A stretch of 64,000 bases of DNA from Nitrospira sp. KM1. Lineage in GTDB: Bacteria; Nitrospirota; Nitrospiria; Nitrospirales; Nitrospiraceae. Location: NCBI RefSeq assembly GCF_011405515.1, contig NZ_AP022671.1, forward strand, positions 1,984,001 to 2,048,000. Reading direction: 5' to 3'. This document shows, in pieces, positions 1 through 64,000 of the stretch. Each line of letters begins with the position of its first letter. Position 1 is the first letter of the stretch. A model generated the notes under the pieces. That model had not been told where the DNA came from, did no database searches, and saw only the letters and a program-made list of their open reading frames with translations. The position numbers were made by a program, and so were the translations under genes.

Positions 1-825
1 ATGGTAGGCCTGCGCAAAAAAGCCCTGTGCTCTCGCAAGCCGGTCGGCCGGAGCTGGCGCCCACGGTTCGCCCCCTAAGTTTGATGCAAGCAATCCTGCA
101 GCCTCTTTCGCCTCAGGGCTGGAAGGATAGCGTACCCACAACTGCCTCAGAACCTCGCGGCCTTCGGCGACTCGGTCTTCACGAAGCCGACATGCTGCCC
201 GACGAAACAACGCCTGGGGAGCGTTTGTGTCCTTTTCATTCAGCGCAAGAGCTTTCGCGAACCATTCCTCTGCATGCATGCAGTCTGATGATTGATACCA
301 GGCTTCACCTGCACGGTAGGCGGCCTTCGCCGAAAGGTTGGTGTCGGGAGCGGCGACGGGAATGCTCTCGAACATGTTCGCGGCCATGCTGGCATCACCA
401 ATGTTCAAGGAGGCTTCACCGATCCATAGTCGGATGTAGTCATCCAGCACCGGAAAATCGCGTTGGGCTCCGCGTAGATATTGAATAGCCACCGGAGGAT
501 TACGTTGAATCAGAAGGACTCCGGACAGCAGACCGCCTCGCTTCGCCCATGTCGTAGAAGGGAATTTCTCCATCAGGAGACGCAGCCGTTCAAGCTGCAG
601 TGATGAGACTTGGTCTTTCACCATCACATTTCTCAGCCGTTCCTTCGGCAACGCTCCGGCTTGGAAGCACACCTCCGCCGCGTCACACGAATCAGAATCC
701 GAGATTTGAGAAGGAGAATCAGCCGACGAATATGTTGAGGCGGTCAACCCGACCGAGATGAGAACCATGAGACCCGTTGAAACGAGCACGGGCATCGAGC
801 GGTACCGATTTTTGCCTACAGCCAT
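1..825 (-). CDS. TPR/Slt-like secreted protein, 5' part (partial)
   Basis: The minus-strand frame is open from an ATG at 825 to the window edge (275 codons), so the C-terminus is missing. Residues 11-33 form a hydrophobic signal-peptide-like segment (VLVSTGLMVLISVGL). The rest is alpha-helical with tetratricopeptide-like pairs (GEASLNIGDASMAANMF, AAYRAGEAWYQ, then PQALFRRAACRLRED). This resembles the N-terminal superhelix of soluble lytic murein transglycosylases, so a periplasmic peptidoglycan hydrolase is likely. The catalytic SLT domain would lie outside the window, so the call is inference; a plain TPR secreted protein is the alternative. It is divergent from rlmN. Confidence 0.6.
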   Translation of the reverse strand, partial: MAVGKNRYRSMPVLVSTGLMVLISVGLTASTYSSADSPSQISDSDSCDAAEVCFQAGALPKERLRNVMVKDQVSSLQLERLRLLMEKFPSTTWAKRGGLLSGVLLIQRNPPVAIQYLRGAQRDFPVLDDYIRLWIGEASLNIGDASMAANMFESIPVAAPDTNLSAKAAYRAGEAWYQSSDCMHAEEWFAKALALNEKDTNAPQALFRRAACRLREDRVAEGREVLRQLWVRYPSSPEAKEAAGLLASNLGGEPWAPAPADRLARAQGFFAQAYH

Positions 826-828
826 CCC

Positions 829-870
829 TTTGCATCCCCTCGACTATGTATTTAATCATATATAACAGCG
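829..870. promoter_or_regulatory. AT-rich divergent promoter region
   Basis: The gap between the Slt-like gene and rlmN holds a distinctly AT-rich stretch (positions 846-866). On the plus strand TTGCAT (829-834) is followed after 16 bases by TTTAAT (851-856), a possible sigma-70 promoter for rlmN. The same stretch could supply a -10 element for the minus-strand gene. This rests on motif matching only. Confidence 0.35.
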
Positions 871-952
871 TCGTCGGAGTCTTGCCAGCCGACATCCATT
901 CATGAATGGTCGGCTCCTTGTTCCCATTTTTTACGCTGTGTTAGGCTACCGG

Positions 953-2047
953 ATGCCCAGAGTCGCCTCGTCTCCCAATCAGATCAATTTACTGTCATTG
1001 ACCGAAGACGGTCTCGCCAGCCTCGTCAAAGACCTGAACTGGCCGGCGTACCGTTCCATTCAAATTCTTCGATGGCTCTATCAGCGGCGCGTTCGATCCG
1101 TCGATGAGATGACCAATTTAAGCGTGGAGGACCGGAAGCGACTCGCTGCCCGGGCTGTCATTGGGCGCCCCGACCATTGCAGAATCCTCCGTGCCTCTGA
1201 TGGCACCGCCAAACTACTTGTCGCACTCAACGATGGGTTGACCGTGGAAACAGTGCTGATCCCCGACGACGAACGGCTGACATTGTGCGTTTCGACTCAG
1301 GTCGGATGTACGCTGGACTGCAACTTCTGTCTCACGGGAACCATGGGATTGCGACGTAATCTGAAGGCCTACGAAATCGTTGAACAGGTCCTGACCGCTC
1401 AAGACCATCTGCGGAAAGACGAGCGCATTACCAACCTCGTGTTCATGGGCATGGGGGAGCCGCTCGCGAACGTGAACGAACTATCTGATGCCGTCCGACG
1501 CCTGACGAATAAAACATGGGGGCTTACTTGGTCAGCCCGGAGGATCACGGTGTCCACTGCCGGTTTGGCTTCGCGTATGAGGGATATCGCACCGTTGGGA
1601 GTCAACCTCGCCATCTCTCTCAACGCGACTACGGAAGCCCAACGTGACTCGTTGATGCCGGGGGCACAACGCATCTCGTCGCTAAAAGCTCTCCTGGCGG
1701 CCTGTCGGCGATATCCGCTGCCTCCGGGTCGGCGCCTCACCTTTGAATATGTCTTACTGGCAGGCGTCAACGACCAGGAAAACGATGCACGCAGGCTCGC
1801 GCAACTGTTGCGGGGCATGACATGCAAAGTCAACCTCATCCCCTTCAATGAGTTTCAGAGCAGTCCCTACCGTCGCCCGTCCGATGTCTCGGTACTGGCC
1901 TTTCAATCGATCATCCGTCGGGCCGGGATTGATGCATTCATTCGGAAAAGCCGGGGTCGAGAGGTGCTTGGTGCGTGCGGTCAGCTCGGCACGTTACCCG
2001 CTTCGGTAGCTGAAGGAGCCTTGACACAAATTGAATCGCATTGTTAG
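953..2047 (+). CDS. rlmN: 23S rRNA (adenine-C2)-methyltransferase RlmN
   Basis: This radical-SAM enzyme methylates C2 of A2503 in 23S rRNA, and in many bacteria A37 of some tRNAs. The cluster motif CTLDCNFC places the iron-sulfur ligands at Cys119, Cys123 and Cys126, followed by the SAM-binding GMGEP segment. The C-terminal CGQL Cys342 matches the methyl-carrying cysteine. All essential residues are present and the 364-residue length is normal. ATG 953 was chosen because the family usually begins just before the NLL...L segment; an in-frame ATG at 902 would add 17 atypical residues. Neither start has a clear Shine-Dalgarno. The M16 peptidase gene follows directly. Confidence 0.93.
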   Translation: MPRVASSPNQINLLSLTEDGLASLVKDLNWPAYRSIQILRWLYQRRVRSVDEMTNLSVEDRKRLAARAVIGRPDHCRILRASDGTAKLLVALNDGLTVETVLIPDDERLTLCVSTQVGCTLDCNFCLTGTMGLRRNLKAYEIVEQVLTAQDHLRKDERITNLVFMGMGEPLANVNELSDAVRRLTNKTWGLTWSARRITVSTAGLASRMRDIAPLGVNLAISLNATTEAQRDSLMPGAQRISSLKALLAACRRYPLPPGRRLTFEYVLLAGVNDQENDARRLAQLLRGMTCKVNLIPFNEFQSSPYRRPSDVSVLAFQSIIRRAGIDAFIRKSRGREVLGACGQLGTLPASVAEGALTQIESHC

Positions 2048-2048
2048 C

Positions 2049-3458
2049 ATGCATCGTCTTGGGTCCTTCCGATTGAAGATGACCAGCCTGCTCCGCCGCT
2101 CAGCCTTATCGCTTTTGCTTGCCTCGCTTAGTTTACCGTTCGACATGACGTCTGTTTCTGCCGCTTCGGACACTCGCGAATTCTTACTGTCAAATGGGAT
2201 GAAGGTTCTGATCAGTGAGGTGCCGAAAGCGCCCGTAGCCACGGTACAGGTCTGGTATAAGGTCGGCTCCCGCAATGAAGTGATGGGGCGAGCCGGTCTT
2301 TCCCATATGTTGGAACATATGATGTTCAAGGGGACCGCTAAATATCCAAAAGGAGCATTCTCACGATTGATCCGTAAAAGCGGAGGGATGGACAACGCCT
2401 TCACCAGTCAGGACTTCACGGCATATTTTGAGAATCTCGCAGCTGATCGGGTGGAACTGGCTCTAGAAATGGAAGCCGATCGCATGCAAGGACTCATTCT
2501 TGATTTGGAAGAGCTGAAAACGGAGCGGGAGGTCGTCAAGGAAGAGCGCCGCCTGCGAACTGAAGATGATCCTCAGGGTGCGCTTGTCGAAGCATTGTTT
2601 GCGCAAGCATACATGAGCCACCCTTACCACTGGCCGGTGATCGGTTGGTTTGGAGACCTCGACGCCATGACGCTCGATGACCTCCAGCGGCATTACGATA
2701 CGTATTATTCTCCGAACAATGCGACGTTGGTCATCGTCGGTGACGTGAATGCGGATGGATTAATATCAACGATTCGGCAGTTGTTTGAACCCATTCCTCG
2801 AGGACCCGAACCCAAACCAGTGGCGACCATGGAGGGGGACCAAAAGGGAGAGCGACGCTTCTACCTGAAACGAGATGCGCAGGTCCCGTTCGTCATGATG
2901 GGGTATCGGGTCCCCAATTATACCAGTGAAGATTCCTACGCGCTGGATGTGCTGGAATCCATCCTGTCGCGCGGCAAGAGTTCTCGTCTGTACCAAAGCC
3001 TCGTGTACGAGCAGAGCGTGTCGCTTGCGGTCGGCGCTGAGTATGGTTTGATGCAAACCGATCCTGGGCTGTTCTATTTCTATGCGCTTGTGCGGCCTGG
3101 TGTGGGCGTTGAAACCGTTGAAGAGGCCCTCCAAAAAGAAATCAAGCGGATCCAAACAGATCCTCCTACCGAGCAGGAGCTGCAACGGGCTAAAAATCAG
3201 GTCGAAGCCGCCCGTGTCTTCGAGCAAGATTCGAATTTCAGGCATGCCATGTTGTTAGGTCAGGCTGAAGCGGTTGGCGCCGGATGGCGCAAAGTCGAAC
3301 AGTTTTTGGAACGAATTCGCGCCGTCACTCCCAAAGACGTCCAACGGGTTGCGGTGCAGTATCTGACCGATGACGCCCGAACGGTCGGAACGCTCATCCC
3401 CGTACCGCCCAAACAGCCGGAGATGACGTCGACATCCGGACCGCAAGGGAAACCGTGA
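2049..3458 (+). CDS. M16 family zinc peptidase (active subunit)
   Basis: A secreted or periplasmic pitrilysin-type metallopeptidase of about 469 residues. An N-terminal hydrophobic stretch (LSLLLASLSLPF) looks like a signal peptide. The inverted zinc motif HMLEH (His86, Glu89, His90) is intact, and the downstream EREVVKEERR supplies the third metal ligand. It is followed with a one-base overlap by a second M16 protein lacking the zinc motif. In this family such active/inactive pairs usually form one heterodimeric peptidase (established pattern). ATG 2049 lies just after the rlmN stop; a TTG at 2031 overlapping rlmN is possible. The substrate is unknown. Confidence 0.88.
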   Translation: MHRLGSFRLKMTSLLRRSALSLLLASLSLPFDMTSVSAASDTREFLLSNGMKVLISEVPKAPVATVQVWYKVGSRNEVMGRAGLSHMLEHMMFKGTAKYPKGAFSRLIRKSGGMDNAFTSQDFTAYFENLAADRVELALEMEADRMQGLILDLEELKTEREVVKEERRLRTEDDPQGALVEALFAQAYMSHPYHWPVIGWFGDLDAMTLDDLQRHYDTYYSPNNATLVIVGDVNADGLISTIRQLFEPIPRGPEPKPVATMEGDQKGERRFYLKRDAQVPFVMMGYRVPNYTSEDSYALDVLESILSRGKSSRLYQSLVYEQSVSLAVGAEYGLMQTDPGLFYFYALVRPGVGVETVEEALQKEIKRIQTDPPTEQELQRAKNQVEAARVFEQDSNFRHAMLLGQAEAVGAGWRKVEQFLERIRAVTPKDVQRVAVQYLTDDARTVGTLIPVPPKQPEMTSTSGPQGKP

Positions 3459-4816
3459 TGCGTATCAGGAGATCGGCGTTTTTCCATGCATTCATCACCC
3501 CGTTGGCGGCAACCGCACTCACACTCGCGATCATGTTGTGCGACGCCGCCGCGGCCGAAATCGCCCCCGTCAAATTCGCGACGCCCAATGGCATGACCGT
3601 CGTCATCCTGGAACAGCACTATGTGCCAATCGTTGAAGTTCATGCCCTGATTAAGGCCGGGTCTTCGCATGACCTCCCGGAACGCGCCGGACTGGCGAAT
3701 CTCGTCGCCAGTCTGCTCGATGAAGGCACGACCACTCGCACCTCGAAACAGCTTGCCGAACAAATCGACTTCGTCGGCGGAGCTCTGGAAGTGAAAGCCG
3801 GCGAGGATTTTACGACCGCATCCGCTCGTGTACTCAAAAAAGACGTGGACTTGGCTTTCACGCTGCTTGCGGACATCTTGCAGCATCCCGTGTTCAACAA
3901 ACAGGACTTCGAGCGGATCCGAGGCCAAGTCCTCGGCGAAATGGCAAGCGATAACGATGATCCCGGTCACGTCGCGATGAAGGCGTTCAACCAACTCGTG
4001 TTCCATGGTCATCCCTACCGATGGCCCCTGAATGGGACTGAAGAGACGGTCGGCAAGATCACTCCGGCCGATGTGGCTGCTTTCTATTCAAAAGAGTATG
4101 TCCCAGGCCAGGTCATCCTTACCGTGGTTGGCGATGTGACCGCCGAACAGATCACCGGCTTGACACAAACACATTTTGGGTCTTGGAAGAAGGCTGCTCT
4201 GCCGGTGCGGACGAATAAAAAGGCGGCTCCGCTGGAAAAGAAAACCGTGCAGCTCATCGAGAAAGACCTCATGCAATCGAGCATTGTACTCGGGCACGGA
4301 GGAATCAGTCGGACGAATCCCGACTTCTATGCCGTCACGGTCATGAACTACATCTTGGGAAGCGGCGGATTTTCCTCCAGGCTGATGGACTCCATCAGGG
4401 ACAAGCAAGGTCTGGCATACGGCATCATGAGTCATTTCGATGCGCGATATATGCCCGGATCATTTTGGATTAGTTTGCAAACGCGAAGTGAGGCGACTAA
4501 TCAGGCCATCAACGGAGTATTGGCTGAAGTCAAAGCCATCCGGGAATCTCCGGTATCCGATCAGGAACTTGCCGATGCCAAATCCTTTCTCATGGGAAGC
4601 TTCCCCCTACGCCTCGATTCAACCGCCAAGCTCGCCCAGGTGTTGGCCCAAGTGGAATTTTACGGCTTGGGATTCGAATACTTTTCGCAATATCCGAAAT
4701 GGATCGAACGCGTGACGAAGGATGACGTCCAGCGAGTGGCTAAACAGTACCTAGATCCCCACCGATATGCGATGGTGGTGGTTGGTAATCTCACGAAGGC
4801 TAAGATCAAACATTAG
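3458..4816 (+). CDS. M16 family peptidase-like protein, inactive partner
   Basis: This 452-residue M16 homologue has a signal-peptide-like N-terminus. The segment aligned to the zinc site reads RAGLANLVASLLDEGT, with no HxxEH, so it cannot bind the catalytic zinc. The C-terminal region keeps the family's R/Y-type substrate-binding stretch (GSGGFSSRLMDSIRDKQGLAYG). It most likely pairs with the active subunit encoded immediately upstream. The TGATG junction (TGA 3456-3458, ATG 3458-3460) indicates translational coupling; a GTG at 3455 is the alternative start. Confidence 0.87.
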   Translation: MRIRRSAFFHAFITPLAATALTLAIMLCDAAAAEIAPVKFATPNGMTVVILEQHYVPIVEVHALIKAGSSHDLPERAGLANLVASLLDEGTTTRTSKQLAEQIDFVGGALEVKAGEDFTTASARVLKKDVDLAFTLLADILQHPVFNKQDFERIRGQVLGEMASDNDDPGHVAMKAFNQLVFHGHPYRWPLNGTEETVGKITPADVAAFYSKEYVPGQVILTVVGDVTAEQITGLTQTHFGSWKKAALPVRTNKKAAPLEKKTVQLIEKDLMQSSIVLGHGGISRTNPDFYAVTVMNYILGSGGFSSRLMDSIRDKQGLAYGIMSHFDARYMPGSFWISLQTRSEATNQAINGVLAEVKAIRESPVSDQELADAKSFLMGSFPLRLDSTAKLAQVLAQVEFYGLGFEYFSQYPKWIERVTKDDVQRVAKQYLDPHRYAMVVVGNLTKAKIKH

Positions 4817-4835
4817 CAGATCATCCGGAATTCCG

Positions 4836-5651
4836 ATGTCAATGCCCAGGCAAGCTTCCACGGACCAACTGACGCGCTTGCGGAATGTATTTGCCGACAT
4901 GCGGTCGGTGCTCGTCGCGTATTCCGGGGGCATCGACAGCACATTGGTGTTGAAGATGGCCCAGGATGTGTTGGGAGACCGTGCGCTAGGCGTGACGGCT
5001 GTCTCGCCGACGCTCCCAGGCGAGGAACTGGAAACCGCGATCCGGGTTGCAAGAGAAATCGGAGTTCGGCATGAAATCGTGCGAACGGATCAATTATTGA
5101 TTCCTGATTTTGTCAAGAACGACGCCAGCCGTTGCTTCCATTGCAAATCCGATCTCTATCAGCTGTTGGACAGGTTGCGAACGGAACGGAACGTTGAGTG
5201 GGTGGCTGACGGAACAAATCTCGACGATATGGGCGACGACCGGCCCGGCATCACCGCTGCGAGTGCCTATCATGTCCGAAGCCCGCTTCTCGAAGCATCC
5301 TGTACGAAATCGGATGTTCGGACGATGGCCGAGCGGCTGGGGATTTCTACCTGGGCGAAACCGGCAGCAGCCTGTTTGTCCTCCCGCATTCCTCGGGGCA
5401 TGCCGATTACAATAGAAAAATTGCGACGGGTTGAGTTCGCTGAGTCTTTCCTGCACGGAGAAGGCTTGCGACACATCCGCGTTCGCGATCACGGAGACAT
5501 CGCCAGAATCGAAGCCCCATCTGAGGACTTCGAAAAATTGGCGACGGCTGCCAACCGGGAACGAATCAGCAGACAGCTGAGAGAGTTCGGGTTCCGGTTT
5601 GTCTGCGTAGACCTGGAAGGATACAGACCCGGGGGAACCAGTCTAGGATAA
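4836..5651 (+). CDS. larE: LarE-type ATP-dependent sulfur transferase (PP-loop)
   Basis: A PP-loop ATP pyrophosphatase of 271 residues with SGGIDS near residues 29-34. LarE adenylates a pyridinium dicarboxylate precursor and donates sulfur from its own cysteine while building the nickel-pincer nucleotide of lactate racemase-type enzymes. Cys180 in the AACLSSRIPRG motif matches the sacrificial cysteine position (Cys176 in the Lactobacillus enzyme), so a single-turnover mechanism is likely. A CFHCK pair is also present. ATG 4836 puts the PP-loop at the usual distance from the N-terminus. No larA, larB or larC is in this window. It converges with atpF, leaving a 17-base gap. Confidence 0.85.
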   Translation: MSMPRQASTDQLTRLRNVFADMRSVLVAYSGGIDSTLVLKMAQDVLGDRALGVTAVSPTLPGEELETAIRVAREIGVRHEIVRTDQLLIPDFVKNDASRCFHCKSDLYQLLDRLRTERNVEWVADGTNLDDMGDDRPGITAASAYHVRSPLLEASCTKSDVRTMAERLGISTWAKPAAACLSSRIPRGMPITIEKLRRVEFAESFLHGEGLRHIRVRDHGDIARIEAPSEDFEKLATAANRERISRQLREFGFRFVCVDLEGYRPGGTSLG

Positions 5652-5668
5652 CGTCGCTAGTCGACAAC

Positions 5669-6175
5669 TCAGCGAGCTGGCGACTTTGCGAGGGCATCGA
5701 GGGCTTCATCAGCCAATCTGCGGTGATCGGCATCAGTCAAACTTCGTTGAACAACTTTTTCGGCCACCATCAATGCCAATTCGGTCGTCTGTGACCGAAT
5801 CTCCTGAACGGCCTTTCTACGCTCCTGATCGATTTCTCTGGTGGCGTCCCCCTTGATCCGCTCAGCTTCAGAGGTCAACCGCTGCTCATTCTCCTCCAAC
5901 AGGCGTTGAGCCCGCTCCTTTGCCGCCGCGAGAAGACCTTCAGCTTCCTTTGAGGCCGCATTGAGCTTGGCCTCGTATTCCTTGAGTCGTCCCTCGGCCT
6001 CGAACCGATGCCGTTCGGCCTGATCCAAACTGTCCTTGATTTTCCGCTCTCGCTCTTCCAGGACCGCAAGAATGCCTGGGAAGGCGTACTTGTAGAGCAC
6101 GAAAAGGAGGATCGCAAAGGATACGACCTCCCAAAAAATGAGCGAGGAGAAAAAGTGTGATTCAAACTGCGGCAT
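5669..6175 (-). CDS. atpF: ATP synthase Fo subunit b
   Basis: The protein has 168 residues: one N-terminal membrane helix (FFSSLIFWEVVSFAILLFVLY) and then a long charged coiled coil rich in Glu, Lys, Arg and Ala. That is the peripheral-stalk architecture. It is last in a minus-strand run atpI-like, atpB, atpE, atpF. Only one b-type gene is present, so the stalk is probably a b homodimer unless another copy lies elsewhere. Delta and the F1 genes do not follow; larE converges immediately. F1 must therefore be encoded at another locus. Confidence 0.95.
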   Translation of the reverse strand: MPQFESHFFSSLIFWEVVSFAILLFVLYKYAFPGILAVLEERERKIKDSLDQAERHRFEAEGRLKEYEAKLNAASKEAEGLLAAAKERAQRLLEENEQRLTSEAERIKGDATREIDQERRKAVQEIRSQTTELALMVAEKVVQRSLTDADHRRLADEALDALAKSPAR

Positions 6176-6265
6176 AGCAACCTCTCAAGCCAGGGACCCT
6201 CAGCCAGTATCTACGAAACGCCTCGCGCAGCGACCAGATTCTATCCAACCACTCCGCGGCCAGTA

Positions 6266-6496
6266 CTACTTGCGAAGTCCCATGATGATAAACGCGATCA
6301 CGAGGCCGTAAAGCGCAATGGCTTCGACCAGCGCAAATCCGATCCACATGTACTTGCCAATGCGACCTTCGGCTTCCGGCTGCCGTGCGACCGCTTCAAT
6401 CATCTTGCCGAAAATATATCCGATCCCGACTCCGGCGCCAGCGAACCCGGCGGCGGCCAATCCCATTCCCAATAATGCTGCGGCTGCTGAATCCAT
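6266..6496 (-). CDS. atpE: ATP synthase Fo subunit c
   Basis: A 76-residue helical hairpin. The first helix carries the small-residue packing run GMGLAAAGFAGAGVGIGYIFG. A polar loop ARQPEAEGRIGK is the usual F1-contacting RQP-type loop. The second helix contains the ion-binding glutamate in FALVEAIALYG. The residue after the Glu is Ala rather than Ser or Thr, which favours proton over sodium coupling (inference from known c-subunit signatures). It lies between atpB and atpF as in standard Fo operons. Confidence 0.96.
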   Translation of the reverse strand: MDSAAAALLGMGLAAAGFAGAGVGIGYIFGKMIEAVARQPEAEGRIGKYMWIGFALVEAIALYGLVIAFIIMGLRK

Positions 6497-6569
6497 CGTA
6501 TCTCCTTCCTCTCGGTTATCAAAATGCTACCGGCACTGTTGAACAGTCCGTGGACATGAGAACAGGCCG

Positions 6570-7319
6570 TTAGTGCGCATGATCATCGTGGCCATGTAGG
6601 TGGAACGCGTCCCCCAGATAGACGCATGTCAGAACCGTAAAGATGTAGGCTTGGATGAAGGCGATACCAACTTCCAATCCGTTCATCGCGATCGTGAATG
6701 CAAACGGCAGCCAGCCAATCAGCAACCCACCGCTAATCGCCAGCCCGAACAAGACGCCGAGGATGACATGCCCGGCGGTCATATTGGCGAACAGCCGTAC
6801 CGCAAGAGAAATCGGGCGGGCCAACTGGCTGATGAGTTCGATAGGAACCATCAGCGGCAACAGCCACGCCGGGGTCCCGGGCGGCACTAAAATGCCCAGA
6901 AACTTTGCGCCATGTATGAGAAATCCCATGATAAGGCTCAGTGCGTAGACCGCAATGGCAAACACCGCTGTGACAATAATCTGGCTTGTGACCGTATAAG
7001 ACCCTGGAATCAAGCCGATGAGATTGCAGAATAGAATGAAGAGAAATAAGGTGGCCACTAGCGGGAAAAACCGCATCCCATCCTTGCCCATCGTGTCCAG
7101 GATAATTCCACGAATGAAATCGACAAGCATTTCAGCCAGGCTCTGTAATTTTCCCGGAACTAACTGCCTTGCCCCCCCGGCCTTGACCATCAGGAAGGCC
7201 ACGAGTGCCACGACGACCCACATAATGATCACGGCCTTATTAATCGATATATCCAGGCCTGCGAAATTAATCGGGACAATGTTATGAAGTTCGAAGGGAT
7301 GTAGGGGACTTTCTTCCAT
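6570..7319 (-). CDS. atpB: ATP synthase Fo subunit a
   Basis: A polytopic membrane protein of 249 residues forming the half-channels beside the c ring. The essential arginine is in LARPISLAVRLFANMTAGH. The C-terminal helix pair (GLEVGIAFIQAYIFTVLTCVYLG) matches the family's IQAYVF block. The His-rich tail (HLHGHDDHAH) is a common end for this subunit. Upstream is the small atpI-like gene, downstream is atpE. Confidence 0.96.
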   Translation of the reverse strand: MEESPLHPFELHNIVPINFAGLDISINKAVIIMWVVVALVAFLMVKAGGARQLVPGKLQSLAEMLVDFIRGIILDTMGKDGMRFFPLVATLFLFILFCNLIGLIPGSYTVTSQIIVTAVFAIAVYALSLIMGFLIHGAKFLGILVPPGTPAWLLPLMVPIELISQLARPISLAVRLFANMTAGHVILGVLFGLAISGGLLIGWLPFAFTIAMNGLEVGIAFIQAYIFTVLTCVYLGDAFHLHGHDDHAH

Positions 7320-7340
7320 CTATTCTGTCCTCACGGTGTC

Positions 7341-7562
7341 TTAGGATTTTGGCCACTGCTGGGCAGATCGATAGGCGTTCCGTATCCCAGCGGCCGCCCC
7401 AAAAAATAACCCTGCTGCCATGCCCCAGGGACTCGACTCCAAGAGATAGGTATCGACGACCCATCCCAACCCCCCGCCCACTATCAGCGCAGCGATCAGT
7501 TCCGTTCCAATTCGAACGGCTTGCCCGAGTCCCGCATATATTGGATCCTGTGATGGAGGCAT
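7341..7562 (-). CDS. AtpI/AtpZ-type small membrane protein
   Basis: Residues 1-73 from ATG 7562 contain two predicted membrane helices separated by a short loop (IGTELIAALIVGGGLGWVVDTYL and WGMAAGLFFGAAAGIRNAYR). This is the layout of AtpI/AtpZ proteins, which assist c-ring assembly and may carry Mg/Ca in some bacteria. It is the first gene of the Fo operon. An upstream in-frame start at 7640 would add 26 polar residues not expected for the family and would lie next to the predicted -10 element. Assigning it to AtpI rather than AtpZ is not possible here. Confidence 0.75.
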   Translation of the reverse strand: MPPSQDPIYAGLGQAVRIGTELIAALIVGGGLGWVVDTYLLESSPWGMAAGLFFGAAAGIRNAYRSAQQWPKS

Positions 7563-7640
7563 GATGTGCCTCGTTGATCCACGGAAGCGAGCACTCATTG
7601 AGCCGCGTTGAACAAGACTCTCCCAGTGGCGGGCGCGCAA

Positions 7641-7669
7641 TTCAAACAGAATACCTCTGAATTTGTCAA
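7641..7669 (-). promoter_or_regulatory. Sigma-70 type promoter for the Fo operon
   Basis: On the minus strand TTGACA (7669-7664) is followed after 17 bases by TTTGAA (7646-7641), about 80 bases before the atpI-like ATG at 7562. The perfect -35 and ideal spacing make it a good housekeeping promoter candidate; the -10 is weaker. Confidence 0.45.
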
Positions 7670-7762
7670 GCCGAGTCTTATCACACGCTCACCGACAATG
7701 AGGGTATGAGGTATAGTAATTTCCTATTTTGCGTACTCGATGTTACTGGAGATAACTGCGTC

Positions 7763-9235
7763 ATGGATTCCCTCTCTCAGCAGGCGTTTTTGCATGGTCC
7801 CCCAAGACCACTCATGCTCACCCTCGAAGGACGAACCGAAAGCCCGTTTGAACTCTACGGAAGGATTGCCTCCGAGCATCAACCATCATTCTTGCTGGAA
7901 ACCGGTGCAGGCAGCAAAAATAAGAGCTGCTACTCATTTTTAGGAAGCCACCCCACTGCCATCACTTCAAGACTGGAAGATTTGAGATTGGCGACGGCAA
8001 ATCCTCATCCGCAATCCTCCACCTGGGGAAAACCGTCTGGGATTGAACCTATTCCCAACCTTCCTCCGTTTTTTGGAGGAGCGGTCGGTTACATCAGCTA
8101 CGACTTTGTCCGATGTCTGGAAGCCGTTCCCTCGATGGCTGCCGACGATCTTCAGATCCCCACCGTCCAATTTGGTTTATTCGAACTCGTCACAGCCGTC
8201 GACCACCTACACAATCGCATCCAGGTGATTTTTTGTCCGTCACTGGAGCGGTTCCATGGAGAGTCACGAGATCGATTGTATAGAGAAGGGGTCGAGAGAG
8301 TTCGAGCATGCGCCGCGACATTGACCGGACCAACCCGCGGAAGCATGGTTGCCTCAATGGAATCAATTCCCTTCGTCGCTGAACAGAAAAAAGAGGAATA
8401 TCTTGACCGCGTACGACGTTGCCAGCGCTATATCGCGCAGGGAGATATTTACCAGGCCAACCTCTCACATCGGTTCTCATTTGAAATCCCTGCGGCTTAT
8501 CAAACCGGCGCACAGCGGTTCCAATATGAGCAATCGCTCTTTCATCATCTGCGCACGATCAATCCCTCACCATTTTCGAGCCTCCTGCGCTTTGACAAGG
8601 TTTCTCTGATCTGTTGCTCCCCTGAGCGGCTGGTTCGGCTGCAGGGAGGTCGTGCCGAGACCAGACCGATCGCGGGAACACGTCCTCGTGGAGAAAATAT
8701 TTCGGAGGATCGAGCTCTCGTCGAAGAACTGCTCACGAATGACAAAGAACGCGCCGAACACCTGATGCTGGTCGATCTCGAACGCAATGATCTCGGTCGT
8801 GTCTGCGAATTCGGCTCGGTGGTGGTGGATGAGTTTATGGCCGTCGAACAGTACTCTCACGTCAATCACATCGTTTCGAATGTCAGCGGCACCATCCGTC
8901 AGGATGTCACGCCGTTTGACGTGATCAACGCTACGTTTCCAGGAGGAACCATCACTGGCGTTCCAAAAGTGCGTTGTATGGAGATCATCGAGGAACTGGA
9001 ACCAGTTCGGCGAGGACCCTATACGGGGTCGTTGGGGTACATTGGATGGAATGGCGATCTCGACTTGAATATCATCATACGAACCTTGGTGTTGACCGGC
9101 CACAAAGGCTATCTGCAGGTGGGCGCCGGGGTAGTGGCCGATTCCATTCCCGACCGGGAATACGAGGAAACTCTTCACAAAGCACAATCGTTTTTCACTT
9201 CGCTGGGGCGGGATGCACCATGTGGATCTACTTAA
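7763..9235 (+). CDS. pabB: Chorismate-utilizing synthase, component I (PabB/TrpE family)
   Basis: A 490-residue protein with an N-terminal Anth_synt_I_N-like domain and a C-terminal chorismate-binding domain. Motifs include GDIYQANLSHRF, PIAGTRPRG, the acidic LVDLERNDLGRV block and TFPGGTITGVPK. The next gene, overlapping by 16 bases, encodes a class IV aminotransferase/ADC-lyase. That points to 4-aminobenzoate (folate) synthesis. However, residue X of PIXGT is Ala, as in TrpE, not the Lys of E. coli PabB, so anthranilate synthase or dual use remains open. ATG 7763 is preferred over ATG 7706 by alignment length. Confidence 0.8.
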   Translation: MDSLSQQAFLHGPPRPLMLTLEGRTESPFELYGRIASEHQPSFLLETGAGSKNKSCYSFLGSHPTAITSRLEDLRLATANPHPQSSTWGKPSGIEPIPNLPPFFGGAVGYISYDFVRCLEAVPSMAADDLQIPTVQFGLFELVTAVDHLHNRIQVIFCPSLERFHGESRDRLYREGVERVRACAATLTGPTRGSMVASMESIPFVAEQKKEEYLDRVRRCQRYIAQGDIYQANLSHRFSFEIPAAYQTGAQRFQYEQSLFHHLRTINPSPFSSLLRFDKVSLICCSPERLVRLQGGRAETRPIAGTRPRGENISEDRALVEELLTNDKERAEHLMLVDLERNDLGRVCEFGSVVVDEFMAVEQYSHVNHIVSNVSGTIRQDVTPFDVINATFPGGTITGVPKVRCMEIIEELEPVRRGPYTGSLGYIGWNGDLDLNIIIRTLVLTGHKGYLQVGAGVVADSIPDREYEETLHKAQSFFTSLGRDAPCGST

Positions 9236-10089
9236 ACGATCGATTCCTTCAGGAGCGCGACGCTCGCATTTCGGTCTTTGATCACGGCTTTCTATACGGC
9301 GACGGCGTCTATGAAACCCTGCGTTCATATGGCGATGCCATCTTCATGCGCGAGCATCACCTTGCCCGTCTTCGACGATCCGCGGATTCCATCGGCATCG
9401 CCGTTCCTGTATTGGATTGGCCCAATCTGCTGCATGAAGCGATGACCCTCAATGACGTGGGGAACGAACGGCACGACGCCTATATCCGCATTACCCTGTC
9501 CAGAGGGCCCGGAGACATTGGACTAGATCCGGCTCTCTGCCCCACCCCTACTCTCGTCATCATGAGCAAAGCCCTTGTCCGACCCTCCTTGAAGGCTTAC
9601 GCAGACGGCATGAGTATCATCGTGGCTGCCACGAGACGCAACCTTTCGACTGCCTTGGATCCGCGAATCAAGGCCACGAATTTTCTGAATAATATCATGG
9701 CAAAACGTGAGGCAATCCTGGCCGGTGCATCCGATGCGGTGATGCTCAATGGGAATGCTCACCTGACGGAATGTACGGTCAGCAACATTTTCTTTGTCAA
9801 AGATGGCAAACTCTGCACGCCATCTCTGACCTGCGGCATTCTGGATGGGATTACACGAGAAATTGTCTTATCACTTGGTACGGAGGCCGGTATTCCAATT
9901 GAGGAAGGAATTTTCGACGCACAAATGCTGAGCCAAGCCGATGAATGTTTCTTGACGAATACTTCGATGGAAATCATGCCCGTCACGCAGGTAGACGGTA
10001 GACTTGTCGGCAGCGGACACCCGGGACCCCTTACTATCAAACTACAGCACCTTTTTGCCGCCAACCGTGGCCGGTTCACGGCTAAATAG
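9220..10089 (+). CDS. pabC: Class IV aminotransferase / 4-amino-4-deoxychorismate lyase
   Basis: A fold-type IV PLP enzyme of 289 residues. The N-terminal FDHGFLYGDGVYETLR motif is characteristic, with IKATNFLNNIMAK supplying the Schiff-base lysine. The C-terminal LTECTVSNIFFV and CGILDGITRE blocks complete the family signature. In a pabB-linked position it would release pyruvate from aminodeoxychorismate to give 4-aminobenzoate. Sequence alone does not exclude branched-chain or D-amino-acid aminotransferase activity. ATG 9220 lies inside the 3' end of pabB, so the two are translationally coupled. Confidence 0.8.
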   Translation: MWIYLNDRFLQERDARISVFDHGFLYGDGVYETLRSYGDAIFMREHHLARLRRSADSIGIAVPVLDWPNLLHEAMTLNDVGNERHDAYIRITLSRGPGDIGLDPALCPTPTLVIMSKALVRPSLKAYADGMSIIVAATRRNLSTALDPRIKATNFLNNIMAKREAILAGASDAVMLNGNAHLTECTVSNIFFVKDGKLCTPSLTCGILDGITREIVLSLGTEAGIPIEEGIFDAQMLSQADECFLTNTSMEIMPVTQVDGRLVGSGHPGPLTIKLQHLFAANRGRFTAK

Positions 10090-10161
10090 TTAGATCCATT
10101 GGTCAAATCGTCCTTGCTCTTCGCGAGCTTAGGTCTATTCCCGCATGCGCGATGCATTTTC

Positions 10162-10189
10162 TTGACAGGAGGCTAGCTACTGCTATCGT
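10162..10189 (+). promoter_or_regulatory. Possible promoter before the lytic transglycosylase
   Basis: TTGACA (10162-10167), a 16-base spacer and TATCGT (10184-10189) lie just before the transglycosylase ATG at 10197. If used, the transcript would be nearly leaderless, or translation would begin at ATG 10203. An AGGAGG at 10167-10172 is too far upstream (about 25 bases) to serve ATG 10197 directly. Confidence 0.25.
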
Positions 10190-10196
10190 TGAAAGC

Positions 10197-10904
10197 ATGA
10201 CTATGTCTATTTCGGCATACGTATGCCTGCTGGCACGGAAAGGCAGGCGGACCTCTATCGGACTTCTGGTGGCGAGTTTTCTTATTTGGGGCTGTGCGGA
10301 TCAGATCTCGGCCGAGATCTACCAATACGTTGGACCGAACGGAACGATTTCACTCACAAATGTGCCCAGCGATGCCCGCTATCGTCGGTTTGAAATGGAC
10401 GCGGCTCAATTCCCCTCTGTGATTTCCGAACGGGAGCTTGAGCCTCTCATCCGCCGTCATTCAACACAACAACAACTGCATCCGGCCCTCATCCGGGCGG
10501 TGATCAAAGCAGAATCCAACTTTGACCCGCGAGCGGTGTCCCGGGCAGGAGCGATCGGCCTCATGCAACTGATGCCTCAGACGGCAATACGAATGGACGT
10601 GCGCGACCTCTACGATCCAGAGGATAACGTGGCCGGCGGGACGCGGTATCTACGTCAACTCCTGGACCGCTTTCACGGCAACCTACCCCTTGCACTGGCG
10701 GCCTATAACGCCGGCGAAAGCGTTGTCGAGCGGTACCAGGCTCTGCCACCCATTGCCGAAACTCGCCAGTATGTGAAGAAAGTGCTCCGATACTACCGCA
10801 CGTTTCTGGTTCGTGACGGAGTGATTACCGAACGACCCATCAGCCGGTACGCCCCCGCAAGGTCAGTAGCAGCCCCTGAGACTTCCGAGATCGTTTCTCG
10901 CTGA
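10197..10904 (+). CDS. Lytic transglycosylase with N-terminal DUF4124-like segment
   Basis: A secreted 235-residue protein with a signal or lipoprotein-like N-terminus (IGLLVASFLIWGC). A DUF4124-like segment (IYQYVGPNGTISLTNVP) precedes a goose-lysozyme-fold SLT domain. The catalytic glutamate is Glu106 in KAESNFDP. The other family blocks, GAIGLMQLMPQTA, NVAGGTRYL and ALAAYNAGE, are all present. It cleaves peptidoglycan glycan strands to 1,6-anhydromuropeptides. It converges with nadB and the two coding regions overlap by about 65 bases at their 3' ends. Confidence 0.88.
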   Translation: MTMSISAYVCLLARKGRRTSIGLLVASFLIWGCADQISAEIYQYVGPNGTISLTNVPSDARYRRFEMDAAQFPSVISERELEPLIRRHSTQQQLHPALIRAVIKAESNFDPRAVSRAGAIGLMQLMPQTAIRMDVRDLYDPEDNVAGGTRYLRQLLDRFHGNLPLALAAYNAGESVVERYQALPPIAETRQYVKKVLRYYRTFLVRDGVITERPISRYAPARSVAAPETSEIVSR

Positions 10905-12486
10905 ACGCGCTGTCGATCGACAGGCGGCTGTGTTCCTGCCAGCCTGCGCGCTTCTCTTGTGGAAAGTCCGATCGGTAATGTGCTCCTACGCTGTTTTCCC
11001 TCCAGAGTGCCGCTTCCGCGATGCACTGTCCGACCTGGATCATGTTTTTGACTTCCAGCGCGGCGCGACTCGAGAACGGTTGCGCCGTGATCTGAGCCCA
11101 TCGTGATAGTTGGGCGCAGGCGCGAATGAGTGATTCTCCCGAGCGAATGACACCGACCTGGCCCCACATGGTCCGTCGGAGCGAGCTGCGAATTTTTTCA
11201 ACATCCTCCACAGAGCCGAGGTGTTCGGACCTGAGAGCCGCTTCATGAGCGGCCAGCGACGGCACGGCGTGACGCGCCGCATAGTCCATAGCAGCTCCCG
11301 CAGCGCGTGCTCCGAACACTAAACCCTCAAGCAGCGAATTGCTCGCCAATCGGTTGGCGCCATGCACCCCGCTGCAGGCCACTTCTCCGGCAGCGAAGAG
11401 TCCGGGTACCGTCGTCGCTCCGTGCAAGTCGGTCCAAGCACCGCCCATCACATAGTGGGCGCTTGGGGATACCGGAATCCACTCTTCCGTAATGTCGATG
11501 TCATATCGAAGACACGTTGCATAAATAGTCGGAAACCGGCGTTTGATGAAGTGCGACCCGAGGTGCGTCACATCGAGATACACATGCCGCGCCTTGGTTG
11601 CCGCCATTTCGGCCCAAATCGCCCGCGAGACAATGTCCCTGGGTGCCAACGCTCCCATCGGATGGTATCGATCCATGAACAGTTCGCCCTTCGTATTGCG
11701 GAGACGGGCTCCTTCGCCCCTCATCGCTTCCGACAAAAGAAACGGGGGTGAGGACGGCAAGTAGAGCGCGGTCGGATGGAACTGAATAAATTCCATGTCC
11801 TGCAGGACCGCTCCCGCTCGAAGCGCCATCGCCATTCCGTCTCCAGTCGCATTGGCAGGATTCGTCGTCCGGGCGTAGAGTTGTCCGGCACCTCCCGTCG
11901 AAAGTACGACGGCTTTGGCGGGAAGGATGAACCGCTTGCCTGAATGCTCATCCAGAACGAGCGCGCCACCGCATCTTCCCGATTCAACAACCAGATCGAT
12001 TGTGAAATGATAATCAAGCCGCTGAATGCGCTTGTTTCGAATGGCTTCCGCGATCAGGACACGCACCATCTCGTTTCCAGTCGCGTCGCCACGAGCCCGA
12101 AGAATCCGACTGCGACTATGCGCAGCCTCCCGCGCAAACGCGAATTTTCCTCCGGACTTGTCGAACTGCGCACCCCAGCGTATGAGTTCTTGTATTCGAG
12201 CCGGCCCTTCTTCCACGAGCACCCGCACGGCATCTTTTCGACACAAACCATGCCCGGCCTTGAGCGTGTCCGTGAGGTGAATCGTGACGTCATCCTCCTC
12301 GCTCATGGCAACCGCTACTCCTCCTTGCGCGTGGGTGGAGCTGCTCTGAAGGGGATGCCCTTTGGTGAGCACCAGAACACGACCGGCACGACTCAGTTCT
12401 AGGGCCGCTCGAAGACCGGCCACGCCGCTCCCGACAACGAGGAAATCCGCTTCGCGGGAAAGATTGGAAGACTTCCGGTGACGCAT
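10840..12486 (-). CDS. nadB: L-aspartate oxidase
   Basis: This FAD enzyme oxidises L-aspartate to iminoaspartate, the first step of de novo NAD synthesis. Length is 548 residues. The N-terminal dinucleotide fold VVGSGVAGLRAALELS binds FAD. STHAQGGVAVA, the FIQFHPTALY block and the GEVACSGVHGANRLASNSLLEGLVFG block follow succinate dehydrogenase/NadB family order. Its start lies 3 bases after the stop of an upstream lipoprotein gene, suggesting one transcript. nadA and nadC are not in this window. Confidence 0.94.
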   Translation of the reverse strand: MRHRKSSNLSREADFLVVGSGVAGLRAALELSRAGRVLVLTKGHPLQSSSTHAQGGVAVAMSEEDDVTIHLTDTLKAGHGLCRKDAVRVLVEEGPARIQELIRWGAQFDKSGGKFAFAREAAHSRSRILRARGDATGNEMVRVLIAEAIRNKRIQRLDYHFTIDLVVESGRCGGALVLDEHSGKRFILPAKAVVLSTGGAGQLYARTTNPANATGDGMAMALRAGAVLQDMEFIQFHPTALYLPSSPPFLLSEAMRGEGARLRNTKGELFMDRYHPMGALAPRDIVSRAIWAEMAATKARHVYLDVTHLGSHFIKRRFPTIYATCLRYDIDITEEWIPVSPSAHYVMGGAWTDLHGATTVPGLFAAGEVACSGVHGANRLASNSLLEGLVFGARAAGAAMDYAARHAVPSLAAHEAALRSEHLGSVEDVEKIRSSLRRTMWGQVGVIRSGESLIRACAQLSRWAQITAQPFSSRAALEVKNMIQVGQCIAEAALWRENSVGAHYRSDFPQEKRAGWQEHSRLSIDSAFSEKRSRKSQGLLLTLRGRTG

Positions 12487-12489
12487 CGG

Positions 12490-12993
12490 TTATTTCTTGG
12501 TCGATGGTGTGCCGACGCCCGATTGCCGTGCGGCAATGCCGAAAGGGGCGTCACCTTGTAATCCCCGAAGCAAGACGGCTTTCGTGCCAACCCACTGCAG
12601 GCGTGAGTGCCCACGTTGACGAAGGCCAGGGTCTTCGAGGTCTTTTTTCCAAACCCCTTGCCAGTGGACGTACACGTCGATGTCGTCATTTTCAATCATG
12701 ATGCGTTCGACTCTGAATTCAAGCAGGATTTTTTGAAACGCCTCGAAATCACCTTCCGCATCTCCCTGCAGTCGTTCAAGCTGCTCCGTCGGCACCATGA
12801 GGGACGTCATGCCTGAGAGGTCCTTCTTCACGTAGGCCTCACGCAGCGACTCGACAGCCTTGTCAATACGAACATAGCGTTCATGATCCTCTGGATATTG
12901 CAGAACCTTCGATCCACATCCGGCGCCGGGGATCAGCATGGCGATGAGCATCGCGACACAAGCGGCGGATCGATGGATTGGATAGACGTCCAT
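12490..12993 (-). CDS. Putative lipoprotein of unknown function
   Basis: From ATG 12993 the 167-residue product begins with a hydrophobic segment ending in a lipobox-like PGAGC, so it is probably lipid-anchored. The rest is a small alpha+beta domain with charged helices (IDKAVESLREAYVKKDL) and a strand region (IDVYVHWQGVWKKDL). The layout is like the NTF2-type fold of many small exported proteins, but I do not recognise a named family. It sits directly upstream of nadB. Confidence 0.65.
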   Translation of the reverse strand: MDVYPIHRSAACVAMLIAMLIPGAGCGSKVLQYPEDHERYVRIDKAVESLREAYVKKDLSGMTSLMVPTEQLERLQGDAEGDFEAFQKILLEFRVERIMIENDDIDVYVHWQGVWKKDLEDPGLRQRGHSRLQWVGTKAVLLRGLQGDAPFGIAARQSGVGTPSTKK

Positions 12994-13083
12994 TCGTGCA
13001 GTATAGAAACCGGTCGCAAAGCGGTCAAGGCGCGGCATCGCTCTTTGACTCGACGATCACCATGGGATGTCTCGTCGCGTTGC

Positions 13084-13112
13084 TTGCATTTTTACATGAA
13101 AGCACTTAGACT
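13084..13112 (+). promoter_or_regulatory. Possible sigma-70 promoter before the bS22-like gene
   Basis: TTGCAT (13084-13089), 17 bases, then TAGACT (13107-13112), about 20 bases before ATG 13135. Only moderate matches to consensus. Confidence 0.3.
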
Positions 13113-13134
13113 CGCGTTCCATTGGAGAACTCGC

Positions 13135-13230
13135 ATGGCCAGTGTACTGAAAAAGCGCCGAAAGAAAATGCGCAAGCATAAATATAAAAAGCTGCGCCGG
13201 CGTCAAAAGTTCCTTCGTCGAAAAAGTTAA
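13135..13230 (+). CDS. bS22-like small ribosomal protein (AURKAIP1/COX24 family)
   Basis: A 31-residue, extremely basic peptide starting MASVLKKRRKKMRKHKY, with a second half rich in Arg and Lys (KKLRRRQKFLRRKS). It closely resembles the AURKAIP1/COX24-type micro-protein known as bS22, found on mycobacterial ribosomes, which begins with SV(I/V)KKRRKRM. The Shine-Dalgarno GGAG sits about 8 bases before ATG 13135. Such genes are often missed because of their size. The function is inferred from similarity: binding 16S rRNA in the small subunit. Confidence 0.8.
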   Translation: MASVLKKRRKKMRKHKYKKLRRRQKFLRRKS

Positions 13231-13260
13231 ACTCGCCCAGCGCTGTGGGAGGAGGCTCTT

Positions 13261-13479
13261 GTGCCTGAAGGCAAGAAGGTTCGCATCCGCGTCCGCACGG
13301 TCAACTGCGTCTACGTGGGCGATTTCTTGATTCCACCCATGCGCAACCGCGTCTCAGATGCGATCAACGAAGAACAGCGGCTGTTCATCAGCCTGACGGA
13401 CGTCGTGATCAATGACAAGGACCGCTCGGACTTCGTCGCCATCAACAAGAATCTGATCGAATCGATCGCCCAATTGTAG
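13261..13479 (+). CDS. Small conserved-looking protein of unknown function (72 aa)
   Basis: GTG 13261 is preceded by a strong GGGAGGAGG Shine-Dalgarno with about 6 bases of spacing, so translation is likely. The 72-residue product alternates basic and hydrophobic residues (VRIRVRTVNCVYVGDFLIP). A C-terminal part resembles a short strand-helix element (LFISLTDVVINDKD). It has no signal peptide. It follows the bS22-like gene by 30 bases and may be co-transcribed. I do not recognise the family with certainty. Confidence 0.65.
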   Translation: MPEGKKVRIRVRTVNCVYVGDFLIPPMRNRVSDAINEEQRLFISLTDVVINDKDRSDFVAINKNLIESIAQL

Positions 13480-13553
13480 AAAATCGCCCGCCCGCCCGCT
13501 GAGTTTTTCACGCGTGATCGTTCTCTTCGCCTCTCAACGCCAATGTCTCCGAG

Positions 13554-15284
13554 ATGCAAAATTTTAGACGATTCATCCCGTTCCTGAAGCCGTACCTCGG
13601 TCGGATGGTTTTGGCCGGACTATTGGTGATGATCGTCGCCGCCATCAATCTTCTACTGTTGAGGCTGGCGGGGCACGTGTGGGATGTCATCACGGTCCAC
13701 CATGACGTCGAGGGCATGACGCGTCTGATCGGGTGGTTTCTCGCCTTGGTCGTCGTGCAAGGCGTGTGCTCCATGGGACACAGCTACCTGACCGCCTGGG
13801 TGTCCCAACGCATCGTCGCTGACTTTCGTATTCACCTGTTTTCTCATCTTCAACGACTCTCCGTCAGCTTTTTCACCAAAAGGCGTACCGGTGAATTGCT
13901 GTCTCGTCTCATGAACGACGTGACCGTGATCCAGTCGATCACGACGGATACTCCTATCGACACGGCGAAACAACTCGTGACCTTGATCGGCGGGATCGGA
14001 TTTCTTTTGGTCATGAATTGGCGGCTCTGTCTGTTGATTCTGATTCTGCTTCCGCTGCTGGTGCTGGTCGCACGGTTGTTCGGCCGCCGTCTTAAATCCC
14101 TTTCAACGTCAATACAGGACCAAACCGCAGCGCTCAGTACCGTCATCGAAGAAGTGATTTCCGGTATCCGCATCGTCAAGTCGTTCGTACAGACCGACCG
14201 TGAACAAGGGCGGTTCTCCGATCACATAGAGAAGGCGCTTCAACTGACCATGACGCGGGCAGGTATCATGGCCCTGTTCATTCCCGTCATCAGTCTCTTG
14301 ACGTTTTCAGCGGCTGCAGCGGTTCTCTGGTACGGAGGGGCACAAGTGATTGATGGCACCGTGTCGGCCGGCGATCTCTTTGCGTTCGTACTCTTTGCCG
14401 GTATTCTAATCGGCCCATTCAGTTCGGCCGCGAGAGTCTTTGCGCAATTACGAGAGGCACAAGGAGCCACCCAACGAGTCTTTGAAATTCTCGATGCACG
14501 ATCCGAAGTCTCAGACAGGCCAGGAGCGACCTCCGTAACGACAATCACGGGACGGTTGCAGCTCGAACAGGTCGGCTTTCATTACGACCTGCGCCAACCG
14601 GTGCTCATGGATATTTCCTTTGAGGCGCAACCTGGAGAATGCATCGCGATAGTGGGGCCAACCGGTTCAGGGAAAAGCACGCTCATGAATCTTCTTCATC
14701 GGTTTTATGATCCGACGCAAGGGGTGATTCGCGTCGACGGACGGGATCTTCGAGATATCTCTCTCGAGAGCTGGTATCGGCAGGTCGCACTCGTGCCGCA
14801 GGAAACTGTGTTGTTCGGAGGAACGATTTTGGACAACATTCGATACGGCAACCAAGAGGCAAGCGAGAAGGCGGTTGAAGAAGCCAGCCGTGCAGCACAC
14901 GCCCACGACTTCATCACCGCCTTTCCCGACGCGTACCAAACCGTTGTCGGCGAGAAAGGCATCAATCTCTCAGGCGGCCAACGTCAACGCATTGCCATCG
15001 CACGAGCCATCTTGAAAAACTCCAGAGTCCTCCTGCTCGACGAAGCCACGTCTGCGCTGGACAGTGAATCGGAGCGCCTCGTCCAGGAGGCCTTTGAACG
15101 ATTGATGACTGGGAAAACCACTTTCGTCGTCGCTCACCGACTCACGACTATTCAGCGAGCCGACCGTATTCTCGTCCTGAATCAAGGCCGCATCGTGGAA
15201 ACCGGCACTCACGGCGATTTGCTGGGCCGAAAGGGGCTGTATCACTACCTGTATACCCTGAGACTCAATGAATTACCGGCATGA
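13554..15284 (+). CDS. MsbA-type ABC exporter (fused permease and ATPase)
   Basis: A 576-residue half-transporter that should work as a homodimer in the inner membrane. The N-terminal ~310 residues contain six membrane helices of the ABC type-I exporter fold (FKPYLGRMVLAGLLVM and onward). The ATPase follows with Walker A GPTGSGKST (about residue 368), signature LSGGQRQR, Walker B RVLLLDEATSALD and the His switch in FVVAHRLTT. Lipid A/phospholipid flipping as in MsbA is one option; drug or peptide export is possible. ATG 13554 gives the standard length. Confidence 0.88.
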   Translation: MQNFRRFIPFLKPYLGRMVLAGLLVMIVAAINLLLLRLAGHVWDVITVHHDVEGMTRLIGWFLALVVVQGVCSMGHSYLTAWVSQRIVADFRIHLFSHLQRLSVSFFTKRRTGELLSRLMNDVTVIQSITTDTPIDTAKQLVTLIGGIGFLLVMNWRLCLLILILLPLLVLVARLFGRRLKSLSTSIQDQTAALSTVIEEVISGIRIVKSFVQTDREQGRFSDHIEKALQLTMTRAGIMALFIPVISLLTFSAAAAVLWYGGAQVIDGTVSAGDLFAFVLFAGILIGPFSSAARVFAQLREAQGATQRVFEILDARSEVSDRPGATSVTTITGRLQLEQVGFHYDLRQPVLMDISFEAQPGECIAIVGPTGSGKSTLMNLLHRFYDPTQGVIRVDGRDLRDISLESWYRQVALVPQETVLFGGTILDNIRYGNQEASEKAVEEASRAAHAHDFITAFPDAYQTVVGEKGINLSGGQRQRIAIARAILKNSRVLLLDEATSALDSESERLVQEAFERLMTGKTTFVVAHRLTTIQRADRILVLNQGRIVETGTHGDLLGRKGLYHYLYTLRLNELPA

Positions 15285-15421
15285 CCCGGCCCGAGCTGGT
15301 CGATATCCAGGGGGCTGGCTGCCGATGGTCCGCACCTTCCCAGTCGTTCTATCGGTCTCGCGGAGTAAAACCTGAGTAGAGGCCCTTTCAATGATTCCGC
15401 ACCCTCGCCATCGGCGCTGTC

Positions 15422-15448
15422 TCAAGCCACCGGTCGATAGTCCGAAAG
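15422..15448 (+). promoter_or_regulatory. Weak sigma-28-like site before the HDOD regulator
   Basis: TCAAGCCA, 11 bases, then TCCGAAAG. It shares the TCAAG and CCGA cores of the other sigma-28-like sites here, but the -10 has two or three mismatches. It lies 50 bases before ATG 15498. Confidence 0.25.
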
Positions 15449-15497
15449 AGAGTAGAGACAGCTCCCTATTGACGCTCCGGCAAAGATTGGACCCGAC

Positions 15498-16688
15498 ATG
15501 AAACATCTCCTCGTGGTCGATGACGATCCAGCACTTCCGGTTCAGTTTCGTTCTATGCTTGGCGAAGGTTTGGGCGAGTGGATTGTTCATGGCGCCACCA
15601 CTGCCGACACCGCGATCAAAACTATGTGTGCCGCATCGATCGACATTGTCTTTGTGGGCACGCATTTGGGAGGGATCGGAGGCATAGAACTGCTTACAGA
15701 CATCAAACATCGATTCCCCCTGACAATCAGAATCGCCATGTCGGGAGCTGCGCATCAAACAATGGTGATGCGCTTCCTTGAAGTGGCTCACCAGTTCATT
15801 CCAAAGCCAGTCATCCCGGAGGCTTTTAGATCCGCGCTGGCTCGAGCCACCTGCCTGCCGCAGATGTCGACGGAGTCGATTCGCGGTCTGGTCGCCGACC
15901 TCCGTAGCGTTCCGTGTCTGCCTGACATTTACCAAGAGTTGGTGGCAGAACTGCAATCCCCACGAGCTTCAATCGAGGCGGCTGCTCGCATCCTATCGCG
16001 CGATATGGCCATGGTGTCCAAGATCATGCAAGTGGTGAATTCCGCCTACTTTAGCCTGCGCCGAACGATCTCGAGCCCAGCTCATGCCATGGCCCTTCTG
16101 GGGATTGATACAGTCAAGTCTCTCGTGCTCGGCCTCCAGATCTTTTCTCAGTTTCCGCAGACGGCGTCGCTCCCACTCTCGGTTGACACACTCTGGAGGC
16201 ACGCCATGTCTTGCGCGGTATCCGCACGTGCGATTGCTCAGGCAGCGGGCCTGGGCACCCTTGCCGTTGAAGCAGCGTTTGTCGCGGGCTTGGTTCACGA
16301 CCTAGGACTCCTCATTCTCGCGACTAATTACCCAGATCGTTATGCTGCAGTCTTGCGTGGATGCGGTCAGAATATGCACGCCCGTGTCGCCGCCGAAACG
16401 GAGGTCTTCGGAGCTTCTCACTGCGAGATCGCGGGGTATTTACTCGGAATTTGGGGCTTGCAGGACTCGATCGTGGAGGCTGCGAGCTATCATCACAAGC
16501 CGTCCTGCCGGCCGCATCGTGCGATGTCTGTGCTCACCGCCGTGCACGTCGCCGACGCCTTGGACGATGAAGGGCTCACATTAGGCGAACCGTGCAATCC
16601 CGAATCAATTGATATGGCGTATCTATCCGCATGCGGGGTCGTGCAGCATCTCTCGCGGTGGCGTGAAACATGCCGCCAAGCGGCATAA
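15498..16688 (+). CDS. Degenerate receiver + HDOD domain protein
   Basis: The 396-residue protein has an N-terminal receiver-like fold (LLVVDDDPALP, ending FIPKPVIPE) followed by an HDOD domain (about residues 130-330: VNSAYFSLRR, HAMALLGIDTVKSLVL, FVAGLVHDLGLL). At the place of the phosphoacceptor Asp the sequence reads IDIVFVGTHLGG, with Gly54, so classical phosphorylation is unlikely. The acidic pair and the conserved Lys remain. HDOD proteins are linked to signal output and c-di-GMP or motility control without catalysis. It converges on the HPt gene. Confidence 0.85.
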   Translation: MKHLLVVDDDPALPVQFRSMLGEGLGEWIVHGATTADTAIKTMCAASIDIVFVGTHLGGIGGIELLTDIKHRFPLTIRIAMSGAAHQTMVMRFLEVAHQFIPKPVIPEAFRSALARATCLPQMSTESIRGLVADLRSVPCLPDIYQELVAELQSPRASIEAAARILSRDMAMVSKIMQVVNSAYFSLRRTISSPAHAMALLGIDTVKSLVLGLQIFSQFPQTASLPLSVDTLWRHAMSCAVSARAIAQAAGLGTLAVEAAFVAGLVHDLGLLILATNYPDRYAAVLRGCGQNMHARVAAETEVFGASHCEIAGYLLGIWGLQDSIVEAASYHHKPSCRPHRAMSVLTAVHVADALDDEGLTLGEPCNPESIDMAYLSACGVVQHLSRWRETCRQAA

Positions 16689-16711
16689 ACAAGCAGGATC
16701 TCGTGGCCGGC

Positions 16712-17083
16712 TTAACGGCGCGGGCTGGAAACGCGGCCTTCGGCCAAGACATGGTTTAGAGCATCACTCAGCTCTTGCAGTCGCACTTCCATTGTGCGAT
16801 AGGCCGTGCCAGCCGTCGCCAGATCACCGCTGCGACCGAGTTCCTCCAGCTGCTTTGCGCACTCGGAAACAGAATGAGCACAGAACTGGAGTACGGATCC
16901 TTTGAGACGGTGTGCAGCCGTCGCCAAACTTTGAGCATCGCTACGGTCCAAGGCCGCCCGTGCTGCGGCTAGCTCCTTAGGGCTCTCTTCAAGGAAGAGT
17001 ACGGCCAATTCGACGAAGAGAGCTTGATCCCCATCGAGGCTCGCCAGTACCTGTTCGAAATCGAATACCGCGCGTGCATCCAC
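16712..17083 (-). CDS. Stand-alone histidine phosphotransfer (HPt) protein
   Basis: A 123-residue four-helix HPt domain. The phosphoacceptor is His58 in the AAHRLKGSV motif. It is the last gene of a minus-strand operon with STAS, STAS and REC-PP2C genes, starting 15 bases after the REC-PP2C stop. This matches the logic of Pseudomonas HptB, which phosphorylates the receiver of HsbR. Its phosphodonor could be the BarA-like hybrid kinase encoded at 54501, although that kinase carries its own HPt. Confidence 0.88.
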   Translation of the reverse strand: MDARAVFDFEQVLASLDGDQALFVELAVLFLEESPKELAAARAALDRSDAQSLATAAHRLKGSVLQFCAHSVSECAKQLEELGRSGDLATAGTAYRTMEVRLQELSDALNHVLAEGRVSSPRR

Positions 17084-17098
17084 CGAAGCGCCTCGTCT

Positions 17099-18325
17099 TC
17101 AGGCAAGCCGTTGTAAGCCGACCATCGCCGCGTCATCACGAAAGTGCTCGGCCTGTTGCCATGCGCGAGACGCGAGTAGACATCGGTCGATCGTTTCGAT
17201 CAACGACTGGTCGGCCTGTTGCTCAATCACTTGTTGAAGTCTTTCTCTTCCCCATAACTCTTTGTCTGGAGACATCGTTTCATAAATGCCGTCACTCAGC
17301 AGGTATAGACGGTCACGAGGATGTATGCCGCTGGTCATGGCACGGTAGGTCGCGTCGTGAGTGAACCCCAATGGGAGATTCGTCTGACTCAGCCAGATGC
17401 ATGACTGATCCGGCCGGCACAAGGCCGCGCCTCCGTGCCCTGCCGAAACAGACGTCAGCGTCCACGTAGGCAGGTGGATCGTTCCCACCCAGAGCGTGAA
17501 ATAGTCTCCCTCTTCTGTCATGGGAAATCGCCGGTTGGCTTCCGTCACGATGGCTTCCGGATCGTACGATCCGACTACGTGGATCAGATTGTCGGGGTGC
17601 AGGAAGCCCACCATTGCCGCGGCCCGCAATGCGGCCGACACACCATGTCCCGACGCATCAAGCATGAATAGCCCGAGATGCTCAGGCCCCCAGGGCCGCA
17701 CCCCGAAGAGATCCCCGCCCAGTGTTAAAGAGGGCAAATATCGCCATGTCATGGCCATTCCGGGAACCGGTCGCCCCGGCGGGGGCAATAAGGATTCAAT
17801 GAATCGCGCGGAGGACAGCAAATCTTCTTCCAGTACCGCTTGCTTCGCCACAAGGTCATGGTTGGACCGTTTTAAATCATCACGGGTCCGCTCTAGTTGT
17901 GTCACCAGGGCATGAGCCCGTAGTCCGGCCTGCACCCGTGCCCCGATTTCCTGGAGACTGGCAGATTTACTCAAGAAGTCATCGGCTCCTCTGGCAAGTC
18001 CTTCGGCAATCTGCTCTGGCTGATCGTGCGCGGTCATCATAATGATCTGACTGGTCGCCATGGCTGCATCGCGGCGCAACGTTTCGCATAGCGTCGGTCC
18101 GTCCATCCCGGGCATCATCCAATCGACGATGATAAGATCCGGCCGAGACTGGTGCACCAATTCGAGCCCCTCGGCTCCATCCTTCGCTTCGATCACCTGA
18201 TATCCCATATTTTTCAAGCGGCCGGCGAGGCTTCGTCTGGCCACTGGTTCGTCGTCGATCACCAACACCGAGGCGGTCCTGGGCACCGATGTCGGGTCTA
18301 GCTGGCTAGGATTGTCGTATGGCAT
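17099..18325 (-). CDS. Response regulator with PP2C/SpoIIE phosphatase output (RsbU/HsbR-like)
   Basis: This 408-residue protein starts with an intact receiver domain (VLVIDDEP; phosphoacceptor Asp68 in IIVDWMMPGMDG; Lys in FLSKSA). A helical linker with a coiled-coil character follows (about residues 145-175). The C-terminal half is a PP2C-type domain with GGDLFG, MLDASGHGVSAALRAA and LYLLSDGIYE. Such proteins dephosphorylate STAS antagonists in partner-switch cascades. Two STAS genes lie directly upstream in the operon and are the likely substrates. There is no kinase domain, unlike Pseudomonas HsbR; the kinase is encoded separately at 19161. Confidence 0.9.
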   Translation of the reverse strand: MPYDNPSQLDPTSVPRTASVLVIDDEPVARRSLAGRLKNMGYQVIEAKDGAEGLELVHQSRPDLIIVDWMMPGMDGPTLCETLRRDAAMATSQIIMMTAHDQPEQIAEGLARGADDFLSKSASLQEIGARVQAGLRAHALVTQLERTRDDLKRSNHDLVAKQAVLEEDLLSSARFIESLLPPPGRPVPGMAMTWRYLPSLTLGGDLFGVRPWGPEHLGLFMLDASGHGVSAALRAAAMVGFLHPDNLIHVVGSYDPEAIVTEANRRFPMTEEGDYFTLWVGTIHLPTWTLTSVSAGHGGAALCRPDQSCIWLSQTNLPLGFTHDATYRAMTSGIHPRDRLYLLSDGIYETMSPDKELWGRERLQQVIEQQADQSLIETIDRCLLASRAWQQAEHFRDDAAMVGLQRLA

Positions 18326-18340
18326 GTGGAGGGCTTCCGG

Positions 18341-18688
18341 TTATGCCGCCGCGTCACTTTTCGAAGTCAACGCGTCGGATTCGCTGTTGTGGATGGGAAT
18401 TAATTTCGAGATATTGGCCAGCGCAAGAATTTCTCGCACGTAACTTTGAGGATTGACCAAGCTCAACCGGACCTGGCTCAGTTTCAGGTTCTGTGAGAGC
18501 AGCGCCAACAATCCGAGCCCTGAACTGTCGAGGAACTGAACCTGCTCCATGTCGAAAATGATATGCCGACATCCGGTCTTCTTGACTTGCTCCACGGCAT
18601 CTTTGAATGCCGTCCGGTTGTCGTATGTCAAATCTCCTTGGAGTTCCAAGACGACCGCCTGTTTGGACTCTCGCTGCCTGATTTCCAT
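18341..18688 (-). CDS. STAS-domain anti-sigma factor antagonist
   Basis: A single STAS domain of 115 residues. The phosphorylatable serine is in FLDSSGLGLL (Ser55/Ser56), matching SpoIIAA/RsbV. ATG 18688 is preferred because AAGGA lies 7 bases upstream; a GTG at 18706 would add six residues. It should be phosphorylated by an RsbW-type kinase (candidate at 19161) and dephosphorylated by the downstream PP2C protein. In Pseudomonas the equivalent HsbA binds FlgM or a diguanylate cyclase depending on phosphorylation. Confidence 0.88.
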   Translation of the reverse strand: MEIRQRESKQAVVLELQGDLTYDNRTAFKDAVEQVKKTGCRHIIFDMEQVQFLDSSGLGLLALLSQNLKLSQVRLSLVNPQSYVREILALANISKLIPIHNSESDALTSKSDAAA

Positions 18689-18720
18689 GTCCAGTTCCTT
18701 CTCCACGTCGACCCGTGCGA

Positions 18721-19059
18721 CTATGCAGTAGTGGCGGTCGAGGCCTCCTGCTCGGATTGGAAAATCGGCATCATCTTGTGAATGCCTGATATGGTCAGTA
18801 ATCTCATCACTTGCTCAGTCGGCTTGAGGAGTCCAAATATCTTGTGCTGCTGCTTTAGCCGCTGATGAGTCGTGGCGAGGATACTGAGCGCCGCGCTGTC
18901 GATGAAATGGACTTCGTGCAAATCAAGGAGCACTTTGGTGCAATCCGGACCGACCGCCTGGTTGAGTGCGGTAGTCAGCGCCTGGCGATCTGCATATCGC
19001 AAGCCCCCCTTCAGCGATACAATCACGTGGCTGTTCACAATGGTCGTCTGGATCACCAT
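18721..19059 (-). CDS. STAS-domain anti-sigma factor antagonist (second copy)
   Basis: A 112-residue STAS domain with Ser55 in FIDSAALSIL at the phosphorylation position. It is the first gene of the operon STAS, STAS, REC-PP2C, HPt, with a sigma-28-like promoter 65-95 bases upstream. Having two STAS proteins for one phosphatase and one kinase suggests two outputs or a relay. The two copies differ clearly in sequence (for example RHIIFDMEQVQ versus KVLLDLHEVH), so this is not a recent duplication. Confidence 0.87.
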   Translation of the reverse strand: MVIQTTIVNSHVIVSLKGGLRYADRQALTTALNQAVGPDCTKVLLDLHEVHFIDSAALSILATTHQRLKQQHKIFGLLKPTEQVMRLLTISGIHKMMPIFQSEQEASTATTA

Positions 19060-19124
19060 CTCCGCACTGACCCTTCAACAGGCGTCCGCATGACCGGTCT
19101 ACGGGGTGACATCCGTTCATCTTC

Positions 19125-19152
19125 GTATCGGTCGATTGGCGACAATTCTTTA
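19125..19152 (-). promoter_or_regulatory. Sigma-28-like promoter of the partner-switch operon
   Basis: TAAAGAAT-N12-ACCGATAC on the minus strand, in the 101-base gap between the RsbW-like gene and the first STAS gene. It is close to the enterobacterial FliA consensus (TAAA and CCGATA cores). Confidence 0.6.
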
Positions 19153-19160
19153 TGACCTGC

Positions 19161-19841
19161 TCAATTCCGCTCTGGCACTCGATTGCCCAACTCCGAGTTG
19201 TTCGGAGCCGATAGCACAACGGTCACCGTCACTTCGTTTCCCGATCCCCGGTACAGCAGTTCGGGGAAGCAGAGCCTCCGGGCTGTCGCAATTCCTCGTC
19301 CGTGCAGTTCGTGAAGACCTTCAGGACGGAACTCGAGGTAAGGTCTCCAATCGAACCCTTCGCCTTCATCCCGTATTGTTAATTGAATGATTCCAGGCGC
19401 GCGTTCCAGCTGCAGTGTGGCATATCGGCCGGCATAGGGCGGCATGACCAATCGGCGAGCCACTTCCGCGTCGAGGCCGTCGGAAGCCAACAGTTGGGAT
19501 TTTTCTTCGAAAGAAATGCCAAGATTTCCATGCTCAACCGCATTGAGCAGAAGCTCACAAATCGCGATGTCATATTTCTGCGGCTCAGGGAAGAGACCAG
19601 CCACGCAGGAAGCCAATCCTCTCGCCTCCTCAAGCGTGCGGAATTTGAAGTGTGCGCCATGCAGAAGCCGCATGGTGTCGGCCATGTAGCGCGCAATGCC
19701 GGCCGATGCTTTGGCCAGCCGACAGGCCTTGTCTGCCAGCATCGCCAATCCGAGACCATCCGCCTCTCCCTCATCCACTCGCGCAGACAGAACCTCGGTT
19801 TCGCTCATCATACGGTCAATCGCCGTCACGATGTCGGACAT
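19161..19841 (-). CDS. RsbW-like serine kinase / anti-sigma regulatory ATPase
   Basis: A 226-residue GHKL ATPase. The N box is in CELLLNAVEHGN, the G1 box is RDEGEGFD, and GRGIATARRL forms the G2 region. About 75 N-terminal residues precede the ATPase fold. Such proteins bind and phosphorylate STAS antagonists. Two STAS genes and a PP2C gene follow, giving all parts of a partner switch. The target could be a sigma factor or FlgM, but none is encoded adjacent. It lies 33 bases after motB. Confidence 0.82.
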   Translation of the reverse strand: MSDIVTAIDRMMSETEVLSARVDEGEADGLGLAMLADKACRLAKASAGIARYMADTMRLLHGAHFKFRTLEEARGLASCVAGLFPEPQKYDIAICELLLNAVEHGNLGISFEEKSQLLASDGLDAEVARRLVMPPYAGRYATLQLERAPGIIQLTIRDEGEGFDWRPYLEFRPEGLHELHGRGIATARRLCFPELLYRGSGNEVTVTVVLSAPNNSELGNRVPERN

Positions 19842-19874
19842 TGGACGGGGTCCCCGGAGCTTGGATTATACGTG

Positions 19875-20702
19875 CTATTGCACAACGGGCGGTGCAGGAG
19901 TATCGACATCCGCCCCGGCGGCATCATCGAGAAACGACGGTGCATTCGCGGCATCTTCTCGTCCCAGTGCATCGTGCGCTTGCGGCAATGCCGTCTTCTC
20001 CGCCAAGAGAACAATTTCTACGCGCCTGTTTTTGGCCCGACTTTCCGGAGTCAGGTTGTCGGTTCTCGGCACGGAGTCCGCACGGCCAACCGCGCTCAGC
20101 CGATTCGCCGGAACCCCGTTCAACTCCGCCATGACGCGAACCACCATTACCGCGCGTACGGCCGACAATTCCCAGTTGGATGGATACTGAGCGGTTCGGA
20201 TGGGCACATTGTCAGTATGGCCCTCGATGCGCACCTGTCGGTCCAATTCGATCAAGACGTCCGACAGGGCCTTAAGGAATGGGAGCGCCTCGTGGCGCAA
20301 CGATGCTTCTCCGCTGTTAAACATCACATGATCGGGAACGGTAATGATCAGATCTCCCGACGCGTGTTCGATCATTTCGATCAATTCGAGCCCCGTTGTC
20401 TCTTTGAGCGACTTCATGATGGCGCGAAGGCGCCGGATCACCGGCTCTTTCGCGTCAACCGGTGCGTGCATGGTCGTCGGCTTGGCTGTGCCGATGGTAA
20501 AGGCCAACTTGCTGGTGGGAGCGCTGACAACGGGATTCAAGGCGGCCTTGATGGATTCGCTCACCGTTCGATATTTCCCTTCGTTGACGGACGACACCGA
20601 ATACATCACGACGAAAAATGCGAACAGCAGAGTAATGAAGTCCGCATACGAGACCAGCCACCGCTCATGATTCTCATGTTCTTCGTGCTTATGCTTTGCC
20701 AT
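19875..20702 (-). CDS. motB: Flagellar motor stator protein MotB
   Basis: A 275-residue protein with one N-terminal membrane helix containing the proton-carrying Asp21 (SYADFITLLFAFFVVMYS). The C-terminal OmpA-like peptidoglycan-binding domain has the blocks IEGHTDNVPI, NWELSAVRA and NRRVEIVLL. The tail is Ala/Pro/Asp rich. It is encoded 3 bases after cheB, while the MotA partner is encoded about 9 kb away at 29596. The split stator pair is unusual but both have full motifs. Confidence 0.92.
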   Translation of the reverse strand: MAKHKHEEHENHERWLVSYADFITLLFAFFVVMYSVSSVNEGKYRTVSESIKAALNPVVSAPTSKLAFTIGTAKPTTMHAPVDAKEPVIRRLRAIMKSLKETTGLELIEMIEHASGDLIITVPDHVMFNSGEASLRHEALPFLKALSDVLIELDRQVRIEGHTDNVPIRTAQYPSNWELSAVRAVMVVRVMAELNGVPANRLSAVGRADSVPRTDNLTPESRAKNRRVEIVLLAEKTALPQAHDALGREDAANAPSFLDDAAGADVDTPAPPVVQ

Positions 20703-20705
20703 ACA

Positions 20706-21773
20706 TCAACTGCCGCCATTCTGGCTTGGATCACTCACACGAACCAGCATGGACGCCGCGATCGCCGAGAGCGGCAACACTTTGTCCACTGCGCCAAGTT
20801 TGATGGCTTCCTTGGGCATGCCAAAGACCACACAGCTTGCCTCATCTTGCGCAATGGTATGGGCTCCGACCTGCTTCATCGCCAACATCCCTTTCGCGCC
20901 ATCGCCTCCCATACCGGTCAGGATGACACCGACCGCGTTTCGTCCGGCCACTCGTGCGACGGAGTCGAACATCACGTCGACCGATGGGCGATGCCGATTG
21001 ACGGGAGGATCCTGATTGATCTTCACCGAATAGCGCGCTCCGCTCCGTACCAGGGTCATGTGATAGCTCCCCGGCGCAACCAGTGCATGACCAGGGAGCA
21101 CACTGTCCCCATCCTGTGCTTCTTTGACGGAAATGCGCGACAGGCTGTTCAACCGGTCCGCCCAGGTCTTGGTGAACCGTTCAGGCATGTGTTGGGTGAT
21201 CAAGATCGGAGGGGTGTTTGCGGGCAGCACTTCGAGCACCTCTTTGACTGCTTCGGTCCCGCCCGTCGAGGAACCGATGGCGATGATCGTGTCCGTCGTC
21301 TTGATCATGGCGGACTCCAGCAGTTTTCGAGGCATTGGCTCATTGGATGCCGCAGCTTGACGAGGCCGGACTGTCGCGCGCGCGGCGGCTTTGATCTTCG
21401 CAATGAGATCCTGCGCGACGTCTTCCATGCCTTCGCGCAGATCGATTTTCGGCTTGGTGATGAAGTCCACCGCTCCGAGCTCCAAGGCCCGCAACGTTGT
21501 TTCACAGCCGGCCTCCGTCAAAGAACTCACCATGACGACCGGCATCGGATGACCTCGCATCAACTTTTCAAGAAAGGTCAGTCCGTCCATTTTCGGCATC
21601 TCCACGTCGAGGGTCAGCACGTCCGGATCCAAGGCTTTGATCTTTTCACGCGCGATGTAGGGATCGGGAGCGGCGCCGACCACCTCAATGTCGGCGTCAC
21701 GTGAAAGAAGAGAGGCCAACAGTTGGCGCATAAGGGCTGAATCGTCCACAGTCAAGACGCGAATGTTTCCCAT
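20706..21773 (-). CDS. cheB: Chemotaxis methylesterase CheB
   Basis: A 355-residue protein with a receiver domain ([11 protein letters not shown], Asp in [12 protein letters not shown]) linked to a methylesterase/deamidase domain. The catalytic triad motifs are present: Ser in IGSSTGG, His in [10 protein letters not shown] and Asp in [12 protein letters not shown]. It removes methyl groups from MCP glutamates once phosphorylated by CheA. It lies between cheD and motB in the run cheR-cheD-cheB-motB. Confidence 0.96.
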
Positions 21774-21808
21774 AGGGCCTTTCGGAGTCGATCCCTTCTG
21801 GACCGCGC

Positions 21809-22420
21809 TTAGAACAACGTAACGTCCTCGACAGGCTGCTGTTTCACCGCTTGGATCTTGACTGCATACTCCGATTCGCGGTCATGAATCGTACGATTCT
21901 TCACCCGTTCGAGTTTTTTCATCAGCACACGACCAGAATCGGTAAAATAGTAGACTTTCCGCGGAAACACATCGCCCAGGTCTGTTTTCATCGGCGCCAG
22001 ACCTTCTGTCTTCAGAAAGTCCAGGACCCATGCAGTGTTACGCGCTCCCACATCGATATTGCCTTCATAGATTTTCCCTGCCCCGAACAATTTGACCTCG
22101 AGTCGTCCTTTCAGACCGCCACGCTTCAGGATCTCATTGATGAGCGATTCCATTGCGAACGATCCATATCGGGTGGACTCTCCCCAAGAATCATGAGTTC
22201 CGTCCTTCGGCGCCGGCAGCATGAAATGGTTCATCCCTCCCACGCCGGCAATCGGATCCCGAATACAGGCAGAAATACAGGATCCCAACACCGTATACAC
22301 AATCATGGGCTCTCGGCTGACGAAGAATTCTCCCGGCAAAATCGATGCGATTTCGTAGGGAAAGCGGTTATCGCGCATACGACGAATATGCGCAAATTGC
22401 GCCGTATCGACATCCGACAT
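21809..22420 (-). CDS. cheD: Chemoreceptor glutamine deamidase CheD
   Basis: The product has 203 residues. The catalytic cysteine is Cys48 in [10 protein letters not shown] and the histidine is His65 in GGMNHFMLP, with the 17-residue spacing seen in Thermotoga CheD. It deamidates receptor glutamines and in some species stimulates the CheC phosphatase, but no cheC occurs here. The extra C-terminal tail ends PVEDVTLF, which resembles the tail of the short CheZ-like protein at 28727 (DDSVTLF). The tail may be a docking motif. The start follows the cheR stop by 4 bases. Confidence 0.94.
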
Positions 22421-22424
22421 GGCC

Positions 22425-23243
22425 TCATCGCTCCTTCTGATAGATGGTGGGGGCCAATGCTTTGAATGGGTGTTTCACCCATTGCAGACTCTCCGAATGC
22501 CCGATGAATAGGTATCCTCCTGGTTTCAGGTAGCGATGAAACTTGTTGACGAGACGTTCCTGAGTCGGACGATCGAAATAGATCATGACATTCCGACAAA
22601 AAATGAGATCGAGCGGACTCTTGATCGGATAGTGGTCATCCATGAGATTTAAGCGGCGAAAGCGGATAATCTGCCCTAAATGCGGCTTGATCTTGATATT
22701 TCCGACGCTGGAGCCACGCCCTCGAAGAAAATGACGCTTGACGACCTCGGGCGGGACATCACGGACGCGCTCTTCGTCGTACACGCCTGAAGCCGCTCTG
22801 GCGAGGACGCGCGTCGACAGATCGGACGCCAGAATCTTGAAATCCCATTCCGATGGATTCTGAACGCTGTCATACAGCGTCATGGCAATCGTATAGGGCT
22901 CCTCCCCTGACGAACAGGCGGACGACCAGATTCGAATCTGTTTGGCCTTGGCCAGTTCCGGAAGAATGCGGTCCCGTAGAAACTCGAAATGCTTGGGTTC
23001 TCGAAAGAAGTCGGTCTTATTCGTGGAGATCAGATCCAGCATCCTTGTAAACTCGTCGCTTGCCGGATCCTCCATCAGGCGATTGTAGTACTCCGAGAAT
23101 GTGGCAAACCCGAGGTCCCTCAAACGCTTCGACAAGCGAGAGGCCAGGAGCGAGCGCTTTTGTTCGCCAAGAGAGATGCCGCTTTCATCGTAGATCAGTC
23201 GGCGAAAGCGTTCGAACTCTTCCGTGGAGATGGCATAATCCAT
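22425..23243 (-). CDS. cheR: Chemotaxis protein methyltransferase CheR
   Basis: A 272-residue SAM-dependent methyltransferase for MCP glutamates. The N-terminal helical domain (FERFRRLIYDESGISL) is followed by the SAM fold (IWSSACSSGEEPYTIAM, ASDLSTRVL, DLIFCRNVMIYFD). The beta-subdomain region that binds receptor C-terminal pentapeptides is present. The MCP encoded upstream ends GFEEF, a plausible tether. A sigma-28-like promoter lies about 60 bases upstream, in the gap after the MCP gene. Confidence 0.95.
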   Translation of the reverse strand: MDYAISTEEFERFRRLIYDESGISLGEQKRSLLASRLSKRLRDLGFATFSEYYNRLMEDPASDEFTRMLDLISTNKTDFFREPKHFEFLRDRILPELAKAKQIRIWSSACSSGEEPYTIAMTLYDSVQNPSEWDFKILASDLSTRVLARAASGVYDEERVRDVPPEVVKRHFLRGRGSSVGNIKIKPHLGQIIRFRRLNLMDDHYPIKSPLDLIFCRNVMIYFDRPTQERLVNKFHRYLKPGGYLFIGHSESLQWVKHPFKALAPTIYQKER

Positions 23244-23303
23244 GAGTGGTCGGCTCCGGTACAGCGCACACGCATGTCGGCGTGGGCGAGGTGGACTGAA
23301 TCT

Positions 23304-23331
23304 CTATCGGTTCAGTTGCCGGGATTCTTGA
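23304..23331 (-). promoter_or_regulatory. Sigma-28-like promoter before cheR
   Basis: TCAAGAAT-N12-ACCGATAG on the minus strand, in the 211-base gap between the MCP stop and the cheR start. It could drive cheR-cheD-cheB-motB separately from cheW-MCP. Confidence 0.55.
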
Positions 23332-23454
23332 CCGTAGGCAAGACTCGATGAGTGGAGGAAATTTTCGGGGAAGCCGGCTGCACGCGACGGGAGCAACCCT
23401 TCATCAGGAAGCGTGACGGGGGCCGACCGTTTGGTCAACCCCCGATGGGTCCTT

Positions 23455-25371
23455 CTAGAATTCCTCGAATCCGTCGTCATTGCCAGATCGGTGTGGAACC
23501 GTTCCGGCTCCCACGGCGACGGGCGCCTTTCGATCAACCGATCTGAGTACGGCCTTCTTGATCGAAGACTTGCCCGGAGTCGCGTGGCTCAAGGGCTTGA
23601 CCTCGCTCTTCGGCTTGTCCTGGGAGGATTCTGCATGGCTCGCGTTCACTCTGAATGCCGCCATCTGTTGCATGAGTTCTTTGGCCTGCTCTTTCATGGA
23701 CTGGCTGGCGCTGGTGGTCTCTTCGACCAACGCGGCATTCTGTTGTGTCGTCTCGTCCATCTGCATGACGGCCTTGTTCACCTGATCAATGCCGCTGGCC
23801 TGTTCCTGCGACGCGGCCGTGATTTCCGCAATAATGTCGCTCACCCGCTTCACCGAATGCACGATCTCCTCCAAGGTCTTGCCGGCTTGATTGACCAATT
23901 CGCTGCCGTCGGAGACCCGCTGGATGGACTCGTTGATCAGCCCCTTGATTTCTTTCGCCGCCGTCGCCGACCGCTGAGCCAGGTTCCGCACCTCGGCCGC
24001 CACCACCGCAAAGCCCCGGCCGTGTTCGCCCGCTCGGGCGGCTTCCACCGCCGCATTCAGCGCCAGCAAATTCGTCTGGAAGGCGATCTCGTCGATCACC
24101 GTAATGATGTCGGCAATCTTCTTGCTGCTCTGCGTGATGGCCCCCATGGCTTCGACCGCCCGCACGGTGACGGTGCCGCCTTTATCGGCGGTCTCCCGCG
24201 CCGCGGCTGCCAACTGATTCGCCTGCTTGGCATTGTCGGCATTCTGCTTCACGGTCGAGGTCATCTCTTCCATCGAGGCGCTGGTCTCTTCCAAGGAGGA
24301 CGCCTGCTCGCTTGTCCGCTGGGAGAGATCTTCGTTGCCCTTGGTAATCTGTTCGGCGCCGGCCGAGACGCTTTCCACGGCATCCCGTACAGCCGTGACG
24401 GTCCCGGTCAACTTCTGCACCGCCAGGTTGATGCTGGTCTTGATTTCCGACAGCCCGCCCTCGCAGGGAATCGTCATGTGTTCGGTCAGATCCCCTTGCG
24501 CCAAGGAGCCCAACACCCGTTTGGCCTCCACCATGAACTCTTCCATCTTGGCGGCCTGCGCCCGTTCCGCCGTCACCTTCGTTTCCAGTTGCGTCCCCAT
24601 TTCATTGAACGCCTGGCCCAACTGCCCCACCTCGTCCCGCGTCGTCACGGCACACCGCGCCGCTAAATTGCCCCGGGCCAAATCATTCGCGACAGTTGCG
24701 ATGCTGATCAGACCGTTCGTGATGTATCGTGCCACCAACCACCCGAACAGGAGACTGAGAGCAAGACCGACGGCGCTGGCGCCGACCATTGCGTTTCGAG
24801 TCGTCACAAAGGTCTGGACGGAATCCTCATACTTCTGTTCGGCAATCCTGGTCTTGACGGCCACTACCCGGTTGATCGCGTCCACAGCCGATTGATACTT
24901 GTCCGCGCCTTCCCCCTTCATGACTTCGATGGCGGCGTCCTGTTTGCCGCTCATCGCCAACGTCAAGACTTTTCCTTCTCGCACCGCCCGGTAGTCAGCC
25001 AAGGCGGATCGAAACCCGGCATAGGCTTGCTTCACGTCAGGCGATTCAATGAGGGCTTCGAACTGTTTGCTGGTCTCATCAATCCGTGTCTTCAGCTCGA
25101 CGATTTTGGCGATGGCCGCGGTGCGATCGACCGCGTTCTTTGACAGGACAGCCTGTAACGCCCATCCCCGCTGTTGATGCACCATCCCGCGCACTTCGGT
25201 AATGATCATCAACGGTTTCAATTGCACGTTCTGAATGTTGTCGGTGTTCTCCCGCAATACGCTCGTATTGAAGAGACAGAGCGTGGTGAGTCCGACCATG
25301 ACAAGGCCGGCGATTCCAAATCCCGCCATCAGTTTTGTCTTGGTCCTACAATGACTGAATGATTCCATCAT
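23455..25371 (-). CDS. Methyl-accepting chemotaxis protein (4HB sensor, HAMP)
   Basis: A 638-residue receptor. A membrane helix near residues 15-32 is followed by a four-helix-bundle periplasmic sensor (about 35-190) and a second membrane helix (about 193-215). Then come HAMP ([20 protein letters not shown] region) and the cytoplasmic signalling coiled coil with the hairpin tip [21 protein letters not shown]. The C-terminus is NDDGFEEF, resembling the CheR/CheB-binding pentapeptide (xWxxF) with Phe for Trp. It is the only MCP in this window and follows cheW. ATG 25368 is an alternative start. Confidence 0.94.
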
Positions 25372-25418
25372 GCCGGCACTCTCCGTTCACTGGACACAAC
25401 CACACACCGTGACCATTC

Positions 25419-25928
25419 TCACGCCGCAGCGGTAAGGGATTCCTTAATAGCGGAATCCACGAGGAGCCGGTCGATATCGACCAGCGACACGAGTTTGTCC
25501 CCGGACTTGGCGATCCCGCTGAGAAACGTGACATCGACTTTGTTCCCGAACTCGGGAGGCGATTGAATGTCCTTGCGATCGAAATTGAGGACGTCGGACA
25601 CGGCATCCACCACTAATCCCATCACCTTGTCTTGGACGACCACCACAACGATGACCGTAAACATGGTGTATTCGATTGTCGGCATTCCGAACTTCGTGCG
25701 GAGCTCGACGATGGGCACGATGGTGCCACGGAGGTTCAAGACTCCCTTGATATGAGACGGCGTATTCGGAATCCGAGTCACGGCCGTGTAGCCCTTGATT
25801 TCCTGTACTCGAAGAATGTCGACTCCGTAGAGTTCCTCTCCCAGACTGAACGTCAGAAATTGACTGCCGTCGTTGGCGCCCGTTTGCTGTTTCCCCACTT
25901 GAATCACAGTGTCCGCTACAGCGGCCAT
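25419..25928 (-). CDS. cheW: Chemotaxis coupling protein CheW
   Basis: A 169-residue CheW fold: FLTFSLGEELYGVDILRVQEI, then IPNTPSHIKGVLNLRGTIVPIVELR, then VVDAVSDVLNF. These are the standard receptor/CheA coupling blocks. It is the first gene of cheW-MCP with a sigma-28-like promoter about 105 bases upstream. Confidence 0.96.
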   Translation of the reverse strand: MAAVADTVIQVGKQQTGANDGSQFLTFSLGEELYGVDILRVQEIKGYTAVTRIPNTPSHIKGVLNLRGTIVPIVELRTKFGMPTIEYTMFTVIVVVVVQDKVMGLVVDAVSDVLNFDRKDIQSPPEFGNKVDVTFLSGIAKSGDKLVSLVDIDRLLVDSAIKESLTAAA

Positions 25929-26032
25929 GATGTTCCCTCCCTGCCTGAAATGATCTCGGTTAAACCCACACGGGAATCGTATGACGAAATGTCCTCGACA
26001 ATCCTCGACGCTCGCCTGTTCCGTTGAAAGCC

Positions 26033-26060
26033 GTATCGGCCACTTGCTTCCGTGACTTGA
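26033..26060 (-). promoter_or_regulatory. Sigma-28-like promoter of cheW-MCP
   Basis: TCAAGTCA-N12-GCCGATAC on the minus strand, in the 153-base gap between cheA and cheW. The core elements match the best sites in the window. Confidence 0.6.
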
Positions 26061-26081
26061 GAGCTGAGGATGATGCGCCGC

Positions 26082-28258
26082 CTACGCAACCGCCGGCAGG
26101 TTTCTGGCTATCTCCAGGAGCCCTCGCACGTCCAAGATAAATCCCACTGTGCCGTCTCCAAGAATCGTGGCTCCTGCGATGCCTTCGACTTTTCTGAAAT
26201 TCTGTTCCATGCTCTTGATGACGACCTGCTGCTGACCTAAAATCTCATCCACCATCACTGCAACGCGCTCCCCCTCTGTTTCGAGAATCAGCAGAATGGC
26301 CTCGTGTGGGTCCGTGTATTCCGGCACGTTGCCAAAGACGTCATACAGCCTTGTCATTGGGATGTAGGTGCCGCGGACGTTGACGAGTTCGCCCTTACCG
26401 ACCACCGTCTTGATGGATTCAGGCTTCGGCTGAATCGATTCCAGAATGGACAACAACGGGACGATGTACGTCTCTTTACCCACTCGCACGGTCATGCCGT
26501 CGATAATGGCCAAGGTGAGCGGCAGCTTGAGCGTAAAGGTCGTCCCTTTTCCCGTGGCCGTCTTGATGCTGACCGTGCCGCCGAGACCCTCGATGTTGCG
26601 CTTGACGACGTCCATCCCGACTCCGCGACCTGACACGTCTGTGACTTTATCCGCCGTTGAGAATCCCGGTTTGAAGATCAGCGGCCAGATTTGATCGTCG
26701 GCCAATTTTTCGTTTTCACCGATCAATCCCTGCTTGACGGCTTTCGCCAAAATCTTGTCCCGGTTGAGCCCGCGCCCATCGTCTTCCACCGTGATACAGA
26801 TGCTGCCTCCTTCATGGAACGCGTTGAGTCTGATCGTGCCGGTTTCCGGTTTATTGTCGTCGAGTCTCTGCTCGGAAGGCTCCAGGCCATGATCAGCGGA
26901 ATTCCTGACGAGATGTGTCAAAGGATCTCCGATGGATTCGATGACGGTCTTGTCCAGTTCCGTCTCTTCCCCCGAGAGCACGAGCTGAATCTTTTTCCCT
27001 GATTTTGTCGCGAGATCGCGCACAAGCCGAGGGAAACGACTGAATGCAGTGCCGATGGGCAGCATACGAATCCCCATGACACGTTCCTGAATCTCGCGTG
27101 TATTTCGTTCCAGCTGCGCCATGCGCTCAAGCAAAACCGGCAATTGACGCATCTCGAACCTGGATCCTAGATCGCTCAACATCGATTGCGTGATGACGAG
27201 TTCGCCCACGAGATTGATGAGCTTGTCGATCTTGGCCGTGTCGACGCGAATCGACGTGGTATCGGTCTTCTTCGCCTGAGCGGAAGATTCTTGCTGTCGT
27301 TGTTTCTGCAGAGCTTGTTCAACCTGCTGCGGAGTGACGACGTGTTGCTCAACCAATATTTCCCCAACGCGCTTCTGCTGCGATAACGCTTTGTCCAGCA
27401 TTTCACGGGAGACCGCTCCACTTTCGATAAGGAGTTCGCCCAACGGCTTGGGTTCAGCAAGGCCAGGATGTGAGAGCGGTATGTCGGCCGGGGAAGGCTG
27501 AGGAGTCGACGGGCCCTCGGGCTTGACGCCGATGTCTTCAATCAAAAGCACGCTATCTTCGCGAACGAATTCGAATACTCCTTCCACGACTTTCCGGTCC
27601 TTGACGCTCTCCAGCTTCATGGTCCAGGAAAGGTAACATCGCTCAGGATCAACTGCGGGCAGGTCGGGAAGCTTGGACGTATCCACCGTCACCGCCGACA
27701 GCGTTCCCAGGTCGGACAGCTCCTTGAACATTTGCAACGGATCCAGCCCACGCTGAAATAGCCATTCCGGAGGCGTCCATCTGATGGAATACACACGATT
27801 GTTGGTGGCGGCCTGGGTCGCAGCCATTGTCGGCTTGATCGCCATGGGGGGTTGCGCGACGTTGGAACCGCCCGGCGTACAGGATGCCGCCAGTTCTCCC
27901 GTCAGCCGTTGGACCGTGCCGTCATCCACCGATGACCCTGTCTTGGCCGCATCAATCAAGGTCTTCAAGCAATCGGTCGATTTCAGCAGGAGATCGGCGA
28001 TCTGTGGCGCGACAACCTTTTGCCCGTTCCGGAGCAAATCAAGCAGCGTTTCCATCTTGTGCGTAAATTGCGCGACGGCATTAAAGCCAAACATCCCGCT
28101 CGTGCCCTTAATGGAATGCGCCGACCGGAAGATTTTATTGAGCAGGTCGAGGTCTTCGGGATGCTGTTCGAGCGCCAAAAGACCTTCTTCGACAATAGAA
28201 GGTGTTCCGCCGCCTCCTCAAAAAAGGCGTCTTGAAACTGTGCAAAATCGTTGCTCAT
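26082..28258 (-). CDS. cheA: Chemotaxis histidine kinase CheA (one-base frameshift near 28197-28203)
   Basis: The continuous frame (26082-28178) lacks an ATG and begins inside the HPt domain. An ATG at 28258 with GAGGAG 7 bases upstream encodes MSNDFAQFQDAFFEEAAEHL in another frame. Inserting one base near 28197-28203 joins both parts. The phosphorylated histidine (RSAHSIKGTSG) then becomes His48, the same number as in E. coli CheA. Other domains are a P2-like region (about 120-230), two repeats of MshEN type (LGELLIESGAVSREM and VGEILVEQHVVTPQQ, about 270-320), dimerisation, GHKL ATPase (LVRNSADHG, DDGRGL, GRGVGMDVV) and a CheW-like domain. Confidence 0.9.
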
Positions 28259-28317
28259 GGTCGGCTCCTCGCTCTACATCCTTGCGGACAGCAGGCCGCG
28301 TGCGTCCCACCAGCGCA

Positions 28318-28689
28318 TCATGCCGGCAAGACTTTCGCGATCGTCTTCAAGAGCACCTCGGGATCAAAGGGCTTGACGATCCATCCTGTCGCCCCCGCCT
28401 CTTTCCCAGACCGTTTCTTATCCTCGGCAGACTCCGTCGTCAGCATCAGGATCGGCGTGAATCGGAAGACGGGTATCTTTCTCAGTTCTTTGATGAGAGT
28501 GATGCCGTCCATTTCCGGCATGTTGAGATCTGTGACGACGATATCCATTTTTCGCCCGTCAGAGACCTTCTTGACGGCATCTTTTCCATGCTCGGCCTCT
28601 ACGACTTGGAAGCCTGCATTCGTAAGAGTAAAAGACACCATCTGCCGCATCGTAGGAGAATCGTCGACAACGAGCGCTGTCTTAGCCAT
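28318..28689 (-). CDS. CheY-like response regulator (first copy)
   Basis: A 123-residue single receiver domain with VVDDSPTMRQ, phosphoacceptor Asp54 (VVTDLNMPEMDG), Thr in MLTTES and Lys in VKPFDP. It lies between cheA and the short CheZ-like gene. This is the CheY type frequently encoded beside cheA in non-enteric bacteria. Whether it or the second copy at 31033 binds the motor switch cannot be told from sequence. Confidence 0.93.
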   Translation of the reverse strand: MAKTALVVDDSPTMRQMVSFTLTNAGFQVVEAEHGKDAVKKVSDGRKMDIVVTDLNMPEMDGITLIKELRKIPVFRFTPILMLTTESAEDKKRSGKEAGATGWIVKPFDPEVLLKTIAKVLPA

Positions 28690-28726
28690 GTGCTACTCCG
28701 ATGAAAATGAACATAGAAGTCCCCTC

Positions 28727-29224
28727 TTAGAACAACGTGACGGAATCGTCGTCCGTTGCCGGCCGCGTTGAAGCCGGAATAGACGGTCTCGGCGCCGCAG
28801 GTGCACAACCATGGATTCGCCGTTCCGAATCCATGGTGTAACTGTGCTCAAGATCCTTCAGAAGCGATAAGCTGTCCTGCACTTCATGGTCCGGCTTGCC
28901 ATCGGCAAGATTTTGGAGGTGGTCACGAACCCGCATGAGTGCGTGTTCGACATGCTCCAGCTTCTGCCTCGTAATATCCTGAAATTGGAGCGACATGACG
29001 ATTTGGCCAACCTCACGAGATAACGTAGGCGCTTCCACGTCGGGAGGATCCCCGGCGATCGTGAGCCGATCCTGCCGCTGTGCCACGCCTTGCAGTTTCG
29101 TCATAATCTGGAGTGCGGCCTCTTCAGTCTGTTGGGTCACTGCCGCCATCTGCCGAATCAAAACTGGAATCAACGGTAATGCACACGCCGCGAACGCTTT
29201 CCATTCTCGACAAGATTCTGACAT
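28727..29224 (-). CDS. Short CheZ-like phosphatase
   Basis: A helical protein of 165 residues. It carries SLQFQDITRQKLEHVEHAL, which matches the catalytic stretch of CheZ (FQDLTGQ, with the Asp and Gln that attack CheY-phosphate). The preceding region is a long helix with coiled-coil character. The C-terminus is a flexible Pro/Ala/Thr-rich linker followed by TDDDSVTLF, laid out like the CheY-binding tail of CheZ. It lies between the STAS gene and cheY, so CheY is the likely substrate. A second, longer CheZ is encoded at 30404. Confidence 0.72.
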   Translation of the reverse strand: MSESCREWKAFAACALPLIPVLIRQMAAVTQQTEEAALQIMTKLQGVAQRQDRLTIAGDPPDVEAPTLSREVGQIVMSLQFQDITRQKLEHVEHALMRVRDHLQNLADGKPDHEVQDSLSLLKDLEHSYTMDSERRIHGCAPAAPRPSIPASTRPATDDDSVTLF

Positions 29225-29227
29225 CGT

Positions 29228-29491
29228 CTATTCGCTCAGAGGTTCGGCAAAACCAAGCTGCGTCAGCTTGTTCTCCAGCTCTTTCGAAATATTCATGGCC
29301 AGCAACCGTCCGGACTTGCGAGCAGCCCACATGAGCTGGATAGCCGCCGTATCGATACGCTGGGTCTTTGCCAAATCCAAACAGACCAGGCCGTCGTTCT
29401 CTAACAGTCGAACCAGCGACTCTTTCAATGTGGCCGCTTCGAAGATTGTGAGATCGCCGACTGGCGCATAGTGCTTTGAATTCGCATCCAT
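29228..29491 (-). CDS. STAS-domain protein of the chemotaxis operon
   Basis: This 87-residue STAS domain (VGDLTIFEAATLKESL, VCLDLAKTQRIDTAAIQLM) is of the MlaB-like small type. Thr48 occupies the position of the phosphorylated serine (RIDTAA). STAS proteins of this kind are commonly the first gene of che operons that also encode CheY, CheZ-like proteins and CheA, as here. No role is assigned. A sigma-28-like promoter lies 60 bases upstream. Confidence 0.8.
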   Translation of the reverse strand: MDANSKHYAPVGDLTIFEAATLKESLVRLLENDGLVCLDLAKTQRIDTAAIQLMWAARKSGRLLAMNISKELENKLTQLGFAEPLSE

Positions 29492-29550
29492 GGTCTCTGC
29501 TCCGTGCGCCGAATGCAGGTCTTATGCGCAATACGGCGTGTGCGATACCG

Positions 29551-29578
29551 CTATCGGTTGTGTTGGTAGAGTTCTTAA
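29551..29578 (-). promoter_or_regulatory. Sigma-28-like promoter of STAS-cheZ-like-cheY-cheA
   Basis: TTAAGAAC-N12-ACCGATAG on the minus strand, in the 104-base gap between motA and the STAS gene. Confidence 0.55.
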
Positions 29579-29595
29579 ATCCGGTTAACGCGTCC

Positions 29596-30366
29596 CTATT
29601 TCTTGTCGCCTTTCGTCCGCTGCGAGTGAGGGAGAAAACTTTCAAGCTTTTCCTGCAGCAGGCGCGGGTTTTCTCCCTGTGCCAGACCGACCAAACCCAT
29701 GATCATCATGGAACGGACGCTGGATTCTTCCTTGAGTTTAAACTTGATCTTGTTCGCCAACGGAAGAAAGAACAGGTTTGCCGCACCAACTCCATACACG
29801 GTCGCCACGAATGCGACGGCGATACCTCCTCCCAACTTTGAAGGATCGGCGAGGTTTTCCATGACGTGGATGAGGCCGAGCACGGCGCCCAGAATCCCGA
29901 CCGTAGGGGCATACCCTCCGGCGGCTTCCCAGACCTTTGCTCCGGCCATGCCTTCTTCTTCATGATGCTCGACCTCGATTTCCAAGATTTCATGGACGGC
30001 CTTTGGATCTGTCCCATCGACGATCAGCTGGACACCCTTGGCCATGAACGGATCTTTGATCTCTTTGAGTTTGCCTTCGAGAGCCAGCAACCCTTGTTTT
30101 CTTGACACATTCGCCAAGTCCAGAATCAGCTTGATTGTGCCCTTAGCATCAATATGGGGATTGCCGATCGCGAGCGACAGCTTGGTCATCGCACGGATGA
30201 CGACCGGAAGCGGATTTTGAACGCAGCACGCTCCAAGGGTTCCGCCCATGACAATGATGAAGGCGGTGAGCTGCATGATCGACCCGAGATGTCCCCCCTC
30301 AAGGTGCTGCCCCCCGACAATGGATCCAATCGCAATGACAATCCCCAAAATAGTAGCGATGTCCAC
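29596..30366 (-). CDS. motA: Flagellar motor stator protein MotA
   Basis: A 256-residue protein with four membrane helices (ILGIVIAIGSIVGG; QLTAFIIVMGGTLGACCV; GYAPTVGILGAVLGLIHVMENL; VAFVATVYGVGAANLFFLPLANKI). A cytoplasmic loop lies between helices 2 and 3. The family-typical blocks LGGGIAVAFVATVYG and GAVLGLIHVM are present. It should pair with MotB encoded at 19875. It follows cheZ in the run HTH-cheY-cheZ-motA. Confidence 0.94.
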   Translation of the reverse strand: MDIATILGIVIAIGSIVGGQHLEGGHLGSIMQLTAFIIVMGGTLGACCVQNPLPVVIRAMTKLSLAIGNPHIDAKGTIKLILDLANVSRKQGLLALEGKLKEIKDPFMAKGVQLIVDGTDPKAVHEILEIEVEHHEEEGMAGAKVWEAAGGYAPTVGILGAVLGLIHVMENLADPSKLGGGIAVAFVATVYGVGAANLFFLPLANKIKFKLKEESSVRSMMIMGLVGLAQGENPRLLQEKLESFLPHSQRTKGDKK

Positions 30367-30403
30367 TTCGGCTGCTTCCTTTCAGGTCAACCTGGGTCGT
30401 GAA

Positions 30404-31003
30404 TTACTTGAATCCGAATTCGGAGAGGATTTCGTCGGCTAAGTCCTGCTTCATGGCCATAGACTTGGACGCTTCCAGTTGTTTGAGCATTTCGTCCGCC
30501 TTTCCAGTAGACGGCGAGTCTGACCCATGCTGCTCAAGTCCGAAGACAACGACCAACTCCATCAGTTTGTGTTGGACATCGTCCAGAATCGTAACAAGCT
30601 TCTTGACGCGCTGCGCCACAAGATCCTGAAACGATAGCGCGGTCATGATTTCCACCAATCGCCTGTCATTTTCAGTCAGCATTTCCGACGATCGCGTGAG
30701 CCGGCCCGCCAGCGACGGACAGTCCATCGCCTCTAGTACTTCTTTGGCCTTCAGCAGATCCTTGAGCAAGGCGCTCTGACTGTCCTGAATGAGTTCGGTC
30801 AAACGCATGACCTCATGCGTTCCTTCTTCCGTCATCTTATTCAGGTCGTTCAGATGCGCGGCGGCTTGCGGCAGTTGCGCGCTGCTGCTGGCCATCGGGC
30901 CGCCGACTTCGGACAGCTTTCGCATAGCGGTGTCGATAAACCGCGCCAGCTCACCAAGCTCCGAATACAATTTCAATTTGCTCTGTTCCACGATGCCTCC
31001 CAC
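30404..31003 (-). CDS. cheZ: Chemotaxis phosphatase CheZ
   Basis: A 199-residue, all-helical protein. ALSFQDLVAQRVKKLVTIL matches the E. coli CheZ active-site stretch, with the Asp and Gln (DxxxQ) that dephosphorylate CheY. The C-terminal KQDLADEILSEFGFK resembles the CheY-binding tail of CheZ (LLDSLGF-type). It is encoded directly downstream of a canonical cheY and upstream of motA. Confidence 0.85.
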   Translation of the reverse strand: MGGIVEQSKLKLYSELGELARFIDTAMRKLSEVGGPMASSSAQLPQAAAHLNDLNKMTEEGTHEVMRLTELIQDSQSALLKDLLKAKEVLEAMDCPSLAGRLTRSSEMLTENDRRLVEIMTALSFQDLVAQRVKKLVTILDDVQHKLMELVVVFGLEQHGSDSPSTGKADEMLKQLEASKSMAMKQDLADEILSEFGFK

Positions 31004-31032
31004 GCGTTAGGGCACGGATGGCCGGTTGCGCG

Positions 31033-31413
31033 CTACTTGAAAATCTTCGCCATCTTCTCCTGCATCGTTTCCGCCGTAAACGGCTTCACGATGTAGTTGC
31101 TGACGCCGGCCTGAATCGCCTCAACGAGGTTTTCCTTTTGCGCTTCAGCCGTGACCATTAAGACGGGAATATGTTTCAACTTATCGTCCGCACGAATCGC
31201 TCTCAGCATATCGATGCCGGTCATGACCGGCATGTTCCAATCCGAGACGACAAAGCCATAGGCGTCCGCTTGAAGCTTCTGCAACCCCTCTTGACCGTTT
31301 TCAGCCTCCTCGACATTGCCAAACCCCAGCTGTTTGAGAATATTTCTGACGATTCTGCGCATCGTTGACATGTCGTCCACGACAAGGATTTTCATGTTTG
31401 GATCTGCTGCCAT
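31033..31413 (-). CDS. cheY: CheY (second copy, enteric type)
   Basis: The 126-residue receiver closely follows E. coli Che[22 protein letters not shown], phosphoacceptor Asp58 in [12 protein letters not shown], and [26 protein letters not shown]. It is encoded next to cheZ, so this is the likelier motor-binding CheY. GAGGAGGTTCC precedes the ATG. Confidence 0.95.
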
Positions 31414-31620
31414 GGAACCTCCTCATTCACGGTGATAGCTAAGAGATGGCCTGTGTTCCCAAACACCTCGTGGGTCAGACCGGGCGCCGGTGGGATTCGG
31501 AGCAGCCTTCGACCGGTCATCGCCGGTCTCAGCCTCGACACGTAGGGCACCTTGCCCCTGGGCATGACGGAATAGTGCCACCGCATCCCGATTCACCTGG
31601 GCCAACCGGAAGGCTTTGGC

Positions 31621-31824
31621 TTACCCCTGTTGCGAACGACTGTGCATCCATGAATGGATGTCCCCACGGAGGAAGCGCCAATGCTTCCCGATTTTCGATG
31701 CCGGCAATTCGCCGACCCGGGCGAGTTTGTACACAGTGGATTTTGGCACCCGGAGAAACCGGGCCACCTCCATCACCGTCAGAATCTCGCCATCCGTAGC
31801 TGACACGCCATCAGATTGATGCAT
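31621..31824 (-). CDS. Excisionase-type HTH DNA-binding protein
   Basis: The 67-residue product carries a MerR-like winged helix of the HTH_17/excisionase family: LTVMEVARFLRVPKSTVYKLARVG, then a wing with GKHWRFLRGDIHSWM. It is the first gene of the run leading to cheY, cheZ and motA. A sigma-28-like promoter has its -10 only 38 bases before ATG 31824. The longer start at ATG 31851 would leave almost no leader, so 31824 is preferred. There are no phage or integrase genes nearby, so this is probably a regulator and not a recombination factor. Confidence 0.75.
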   Translation of the reverse strand: MHQSDGVSATDGEILTVMEVARFLRVPKSTVYKLARVGELPASKIGKHWRFLRGDIHSWMHSRSQQG

Positions 31825-32153
31825 GGTTGATGTCGACACCGTATTGTTCATAGCGAATGACGTATCGGCATCATGGATTGAAAACTTGAGAGGACGATGA
31901 CGGTGGTTACCGTTCCTGAATCTCCACTGACACGAATTGATACTCGAACCGCCAGGTTTTTGACGGACGGCGAAAGAAGCGGCTATCGGTGCCCACACTC
32001 CGATGGTCATGGCAGGCAATCGTCTTCGATGCTTCTGGAGAAGGTGAAGGCGCTGTGGGGTGGGTTACGCAGTGGTTACAACCTGGAGCCGTATACAGGC
32101 TGCCGGAAACGATGCATTGCCGGGAGCGTGAATTGAGCCAGGTAGCGGAATAC
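31825..32153. other. Intergenic region between HTH gene and PilZ gene
   Basis: About 330 bases. Apart from the sigma-28-like promoter at 31862-31889, I see no gene, hairpin terminator or repeat. Short frames here are shadows without ribosome-binding sites. Confidence 0.5.
31862..31889 (-). promoter_or_regulatory. Sigma-28-like promoter of HTH-cheY-cheZ-motA
   Basis: TCAAGTTT-N12-GCCGATAC on the minus strand, identical in both core elements to the csrA promoter at 58171. It is one of the best matches in the window. Confidence 0.7.
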
Positions 32154-32756
32154 CTATGGGTTGCTGCGTTGCTTGCGTAACCGCTCGGCTTGGGTCAGCA
32201 GAATATGCCGGATCAGCGCTTCCTGCTCGTCTGCGCTGATCAAGGTGAACTGGGTCGCGATCTCGTGCCCCTGTTCGCCGTGACGAGCGGAATCGACCCT
32301 GATGATCCTGGCAGTCGTTTGAATGGGTGTGAACGGCGGAAGAATTAGCTTCAAGGCAAGATCCTGTCCTACGGCAAATTCCCTGCTCGAATAAAACGAC
32401 ACCCCACCCCCGCTCAGGCTCACGTCCGTCACCTGCGCCATGGAGATTCCTTCCGGATGCATTGTCGCGAGGGTTTTCAACGTCAGATCGAGGAGCCAGT
32501 CGATCTTTTTCAACCATGGAACCAGGAGCGAGTCTTGAAGCGCTTCCCCTGATCGTGCCAGCAAATCAGCGGTCGGCTTGGCTATTGCCGAAGTGATGGA
32601 CTCGGGAGTCACTTTGATTTGGTTCGAAACGGCTGCCCCGGGAGATTCCGATAGGAGTCGGTATTCCAGAAGTACCTGATCGTCAATTCGAAGCCATTCG
32701 CGGCGGTCGTCGGAAAGGACCATGGAATCAGAAGCAGACTTTACGATGGTTGGCAT
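32154..32756 (-). CDS. PilZ-domain protein
   Basis: Length 200 residues. An N-terminal RREWLRID (RxxxR-type) element and a C-terminal DVSLSGGGVSF (DxSxxG) element are the two c-di-GMP-binding motifs of PilZ, here separated by an inserted helical segment of about 90 residues. The tail RAERLRKQRSNP is basic. It is the last gene of the flagellar run flaG-fliD-fliS-fliT-PilZ. It is likely a c-di-GMP effector on motility, though the split arrangement is uncommon. Confidence 0.8.
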   Translation of the reverse strand: MPTIVKSASDSMVLSDDRREWLRIDDQVLLEYRLLSESPGAAVSNQIKVTPESITSAIAKPTADLLARSGEALQDSLLVPWLKKIDWLLDLTLKTLATMHPEGISMAQVTDVSLSGGGVSFYSSREFAVGQDLALKLILPPFTPIQTTARIIRVDSARHGEQGHEIATQFTLISADEQEALIRHILLTQAERLRKQRSNP

Positions 32757-32791
32757 GAGAGAGTCTTCTTCCCTAAGATTGACTCGCGGGG

Positions 32792-33112
32792 TCAGAGACG
32801 CTGGCTCAACATGGTATTGTGCGTTTCAGGAACCAATGCACCCCGCAACTGTCCCATGGTTTTCCGCGTCGTCGCGACTTCTGCAAGCGACTGCCTCAGC
32901 GCAGCCTGAGCGGTTTGTACCATCGCTGCAATGGTGCGATCGATCTCCACGACCCGTTTCGCCAGATCCGCATTATCCAATGCCGCATGGAGCCGCGCTT
33001 CCCTCAAATCATAATACGCTCGAACACGGTCCCACATGCCCTGCTCCGCCGCGGTCATGGCCGCTTGAGCTTCACACTCCCAGTCAACTAACTCTGGATA
33101 ATCGGAATTCAT
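32792..33112 (-). CDS. FliT-like flagellar export chaperone
   Basis: A 106-residue, all-helical protein (ELVDWECEAQAAMTAAEQGMW, VVEIDRTIAAMVQTA). Its start overlaps the fliS stop by 4 bases. Position after fliD-fliS, size and helical content fit FliT, which chaperones FliD, but sequence similarity of FliT proteins is weak. The call is inferred mostly from context. Confidence 0.6.
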   Translation of the reverse strand: MNSDYPELVDWECEAQAAMTAAEQGMWDRVRAYYDLREARLHAALDNADLAKRVVEIDRTIAAMVQTAQAALRQSLAEVATTRKTMGQLRGALVPETHNTMLSQRL

Positions 33113-33504
33113 TTTCCTGCGGCGACCAACTCAGTTTGCTGTTGAGCCAATATCCGCCAGCCCTCCCGAAGCGTGGTCAGGCACCGAAGCGGGCCATCTA
33201 AATGTTTCGGATCGTTGCGAAGATTCGCCTGCACAAGCTCGGTCATCATGTAGTCATACAAACGATTGAGCGACCTCGCGATCTCGCCGCCACGCTCGAA
33301 GTCGAGGACGCTGTTCAATTCTCCAACGATGGAAATGGCACGGCCGAGGAACCGCCCCTTGTCGTTGACATTGTTGGTTTGCATGCCTTGCCGGGCAAGC
33401 TCGATCGACTGAATCGCTCCGTCGTACAAGAGTACGATCAATTGAACTCCGGAAGATGTCATGACTTGAGTCTGTTCATATTGTCTCGTGTACGGCGAAC
33501 TCAT
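33109..33504 (-). CDS. fliS: Flagellin export chaperone FliS
   Basis: A 131-residue protein of the FliS family: YTRQYEQTQVMTSSGVQLIVLLYDGAIQSIELA at the N-terminus, GGEIARSLNRLYDYMMTELVQAN in the middle, and a C-terminal LREGWRIL. FliS binds the flagellin C-terminus and prevents premature polymerisation. It lies between fliD and the FliT-like gene. Confidence 0.95.
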   Translation of the reverse strand: MSSPYTRQYEQTQVMTSSGVQLIVLLYDGAIQSIELARQGMQTNNVNDKGRFLGRAISIVGELNSVLDFERGGEIARSLNRLYDYMMTELVQANLRNDPKHLDGPLRCLTTLREGWRILAQQQTELVAAGK

Positions 33505-33521
33505 AGCGGCACATCTCCCGG

Positions 33522-34922
33522 TTAGGTCGAGGACGTTGAAGAGAGACCTTGAAGCGAATTTGTCTGGCTTTGAATTTGACGCAGCAACGCGTCAAGAGAT
33601 GCGAACTGAGCTTTGAGGCGCTCCTCATACGCGCTCAGCCTGTCCTCCTGTCTTGCAATATCGTCGCTGACTCTGGAGATTTCACTGGTAAGGCCGGTTT
33701 TGCGCACGCTCAATGATCCGCTGGCAGAGTCATCCAGGGTATCGACCGCGCTGACGAGGGCTTGAGCAAGCCCCTTGAGCGTGCCCTGATTGCTGAACAA
33801 CGCCTTGACAGCGGTGTAATTGGTACTGATAGCGGTTCCCAACTGACCATCGTCCACCGTAATGGTGCCATCCCGTTCCGTCTTGAATCCGACTTGTCCG
33901 ACGCTGCCATAGATTGTCGCACCCTCTACGCCCGCACCGAGAGCGGTCCTCAGTTTTGACAACACCGTGCGCGCGGTCGGTTCATTGAAGAAGATGCCGC
34001 CCTTCTTGGTCGTCACATCGTACGTGCTTCGTTCGTTGATAAATTTGACGATCTCATTATAGGCCGTCGCGAGAGCCTTGATGTTATTCTTGACCGCCGT
34101 GGAGTCCTGGGTGACGCTGATCTGCACAGGGTCGGCCCCGGTGGTCTTGGTCAGTGCCAACGTCACTCCGTTGATAGCATCAGAAATGCTGTTCGAGGTG
34201 CGTTCGATCGTGATCGGATTGAGGGCCGGATCACCGATGACGACCTTGGCATTCTGAGCTGCCTGGAGAACATCAGTTCCACCGGTACCGGTGGTATTGC
34301 CGAAATCCAAGTCGGTTCCGTCGGCTACAATCGTGATCGCGCCCGCGCTGCCTGAAGTTGTGGCGTTCAGGACAAGCCGATAGGCCGGCGCGGCTTCGGT
34401 TCCGGTATTGACCAGAGAAGCCGTCACCCCGGCTCCCAAATCGTTGATCTTGCTGCGGAGGTCACTCATGGTCTCGGTCGCCTCCAGGGTGACCGTTTGG
34501 TTCGAACCGGTTCCGACTTTAAACGTGAATGTGGCGGTGCTCCCGCTGACAATGTCGGTCGTCTCACTGGCCACGGCTTTCGTCGCCTTGTTGGTGATCT
34601 GATTGGATTGGGCGAGTTGGAGAACTTTTACGCTGTACGTCCCCGCGATGGCGGTAGACGAAGCCGTCACCGAGAGGACCGTGGGATCGCCGACCGAAGC
34701 AGTTGTCCGATCGTATGAGGTCGGAAGACGAAGTGCGTCGGCCGCGCTTTGCAATGCGATCAGTTTGCCGCCGAGCGTGGTGAGATCGGTCAGTTTGTTG
34801 TTGAGGTTGGTTTTCTTCTCATTCAGTCGATCAACCGGCAGGCGTGAAGCCTGCACCAGTTGATCGACGACTTGACCAAAATCGATACCGTTCCCAAGCC
34901 CCCCGAAGCTGATACCCGCCAT
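33522..34922 (-). CDS. fliD: Flagellar filament cap protein FliD
   Basis: A 466-residue protein. The N-terminal FliD_N region (FGQVVDQLVQASRLPVDRL) and the C-terminal coiled coil (ISRVSDDIARQEDRLSAYEERLKAQF) bracket beta-rich domains. The central part includes a flagellin-IN-like motif (ATSGSAGAITIVADG). It caps the growing filament and directs flagellin assembly. It is encoded 21 bases after flaG. Confidence 0.95.
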   Translation of the reverse strand: MAGISFGGLGNGIDFGQVVDQLVQASRLPVDRLNEKKTNLNNKLTDLTTLGGKLIALQSAADALRLPTSYDRTTASVGDPTVLSVTASSTAIAGTYSVKVLQLAQSNQITNKATKAVASETTDIVSGSTATFTFKVGTGSNQTVTLEATETMSDLRSKINDLGAGVTASLVNTGTEAAPAYRLVLNATTSGSAGAITIVADGTDLDFGNTTGTGGTDVLQAAQNAKVVIGDPALNPITIERTSNSISDAINGVTLALTKTTGADPVQISVTQDSTAVKNNIKALATAYNEIVKFINERSTYDVTTKKGGIFFNEPTARTVLSKLRTALGAGVEGATIYGSVGQVGFKTERDGTITVDDGQLGTAISTNYTAVKALFSNQGTLKGLAQALVSAVDTLDDSASGSLSVRKTGLTSEISRVSDDIARQEDRLSAYEERLKAQFASLDALLRQIQSQTNSLQGLSSTSST

Positions 34923-34943
34923 GCTACATCCTTGTAGACTACA

Positions 34944-35300
34944 CTAGGCCTGCTCGCGAAGGAGCAAGCCTTTTAAGTCCGGCAGACTCTTTGCCAAGTT
35001 CAACAATTCCTCGGCGGGAATCTGTCGGATGACCTCGTGTGAATCACCGTTCACGATCTTGACGACCACGCGCTGCAGATCGGGATCGATCTCGATCTCC
35101 AGGTGCGAGTCGGTGTTCTGCAATATCCGCCGAATTTTGCCGACCGCCTCCTGGAGCGAGACGCGTACGGCTTGATCGGCGCCGGTCTTTTCGGAGTCTG
35201 AACGCTCCTCTGTCGCATGCAGACGGGTTTCCTCCGTCGCATCACTCCGATGGCTGGCTTTGGCTGGGAGATCCGCCTTTGGTGTAACACTGTGAATCAT
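34944..35300 (-). CDS. flaG: FlaG family protein
   Basis: A 118-residue protein. The C-terminal half is the conserved FlaG domain (LEIEIDPDLQRVVVKIVNGDSHEVIRQIP, LLNLAKSLPDLKGLL). The N-terminal half is polar and low in complexity. FlaG influences filament length in some species. AGGAGG lies 6 bases before ATG 35300. It is separated from fliC by a strong hairpin. Confidence 0.88.
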   Translation of the reverse strand: MIHSVTPKADLPAKASHRSDATEETRLHATEERSDSEKTGADQAVRVSLQEAVGKIRRILQNTDSHLEIEIDPDLQRVVVKIVNGDSHEVIRQIPAEELLNLAKSLPDLKGLLLREQA

Positions 35301-35324
35301 GGCAGCCTCCTGTCAGAGCCCTGG

Positions 35325-35355
35325 CCGGCCCTCTCCCCGTCGGGAAGAGGGCCGG
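35325..35355 (-). terminator. Strong hairpin after fliC (3' stabiliser or attenuator)
   Basis: Ten base pairs (35325-35334 with 35346-35355: CCGGCCCTCT and AGAGGGCCGG), then three inner pairs (35336-35338 with 35342-35344) and a 3-base loop. It lies 18 bases past the fliC stop, but no T-run follows on the minus strand. It may act as an mRNA-stabilising 3' end or partial terminator and not as a classical rho-independent one. Confidence 0.55.
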
Positions 35356-35372
35356 TCAATGGTATCCGACGA

Positions 35373-36200
35373 TTACCCTCGAAGCAGTGCCAGCGCCTGT
35401 TGCGGCAATGTATTTGCCTGCGCCAGGGTGGCAATACCTGCTTGCACCAGAACCTGGTTCTTGGTGAACTGGGACGTTTCATACGCGATGTCGGCATCGC
35501 GGATCCGGGATTCTGCAGCCGTGAGGTTCTCACTGGAAATCTGCAGATTCGCAATCGTGGCCTCAAACCGGTTCTGCAGCGAGCCGTACTCGGCTCGTGC
35601 CGTAGCCACCGCGCTGATCGCACTGTCGATATTGCTCAGCACGCTTTGCGCGTTCGCCGATGTCGACACGTTGACCGACGACAAACCCAACGATGACAAC
35701 GTCAGGTCATTGAGATCCAGCGACAGGGTATTGCCTGTGCCGCTCTTGAATCCCACTTGAACGCTGAAGCTGATGGTGCTTCCGCTGGTCAGGGCCTGTC
35801 CGTTGTATTCCGTGACCGTTGCGATACGGTCGATTTCGGAGCGCAACGCGACGAACTCCTGATCGATGTAAGACCGTTCGGTCGCACCGACCGTTCCGCT
35901 GGCCGATTGAGAGGCCAATTCGCGGAGGCGGGCCAGCAAGGATCCGATCGTCGACGCCGCGCCGTCAGCAACCTGGGTCAAGCTGATGCCGTCGGACGAG
36001 TTTCTGACAGCCTGATTGATGCTGCGGATGTGTGCGCGCAACGTCTCGGACAGTCCGAGACCGGCAGCGTCATCGGCCGCGCGAGTGATCCGGAGACCAG
36101 ACGACAAGCGCTCGACCGAGCGGCTCAACCCCAGGGTGTTCACCGAGAGATTTCGCTGAGCCGCAATAGATGCGGGGTTGTTGTTCACGATTAAAGCCAT
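35373..36200 (-). CDS. fliC: Flagellin FliC
   Basis: A 275-residue flagellin. The conserved D0/D1 N-terminal part (ALIVNNNPASIAAQRNLSVN, LGLSRSVERLSSGLRITRAADDAAGLGLS) and C-terminal part (LQNRFEATIANLQISSENL, ESRIRDADIAYETSQFTKNQVLVQAG) are linked by a very short variable region, so domains D2/D3 are reduced. AAGGAGG lies about 9 bases before the ATG. A sigma-28-like promoter and a roughly 100-base leader with a likely CsrA hairpin precede it. Confidence 0.97.
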   Translation of the reverse strand: MALIVNNNPASIAAQRNLSVNTLGLSRSVERLSSGLRITRAADDAAGLGLSETLRAHIRSINQAVRNSSDGISLTQVADGAASTIGSLLARLRELASQSASGTVGATERSYIDQEFVALRSEIDRIATVTEYNGQALTSGSTISFSVQVGFKSGTGNTLSLDLNDLTLSSLGLSSVNVSTSANAQSVLSNIDSAISAVATARAEYGSLQNRFEATIANLQISSENLTAAESRIRDADIAYETSQFTKNQVLVQAGIATLAQANTLPQQALALLRG

Positions 36201-36208
36201 GGACCATT

Positions 36209-36215
36209 CCTCCTT
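36209..36215 (-). promoter_or_regulatory. Shine-Dalgarno overlapping a second GGA site of fliC
   Basis: AAGGAGGA just upstream of ATG 36200 contains two GGA triplets. CsrA bound here and at the upstream hairpin would block ribosome access, as known for flagellin mRNA in Bacillus. Confidence 0.45.
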
Positions 36216-36244
36216 GGAAGACCGAACAGGATTGTGAAGTTCGC

Positions 36245-36263
36245 CTCTCGCATCCGTGCAGAG
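36245..36263 (-). promoter_or_regulatory. Predicted CsrA-binding hairpin in the fliC leader
   Basis: On the transcript, CUCUGC (36263-36258) pairs with GC-G-AGAG (36251-36245) with one bulged G, exposing ACGGAU as a six-base loop. GGA in a hairpin loop is the CsrA recognition element. It lies about 45 bases upstream of the start codon. Confidence 0.5.
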
Positions 36264-36302
36264 ACGTATACACCGCTCACCCCCATGAGACGGTTGCCTT
36301 CC

Positions 36303-36329
36303 TTATCGGCTGATCCGGGACCTACTTGA
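36303..36329 (-). promoter_or_regulatory. Sigma-28-like promoter of fliC
   Basis: TCAAGTAG-N11-GCCGATAA on the minus strand, about 100 bases before the flagellin ATG. The -10 element matches the FliA consensus perfectly. This site anchors the motif used to find the other nine. Confidence 0.8.
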
Positions 36330-36392
36330 GCTGAGCGAGGAATGAGGCACATGGGATGCATCTCTCCAGCAATCGACAACAATGAGCAGCCG

Positions 36393-36920
36393 CTAAGGTT
36401 CGAGACGTGGAAGAATTTCATATTCCAGGACGTCGGCCATGAGTACGGAATCGCCTGCCTCTCTAGCCTTCAAGAGTTCGCGAACGGATGTGGCGAGCGT
36501 TTGGCCAGCACCGTGAGTCTGACCAGTCCCGTCGGTCGTCTGCAAACACTCGAGATAATCGGCGAGTGTTCCCAACCACAAGTCCAAACTGTTCAGTGTG
36601 TGCCGCCCTGATCGCAATGAATCGACAAGGCTGATTCCCTCGGCACGAATCGAGGCTGAAAATCGACTGATGGACGGACGAGCGGATTGCACGATATCTC
36701 CGCGCGACTGCGAGACGGCCGTCAATCGAGAGTATTGGATGGCCTGTTCAGCCAAGAATCCGGGATCGAGATCTCGATCTGTGATGTTTCGCTGGTCCAC
36801 AATGAGGGATGTCACGATGCGTGCCCGCGCATGTGCGCGCTCGCTGACGTCGGCCAGCACTTCTCCCAAAGTTGTTGTCCCCGTGACTTCCCATTGTTCC
36901 TGATCGAGCGTGACGTGCAT
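36393..36920 (-). CDS. Hypothetical protein downstream of the glycan island
   Basis: The 175-residue product starts at ATG 36920, with AGGAG 8 bases upstream; an upstream in-frame start at 36989 would overlap the GT9 gene. It is mainly helical (LGEVLADVSERAHARARIV, SLRSGRHTLNSLDLWLGTLADYLECL), without signal peptide or membrane segments. I do not recognise a family. Lying between fliC and glycosyltransferase genes, it could be a flagellar accessory or chaperone-like protein, but this is only positional inference. Confidence 0.65.
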   Translation of the reverse strand: MHVTLDQEQWEVTGTTTLGEVLADVSERAHARARIVTSLIVDQRNITDRDLDPGFLAEQAIQYSRLTAVSQSRGDIVQSARPSISRFSASIRAEGISLVDSLRSGRHTLNSLDLWLGTLADYLECLQTTDGTGQTHGAGQTLATSVRELLKAREAGDSVLMADVLEYEILPRLEP

Positions 36921-36985
36921 GGTGTCTCTCCTTTGTGTTTCCAGTCTGGCCATGCCTCGCTGTTGAGCATGGCTCCGCTTGCCGG

Positions 36986-38644
36986 TCACATTCCCGATGC
37001 CATGGCGAGTGGCCGTGACAATGTCCCGTCAAGGTAATGAGACAATGCATCGCCGAGCTCCACCACCTGCACACGCCACTTCCTGCAGGCCTGCGCATGA
37101 TACTGCGCAAGTCGATCGAGTCCTTGAAGGTCGTCGCTGTGAATGGATCTCACAAATGCCACGGTGACAGGCCCGGTGGCCGGTGATCTCATTCCCATTG
37201 CAATGGCTCTTTCGCGCTCCTCCGCCTGGGTATGTTGAAGCCTCTGCAGTTCGTTCACCGGCAGCGGCCGGCGGCTCGCGACTTGGGCGATCTTGCCGGC
37301 ACGCCTGCACAATGCATCAAGACGAGGAATCAGCAACGCAATATGCTCCATCGCTAGTCGTGCGTCAGGCGGAGGCAACGGCTGAACCGGCAACCGGCTC
37401 GGAAGTCCCGTCCAAGACTTGTAGGCATACCTGCGCCAGAACTCCGCGTACCATTCGGCAAGTGGAGCTTCGACCCCTCCGCGAAGCCGGAACGTGCCGA
37501 GTTGATCCTCGTCCACATCCGATTCATACAACCGAAACCCCGGATCTGAGCTCGGCCGCCCCGCCTTTCCCAGTACATGCAGCATCAACTCCGCAATGCG
37601 TTCACTGGGAATACGGTCTTTGCACGAATGATGAGCACAAACTTGTTGAAAGCCGCATGGCGCGCAATCCAATTGAGGTTGCACGACCCAGTGCCCCCGT
37701 CCATAGGGACCCGTTTCTCGAAAATCCACATGGCCGACCGACACATCGATCACAGGGGTTTGCACGGCCACGGCCAAGTGCATAGGACCCGTGTCGTTGG
37801 TCAGAAGCACCCGGCTCTCAGCGAGTAATGCGGTCAGCTGCGAAACCGACGTGTGACCGACAGCATTCTTCACGGGGTTCTTGCCTCCGGATCCTCTGTA
37901 GACCTGCACCACCTGCGCAGCGGTTGCCTGTTCACCGGGGGCACCAACAAGCACAATTCCGCCTGACCATTTGTCGGAGAGTCTCGCGAGCGTAACTCCG
38001 AAGTGTTCGGGTCGCCAGGCTTTCATAACATCGCTGGCACCGGCCTGCACCGCGATCCACTGGTGCGAGTCATTGCCCGGCATAGCAAGAAAGTGCTTTG
38101 CCCAGGCACCTGCCTCGGCGGGAATGCACGCCCGAAGCGGAGCGAACTTCCCCGGCCCGCTTCCGCCCAACGCGTACACGTCGACTAAGTTGAACCGGTT
38201 CATGGATCGAAAATGATGCATGTCGCTAAAATAGTTCATCCATGGATTGTCGATGATCATGCGGCCGTCCCAGCCGCACCTTGCGCCACGAATGTCAGCC
38301 ACGTCCATATAGCTCGACAAGAATGCACTGGCCGGATTGAACGTCAGATTGATAATCCGGTCGTAGCGACGTTCATGAAGCGGTGCGACCCACGCTCGCA
38401 TTTCGCGATAAAGAGACCCTACATCATGTTTCGCAATCCGGCTGTTGTCGATGAATTCGTGAAAATCATAGGGTACGACCTCTTCTACTCCTGCGAGCAA
38501 AGACGTGACCTCAGAGAATCTTCGGTCGATGACCAGATCCACCTGAACTCCTGGCCACTCTTCCTGCAAACGGGCCAAGAGCGTGCCCATCTGCACGAGA
38601 TCCCCCATGCGCGTAACATTCACGATCAGCACACGCCGGCTCAT
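36986..38644 (-). CDS. Glycosyltransferase family 9 (heptosyltransferase-like)
   Basis: A 552-residue GT-B protein. The N-terminal domain begins VLIVNVTRMGDLVQMGTLLARLQ, and the nucleotide-sugar domain carries LLTNDTGPMHLAVAVQTPVIDV, the GT9 signature. A CAPCGFQQVCAHHSC cysteine cluster follows, and the last ~190 residues are an added helical region of unknown role. GT9 enzymes transfer heptose-like sugars. It starts inside the last codons of the upstream CgeB-like gene (overlap 4 bases), so the two are co-translated. Confidence 0.85.
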   Translation of the reverse strand: MSRRVLIVNVTRMGDLVQMGTLLARLQEEWPGVQVDLVIDRRFSEVTSLLAGVEEVVPYDFHEFIDNSRIAKHDVGSLYREMRAWVAPLHERRYDRIINLTFNPASAFLSSYMDVADIRGARCGWDGRMIIDNPWMNYFSDMHHFRSMNRFNLVDVYALGGSGPGKFAPLRACIPAEAGAWAKHFLAMPGNDSHQWIAVQAGASDVMKAWRPEHFGVTLARLSDKWSGGIVLVGAPGEQATAAQVVQVYRGSGGKNPVKNAVGHTSVSQLTALLAESRVLLTNDTGPMHLAVAVQTPVIDVSVGHVDFRETGPYGRGHWVVQPQLDCAPCGFQQVCAHHSCKDRIPSERIAELMLHVLGKAGRPSSDPGFRLYESDVDEDQLGTFRLRGGVEAPLAEWYAEFWRRYAYKSWTGLPSRLPVQPLPPPDARLAMEHIALLIPRLDALCRRAGKIAQVASRRPLPVNELQRLQHTQAEERERAIAMGMRSPATGPVTVAFVRSIHSDDLQGLDRLAQYHAQACRKWRVQVVELGDALSHYLDGTLSRPLAMASGM

Positions 38645-40473
38645 ACTAAATCCCGCGTCTCCGCTCGATAGCTGTCCATCATCAGAATCAGCATTTCCTC
38701 CCGCCCAAGTGAGTGGCCGGCACCTCGCGAGCGGATCTCAGCCGCCACATCCTTCAACTCGACGCGGCGGCCCGCCGGAAACCGTCGCAACAGTGCGACG
38801 AGCTCCGGAGACGACGCCTCGTTCGCCATGCGATCAGCATCGCGATCTCCTCGAAGAATGGCTCCGATCCGGTCCGGTTGATGGAATCCGATCGTCGTCA
38901 GTAATTCCCTCATGCGATCCCGGTACGTATGCTCACGCAGAACACGCTGCCGGCCTGCAGACGCGATCGCGTGGCGGGCATCCGCATCGTTCAGCCAGTG
39001 GCGGATAAGCCGCGGAACGTCTGCCGCGTTCTTGAATCGCACTACTTCGCCTTCCGTGAAGACTTCCGGCAGGAGCCGGCGATCGTCCACTAGCTGGAAC
39101 GCTCCGCAGGCCGCCAGTTCGAAGGTCCTCGGATTAACGAAATCAGCCTGCACGTCGAGTCCATCACCCGACCAGGAGTGCAGGTTGAGATTGATCGATG
39201 ACGCGTTGAAGACCTTCACGCACGTGTCGGTGTCGATTCGTCGTCCTTCACGCTGCAACACGTGCCTCAGATTGCTGGCGCCGTCCCACTCGTTGCCCCA
39301 TAATCGGAATGTCCACTCTGGCGACAGCCACCGTGGAAGGAGAGCTCTTCGATTGGCATAGCCGGCCCCCACGAAGGATACATCTGATTTGAATTCGCTC
39401 TGTTCGCCCTCCGTGAGCACTCGCGGACAATGGATCTCTGGATCCGCGGCCATGGGAAGGTAGCTGACATGCGGAGCGCCCGCACGTTTCAGCGCTTCGA
39501 TACACTCCTCTCGTTGGAAAACAAACCAATACTCGTAGCCGGCCGCCAATTGCTGCCAGTACGTCAAATGCCGGTAGTTTTCGACAAACCACATGGCCGT
39601 GACAAATTTCTTTTTTCTCAAATGTTCGAGCACGGCCATGGTCAACGGTGCCTGGGCCAGCGCCAGCACCAAATCGGGCGGATCGTCCGCCAACCTGGTC
39701 ATTGTTTCCAGGCTGAGCACGTCGGCAAATCGGCTCTGCAATGCAAGCCGGTTACGGCTGTCGCGGACCGTGCCGAATGCTTCGTAACTGGCGTAATGGA
39801 TGTGATGGTCGATCCACGTCACGCGGTGTCCAAGACCTTCAAGCGCTCGGACAGCATACCCTGCGATTGGGAGTGAGCCTCCGTAGATCGGGCCGACGAC
39901 CGCCACGTGTAATTGCCCGGACCCAGTCGTAATGGCATGGCGAAGAGCCGTTTCTAATTCTTGATGGTGAGCGGCGTGCAACCGAGCCGCCGATGCGAAG
40001 GTAAAGAACCGCAGCGGTACCTTGTGCCCAGAGAGCTGCGTCGCAAGGTCCCTTTGAGGGCCCCAGAGCCATTCCACTTCATCGAACCAGTTCCCCACGG
40101 ATCTGACCGTGATTGCTTCTTTCATGAATGAGAGATCCGGCACAACGACGGCCACTCGGAGATCCCGGCCCTTCGCAGCGACTAAGGCTTCCACGTGATA
40201 CAGCAGTCCGACTCCAAGCACCACACCGAGCTCCCCATCTTTCCAATCCTTGACCTGAGCGGCAGCCCAGGAATGAGCTTCCTTTCGAGGGTCGTACGAA
40301 CTATGGATCCATTGTCCGTTGTGCATGGCTGAAGGACTGCCTTCTCGAGACGTCTGTATGCTCATTCCGCAAGCGCCGCTCTCCATCACGGCTTGCGCGA
40401 GAGCCGGATTGTGCTTGCGAATCCGCTCGATGTTCTGTGCAAAGTGATTCACGTATCCCTCATCCGACATCAA
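38641..40473 (-). CDS. CgeB-type glycosyltransferase with Maf-like N-terminus
   Basis: The N-terminal ~200 residues of this 610-residue protein contain FAQNIERIRKHNPALAQAV and IHSSYDPRKEAHSWA, reminiscent of motility-associated (Maf-type) glycosylation proteins. From about residue 205 (LHVAVVGPIYGGSLPIAGYAVRAL) it continues as a CgeB/GT4-like glycosyltransferase, ending in the typical NPRTFELAACGAFQLVDDR and LREHTYRDRM blocks. The combination suggests flagellin or surface-protein glycosylation. It overlaps the GT9 gene upstream and the GT9 gene downstream. Confidence 0.78.
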   Translation of the reverse strand: MMSDEGYVNHFAQNIERIRKHNPALAQAVMESGACGMSIQTSREGSPSAMHNGQWIHSSYDPRKEAHSWAAAQVKDWKDGELGVVLGVGLLYHVEALVAAKGRDLRVAVVVPDLSFMKEAITVRSVGNWFDEVEWLWGPQRDLATQLSGHKVPLRFFTFASAARLHAAHHQELETALRHAITTGSGQLHVAVVGPIYGGSLPIAGYAVRALEGLGHRVTWIDHHIHYASYEAFGTVRDSRNRLALQSRFADVLSLETMTRLADDPPDLVLALAQAPLTMAVLEHLRKKKFVTAMWFVENYRHLTYWQQLAAGYEYWFVFQREECIEALKRAGAPHVSYLPMAADPEIHCPRVLTEGEQSEFKSDVSFVGAGYANRRALLPRWLSPEWTFRLWGNEWDGASNLRHVLQREGRRIDTDTCVKVFNASSINLNLHSWSGDGLDVQADFVNPRTFELAACGAFQLVDDRRLLPEVFTEGEVVRFKNAADVPRLIRHWLNDADARHAIASAGRQRVLREHTYRDRMRELLTTIGFHQPDRIGAILRGDRDADRMANEASSPELVALLRRFPAGRRVELKDVAAEIRSRGAGHSLGREEMLILMMDSYRAETRDLV

Positions 40474-41650
40474 CAGGGTGAAGCAGTTGCCACGTCCGTT
40501 CCCGTTCTTGCGGCGGACCGGTCTCCTGCCCGATTTCCGTGTAGTAGGCTCCCCAGCGATCGCAATGGCTGCGCCAGGCAGACCAGCCTGGCCGCCCCTC
40601 GTATGACGAGGTTGTCAGATAGGCAAGCGTTTCCTCGACCGGCCATCTGGAGGGTGCCACGGGGGAGGGAGGAAACGCCGGATTCGATTCCGCACGGACC
40701 GCCTGCCAGATGACATGCCCGGGCCCATAAGGTCCTGTCTCATGCACGCTCGCCCGCGAGAAGTACCAGCCGATCACTTTCGTCCCAACGGCAGCAGCCA
40801 GGTGCAACGGCCCCGTATCGCTTCCGATCACCAAGTGGCATCTGCTCAGTGCGGAGGCAAGCTCCGGCAGTGATGTACGGCCTGTCAGATCCAGCGTTCG
40901 GTTCAGCGTGGAGGACGGCAACAACTCCCTCAGTTCCTGCGCGCGCTGTTGTTCCCCCTTGTTCCCGATCAGCACAACCCGCCCGTGAGGCACCACATGA
41001 AGAAACCCGGCGATCCAATCACGCCAAACCGACAAAGGGACCAGCCGTTCGGCATCGCCCGCTCCTACCAACAAACCAACCCACGTTCCTTCGTCATTCC
41101 CGACTTTTCGAAGATCGCTTGAAAGAGAGATGTCGGGAACAGGAATCCGGCATGCTCGGCCGGGGGGGTGCACGGAACAAAGACCGCAGAAGGCATCGGA
41201 GAGATGAACACGGTGGCTATGACCCGTGCGGGCCATTTGCCGGAGATAGGCTGCCCAAGGCGTCAGCCGGTCATCCAGCACATGGAAACGGGCGCCAACG
41301 ATCTCGCGGGCGAGCAAACCGCCTGCAAGAAGAGCGCGAGGATGTTGATTCAATACGTAAGCCCGATCGTAGGTCTCACACGTCACTGTCCGCAGATGAC
41401 GATCAGCTTCAGCCACATGTGCAGCTCCGAAATTGGTCTCCGCAGATTCCACCTGTTGTCGCCACGTCGCCCCATCCCAGCCCAACACGGTGCGTATTCC
41501 CGGGATCATGCGGGCGATTGCGACGAACGGGGCGGGACACAACAGATCAAGCACGAGATCGGCATGGCGATCTTTGATCGAGACAATCACCGGGATCGTC
41601 TGCAGGAGATCGCCCAACCGCGCCAATTGAATGACGAGTGCGCGTGTCAT
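40460..41650 (-). CDS. Glycosyltransferase family 9 (second copy)
   Basis: A 396-residue GT9 protein: ALVIQLARLGDLLQTIPVI at the N-terminus and CHLVIGSDTGPLHLAAAVGTKVIGWY in the sugar-nucleotide domain. It is shorter than the copy at 36986 and lacks its C-terminal extension. Its stop overlaps the start of the CgeB-type gene and its start overlaps the stop of the giant fusion gene, so the island is tightly coupled. Confidence 0.86.
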   Translation of the reverse strand: MTRALVIQLARLGDLLQTIPVIVSIKDRHADLVLDLLCPAPFVAIARMIPGIRTVLGWDGATWRQQVESAETNFGAAHVAEADRHLRTVTCETYDRAYVLNQHPRALLAGGLLAREIVGARFHVLDDRLTPWAAYLRQMARTGHSHRVHLSDAFCGLCSVHPPGRACRIPVPDISLSSDLRKVGNDEGTWVGLLVGAGDAERLVPLSVWRDWIAGFLHVVPHGRVVLIGNKGEQQRAQELRELLPSSTLNRTLDLTGRTSLPELASALSRCHLVIGSDTGPLHLAAAVGTKVIGWYFSRASVHETGPYGPGHVIWQAVRAESNPAFPPSPVAPSRWPVEETLAYLTTSSYEGRPGWSAWRSHCDRWGAYYTEIGQETGPPQERERTWQLLHPVDVG

Positions 41651-44600
41651 GATTTTGATGAATCAACGGCTTCGAGAGCCGCTTCCCCTTCTGCCAACGC
41701 GCGCGCGAGTTCTGCAAGCCCGTCGTAGGAGGGATCCAGCACACGAAGCGTGTCGTACTCGAGCCTGGCACGGTCGAGACGGTCTGCCCGAAGCAAGACA
41801 CCGGCGAAGGCGAATCGCGTGGTCAGATCGCCGGGGTTTCGCATCACATACCGGTCGAAGTGGTCGGCAAGGTCTTCCCAGCGTTGAAGTGCGGTGCCGG
41901 TGCGAAGCAACCAATGCATGGCCTCCGGATGATCGGGCCACTCAGCCAGAATAAGAGCAAACCGATCCCACGCTTGTTCGAATCGTCGGGTGCCGAACGC
42001 AGCCATCGCACTTCCCAACAAGGACTTCTGGCGATCACCTCCATGCTGCATAGCGGACGCGAATGCCGTTTCCGCCTCTTGATAGGCCTCGTGCTGCATG
42101 CTGAGGACCCCTTTGTACAGCCAGGCTTCAGCGAGGAGCGGTCGAATGGTGAGCTCAGTGTTGAGGTGCTCCTCCGCACCTTCGAATTCCCGTTGATCGA
42201 TGAGCGTCCTAATGAGCAGGCATCGTGCTGCAGAGGAATCCCGAATCTGAAGGCAGCGCCGTACGAATATTTCCAGGAGCTCAGGTTCTTGGAGACGGTC
42301 ACACGTCCGTGCTCCCCAGAGAAGGACGGAACAATCGCTGGGCCAATCCGCCGCGCAGATTAGCTCTTTTCGCACCGCGTCCCAGTCCTTCACAAGCGCA
42401 GCCCGTTGCGTCCTGGCCACATGGGCCCACTGATCGCGGTCTCGATTGTCGATCAGGAGTTCAAGACTGCCCTTGGTCGACCCTCCGGCTTCGTCCCAGA
42501 TCAGCTTGTACCCGTCCGAGTGGTAGTACAGATCCTCGTCTGCAGACCACCACTGACCACCCCAACGCTCGGTAAGCAGGCGGCCATTTTCTTCTTCAAA
42601 CTGTTTACGCCCCGGCGTTTGGCTCTCGAGGTGATAGAGGACGCTTTGTGGCTGGTACACAATAACGGAACCTGCGGCCTTGACTTTGAGGCAAAGATCC
42701 ACGTCTTCAAAGCCGTTGCGAAACCGCTCATCGAAACCTCCCACCTGTTCGAAGAGATTCCGACGGATCAATAGACAGGCGGCTGTCACAGCCTGAAATT
42801 CGCGCCGCTGATTCACGGCCGGATGGTCGGCGGGTGCGAGCCGATAAATATGATACGGAGACAATTGTTCCCGAAGGAAGATGACCCCGGCGTGCTGAAT
42901 GGTGCCGTCCGCGTAAAGAAGCTTGCTGCCGACTACTCCCACCTCACGATGCGTCTCGACTTCCCGCAGCATGGCGCTCAACCATCCGTCCAAGGGCACC
43001 GTGTCGTTGTTTAAGAAAATGAGATGTCTGCCCCGTGCGGCTTGCGCGCCTTGATTGCAGGCTCTGGCAAATCCGAGGTTTTCCTGGTTGCGGATCACTT
43101 GGACATCACCGCTCAATCCCGAAAGGAAAGCCGGAGTATCATCGGTCGAATGATTGTCGACCACGATCAATTCCCACGAGACGTCTTTGGTGGTCGTTGC
43201 CAGCGCTGCGACGCATTCCCGAGTCAGCTCACACCGATTCCAGACCGGAATAATCACCGAACAATCATAGGTCCGATCCGTCTCCCGAACTGGCTGCCGG
43301 GACGAAGGAGTGGACGGTCGAATGGACGGGGGGTACGTCGCCCGCAGTCGCTTCTCCTCCGGTTCGGCGATCTCTTTGCGGTTCGATAGCCCTTCGGGCG
43401 ACCGCCAATACAGCCCCGTGACGACGGGAATGTGCAACAGCTGGTGCTGGGCGCCGAGGCGAATCCAGAAATCCTGATCCCCCAACGCCACATAGGTCTC
43501 GTCGAAATAGCCAACGGCGCGATGAACCTCGCTTCTCCACATCGGATGCGGACCTACACCGCAGTGCGTCAGGAGGCCCTCGTAACGGTAGTCGGGCCAT
43601 TGCCATAGATCACAGCGATCGTGTCGCTCGAATGACTGATGAGGTTGAGCCGTGATCGAGGTATCACCATAGACGAGCGCCACATCGGGCCGTTCCTCCA
43701 AGGTCTTCGCCAATATTTCGTATGCGTCAGAACGGAGCCGATCGTTGGTGCTAAACGGCGTGATGAATCGCCCTTTCGCCAATTTGATGGCGACGTTCCA
43801 GGCCGCATACACCCCGATGCGCGAAGGCATTCGCAGATAGATGATGTTCTGATGCCGTTGCTGGAATTCTCGAACAATCGAGCCTTCCTGCTCGGGAGAG
43901 GCGGCATCGACCACGATAATCTCCATTTTCCCCATCACCGTCTGTCGCTCAAGGTCCGAGAGGCACTCCCGCATGAAGGCCTCTGCGCAATAGCTGGATA
44001 CGATCACGGAAATGAGCGGATGCTCGGATCCCCCAGCTCGCTTGGGCCGCGCCATGTCTGCGCGAAATCGGCGATTGACGAACAAGGCGTTCCCATGAGT
44101 AGGCGAATCAGGACCCAGCGGGGCAAATGAGACCAGGTCATGATCGGCCTGCAAGACCTCCTTGAGATCATCCAGACACTTCGCCCCCGCATAGACTTCT
44201 TCCAGACTCGCCTCCACATACAGTGCAAGAACGCGCGCTTTCAGGTCCGGGGAAAGAGATGAGAGAATTTGGAATTCCGCACCCTGCACATCGAGAAGCA
44301 GCATATCCGGTTGACTCAATCCATGTTCCTGGATGATCGACTCGAGCGTCCGGCAGGACACAGGGATGGAGCGAATCTCGTGGACGTGCGGAAAGATCTG
44401 CTTATGCTTTCCCAAGTGCAAGAGGGAGCTGGATTCACCGTCGTTGTTCGTCAGGAAGAAGTCCCGTGTCGCATTTTCATTCGACAATGCACAGCAGAAC
44501 ACCTTCACGCGGGAATCGACCTTCTCGAACCGCCTGAGATATTCGGCCAGTTGCGGAATCGGTTCGAACAAGTAAATCCGCTCCAGATTTGGGAACAGCC

Positions 44601-45852
44601 GATCAAACAAGTCGCGCTCCTGGAATCGATGGGCGCCGATGACGTAGAGGGAACGGATCTGTTTCGCCGTCTCGGTCTGATACAGCGACATAAAGGAGTC
44701 ATGCTGTGTCGGTGTTGGCATGGAGACCTCGCTGGCCGATGCGATGATCTGATGATTCTGGTGAGAAATGTCGTGCTCCACTGAGACGGTTGCGTGTCGA
44801 CCGGCAGATCCCTGGTCCAGCACCTGCTCGGAACAATAGGCATCCCAGCGCGGCGTCAAGCTGAGCATGCGGTGCCCGCGTGCGTGCTCGGAGAGGGTTT
44901 CACGCAGCTGACTGTGCGCGATGAATGTCAGTTGAGGAGCGATCGTCAACGACTCTTCCATGCCCCATCGGACATCCGGCACGGCAGTATGCAATGTGTG
45001 ATGACCTGCAGCCAATGCTTCCGCATAGGGGACGAAGCAATGGCGCAGGCTCCCATACGTCAATGGATAATGCGCATGCGAGACCGGAATAGCCGCATCC
45101 GCCGCCACGAGTTTGAACGAATGAAAATGATAAAATATCAGCGACTGCCCATCGACCAGCGTCGAGCCGTTGTCGGACGATGCGATCACGTATCGATCAT
45201 GATTCCAAGGTCCGACGCCTCCACCCACATGTCGAAGGATCGTCACGCCGCGAAACCGCTGCGGCCAATCGTTGAGGTACAACTGGTCTCCCATCTTTCC
45301 CTGTTCGTAGCGCGTGAAGCACCATTCGATGCAGCGGGCGCGCCACCATCGCAGTGCATTCAGACCGTTCTCATCACGCCGAAACATCAGCAATCCGACG
45401 TTGAAACGGCCATTGTGCGTCGCGAGATCCTTCTGACGAGGGGAGAACCGATGTTCGTGGATCAGGATGGACGTCTGACCGAGTTCATCAAACAGTGGCT
45501 GAGGCGATGAGAAAAAGAACAGGTCGGCATCGAGATAGGTCAACACGTCGACCTGTCTGTGCCGCTCCATGATGCGAAGAATGACAGTGGGTGTCAGGGT
45601 CCAGTAGTACTCGACCAGGCTTCTGGTGGGTTTGACGCCAAGCAAGGGCCGATCGCGGGATTCGATGTCGTGCAGTGGGATCGGCTGGACATTCGCAAGC
45701 CCGAGGCGTCGAAGAACCAGGTGAGTCATCTCATCCATGCAGACGACGAAGATCACCCAATCTTTCGACTCGCTCACGCGCAAGGAGTCAATCAGAGCCA
45801 GCCCTCTGACCAGGTAGTTGCGATCGAAATAGGTGCAGTAGTACCGCGTCAT
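41647..45852 (-). CDS. Giant fusion: GT8-like / FkbM methyltransferase / GT2 / GT2 / TPR
   Basis: This 1401-residue protein starts at ATG 45852, which overlaps the aminotransferase stop. Residues 1-330 are a GT-A fold of GT8-like type (VLTYLDADLFFF is the metal-binding DxD). About 400-610 is an FkbM-type methyltransferase (IYLFEPIPQLAEYL, MLLLDVQGAEFQIL). About 615-850 is a GT2 domain (LISVIVSSYCAEAFM). About 865-1130 is a second GT2 with an intact GFEDVDLCLKVKAAG block (CSVIIPVWNRCELTRECV, LIFLNNDTVPLDGWL). The rest is helical TPR-like repeats. It probably builds and modifies a glycan in one polypeptide. Confidence 0.82.
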   Translation of the reverse strand: MTRYYCTYFDRNYLVRGLALIDSLRVSESKDWVIFVVCMDEMTHLVLRRLGLANVQPIPLHDIESRDRPLLGVKPTRSLVEYYWTLTPTVILRIMERHRQVDVLTYLDADLFFFSSPQPLFDELGQTSILIHEHRFSPRQKDLATHNGRFNVGLLMFRRDENGLNALRWWRARCIEWCFTRYEQGKMGDQLYLNDWPQRFRGVTILRHVGGGVGPWNHDRYVIASSDNGSTLVDGQSLIFYHFHSFKLVAADAAIPVSHAHYPLTYGSLRHCFVPYAEALAAGHHTLHTAVPDVRWGMEESLTIAPQLTFIAHSQLRETLSEHARGHRMLSLTPRWDAYCSEQVLDQGSAGRHATVSVEHDISHQNHQIIASASEVSMPTPTQHDSFMSLYQTETAKQIRSLYVIGAHRFQERDLFDRLFPNLERIYLFEPIPQLAEYLRRFEKVDSRVKVFCCALSNENATRDFFLTNNDGESSSLLHLGKHKQIFPHVHEIRSIPVSCRTLESIIQEHGLSQPDMLLLDVQGAEFQILSSLSPDLKARVLALYVEASLEEVYAGAKCLDDLKEVLQADHDLVSFAPLGPDSPTHGNALFVNRRFRADMARPKRAGGSEHPLISVIVSSYCAEAFMRECLSDLERQTVMGKMEIIVVDAASPEQEGSIVREFQQRHQNIIYLRMPSRIGVYAAWNVAIKLAKGRFITPFSTNDRLRSDAYEILAKTLEERPDVALVYGDTSITAQPHQSFERHDRCDLWQWPDYRYEGLLTHCGVGPHPMWRSEVHRAVGYFDETYVALGDQDFWIRLGAQHQLLHIPVVTGLYWRSPEGLSNRKEIAEPEEKRLRATYPPSIRPSTPSSRQPVRETDRTYDCSVIIPVWNRCELTRECVAALATTTKDVSWELIVVDNHSTDDTPAFLSGLSGDVQVIRNQENLGFARACNQGAQAARGRHLIFLNNDTVPLDGWLSAMLREVETHREVGVVGSKLLYADGTIQHAGVIFLREQLSPYHIYRLAPADHPAVNQRREFQAVTAACLLIRRNLFEQVGGFDERFRNGFEDVDLCLKVKAAGSVIVYQPQSVLYHLESQTPGRKQFEEENGRLLTERWGGQWWSADEDLYYHSDGYKLIWDEAGGSTKGSLELLIDNRDRDQWAHVARTQRAALVKDWDAVRKELICAADWPSDCSVLLWGARTCDRLQEPELLEIFVRRCLQIRDSSAARCLLIRTLIDQREFEGAEEHLNTELTIRPLLAEAWLYKGVLSMQHEAYQEAETAFASAMQHGGDRQKSLLGSAMAAFGTRRFEQAWDRFALILAEWPDHPEAMHWLLRTGTALQRWEDLADHFDRYVMRNPGDLTTRFAFAGVLLRADRLDRARLEYDTLRVLDPSYDGLAELARALAEGEAALEAVDSSKS

Positions 45853-47048
45853 GGATGCTTCTCTCGGTTCGGATCGATATGGCGCCCCCCGTTGCGGCTC
45901 GACGGCTCCTGCCACAGGCGGAGCGCGCTGGCAATCCGGTCGATGTGCCCGTCTTCCAAGTCCGGATGACAGGGGATGGTCAGGATCCTTTGATAGAGAG
46001 CTTCCGTAATGGGCAGCTGATCAGATCCGCGAAGTCGTCCTGCATACGCCGGCTGCAGATGAACAGGCATGGGGTAGTGACGGGCGCTCGCGATGCCGGC
46101 GGAACGAAGATGCGCTTCCAATGCCTCCCGGGCCCGGCTTTCCACGACAAATAGATGCATGGCATGGAGGGTATCTCGCACGCTCACGGGAGGCTGGAGC
46201 CCGGTCCCCACCAACGCGGCCTGATAGGATTGGGCGATCGTCCGTCTCCGTTGGTTGCGTTCTTCGAGAAACGGGAGTTTGAATCGGAGCACGGCGGCTT
46301 GCAATTCGTCGAGACGGGAATTTCTCCCCTGCGTCTGACTGATATATCGTCGCTTCCATCCGTACTGCCGCAAGGCGCGGAGCGTCTCCGCTATCGAGGG
46401 GTCATCGGTGACGATAGCGCCGCCATCGCCCAACGCTCCAAGATTCTTCGTGGGATAGAAGCTGAATGCAGCCGCATGTCCGAATGTCCCGACCTTGCGA
46501 CCGTTGATCGCGGCACCATGGGCCTGCGCGCAATCTTCCACCACCTTGAGACCGTGCCCGTCCGCCACCGCGAGAATCTCGTCCATCGGAGCCGGCTGTC
46601 CATAAATATGGACTGGCACAATGGCTTTGGTCCGGGGAGACAGCACCGAACGAATCAGACGGGGATCCACACATCTGGTCTGCGGATCGATGTCCAGGAA
46701 GACCGGACAGGCGCCGAGATATTCAATCGCGGCCACGGTTGCCACGGCCGTGTGCGAGACGGTGATGACTTCGTCACCGGCGCTCACACCTACCGCGCTC
46801 AGCGCGAGAGCCAATGCGTCGGTGCCGTTTGCCACACCGACACAGGCGACCACACCGAGGTATTGCGCCCACTCCTGTTCGAACGCCTCGACCTCCTCAC
46901 CGAGAATGTAGGTTCCCTTCGTCAGGACACGCTCGACGACCGTCATCAGCGCGTCACGTGTCCGCAGCGCCTCGGCGCGCGGGTCGGCCACCTGAATGAC
47001 GTCATGCCGCGACGGCAAGAGGCCAATAGTGTTGGTAGTGCTTCGCAT
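45849..47048 (-). CDS. DegT/DnrJ/EryC1/StrS-family sugar aminotransferase
   Basis: A 399-residue PLP enzyme that aminates nucleotide-linked keto-sugars. The family blocks are VGVANGTDALALALSAVGV, the PLP lysine in SFYPTKNLGALGDGGAIVT, and QYGWKRRY..GRNSRLDELQAA. It should provide an amino-sugar to the neighbouring glycosyltransferases, acting after the SDR epimerase or dehydratase encoded just upstream. TGGAG lies 5 bases before ATG 47048, inside the SDR gene. Confidence 0.9.
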   Translation of the reverse strand: MRSTTNTIGLLPSRHDVIQVADPRAEALRTRDALMTVVERVLTKGTYILGEEVEAFEQEWAQYLGVVACVGVANGTDALALALSAVGVSAGDEVITVSHTAVATVAAIEYLGACPVFLDIDPQTRCVDPRLIRSVLSPRTKAIVPVHIYGQPAPMDEILAVADGHGLKVVEDCAQAHGAAINGRKVGTFGHAAAFSFYPTKNLGALGDGGAIVTDDPSIAETLRALRQYGWKRRYISQTQGRNSRLDELQAAVLRFKLPFLEERNQRRRTIAQSYQAALVGTGLQPPVSVRDTLHAMHLFVVESRAREALEAHLRSAGIASARHYPMPVHLQPAYAGRLRGSDQLPITEALYQRILTIPCHPDLEDGHIDRIASALRLWQEPSSRNGGRHIDPNREKHP

Positions 47049-48003
47049 AAAACTCCAGGGTTTGACGCAGCCCGTCAGAGAGGGAGGTGGATGGTTTCCA
47101 TTTCAGACATACAGCGATTTTCCGGTAGTCGCCGTAGTAGTCCCCGATATCGATCTGTTTCCGTTCAGCCGGAAAGGGAACCATCTGGTACCGGCCGTGC
47201 CGGTGCAGGCGCACCAGCAATTCCGCCGTATCCATCAGACTCACCGGATGATCATCGCCGAGATTGAAGATCTCTCCCACGGCTTGAGGAGCGGAGGCGG
47301 CCAGCAGCAAGGCGTCGACGACATCCTCGACATAGTTGAAATCACGGATCTGCCGGCCCTCGCCGTACACGGTGATAGGGCTCCCGTCGAGCAGCTGCCG
47401 AATCCAGATCCCCAAAAACGTCTGCCGGGCATCGACGACGCGCATGCGAGGGCCGTAGGTATTGGTGAGACGCAGGACGGTGGTCCTGATGCCGTGCACC
47501 TGGTGATACAAACGGTGGTACATCTCGCCGGCCAGCTTATTGATGCCGTTGACGTCGACCGGCTGCAGCGGATGTTGTTCGTCGACAGGCAGATAGTGAG
47601 GTTTGCCGTAGATCTGACGGGTGCCCGCAAAGACGACTCTAATGTCTCCGTTGTACCGCTTGCAGCACTCCAGGATCGAGAGCTGCGCGCGCGCGTTGAT
47701 CTCCAGATCCGGAAATGGATTATCCATTGAATCCAGATGGCTGGTTTGCCCGGCCAAATTGAACAGATAGTCGCGGTCGCGAATGAGATACTTCATGGCA
47801 TGCTCATCCCGGACATCCGCGATGTTGACCCGCACATGATCGCGGACCGCCTCGATGTTCCAGAGATTGCCGCCATATTCGGGAATCATGCTATCGACCA
47901 CCGTCACATCGGCCCCTTGGTGCACGAGCCGAATCGCGAGGGTCGACCCGATGAATCCGAGTCCGCCCGTGATCAAGACCCGGGCTCGACGAAAGGGCGC
48001 CAT
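47002..48003 (-). CDS. NAD-dependent nucleotide-sugar epimerase/dehydratase (extended SDR)
   Basis: A 333-residue extended SDR. The Rossmann motif is ITGGLGFIGSTLAIRL. The usual YxxxK catalytic pair reads NGINK, with Asn where the Tyr should be (QPVDVNGINKLAGEMYH). RLTNTYGPRMR and GRQIRDFNYVEDVVDALLLAA are the standard substrate-side blocks. It likely acts on a UDP- or CDP-sugar for the aminotransferase step, but the missing Tyr makes the mechanism uncertain. ATG 48003 lies one base from the stop of the preceding gene; ATG 48027 is possible. Confidence 0.85.
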   Translation of the reverse strand: MAPFRRARVLITGGLGFIGSTLAIRLVHQGADVTVVDSMIPEYGGNLWNIEAVRDHVRVNIADVRDEHAMKYLIRDRDYLFNLAGQTSHLDSMDNPFPDLEINARAQLSILECCKRYNGDIRVVFAGTRQIYGKPHYLPVDEQHPLQPVDVNGINKLAGEMYHRLYHQVHGIRTTVLRLTNTYGPRMRVVDARQTFLGIWIRQLLDGSPITVYGEGRQIRDFNYVEDVVDALLLAASAPQAVGEIFNLGDDHPVSLMDTAELLVRLHRHGRYQMVPFPAERKQIDIGDYYGDYRKIAVCLKWKPSTSLSDGLRQTLEFYAKHYQHYWPLAVAA

Positions 48004-48004
48004 G

Positions 48005-50779
48005 CTATCGTGCTGCGTTGAAGACATAGGTCGTCTCAAACTCGTCTTTATCCGGCTGTTCGTGATACGTCAGGGCGGACGACAGCTCCAGTCCCGATTC
48101 TTCACAAAGGCTGAGAATCTCGCTTTCGCTGAACCGCAGTTCGAATGTCTCCACGCCGTAAGCGAACTTTTTGAAATGCGCGGTCGCCGATTTCCGCGTA
48201 ACCGGAGTCCGGTGGAGCACGACGATGGCTGACGCGACGCGTGCGGCTTCCTTGATATGCGCGCGATACTCTTGAACGTGAAGTAGAACGCCGGAGGAGA
48301 CAACGATGGGAATCGACCGATCGGCGAATGATAGGCTCCCACCGTCTCCGACCTCAAATCGGGCATTGGGATAGTAGCTCCTGGCCATGCGGATCATGGC
48401 CTCAGAGAAATCGATCCCGAAATAAGAGAGGCGAACATTCAGCAAATATTGCAGAGCTTCGGCGTAATAGCCGCTGGCGCACCCAATCTCCAGCAGCTCG
48501 ATGTTCGGCCTGACGTACGGCTGCACCGCGTCGGCCAATACACGGAATACGATGGGTGGCTGCCCTCGGTACATCTCACGCAGCTCGACATCGACCAACG
48601 CTCGCTGCTTGAGTGGAATCGAATCCGAACGCCAGGATTGGACCAGGTCAGGCGTGACCTGGTCAGGCCGTATGGCTGTGCGGCCATAGGAGACACGTCC
48701 CAAGTCTGGATCCGGCAAACGATTGTTCCCCGTTTTCAATTCGAGGTGCCGGCCGAGGATTTCCGATGTATGGCGCATGCGCGCTTCATAGGTATGCTCC
48801 CGCCCGGTTCTTTCATGGGCGCGCTCGGCGATGGCCCTCGCCTCTTCGGGATGAGCCAGGTAATACGCGATGAGTTCCCGGCATTCTCCAACGGAACGAT
48901 ACGCAACGACCTCCGTTCCAATTTCGAACAGGTCGCTCAGATTCTCCTTGTAATCCGTAACCAATAGCGAACCGCATCCAGTCGCTTCAAACAAACGCAT
49001 GTTGTTCGCATTCATCTTGGCGACATCGATATGGTGATTGACAGTGATGCGCGATCTGGCAAGGATGGAAAACATATCCAGTCCCCAGGCCTCGCCATGG
49101 AGGCGCGACACATCCACATGATGCTGTTTCAGGGCGGTGGTCCCATACCCCCACACATGCAGCGGCAGGTTCTTGCCCAGATCAGCCAATAATTCATGCC
49201 GCTCGCGATGGGCCGGAGACAGTCCTCCGACGAAGGTCAATGGATAATCCCGAGAGGGTTGCCCGAGGCGATGGAACACGCGTATGTCGAAGGCCAGGGC
49301 CTGATAGTACGCCGCACGCTTCTCCCCCCGGAACCGGTCCACAAAATGAGGAAACGATGAAATGAGCACGTCGAATGCATCGAGGTCCGCATTGGGAGGA
49401 ATGGGAGAGGCAATCTGGCCGACAATCAAATCTACATATGGCCGGGCGGCTGCAAGAAATTCCCGTGACCCGACTCCCAAGTCCTGCAGATAGAGAACCT
49501 GCGGCCGCAGGCGCTTGATTTGCTCAATCGCGATCGTCAAGGGCGGACACTGTGGATCTATGCCCCGCTCTTCAGCCCATCGCTTCTGGAGAGGGCGGCA
49601 ATTGACGATGATATCGGAAGCCTCCCAGTCCGCCTGCCGCAAAGCAGAAGAATAGAAATCACTGTCGCCGAAACACGTTTCCTGCAAAGACGCCAATTGC
49701 TCTTCATAGGACCCATCGATGAGGGATGGCGCGCTCGAGTAGTGATGAGAAAGAAACGCGTCATAGTACGTGTTGATGAAGAGGCATCGCGGATTGGAGA
49801 AAACGTTCTGCGCGGTGGGGGTCTCTCTGACTGCAGTGACGGTGGACGGCGAGGGCGCCGGCTGCTCTAGCAAGCGCCGGGACTGCTGGTCCAGGCCGGA
49901 GGCCATATGGCTGCTCGAGGCCGGCGACGGGATCTTGCGCACTTCAACGTCAAACGAGCCTTCCCAGAGCAGCATGGTATTGACCAGATCCGCCTTGAGA
50001 TACAGCAGCGATGTCAGCGCCTTTTCACGTTTGGACTCCGGGGCGACATGCATCTTCATCAAAAGGTCGCATCGCAGACCTTGGATTTCACGAGGAAGAT
50101 ATTCTGTGAACGTGAGCCGGCCGTGAAGAAGCTCGACGGCCCAGCGATGATGGCTAATCTCCGCCGTGTTCAACCACAAGTCTTTCCCCCTCGTCGGCGT
50201 CTCGACGTACCCTCGCTTGCCGATGCGCATCAATTCTCGACAGGCCCGCTCGGGGTCAGCCACGTGTTCGAGCACATGGGAGCAGTAGACGAAGTCAAAT
50301 TGCTTATCCGGGAAACAGCTCATGTCCTCAAGGGTACAGATGGTCACCGGAATGCCTTCCGGTCGCTTAAATGGGGCACCTGCTCGACCGTAGCGGTCGT
50401 CGTCCGGAGCCACATCGGCCAGATGCGTTGCGAAGGGAAACGGATCGTTGCCACTTCCTATGTCCAGGATCCGGTCGCCTGGTTTGATTGCAAAATCAAA
50501 GAGGCGCGATTGATACAGCGCATAGCGATTCGTGTTCTGCGGCAACATCTGATACAAATCATAAAGCTCAGCTAAGATATCGATCGCGGCATGCGGATGG
50601 CCGACTGCCAGTGCTTCGTAGAGATCAATGGCTTCCAAATTCTTGCCGCGTTGAAACAACATACGTGCTGTCCGCAGGCCTGAGAGTAGGTCCGCGGTCT
50701 CAGCGGTGTGGATTGTCCGACGGCCTTTTACCAAAGTCGGCTCTATTGCGGAATGCGCCATGGTTTGCGTGGTCGGCAT
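48005..50779 (-). CDS. Methyltransferase / CgeB-type glycosyltransferase / methyltransferase fusion
   Basis: A 924-residue three-part protein. First comes a class I methyltransferase (ILDIGSGNDPFPF, CSHVLEHVADPERA). Then a CgeB-like GT-B segment, including ITVNHHIDVAKMNANNMRLFEATGCG and GREHTYEARM. Last is another methyltransferase (LLEIGCASGYYAEAL, ARFEVGDGGSL). Such fusions occur in O-antigen and surface glycan loci. It is the first gene of the island. ATG 50779 is chosen, but ATG 50761 and 50872 are also in frame and no start has a clear ribosome-binding site. Confidence 0.8.
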   Translation of the reverse strand: MPTTQTMAHSAIEPTLVKGRRTIHTAETADLLSGLRTARMLFQRGKNLEAIDLYEALAVGHPHAAIDILAELYDLYQMLPQNTNRYALYQSRLFDFAIKPGDRILDIGSGNDPFPFATHLADVAPDDDRYGRAGAPFKRPEGIPVTICTLEDMSCFPDKQFDFVYCSHVLEHVADPERACRELMRIGKRGYVETPTRGKDLWLNTAEISHHRWAVELLHGRLTFTEYLPREIQGLRCDLLMKMHVAPESKREKALTSLLYLKADLVNTMLLWEGSFDVEVRKIPSPASSSHMASGLDQQSRRLLEQPAPSPSTVTAVRETPTAQNVFSNPRCLFINTYYDAFLSHHYSSAPSLIDGSYEEQLASLQETCFGDSDFYSSALRQADWEASDIIVNCRPLQKRWAEERGIDPQCPPLTIAIEQIKRLRPQVLYLQDLGVGSREFLAAARPYVDLIVGQIASPIPPNADLDAFDVLISSFPHFVDRFRGEKRAAYYQALAFDIRVFHRLGQPSRDYPLTFVGGLSPAHRERHELLADLGKNLPLHVWGYGTTALKQHHVDVSRLHGEAWGLDMFSILARSRITVNHHIDVAKMNANNMRLFEATGCGSLLVTDYKENLSDLFEIGTEVVAYRSVGECRELIAYYLAHPEEARAIAERAHERTGREHTYEARMRHTSEILGRHLELKTGNNRLPDPDLGRVSYGRTAIRPDQVTPDLVQSWRSDSIPLKQRALVDVELREMYRGQPPIVFRVLADAVQPYVRPNIELLEIGCASGYYAEALQYLLNVRLSYFGIDFSEAMIRMARSYYPNARFEVGDGGSLSFADRSIPIVVSSGVLLHVQEYRAHIKEAARVASAIVVLHRTPVTRKSATAHFKKFAYGVETFELRFSESEILSLCEESGLELSSALTYHEQPDKDEFETTYVFNAAR

Positions 50780-50965
50780 ATCGAGATCACATGACGGAGT
50801 CGATGAGCATTCATTCCAGGGCACATCAAGATGTGTGCCACTTGACAATACCGAAAAAACAAGGAGATCCACGCAAAGTGAGAAAGAGAAGATAACTGGG
50901 AGGGAAAAAATTACCGACTCTGATCGAGTCCGACTTTGCTGTGACTCGGAAAATATTGCCCGATG

Positions 50966-51682
50966 CTAGCGGATAGGAAGCATGTCACAGGCTTTCTGAG
51001 CGGTCCATTGCTGGATGGCATTCTGAACCGATCCGCCCCATCCGCGAAACTCGATGTATTCCATCTCGTTGAAGCGAAATTCGATCCCCAGCAGATAGTT
51101 GGCTTCCTGCTCCTGCAGGTTCTTCACTACGCCGGTGAGATTAGTAATGTGACCGACCCCCGGCAGAGCGAATTCGAGTTTTACGAGAGCGCCTTGGCCA
51201 AGCCCAGCGGGAAGGCGTCCAATGAGCACGCTGCATCCGCTTTTGCTGAAATCCTGGAGCAGCCCGCCGATGAATCCATGGCTCGCAGACGACACAGAAG
51301 TGGAGGAATCGGGCACCTGCATCAGCAGCATGGGCTCATGACTCTGGACCCGAACATCCTTCCGCAGATGAAATTCTTCGACCTGGCTTGGGAAGGACAG
51401 AAACAGGAGCGGAGCCGGAAGCACCTGCGACTCGCGCACTTCCGTTCGATAGCCGATCAGCTTTCCCTCGTAGACATAACTCACCAGACAAGGCGTGCCA
51501 GCCGTACAGACGATTTCGTGCTGATCATGGAAGGGCCATTCACAGACCAGCCAGGCATGGTCTTTCCACCCCAACAACGTCGAACCGACCTGTACTTTCC
51601 CGCGGTGCGTCTGAAACGAAAGCTTCAGGGGCAGGCCCACAGACAAGAACGACGAGGGCTTGGAGTGGCGCGCCTCGTTCAC
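50966..51682 (-). CDS. YcgR-like flagellar brake protein (PilZN-PilZ)
   Basis: A 238-residue protein with a beta-rich N-terminal PilZN-like domain (VGSTLLGWKDHAWLVCEWP) and a C-terminal PilZ domain. LRKDVRVQ supplies the RxxxR element and DFSKSGCSVLIG the DxSxxG element, so c-di-GMP binding is predicted. In E. coli YcgR slows the motor when bound to c-di-GMP. It overlaps by 4 bases with an HD-GYP gene, pairing a c-di-GMP-degrading enzyme and a c-di-GMP receptor in one operon. Confidence 0.82.
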   Translation of the reverse strand: MNEARHSKPSSFLSVGLPLKLSFQTHRGKVQVGSTLLGWKDHAWLVCEWPFHDQHEIVCTAGTPCLVSYVYEGKLIGYRTEVRESQVLPAPLLFLSFPSQVEEFHLRKDVRVQSHEPMLLMQVPDSSTSVSSASHGFIGGLLQDFSKSGCSVLIGRLPAGLGQGALVKLEFALPGVGHITNLTGVVKNLQEQEANYLLGIEFRFNEMEYIEFRGWGGSVQNAIQQWTAQKACDMLPIR

Positions 51683-52920
51683 GCGGCCTCCTGATCGAGA
51701 TAGACCGCCGGGTTCACTCCGACGATGTGAGGATCCAGCGCCGCATGAATGGTTCGTCTCGGCTTATGAAGTTGCTGGGACAGATCTGTTACCTCGGGGG
51801 TCGATAGGAGCGTGTTGCCGGCCGATTTCACCACCAAGACGCACGGTTGTAACGGCTTCTCACGATTCACCTGACGCACGATCGCCGTTTCTCCAGTGTT
51901 CAAGGCGACGCAGGACCCGACTGGATAGACTCCCACGACCTGAATGAATCGTTGAAGCAGTACGCCGTCGACGTGGCCGCGCTGCGCGAGTTGGTACATG
52001 AACTGAAGAGCTTCGTGGGGGGGCTTGGCTTTGTGATAGCAACGGTCGCTGGTGATGGCATCATAGATATCGACAATGGCCGCTATCCGTCCAAATTCAC
52101 TGATATCGGCCTTTCGTCGATGATGGGGATATCCGCTTCCGTCCACTCGCTCGTGATGTTCGAGCGCCGGCTTCAAAAATGGATCGCTGAGGCCTGTCGT
52201 TTCAGACAAAACCTCCACACCCCGCATGACGTGCTGCTTCATGATCTCAAATTCATTGTCTTCGAACCGACCGGGCTTGTTCAGAATTTCGAGTGGAATT
52301 CGAGTCTTTCCGATATCGTGCAGAAGCGTGCCTACCCCCAAATGATGCAGCGATTGACGGCCGAGGCCTAGATTCCGTCCGAGGGCCAGCCCCAGCAGCG
52401 ACGTATTGACAGAATGAAAGAATGTATACTCGTCGAACCGCTTCAGCCGTGAAAGACTCGTCAAGGCATCTGGATTGCGCAACACACTGTCGGCCATCGC
52501 CGTCACCACCTGGCTCACGACGTCCATACTGATATCCCGTCCCATGCGGGCATCAGCCATGGCCCGTCCGATAATATCTTTCGCCGCATGATACGCCTGT
52601 CGCGCCGCCGGCAGCTCCTCGTCGAATGAACGGGTCTCCTGACTTCTCCCACTATTCTCCCCTTCACCAGAGGAATCGATCTCTGTCGGATCATGTGCCA
52701 ACTCCGAAGCAGGGAGCGGTGCATCCGTCACGGTTTCAGGTTGCGCCTCATCGACTTCGACGTCCAATACCCGCACACCACACGCGCGAAGCGCGTTGAT
52801 CTGCTGAGGCTGGGTAATTCGAATGCGATGTCGCAGAAACGGTGTTTCCGCCCATGGCTTGTCGAGTTTCAGGATCTTCATCCCCACTGTCAGTTCATCA
52901 ATGGATATGTGTTTTTTCAT
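51679..52920 (-). CDS. HD-GYP c-di-GMP phosphodiesterase with DUF3391 N-terminus
   Basis: A 413-residue protein. The N-terminal DUF3391-like part starts KKHISIDELTVGMKILKLDKPW. The catalytic HD-GYP domain is complete: LLHDIGKTRIP, EHHERVDGSGYPH and VDIYDAITSDRCYHKA. It should hydrolyse c-di-GMP to pGpG/GMP. ATG 52920 starts just before the DUF3391 motif. A sigma-28-like promoter lies 65 bases upstream. Confidence 0.9.
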   Translation of the reverse strand: MKKHISIDELTVGMKILKLDKPWAETPFLRHRIRITQPQQINALRACGVRVLDVEVDEAQPETVTDAPLPASELAHDPTEIDSSGEGENSGRSQETRSFDEELPAARQAYHAAKDIIGRAMADARMGRDISMDVVSQVVTAMADSVLRNPDALTSLSRLKRFDEYTFFHSVNTSLLGLALGRNLGLGRQSLHHLGVGTLLHDIGKTRIPLEILNKPGRFEDNEFEIMKQHVMRGVEVLSETTGLSDPFLKPALEHHERVDGSGYPHHRRKADISEFGRIAAIVDIYDAITSDRCYHKAKPPHEALQFMYQLAQRGHVDGVLLQRFIQVVGVYPVGSCVALNTGETAIVRQVNREKPLQPCVLVVKSAGNTLLSTPEVTDLSQQLHKPRRTIHAALDPHIVGVNPAVYLDQEAA

Positions 52921-52984
52921 CTTGTACGCGTAGACGAATGGAGCCGACCATGTTCTAAGAGACAGCAATACGCTCTGACGAACG

Positions 52985-53012
52985 TTATCGGTACCTGAAG
53001 AGGGAAACTTAA
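52985..53012 (-). promoter_or_regulatory. Sigma-28-like promoter of HD-GYP-YcgR operon
   Basis: TTAAGTTT-N12-ACCGATAA on the minus strand. Both elements are near-consensus and the -35 equals that of the flgM site. Confidence 0.65.
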
Positions 53013-53081
53013 GCGGGAATGCTCCATTGGCCTCCTCCGGATGCCATTCGAAGCGACCGGCGGGCGGACTGCATCAACCGG

Positions 53082-53108
53082 TCAAGTCGTAGAGAAATCG
53101 GCCGATAC
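53082..53108 (+). promoter_or_regulatory. Sigma-28-like promoter of HD-GYP-hybrid kinase operon
   Basis: TCAAGTCG-N11-GCCGATAC on the plus strand, about 116 bases before ATG 53224. The only convincing plus-strand site of the family. Confidence 0.6.
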
Positions 53109-53223
53109 GGCAATGACCGAGTATGTCACGGGTGCGACCGTTGCGGGTTCAGGCACGTTCGAGAAACATCCGACTGCCGAGTGCCTCCCTTTCAGCAGTT
53201 GTCCCGTGGAGAAAGAGAGTTGG

Positions 53224-54504
53224 ATGAAGACGCGTAAACGAATCCGGGTCGATCAGTTAAAGACCGGTATGTATGTGGTGGGGATGGATCAGCCCTGGTA
53301 CAAAACCCCGTTTCTCCTCCATCATTTCCTAGTCCAATCACAAGAGACCATTGATGAACTCGTCCGTCACGGCGTCCGGGAAGTCACCATCGACCCCATG
53401 AAAGGACTCGATCTGGTCGATACCCCACCGCCTGCAGAACAACAGCCGGATACTCCTGAGAACGGGACGATGCCCGGTGCGGTGGAGACACCTTCCGTCT
53501 CCAATACCGGACTGAACGATCACAGGATCAGCAGCCTTGCCGTTGCCCGTGCGGATCAACTGGCCTATCAAGAGGCTGAGTCCGCGATCGAGCGGGTATT
53601 CGAGGACCTCAATGGAGGGACCGTCCCTCCAGTCTCGACGCTGAAAACCATAGTCGGATGCTTCTTGAGCAGGGCGTTGCAGGATCGTACGGCGATGATG
53701 ACCCAGATTCTGCTCCAGCAGATGCGCCGCTTCGACCGGGGGCTGGCCGGCCACGCCATTGACACGTGCATCCTCTCGCTCATTTTTGCCTCCGAGTACG
53801 GCATGGAGGAACAAGATGTCGAACAGGTGGGAATTGGAGCTCTCTTACACGACGTCGGCTATGTCCGTCTTCCGCGAAATCTGTATCGGGCACGACATCG
53901 GTTGGCCTCGAACGAAGAGGAATTAATGCGCCAGCACCCTCGGCTGGGTTTGACACTTCTCGCTGCGGCCAAGGGATTGCCGGAGGGCGTTCGAAGCGTG
54001 ATTGTGGAACATCACGAACGCATCGACGGCTCAGGATATCCGTCCAGATTGAGCGGAGCAGCTGTTTCACCGCTCGGCCAGTTGGTCGGTATCGTGGATA
54101 CGTACCAATCCCTCGTGACGCATCAGGCGGGCCGCATGCCGCTGTCGCCGTTTCAGGCCATCAGAAACCTCTTTATGCTCGGAGAAAAGCGCACGTTCGA
54201 TAAGGCGTTCGTCGAGGTCGCCATCAAGTGCCTGGGTGTCTATCCAATCGGCAGCGTGGTCAAACTGAATACCGGCGAACGAGCGATCGTCGTCGGCGTG
54301 CATCCGGAGCAACGGTTGAAACCGACGTTGAAAGTGATCATGGACCCCAACGGAGAATCCTATGCCGATCCGATCATTGTGGACTTGACCGACACCGAGA
54401 GCGGCGCGCTCAAACGCACCATCCTGACGGCACTGGACCCCGGAACGGAACAGATCAACGTGGCCGCCTACTTGGATTCGACACCCCGGGAGAATGCCGC
54501 GTGA
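53224..54504 (+). CDS. HD-GYP protein with DUF3391 N-terminus, partly degenerate
   Basis: A 426-residue paralogue of the divergent protein (KRIRVDQLKTGMYVVGMDQPWYKTPF). LLHDVGYVRLP keeps the HD pair but has Tyr for the conserved Lys after HDxG. EHHERIDGSGYP is intact. The later motif reads VDTYQSLVTHQAGRM, with the usual DAxTSxRxY core lost. Catalysis may be reduced, or it may act as a sensor. Its stop overlaps the GTG start of the hybrid kinase by 4 bases. In-frame ATGs at 53041 and 53113 lie upstream of, or right at, the expected transcription start. Confidence 0.82.
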   Translation: MKTRKRIRVDQLKTGMYVVGMDQPWYKTPFLLHHFLVQSQETIDELVRHGVREVTIDPMKGLDLVDTPPPAEQQPDTPENGTMPGAVETPSVSNTGLNDHRISSLAVARADQLAYQEAESAIERVFEDLNGGTVPPVSTLKTIVGCFLSRALQDRTAMMTQILLQQMRRFDRGLAGHAIDTCILSLIFASEYGMEEQDVEQVGIGALLHDVGYVRLPRNLYRARHRLASNEEELMRQHPRLGLTLLAAAKGLPEGVRSVIVEHHERIDGSGYPSRLSGAAVSPLGQLVGIVDTYQSLVTHQAGRMPLSPFQAIRNLFMLGEKRTFDKAFVEVAIKCLGVYPIGSVVKLNTGERAIVVGVHPEQRLKPTLKVIMDPNGESYADPIIVDLTDTESGALKRTILTALDPGTEQINVAAYLDSTPRENAA

Positions 54505-57341
54505 GCGTGTCCGATTCACGCAAGTCGCGAGTGGCGAATTCTGGAACTCCGGATGCGTCTACCTATATGGTGTTGGAAGCTCTGCCCTTGGCCGCGTGCC
54601 TTGTAGACATGCGCGGGACTGTCCGCTGGCTCAACCGCCAAGCAACGCATATCATCGGGCGTTCCCGGACGCGATGTCTGCATCAGCCACTCGCCACACT
54701 CCTCGGGTGGCATCGACCGTCACCGCCGGCTATCGTGACCTCCCCGACTCTCCGCGATATTCTGATGTTGCGACAGCCGGCACAAGGGACACACGGCATT
54801 CTCCCAGACGAAACCGGACAGGTGATTCAGATTACCTGGACGTGTCAGCCGCTCGCCGCCACGCGCGATGCGGCGGCCCTGTTTACGTTTCGCGATCTGA
54901 CCGAAGAGCACGCCATAGAGGACGATCGCAACCGGCTCGCGCAGATTGCGGAGGAGTCTCCTTCTGCCCTGGTCGAGTTGGATGCCGATGCCAATCTCCT
55001 CTATGCGAACCCTGCGATGACTACACTGTTGAGGACATTCGGCTATTCGAAAGCCGGGTTCCCCAATGCCCTCCCGGAGAATATCGACTCTCTCGTGAAG
55101 CAGTGTTTAGGAACCGGCCGAACGTCTCCCCAGATCGAAGTCGCGCTGTCCGGCTTCAATTACGCCTGGACATTCTGCCCGGTTCCTTCCCATCATCATG
55201 TGCGAGGTTATGGGATCGATCTGACAGACGTCCGGACGACCCAACAGCAACTGCAGAAGGCCACGGCTCACCTCGAATGCGTCAATGGCGAACTGGCGGC
55301 GGCCTTACAGAAAGCCCGGGACGCGGATCGTGCCAAAACCAATTTTTTTGCCACGATCAGCCATGAACTCAGAACCCCGATGAACGGGGTCATCGGAATG
55401 GCCGGCCTGTTGCGCGACTCGGCCCTGTCCGACGATCAACGAGGCTGCGTCGATACGATTCACCAATGTGGAGAAGCCCTTCTTTCGATCATCAACGACA
55501 TCCTGGATTGCAGCAAGATCGAATCGGGAAAATTGGAGCTTGAATGCATCGCCTTCAATTTGCGGACCACGGTAGAAGATGTTCTGGCTCAGTTCGCGGA
55601 ACGTGCGCAGACCAAGGGGATTGAGATCACCGGTCTGGTCCATTCGACCGTTCCGACAGGCCTCCGCGGAGACCCGGGTCGGCTTCGACAAGTATTGACC
55701 AATCTCGTGGCCAACGGCGTCAAATTCACCGATTGCGGAGAGGTCACGCTGCAGGTCTATCTCGCAGACGACGGCCCGAACAGCGCTCTCGTCAGGTTTG
55801 AAATCACAGATACAGGCATCGGGATCGCTCCGGACAGTCTAGATCGACTGTTCACACCGTTTTCTCAGGCTGACAGTTCCATGACCAGACGCTACGGCGG
55901 GACTGGACTCGGATTGGCGATTTGCAAACAGCTCATCGAACTGATGGGAGGGCAGATCGGAGTGAACAGTACACCGGGACAAGGAAGCACGTTCTGGTGT
56001 ACCGCGCGACTTCTCAAGCAACAACCGGAATCGTCCTCCACCACCCATGCGGATCTGGTTGGTCGGCGAGTACTCGTCGTGGACGACAATGAATCGCATC
56101 GAATGATTTTGCATCATTTTGCCCAGGGATGGGGCATGGACGACCACGGGGCCGAGGACGCCGAACGGGCGGTCCAACTCGTGGAAGAGGCGGCCGCCCG
56201 GCACCAGCCCTACGACGTCGCTGTTCTTGACATGATGATGCCCGGAACGGACGGATTGATGCTGGCGAGGCTCCTGAAGGCACATCCAGCCGGTCGTCGT
56301 ATCAAACTCCTTCTCTTGACATCACTGGTTCAAAAGGGTCAGTCGGAGCAGGCAAAACAGGCGGGCATCGACGTCTACATCACGAAACCGGTCCGACACG
56401 ACCAGCTGTATGGGGGGCTCTGCCGCGCGCTCGGCGTATTGCGTCCGACCGAGATGAAGAAGACCCCGCCGGGGCGTGCGTTGACAGAACCGCTCGCCCC
56501 TCCGGCCGCGCCTGTTCTCGTCGTCGAGGACAATATGGTCAATCAGAAATTGATGGCACGTCTGATGGAACGGTTGGGTTACTCCGTCGATGTGTCCGCC
56601 AGCGGCCATGAAGCGATCGAGGCCTGGGAACGATCGACGTATTCGGCCATCCTGATGGACTGTCAGATGCCCGTCATGGACGGGTTCGAGGCCACGTCGG
56701 TGATACGGAACAAAGAGCGTGAGGGAAGAGTCAATCATTATCCCGGTCACATCCCCATCATCGCAGTCACGGCCAATGCGATGCAGGGCGACCGCGAGCG
56801 CTGTCTAGCGGCGGGCATGGATGATTACCTCTCCAAGCCCATTAAGAGTGAGGAGTTACAGAATATCCTCCAGCGATGGATTCCCTCCCACGCGAGCGCC
56901 TGCGCACGAATCGATGCGGCGGTTCCCACGGTCGGTCGAACGGACGAGACGGCGCACGCTGATACACTACGCTCGTCTTCCCGCCCGACTTCGTTCGATG
57001 CTGCGGCGCTCCTGGAGAACATCGGAGGAGATCCGGACTTCGTTCGGCAGTTGCTGGAAATGTTCCTGGTCAGCGGGCCAGACATGGTATGCAGGATCAC
57101 GGTCGCAGTGCAGAAAGGCGATACCCGGAGCCTGGAGCAGTCCGCTCATCTGCTCAAAGGAACGGCCGGAAATCTGTGCGCTCGTCCGACGGCGTTGCTG
57201 GCCAGCCAACTGGAAGCTCTGAGCCGGACGGACCGGATGGAGGATGCGAAAACGCTGGTCGAGCCACTGCACAGCGCAATCACTCGTCTCACGCAGGATA
57301 TCGAGGGCTATCTCAACGGACTGGATAGAAAGGCCGCCTGA
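54501..57341 (+). CDS. BarA-like hybrid histidine kinase (PAS-PAS-HisKA-HATPase-REC-REC-HPt)
   Basis: A 946-residue soluble protein beginning with GTG 54501. Two PAS domains ([41 protein letters not shown]) lead to HisKA with His288 in [15 protein letters not shown] ATPase follows ([23 protein letters not shown]). Then come receiver 1 ([25 protein letters not shown]), receiver 2 ([26 protein letters not shown]) and HPt with His883 in [11 protein letters not shown]. There is no membrane segment, so the input is cytoplasmic. It is co-translated with the HD-GYP gene, and such multistep kinases often control CsrA-related small RNAs. Confidence 0.9.
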
Positions 57342-57394
57342 ACGGAACCGCACCACTCCGGCAACCGGGCATGCCGTGAGCTCTCATGGACCGT

Positions 57395-57874
57395 CTATGA
57401 ACAGGCCGCCTGTTGCAACGAGGGAGCTGCAGGTTCAGGAATAGGAACCGCCCTTGGAAACACCGGATGGCGGGTTGGATAGCTGTCGGCAAGAACGACC
57501 TGTTTCCCCATCTTCGTTCGCTGGTTGACGACCAGTGGCCCACGCAGATTGGCCGTGACGCTTCCAGGATCTTCCGAGGGTATTGTCAGAATGACCAGCA
57601 ACAGGAGATCATCGGTTTCGAGACCCTTCACCTCTGCCAGCGCCTCCGGTGTCAGCACGAGCGAATAGTCGGCCGTCAACTCTACCGGATCCATGATGAC
57701 AAAGGACAAATCAGGATCGGTGACGGATTGAAGCCATTTGAAGGGTACCGGCGTATCATGGTCGAGAATCACATAGCGGGACTGATCATGGAATCCCAAA
57801 AGTCCGCTGGGGAAATGCAAAATGCTTTCATCGCTGACATCGAACGAACCGAATCGGGTGGACTTACACTTCAT
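57395..57874 (-). CDS. fliW: Flagellar assembly factor FliW
   Basis: A 159-residue FliW protein: FPSGLLGFHDQSRYVILDHD, PFKWLQSVTDPDLSFVIMDP, and TANLRGPLVVNQRTKMGKQVVL. It binds CsrA and is released when it binds flagellin, so unexported flagellin shuts down its own translation. It follows csrA by 9 bases. The last ~20 residues (Pro-rich, Gln/Ala) are variable. Confidence 0.95.
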   Translation of the reverse strand: MKCKSTRFGSFDVSDESILHFPSGLLGFHDQSRYVILDHDTPVPFKWLQSVTDPDLSFVIMDPVELTADYSLVLTPEALAEVKGLETDDLLLLVILTIPSEDPGSVTANLRGPLVVNQRTKMGKQVVLADSYPTRHPVFPRAVPIPEPAAPSLQQAACS

Positions 57875-57883
57875 ACGTCCTGC

Positions 57884-58129
57884 TCACGTCCCTTGCCGGC
57901 GCTGGGAGCCCCATCGCTGTTGAAAGGCCTCGATTGGAACGATTTGGGTGCGTGCGGCTAAACGGTTTTCATCTTGGATTCTGGCATACACTTCATCGCG
58001 GTGCACTTCCACGGTAAGCGGGGCCTCAATGCCAAGACGGACCTGTCCGCCTTTCATGCCGAGCACAACCACCCGTATGTCAGGGCCTATCGTCACGCCC
58101 TCTCCACGCCGACGCGTGAGGACCAACAT
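57884..58129 (-). CDS. csrA: Carbon storage regulator CsrA
   Basis: An 81-residue RNA-binding dimer: [41 protein letters not shown]. The longer C-terminus (to residue 81) is typical of non-enteric CsrA proteins that interact with FliW. AAGGAAGG lies before the ATG and includes GGA, so autoregulation is possible. A perfect sigma-28-like promoter is 42 bases upstream. Confidence 0.96.
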
Positions 58130-58170
58130 GCCAGCCTTCCTTGGCGAGAGCCTGTGAATCCGCTCAGCCT

Positions 58171-58198
58171 GTATCGGCCGGCCAGGCGTGAAACTTGA
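58171..58198 (-). promoter_or_regulatory. Sigma-28-like promoter of csrA-fliW
   Basis: TCAAGTTT-N12-GCCGATAC on the minus strand, in the gap between flgL and csrA. Both core elements are the same as in the site before the HTH-cheY operon. Confidence 0.72.
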
Positions 58199-58209
58199 TG
58201 AGCCGTTGA

Positions 58210-59976
58210 TTACCGGAGATAGTTCATCAGCGAATTCTGAAACAAGCTGCTCAATGTCCGGCTGGCAGCTTCCAGGGCGAACTGCTGCAGGGTCAGATCG
58301 GAAATCGCCTTCGCCAAATCGACATCCTCTGTCTGTGATAATGTCTGTGCAAAAAATCCCTTGGCCTGCTCCAGCTGGGAAGAATTTGTCGTCAACCGGC
58401 TGGATAATGCGCCGATCTCTCCATGGACGGATCCGATTGCTGAGAGGCTGTCGTCAAGACCGCCGAGCGCGTCGGAAATTCCATTGCGGTCATTGGTGCG
58501 CAGAGCGGTAATGAGCTGCTTCATGGTCGAGAAGACGTCGGCTGACGATGGTGTGAAAATGCGGTCTCCCGACACATTCGTCGGCACGGTCTGATCATTG
58601 CCCACTTCGATCTGGTGAACACCGCTATCTCCCTGGTATCCGAGCCCTGTCACGATGGCAAACCGATCTCCGGCCGCGGGTGCTCCGGACTCATTCGTCA
58701 AGGTGACGCGGATGCCCTCGAAACTGATCGCATTTCCAGACACATAACTCTGATTGGACAGAACAGTGCGGGGGGACAAGTTGATGTCGAAGCTGTCTCC
58801 TGTTTGCGGCCCTCCCTGCTGTCCATTGAGGAGCACGACCTGCATTCCATCAAATGTCACGCTATCCCCCGACGCATAGGCGTTTCCCGACGATACCGTG
58901 GTGCCCGCAGTGACGTCCACTACCGAGTATTGAGTGGAGGACGTGAACTGGATGCGGTAGTCATGGAGTTTCAACTGAGCAGGGTCGACGAGACCGGCAT
59001 TCGCCACCGCGACGCCCCCCGCATTCGATGCCCCTCTCGCGACGGTAGGAGGCACCGTCACATCCACGACATCGTATGTAGTGGTGGAAGTGAATCGAAT
59101 CATATAGTCGTCGAGGGTCGCCTGATTGTCGTCCACAATGCGGCCGGCGGTCACGGCCACCCCGCCCGTATTTCCCACCCCGGCACTCACCGACGCTGTA
59201 AGGGCAAACGGACTCGAGCCGCTTGTGGCCGCGCCGCCGGAAAGTCCCAAAGCCGTCCGTGCGGTCCCCCCCGTAACAGTGACGCTCGACAGGTCACCAT
59301 GATCGGACGATTCGATGACGAGGTGATCGGTTTCAAAGCGGACCGAGACCTGCTTGCCGGCATTCGCCAACGACGTATCCGCATTGATCCGGCCTTCCAC
59401 CAAAGCGGCAAGTTGGGAACCACTGAATGTGGCACTGGCCGCAGTCAAATCGATGGTGCCCGATGTGACCCCGTCGACGTTGACGACGAGGGTGTCATTG
59501 GCGCCGTTCGTCAACGAGACGGGTGCCGTGATTGCCAATCCCGTCGTCCTCCCGTGCGTGCTGGTGCCGGTAAAGATCCCCTGTCCGTTGAGTTCGGTGT
59601 TGCCGAATTGCTGGATTTGAGCGAACAGCTGTCGAACTTCCTGAGCCCCGATGACGCGCTCCGCGGGACCGTTGGTGTCGTTTCGAAACTGTACGGCCAG
59701 TTCGCGAACGCGCGCGAGGGCGTCCGTCGTGCTGCTGAGCACGCTGTCGGCAAGGTCCAATCGCGTTTGCCCGAACGTGACATTCCGGAGCCGCTGATCG
59801 ATCGCGGCGATCGAGGCTTTATCGAGGGCGATGTGATTGAACGTAGCCGGGTCGTCCGAGGGTTGCCGGACGGCTTTACCCGTCGATACTTGCTGTTGCA
59901 ATTCCAGTAGACGCGCGCGCGAGCGCTGAAGATTGTTCGCGAGCACGCCGAAGGTCTGCTGTTCGGTGACCCTCAT
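58210..59976 (-). CDS. flgL: Flagellar hook-filament junction protein FlgL
   Basis: A 588-residue protein, long compared with the ~317 residues of E. coli FlgL. The N-terminus ([34 protein letters not shown]) and C-terminus ([26 protein letters not shown]) are conserved junction segments. Between them are extra beta-rich modules: a flagellin-IN-like unit ([13 protein letters not shown]) and two related units with YxIxFTSxTxYxVVDV. FlgK carries similar modules, suggesting a matched surface on both junction rings. Confidence 0.92.
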
Positions 59977-59993
59977 AGTCTCACCCCGTCTGG

Positions 59994-62018
59994 TTATGGC
60001 TTCAATGACAGCAGCGTCTGAAACAACTCGTCCGTCACCTTGATCAGGCGGGATGCCGCTTCAAAACTGCGCTGGTATTTAATCAGGTTGACCAATTCCT
60101 CATCCAAGGACACTCCCGATACTTCGGCGCGGAAGGTCTGAATCTGGTCGCGCAAGACTTCCTGGGCCTGCCGGTCGCGATCCGCACTTTGTGCCTGCAC
60201 GCCGAGACCAGACGCCATGCTTCGGTACGCGTCGTTAAAGGTCCCTTCGTCCAGCGCCGCATATTGACGGTGCTGAAGCGCGACGAGAGCGAGTGCATTG
60301 GCATTGTCTCCGGGAATGCCGGCTCGGTTGGAGGCAGCCGCCACCGCCGAAGGGTCGGACAGTGAGACTGATATCGTCTTCGCTCCGTCATGATACGAGT
60401 TGGCCTCCAAGACGTCTCCGGCCGCTGGCGCCCCCGTCACAGTCACCGAGATTCCGTCGAATGAGAAGTCCCTTGGCCCGCTGTACGTTCCCGACGCCGC
60501 CGTCGCGGTCCCTGTCGACAATCCGAGAGCTGCTCTGGCTGTTCCTCCGATCACATCGACAGCCGATGTCGACGTCGTCGAATTCGAAGTCAGGACAAGC
60601 CGGTTGGCCGTCGTATCGAACACGACCGATACCGTCTTTCCGGCGGCCTGCAACGCCGAATCCCCGTTGATTTTCGATTGCACTTCTTGCGCAAGCGCGG
60701 CCCCGGAGGCATACGCGATCCCTGGCAATGCCGCTCCGGCAAGCGTAATCGTTCCCGATGTGGTCCCGTCAACTGTCACCGTGAGCGTATCGTTGGAGCC
60801 CGTCACGATGGCAACGGGAGCGGCTGCAGTTGGAGCCGGGATCTGCGCGCCCGAATAGTTTCCTCGGATGAGTGAACCGGTCGTGGCATCAACGATCGAA
60901 TAGGCAGTAGGAGACGAAAAGCGGATTTCATAATCGTGCTGTGTGAGCAGGCCATTCGCCGTCACGACCCCCGAGCCTATGGTGGACGATCCCGTATTGT
61001 CGCTGGCGGATGCCGTGGTGACGGTGATCGGACCAAAGAGGTTGTTGCCCGTCGACCCATCCAGCCCGAATCCCTGACGATGCACCTGATTGACTTCGTT
61101 GACTAACGTGGTCGCCAAACGATCCACGGATCGCTGGAGATCGCGAACGGTACCATCGCGGATATCAAGGAGGCTGCGAAGGCGGCCGTTCGACACCAGC
61201 GCATCGATGCTTAAGGCTTTCGTCCCACCGGTGGAGTATCCGACGGAGAGCATGCCGTCATTCGAGGGATTTTCGAACGCGGACAATTCACGCGCACCCC
61301 CGCTCTCAACCACCACCTGGCCTCGCGCAACAAATACGGACAAGGCGCCAGAACCGGACTCGATGGTCGTGACGTCAATGCGCTGCGCCAGTTCGTTCAC
61401 CGCCAAATCGCGCTGATCCCGAAGATCGTTGGCATTCTGGCCCGTAACCTCTGCTGCGACGATCTTGTCGTTCAGTTCCGCTATCTGTTTGGCCAGACTG
61501 TTGATTTCCGTGACGGTCTGTTTGACCTGGAAGTTCAGCGACTGACGAGAGGTCTCAAGTTGAGAGGACGCCTGGTTCAGGCTGCCGGCCAACTGCGCCG
61601 CATTGGCCAACAGCACGGAACGCGCCGTGAGTTCGTTGGGATTCGTCGAAACATCCTGAAGCCCTTGAAAGAAATCGTTGAGGCGCGCAGCCAGGCCCTC
61701 ATCGTTGCTATCGGCCAGGAGATTCTGCAGCCTGAACAACTCATCCCGAGCCACGGAGAGACGACCGAGGTTCTGCTCGGACGTCGTCAATTGCCTGTTG
61801 ACGAACTGATCGGCAAAACGCCGGATGCTCAACGCCTGGACGCCGGTTCCCATCATCCCGGGCTGTCCGTTGAGCGGCGGGCGTTCCGTGACGACCGCTT
61901 CCTGTCTGGAGAACCCGGGCGTATTCAAATTCGCCACGTTATGTCCCGTGACGGTCAACGCCGTCTGAGACGTCGTCAATGCGCTTCGGGCAATATCGAA
62001 AAGTCCGCTGAGTGACAT
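59994..62018 (-). CDS. flgK: Flagellar hook-associated protein FlgK
   Basis: A 674-residue protein. The N-terminal LFDIARSALTTSQTALTVTGHNVANLNTPGFSRQE and C-terminal VSLDEELVNLIKYQRSFEAASRLIKVTDELFQTLL are the conserved D0/D1 parts. The middle has HDYEIRFSSPTAYSIVDATTG and GGTARAALGLSTG units resembling the inserts of FlgL. It joins hook and filament with FlgL, whose gene follows by 17 bases. Confidence 0.95.
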   Translation of the reverse strand: MSLSGLFDIARSALTTSQTALTVTGHNVANLNTPGFSRQEAVVTERPPLNGQPGMMGTGVQALSIRRFADQFVNRQLTTSEQNLGRLSVARDELFRLQNLLADSNDEGLAARLNDFFQGLQDVSTNPNELTARSVLLANAAQLAGSLNQASSQLETSRQSLNFQVKQTVTEINSLAKQIAELNDKIVAAEVTGQNANDLRDQRDLAVNELAQRIDVTTIESGSGALSVFVARGQVVVESGGARELSAFENPSNDGMLSVGYSTGGTKALSIDALVSNGRLRSLLDIRDGTVRDLQRSVDRLATTLVNEVNQVHRQGFGLDGSTGNNLFGPITVTTASASDNTGSSTIGSGVVTANGLLTQHDYEIRFSSPTAYSIVDATTGSLIRGNYSGAQIPAPTAAAPVAIVTGSNDTLTVTVDGTTSGTITLAGAALPGIAYASGAALAQEVQSKINGDSALQAAGKTVSVVFDTTANRLVLTSNSTTSTSAVDVIGGTARAALGLSTGTATAASGTYSGPRDFSFDGISVTVTGAPAAGDVLEANSYHDGAKTISVSLSDPSAVAAASNRAGIPGDNANALALVALQHRQYAALDEGTFNDAYRSMASGLGVQAQSADRDRQAQEVLRDQIQTFRAEVSGVSLDEELVNLIKYQRSFEAASRLIKVTDELFQTLLSLKP

Positions 62019-62025
62019 CGGGCCT

Positions 62026-62535
62026 CTAGCCTCGCTGCTGTAAGAAACTGCCTTCGTAGATCGCCGAGTGTCGCCCGCCGGACGGCGAGTAGAGTCCCTC
62101 GGAATTCGCCGAACTGGTCCATGCCGACATCATCTGTTCAATGAATTGCCTGATGTTGTCGATCAATGTCGAATTCAGCGCAATCTCTTCCCTGATTGCA
62201 CGGAGCCTCTCCGCGAGCCGAGCATACCGCTCGTCGAGGCCCGGCACGGACGCGGACTTCATCTGTTCGAGAATCGTTTGAAGCGTCACCGCGGCAGGAG
62301 GCAGTCCCCATGAGGCTGACACCTGCCCGGCAAAGCGTTGTCGCTCCGTATCCAGCGTCTCCAGTGACGCCAGAATCCCCAGACGTCGCTCGTTGATCGA
62401 TGTGAATTCAGAAACAGCGAGGCGCTGGATTGCCGATCGCTCCTCGCGGAGCGTGGCAAGGAGAAGCTCACATGCGGATTCTTCACGGCTCAAGATGTCG
62501 GCAAGCTGAGGAAGGACAGCGGAGGAAGGATGCAT
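62026..62535 (-). CDS. flgN: FlgN-like flagellar chaperone
   Basis: A 169-residue helical protein (LLATLREERSAIQRLAV, FTSINERRLGILASLETLDTERQRF, RLRAIREEIALNSTLIDNIRQFI). Its place between flgM and flgK is that of FlgN, the export chaperone for FlgK and FlgL. Sequence similarity in this family is low but the coiled-coil profile fits. GGAGAGAG precedes the ATG. Confidence 0.8.
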   Translation of the reverse strand: MHPSSAVLPQLADILSREESACELLLATLREERSAIQRLAVSEFTSINERRLGILASLETLDTERQRFAGQVSASWGLPPAAVTLQTILEQMKSASVPGLDERYARLAERLRAIREEIALNSTLIDNIRQFIEQMMSAWTSSANSEGLYSPSGGRHSAIYEGSFLQQRG

Positions 62536-62607
62536 GAGTACTCTCTCCTGTGAAGCGTCTCGTCTTCGGCCTTCGACCGCCTCCCAGGAATAGGGAGCGG
62601 ATGTGGA

Positions 62608-62910
62608 TCATAGTACGGTATCGGTCAACACCTGCCGCAGTATGGAGTCGCCTACCTTTCGGCTTTCGATGCCGTACGTGCCACTTTCGAGGGACTGCCG
62701 GATCTGCTCGATTTTCTTCATCCGTTCATGATCTGGTACGTGAGTCAGGTCCTTGATTCGCTGCAGTTCTTTGGCTTGATCTGAGATCTGAACACGGTCC
62801 TCCTGCCCTTGGGGCTTCGATGGAGACTTACCTGATACCGGCCCAACCTCCTGCACGCCCAGCAGCATCTTGGCGAGTTCAGCCGCCCGGCCTCTTCCAG
62901 AAATTTCCAT
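62608..62910 (-). CDS. flgM: Anti-sigma-28 factor FlgM
   Basis: The 100-residue protein has a disordered-looking first half and the conserved C-terminal helical part (DRVQISDQAKELQRIKD, MKKIEQIRQSLESGTYGI). ATG 62910 is preceded by GGGAGGAA with 8-base spacing; a TTG at 62916 is less likely. FlgM holds FliA inactive until exported through the completed hook. A sigma-28-like promoter 75-100 bases upstream, inside flgJ, would give a classic negative feedback loop. Confidence 0.93.
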   Translation of the reverse strand: MEISGRGRAAELAKMLLGVQEVGPVSGKSPSKPQGQEDRVQISDQAKELQRIKDLTHVPDHERMKKIEQIRQSLESGTYGIESRKVGDSILRQVLTDTVL

Positions 62911-62912
62911 GA

Positions 62913-63338
62913 TCAATTCCTCCCCTGATGTGCATCGGTCGGCAGCAGGTGGGTTGGCTCCTGGGTCTCACCTGTACCGGTAGTCGTATCGGTCGGTGTG
63001 TCAGAAAACTTAAGGCCCGACGGAACGGTTATGGCATTTTGCTGACGAATATAGGTCTCGACCATCGCTCCAAGACCCAATCCTCCTGCCTGAGCGGCCC
63101 TCCGACCGAGTTCCTCGTCATAAAAGGAGTGGAACATCTGCCCTGCTTCGTTCTTGAGTAAACCGGCATGAACGGTCTCCCGCATGGTTTTCAAGAGATA
63201 GGAAATAAAGAACCCCTCGAATTCCTGGGCCGCCTTCCGAATGCTCGCCGGATCCTGACCCGTCGTTCGACCCTCTAGCCGTGCGGCAAAGGGCCCGAGC
63301 GGGTCAACCGCCACCTGAGGAGAAATCAATGGATCCAT
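62913..63338 (-). CDS. flgJ: Flagellar rod-binding protein FlgJ (rod-binding domain only)
   Basis: A 141-residue protein with the FlgJ_N rod-binding domain (AAQEFEGFFISYLLKTMRET, GQMFHSFYDEELGRRAAQAGGLGLG). The muramidase domain of enteric FlgJ is absent, as common outside the gamma-proteobacteria, so a separate lytic transglycosylase may open the peptidoglycan. ATG 63338 was chosen over 63374 for the fit to family start. It lies 71 bases after flgI. Confidence 0.92.
   Translation of the reverse strand: MDPLISPQVAVDPLGPFAARLEGRTTGQDPASIRKAAQEFEGFFISYLLKTMRETVHAGLLKNEAGQMFHSFYDEELGRRAAQAGGLGLGAMVETYIRQQNAITVPSGLKFSDTPTDTTTGTGETQEPTHLLPTDAHQGRN
62986..63013 (-). promoter_or_regulatory. Sigma-28-like promoter of flgM, inside flgJ
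   Basis: TTAAGTTT-N12-ACCGATAC on the minus strand, within the last ~35 codons of flgJ. Its -35 is identical to the HD-GYP site at 52985. It would drive flgM-flgN-flgK-flgL independently of the early flgI-flgJ operon. Confidence 0.65.
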
Positions 63339-63409
63339 AGTATCTCGTCTTTCATCGACACGTACCAACGCCAATGGCGCTCACCCATATTCCAAAAGAT
63401 GGTCGCCAT

Positions 63410-64000
63410 TTATATGATCTCTAATGCAGCCTGCAGAGCCCCAGCCGACTTGAGGGCAGAGAGGATCGCAACCAGATCCCTCGGCGTCACCCCCACGGCA
63501 TTGAGCGCACTGACCACCTCTCCGAGCGTCACCGTTGCATCCACCACGACCAGCCGCGCTTCCTGTTCTTTCACGTCGGTCTGCACATCAGGAGTGACGG
63601 TTGTCGTGCCGCCGGTTGACCCGATCAACGGCGCCGGAGGCTGCGACACATTCAACGTATTTTTCACGGAGATTGTCAGATTGCCGTGAGAGATGGCACA
63701 GGTAGAAATGCGCACGTGCTCGCCCAGTACCACAGTGCCGGTTCGCTCATTCACCACAACCTTGGCGGGCGCATCTACGGCAACGTCGAGGGCCTCCAGC
63801 GTAGCGATGAATTCAACGATCCTGCCTTGGAAACTGGACGGTACGGCCGATTTCACCGAACCCGCATTGACCGGCACCGCGGTTCCCCGGCCAAAGGCAT
63901 TGTCGATCGCTTCCGCCGTTCGGATGGACGTCGTGAAGTCCGCTTGGCGGAGAAGCAGGGACACGGATTCCCACTGCTCCATATTCACCGCCAATTCCTT
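63410..64000 (-). CDS. flgI: Flagellar P-ring protein FlgI, 3' part (partial)
   Basis: The frame is open from the window edge (64000) to the stop at 63410, giving the last 196 residues. ARVVVNERTGTVV-type (here AKVVVNERTGTVVLGEHVRI) and VSALNAVGVTPRDLVAILSALKSAGALQAAL-type blocks are the C-terminal FlgI signature. The N-terminus with signal peptide lies beyond the window. FlgI forms the P ring in the peptidoglycan layer. Confidence 0.93.
   Translation of the reverse strand, partial: KELAVNMEQWESVSLLLRQADFTTSIRTAEAIDNAFGRGTAVPVNAGSVKSAVPSSFQGRIVEFIATLEALDVAVDAPAKVVVNERTGTVVLGEHVRISTCAISHGNLTISVKNTLNVSQPPAPLIGSTGGTTTVTPDVQTDVKEQEARLVVVDATVTLGEVVSALNAVGVTPRDLVAILSALKSAGALQAALEII

Follow-up and report, generated by a model that had tools for sequence, protein, structure and literature searches.

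Does Nitrospira sp. KM1 carry a working flagellar-type cheA, or has the gene lost its reading frame? The question arises since the first helix of this kinase and the remainder of the protein are encoded in different frames. We analysed the locus within a window of 64,000 nucleotides (the whole stretch of DNA studied), corresponding to positions 1,984,001-2,048,000 of the KM1 genome, which is a single contig of 4,509,223 bp. Feature positions in the window are collected in Table 1.

Two reading frames at the cheA locus

The main frame encodes an HPt domain from helix B on, a P2-like region, an LGELL/ILVE repeat linker, and the H-kinase_dim, HATPase_c and CheW domains. The order HPt, H-kinase_dim, HATPase_c, CheW was thus present, with all four domains above the curated cut-offs. 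The HPt profile match began only at position 21 of 84, and a complete HPt (P1) domain including helix A in one frame, which the relatives have, is absent in KM1. At about residues 244-295 (numbered from the TTG), P2 and the dimerisation domain are joined by a linker with repeated LGELLIESGAVSREMLDKALSQQKRVGEILVEQHVVTPQQVEQAL; it is reminiscent of the N-terminal repeats of type II secretion ATPases and matched no Pfam family at the chosen cut-off.

The initial annotation located the missing helix in another frame, opened by an ATG at 28258 with GAGGAG upstream, and our analysis bears this out. The protein in the ATG frame begins MSNDFAQFQDAFFEEAAEHL and carries the native N-terminus MSNDFAQFQ...; its first 20 codons are the true start of CheA (helix A), after which it runs out of frame until the stop. 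This 91-residue stub is unable to function as CheA. The same annotation proposed that one added base near 28197-28203 would join the two frames. DNA alignment put the missing base at 28202-28196, where KM1 has 5 nucleotides and all of the aligned relatives (11/11) have 6, and tblastn with the CheA proteins of two intact relatives gave the identical break. In AP022671 coordinates the lesion lies at approximately 2,012,196-2,012,202, between CAC and ATT, and the assembled sequence across it reads ACCTTCTATTG. Relative to its intact orthologs the KM1 frame is broken, and the gene as sequenced is a disrupted one. The N-terminus of an intact relative aligned to the enteric CheA P1 domain without gaps, residue for residue from position 1, which agrees with the earlier assignment of the phosphoacceptor to His48 as in E. 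coli.

Table 1. Positions in the window of the cheA frames, the lesion and the neighbouring chemotaxis and motility genes.
Feature	Position	Strand	Basis
cheA main frame, TTG-opened, 698 aa	26082..28178	-	ORF list, domain search
5' stub frame from native ATG, 91 aa	27983..28258	-	ORF list, DNA alignment
Missing base, codons 20/21	28196..28202	-	DNA alignment with relatives
Internal TTG, encodes Leu28 in the native frame, not conserved as a start	28176..28178	-	Alignment of relatives
Perfect 7-bp inverted repeat ACCTTCT(8 nt)AGAAGGT across the lesion	28182..28203	-	Fold prediction, sequence inspection
cheY-like response regulator, directly upstream of cheA, intact	28318..28689	-	Domain search, comparison with relatives
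cheW, intact	25419..25928	-	Domain search, comparison with relatives
Methyl-accepting chemotaxis protein, domains complete	23455..25371	-	Domain search
cheR, cheD, cheB, intact	20706..23243	-	72-86% identity to relatives over full length
motA-like and cheZ, intact	29596..31003	-	Domain search, comparison with relatives

Comparison with relatives and the age of the break

CheA orthologs were sampled from the Nitrospiraceae, from the same order and from named GTDB genomes. The pattern was matched automatically at 166 loci, many genomes having been fetched more than once, and 3 further copies of one sequence were accepted by eye. At every locus that reached the start of HPt, helix A and the rest of the protein were in one frame (80 distinct N-termini), and a divergent paralog also had its helix A in frame. 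The continuous frame of the relatives reads ...EEAAEHL-A-IVEEGLLALEQ...; in the alignment with related genomes, which had been proposed as a check, the break occurred in KM1 only.

These data also bear on the idea that KM1 CheA genuinely begins at the internal TTG and functions without helix A. The long open reading frame is well conserved, and a purine run (GAAGAAGG, 28190-28183) lies 4 nt ahead of the TTG. The initial annotation described this codon as a bare TTG inside HPt, without a ribosome-binding site; its position in HPt was correct, but the purine run qualifies the second part. The run derives from E-E-G codons, however, and most of it is paired in the predicted hairpin discussed below. 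Orthologs that start at the internal TTG and lack the upstream helix, named beforehand as the result that would speak against a frameshift, were not found among the 80 distinct N-termini. Since all of these carry an in-frame helix A, a native TTG start is unsupported; the relatives have ordinary leucine codons at this position, and the truncated HPt match adds to the case against it. Models of E. coli CheA have helix A of P1 touching P4 in each of the two binding modes (PMC10653900), which also argues against a CheA that dispenses with this helix. A genuine start at the TTG is therefore extremely improbable.

Neither side of the break has decayed. In comparison with the nearest relative (G010), codons 1-19 showed 8 synonymous and no nonsynonymous codon differences, and codons 22-27 showed 4 synonymous and again no nonsynonymous ones. 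At 279 columns conserved in at least 97% of the relatives, KM1 CheA departed at 3, one of which is the artefactual Met1. As both stub and remainder are undecayed, the lesion is either very young or an error, and these comparisons indicate that the sequence on both sides of the break was under selection until a very short time ago, or remains so.

A recent deletion, a sequence error or recoding

We favour a real, very recent one-base deletion that shifts the frame at codon 20/21 of the only flagellar-type cheA of KM1, with a probability of roughly 0.6. Translation from the native ATG would then give a 91-residue peptide of which 20 residues are native, while the internal TTG would yield little or no CheA, and any product would be devoid of P1 helix A. 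Without this helix the phosphorylation of His48, and with it that of CheY, would be expected to fail, and cells would keep their flagella and lose chemotaxis. Only two CheA-type dimerisation domains were found in the KM1 genome, and the second belongs to a CheA-like protein of 1145 residues with three HPt domains, so that there is no obvious substitute for the flagellar-type CheA. KM1 cells are thus likely flagellated and non-chemotactic.

The principal competitor, which we regard as a serious though less probable explanation, is a one-base error in the assembled sequence, with an intact cheA in the cell. It accords with the intact gene in all relatives and with the neighbouring motility genes, every one of which is intact as in a working system. 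The undecayed flanks do not tell the two apart, as an assembly error would leave them equally untouched. Single indels can enter when gaps are closed or an assembly is curated by hand, and in principle a hairpin might disturb sequencing, though 7 bp is short. The published KM1 assembly is one contig with 119.5x coverage (PMC7522533; GenBank AP022671), and the sequencing method was described earlier as MiSeq paired-end and mate-pair reads assembled with SPAdes and curated manually (PMC5767232). Such Illumina data at this depth speak against an error, and so does the position of the site outside any homopolymer. The Illumina reads are deposited as DRR084142.

A scan of KM1 for frameshifts took in 344 kb surrounding the window; proteins of relatives covered approximately 175 kb of this. 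It gave 13 rows, two of them cheA; rows based on congener G001 were checked in detail and the remaining ones were judged by intact flanking genes. The other 11 rows were judged to be antisense ORFs that run across adjacent genes, or overlapping start choices, the strongest of them (2,140,847) being a normal gene start. Besides cheA, no frameshift survived inspection within the approximately 175 kb covered, which indicates that the assembly is not generally indel-prone and counts against an error at this site. Plasmid records queried with the cheA region gave no match.

The lesion lies in a perfect inverted repeat, ACCTTCT-ATTGTCGA-AGAAGGT, and the missing base falls within the first arm. In E. 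coli, small indels are known to arise by template switching at quasipalindromes (PMC7202029). A template switch could likewise have deleted the base in KM1 and turned an imperfect inverted repeat into the perfect 7-bp one. When single deletions were simulated in the genes of the window, 0.73% newly created a perfect stem of at least 7 bp across the junction, in a test that was post hoc; as the repeat was noticed before it was tested, a quasipalindrome origin of the deletion stays a suggestion.

The hairpin predicted at this repeat, together with a run of six T at 28225-28220 in the native frame, could be taken as a sign of recoding, with full-length CheA arising from a one-base slip of the ribosome or RNA polymerase. 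But the frame entered by a slip at the T run, the only long run, runs directly into a TGA (28220-28218), which means that CheA cannot be restored by slippage at this point, and recoding at this run was rejected. Between that TGA and the junction there is no in-phase slippery heptamer, the arrangement occurs in no relative, and the strength of the hairpin was rejected as evidence for a recoding element, the fold z-score at the lesion being only -1.0. An in-phase slippery site that leads into a usable frame and is conserved in the relatives, the mark of a programmed frameshift, was not found, and we consider recoding highly improbable. Among the choices left by the initial annotation (an error of sequencing or assembly, a genuine loss, or recoding), which our data support as the relevant ones, a recent deletion is thus preferred, an error is possible and recoding is unlikely. 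The case is an ordinary one, either a gene lesion of very recent origin or an error in the sequence, and not a new mechanism. No relevant report of a comparable cheA frameshift emerged from a literature search.

The motility block and known systems

In KM1, cheA sits among che, mot and fli genes (cheY, cheW, the gene for a methyl-accepting chemotaxis protein, cheR, cheD, cheB, cheZ, motA, fliS, fliD and flagellin), and these neighbours are full length. They belong to a block of approximately 90 kb with flagellar and chemotaxis genes (genome positions ~1,999,400-~2,090,000; window 15285-64000). Congener G001 is collinear with KM1 on both sides of the block and has only approximately 9 kb at the site. 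None of six sampled congeners has flagellin genes, which fits the reported lack of flagella in N. japonica NJ1 (PMC5767232); of the seven genomes sampled in the genus, KM1 alone carries them.

A run of large glycosyltransferase and methyltransferase proteins (36393-50872; up to 1422 residues) adjoins flagellin and probably serves flagellin glycosylation; several of its proteins are strongly divergent from, or missing in, the compared relatives. Between cheY and a STAS gene, a small conserved protein without Pfam match (28727-29224) has an N-terminus approximately 37 residues shorter than its G010 homologue and is also shorter internally. A second Flagellin_N match (59557-59943) lies far from the flagellin gene, inside a 588-residue protein (58210-59976) that is probably a hook-associated protein.

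One could imagine that motility loss is only beginning in KM1, a quasipalindrome deletion having just ended chemotaxis in an otherwise intact block of approximately 90 kb, with the N. japonica clade as the end state. We think this doubtful: a first step is conceivable, but a chance lesion or an error equally so. KM1, a characterised nitrite oxidiser, was sorted, isolated and cultured in the form of dense microcolonies, where cells may not need chemotaxis. If the deletion is real, the isolate is probably non-chemotactic, which should not be assumed of its wild relatives, and the lesion could mark an early stage in the loss of motility within a clade mostly devoid of flagella. If it is an error, one wrong base leaves a central kinase misannotated in AP022671. 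In both cases, such events are common.

E. coli also makes a short form of CheA, from an internal start after the phosphorylation site, along with the full-length form. The long open reading frame of KM1 likewise opens internally and encodes a shortened CheA, but KM1 has no full-length frame and its TTG is not conserved. As in the quasipalindrome template-switch mutations of E. coli (PMC7202029), a small indel perfects an inverted repeat, although the KM1 case is read from the sequence alone, without an ancestral strain. Experimental evolution of Campylobacter jejuni (PMC7677240) and laboratory adaptation of Bacillus subtilis (PMC11500573) are reported to have given mutations that alter or disable motility during laboratory growth. 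These resemble KM1 in that a small mutation hits a motility or chemotaxis gene, and for KM1 an origin in culture is just a possibility. With the flagellar-type CheA proteins of E. coli, Salmonella, Nitrospira defluvii and other Nitrospira, KM1 CheA shares the domain order and the phosphoacceptor in AHSIKG, and it differs from these orthologs in that no continuous frame joins helix A to the remainder of the kinase.
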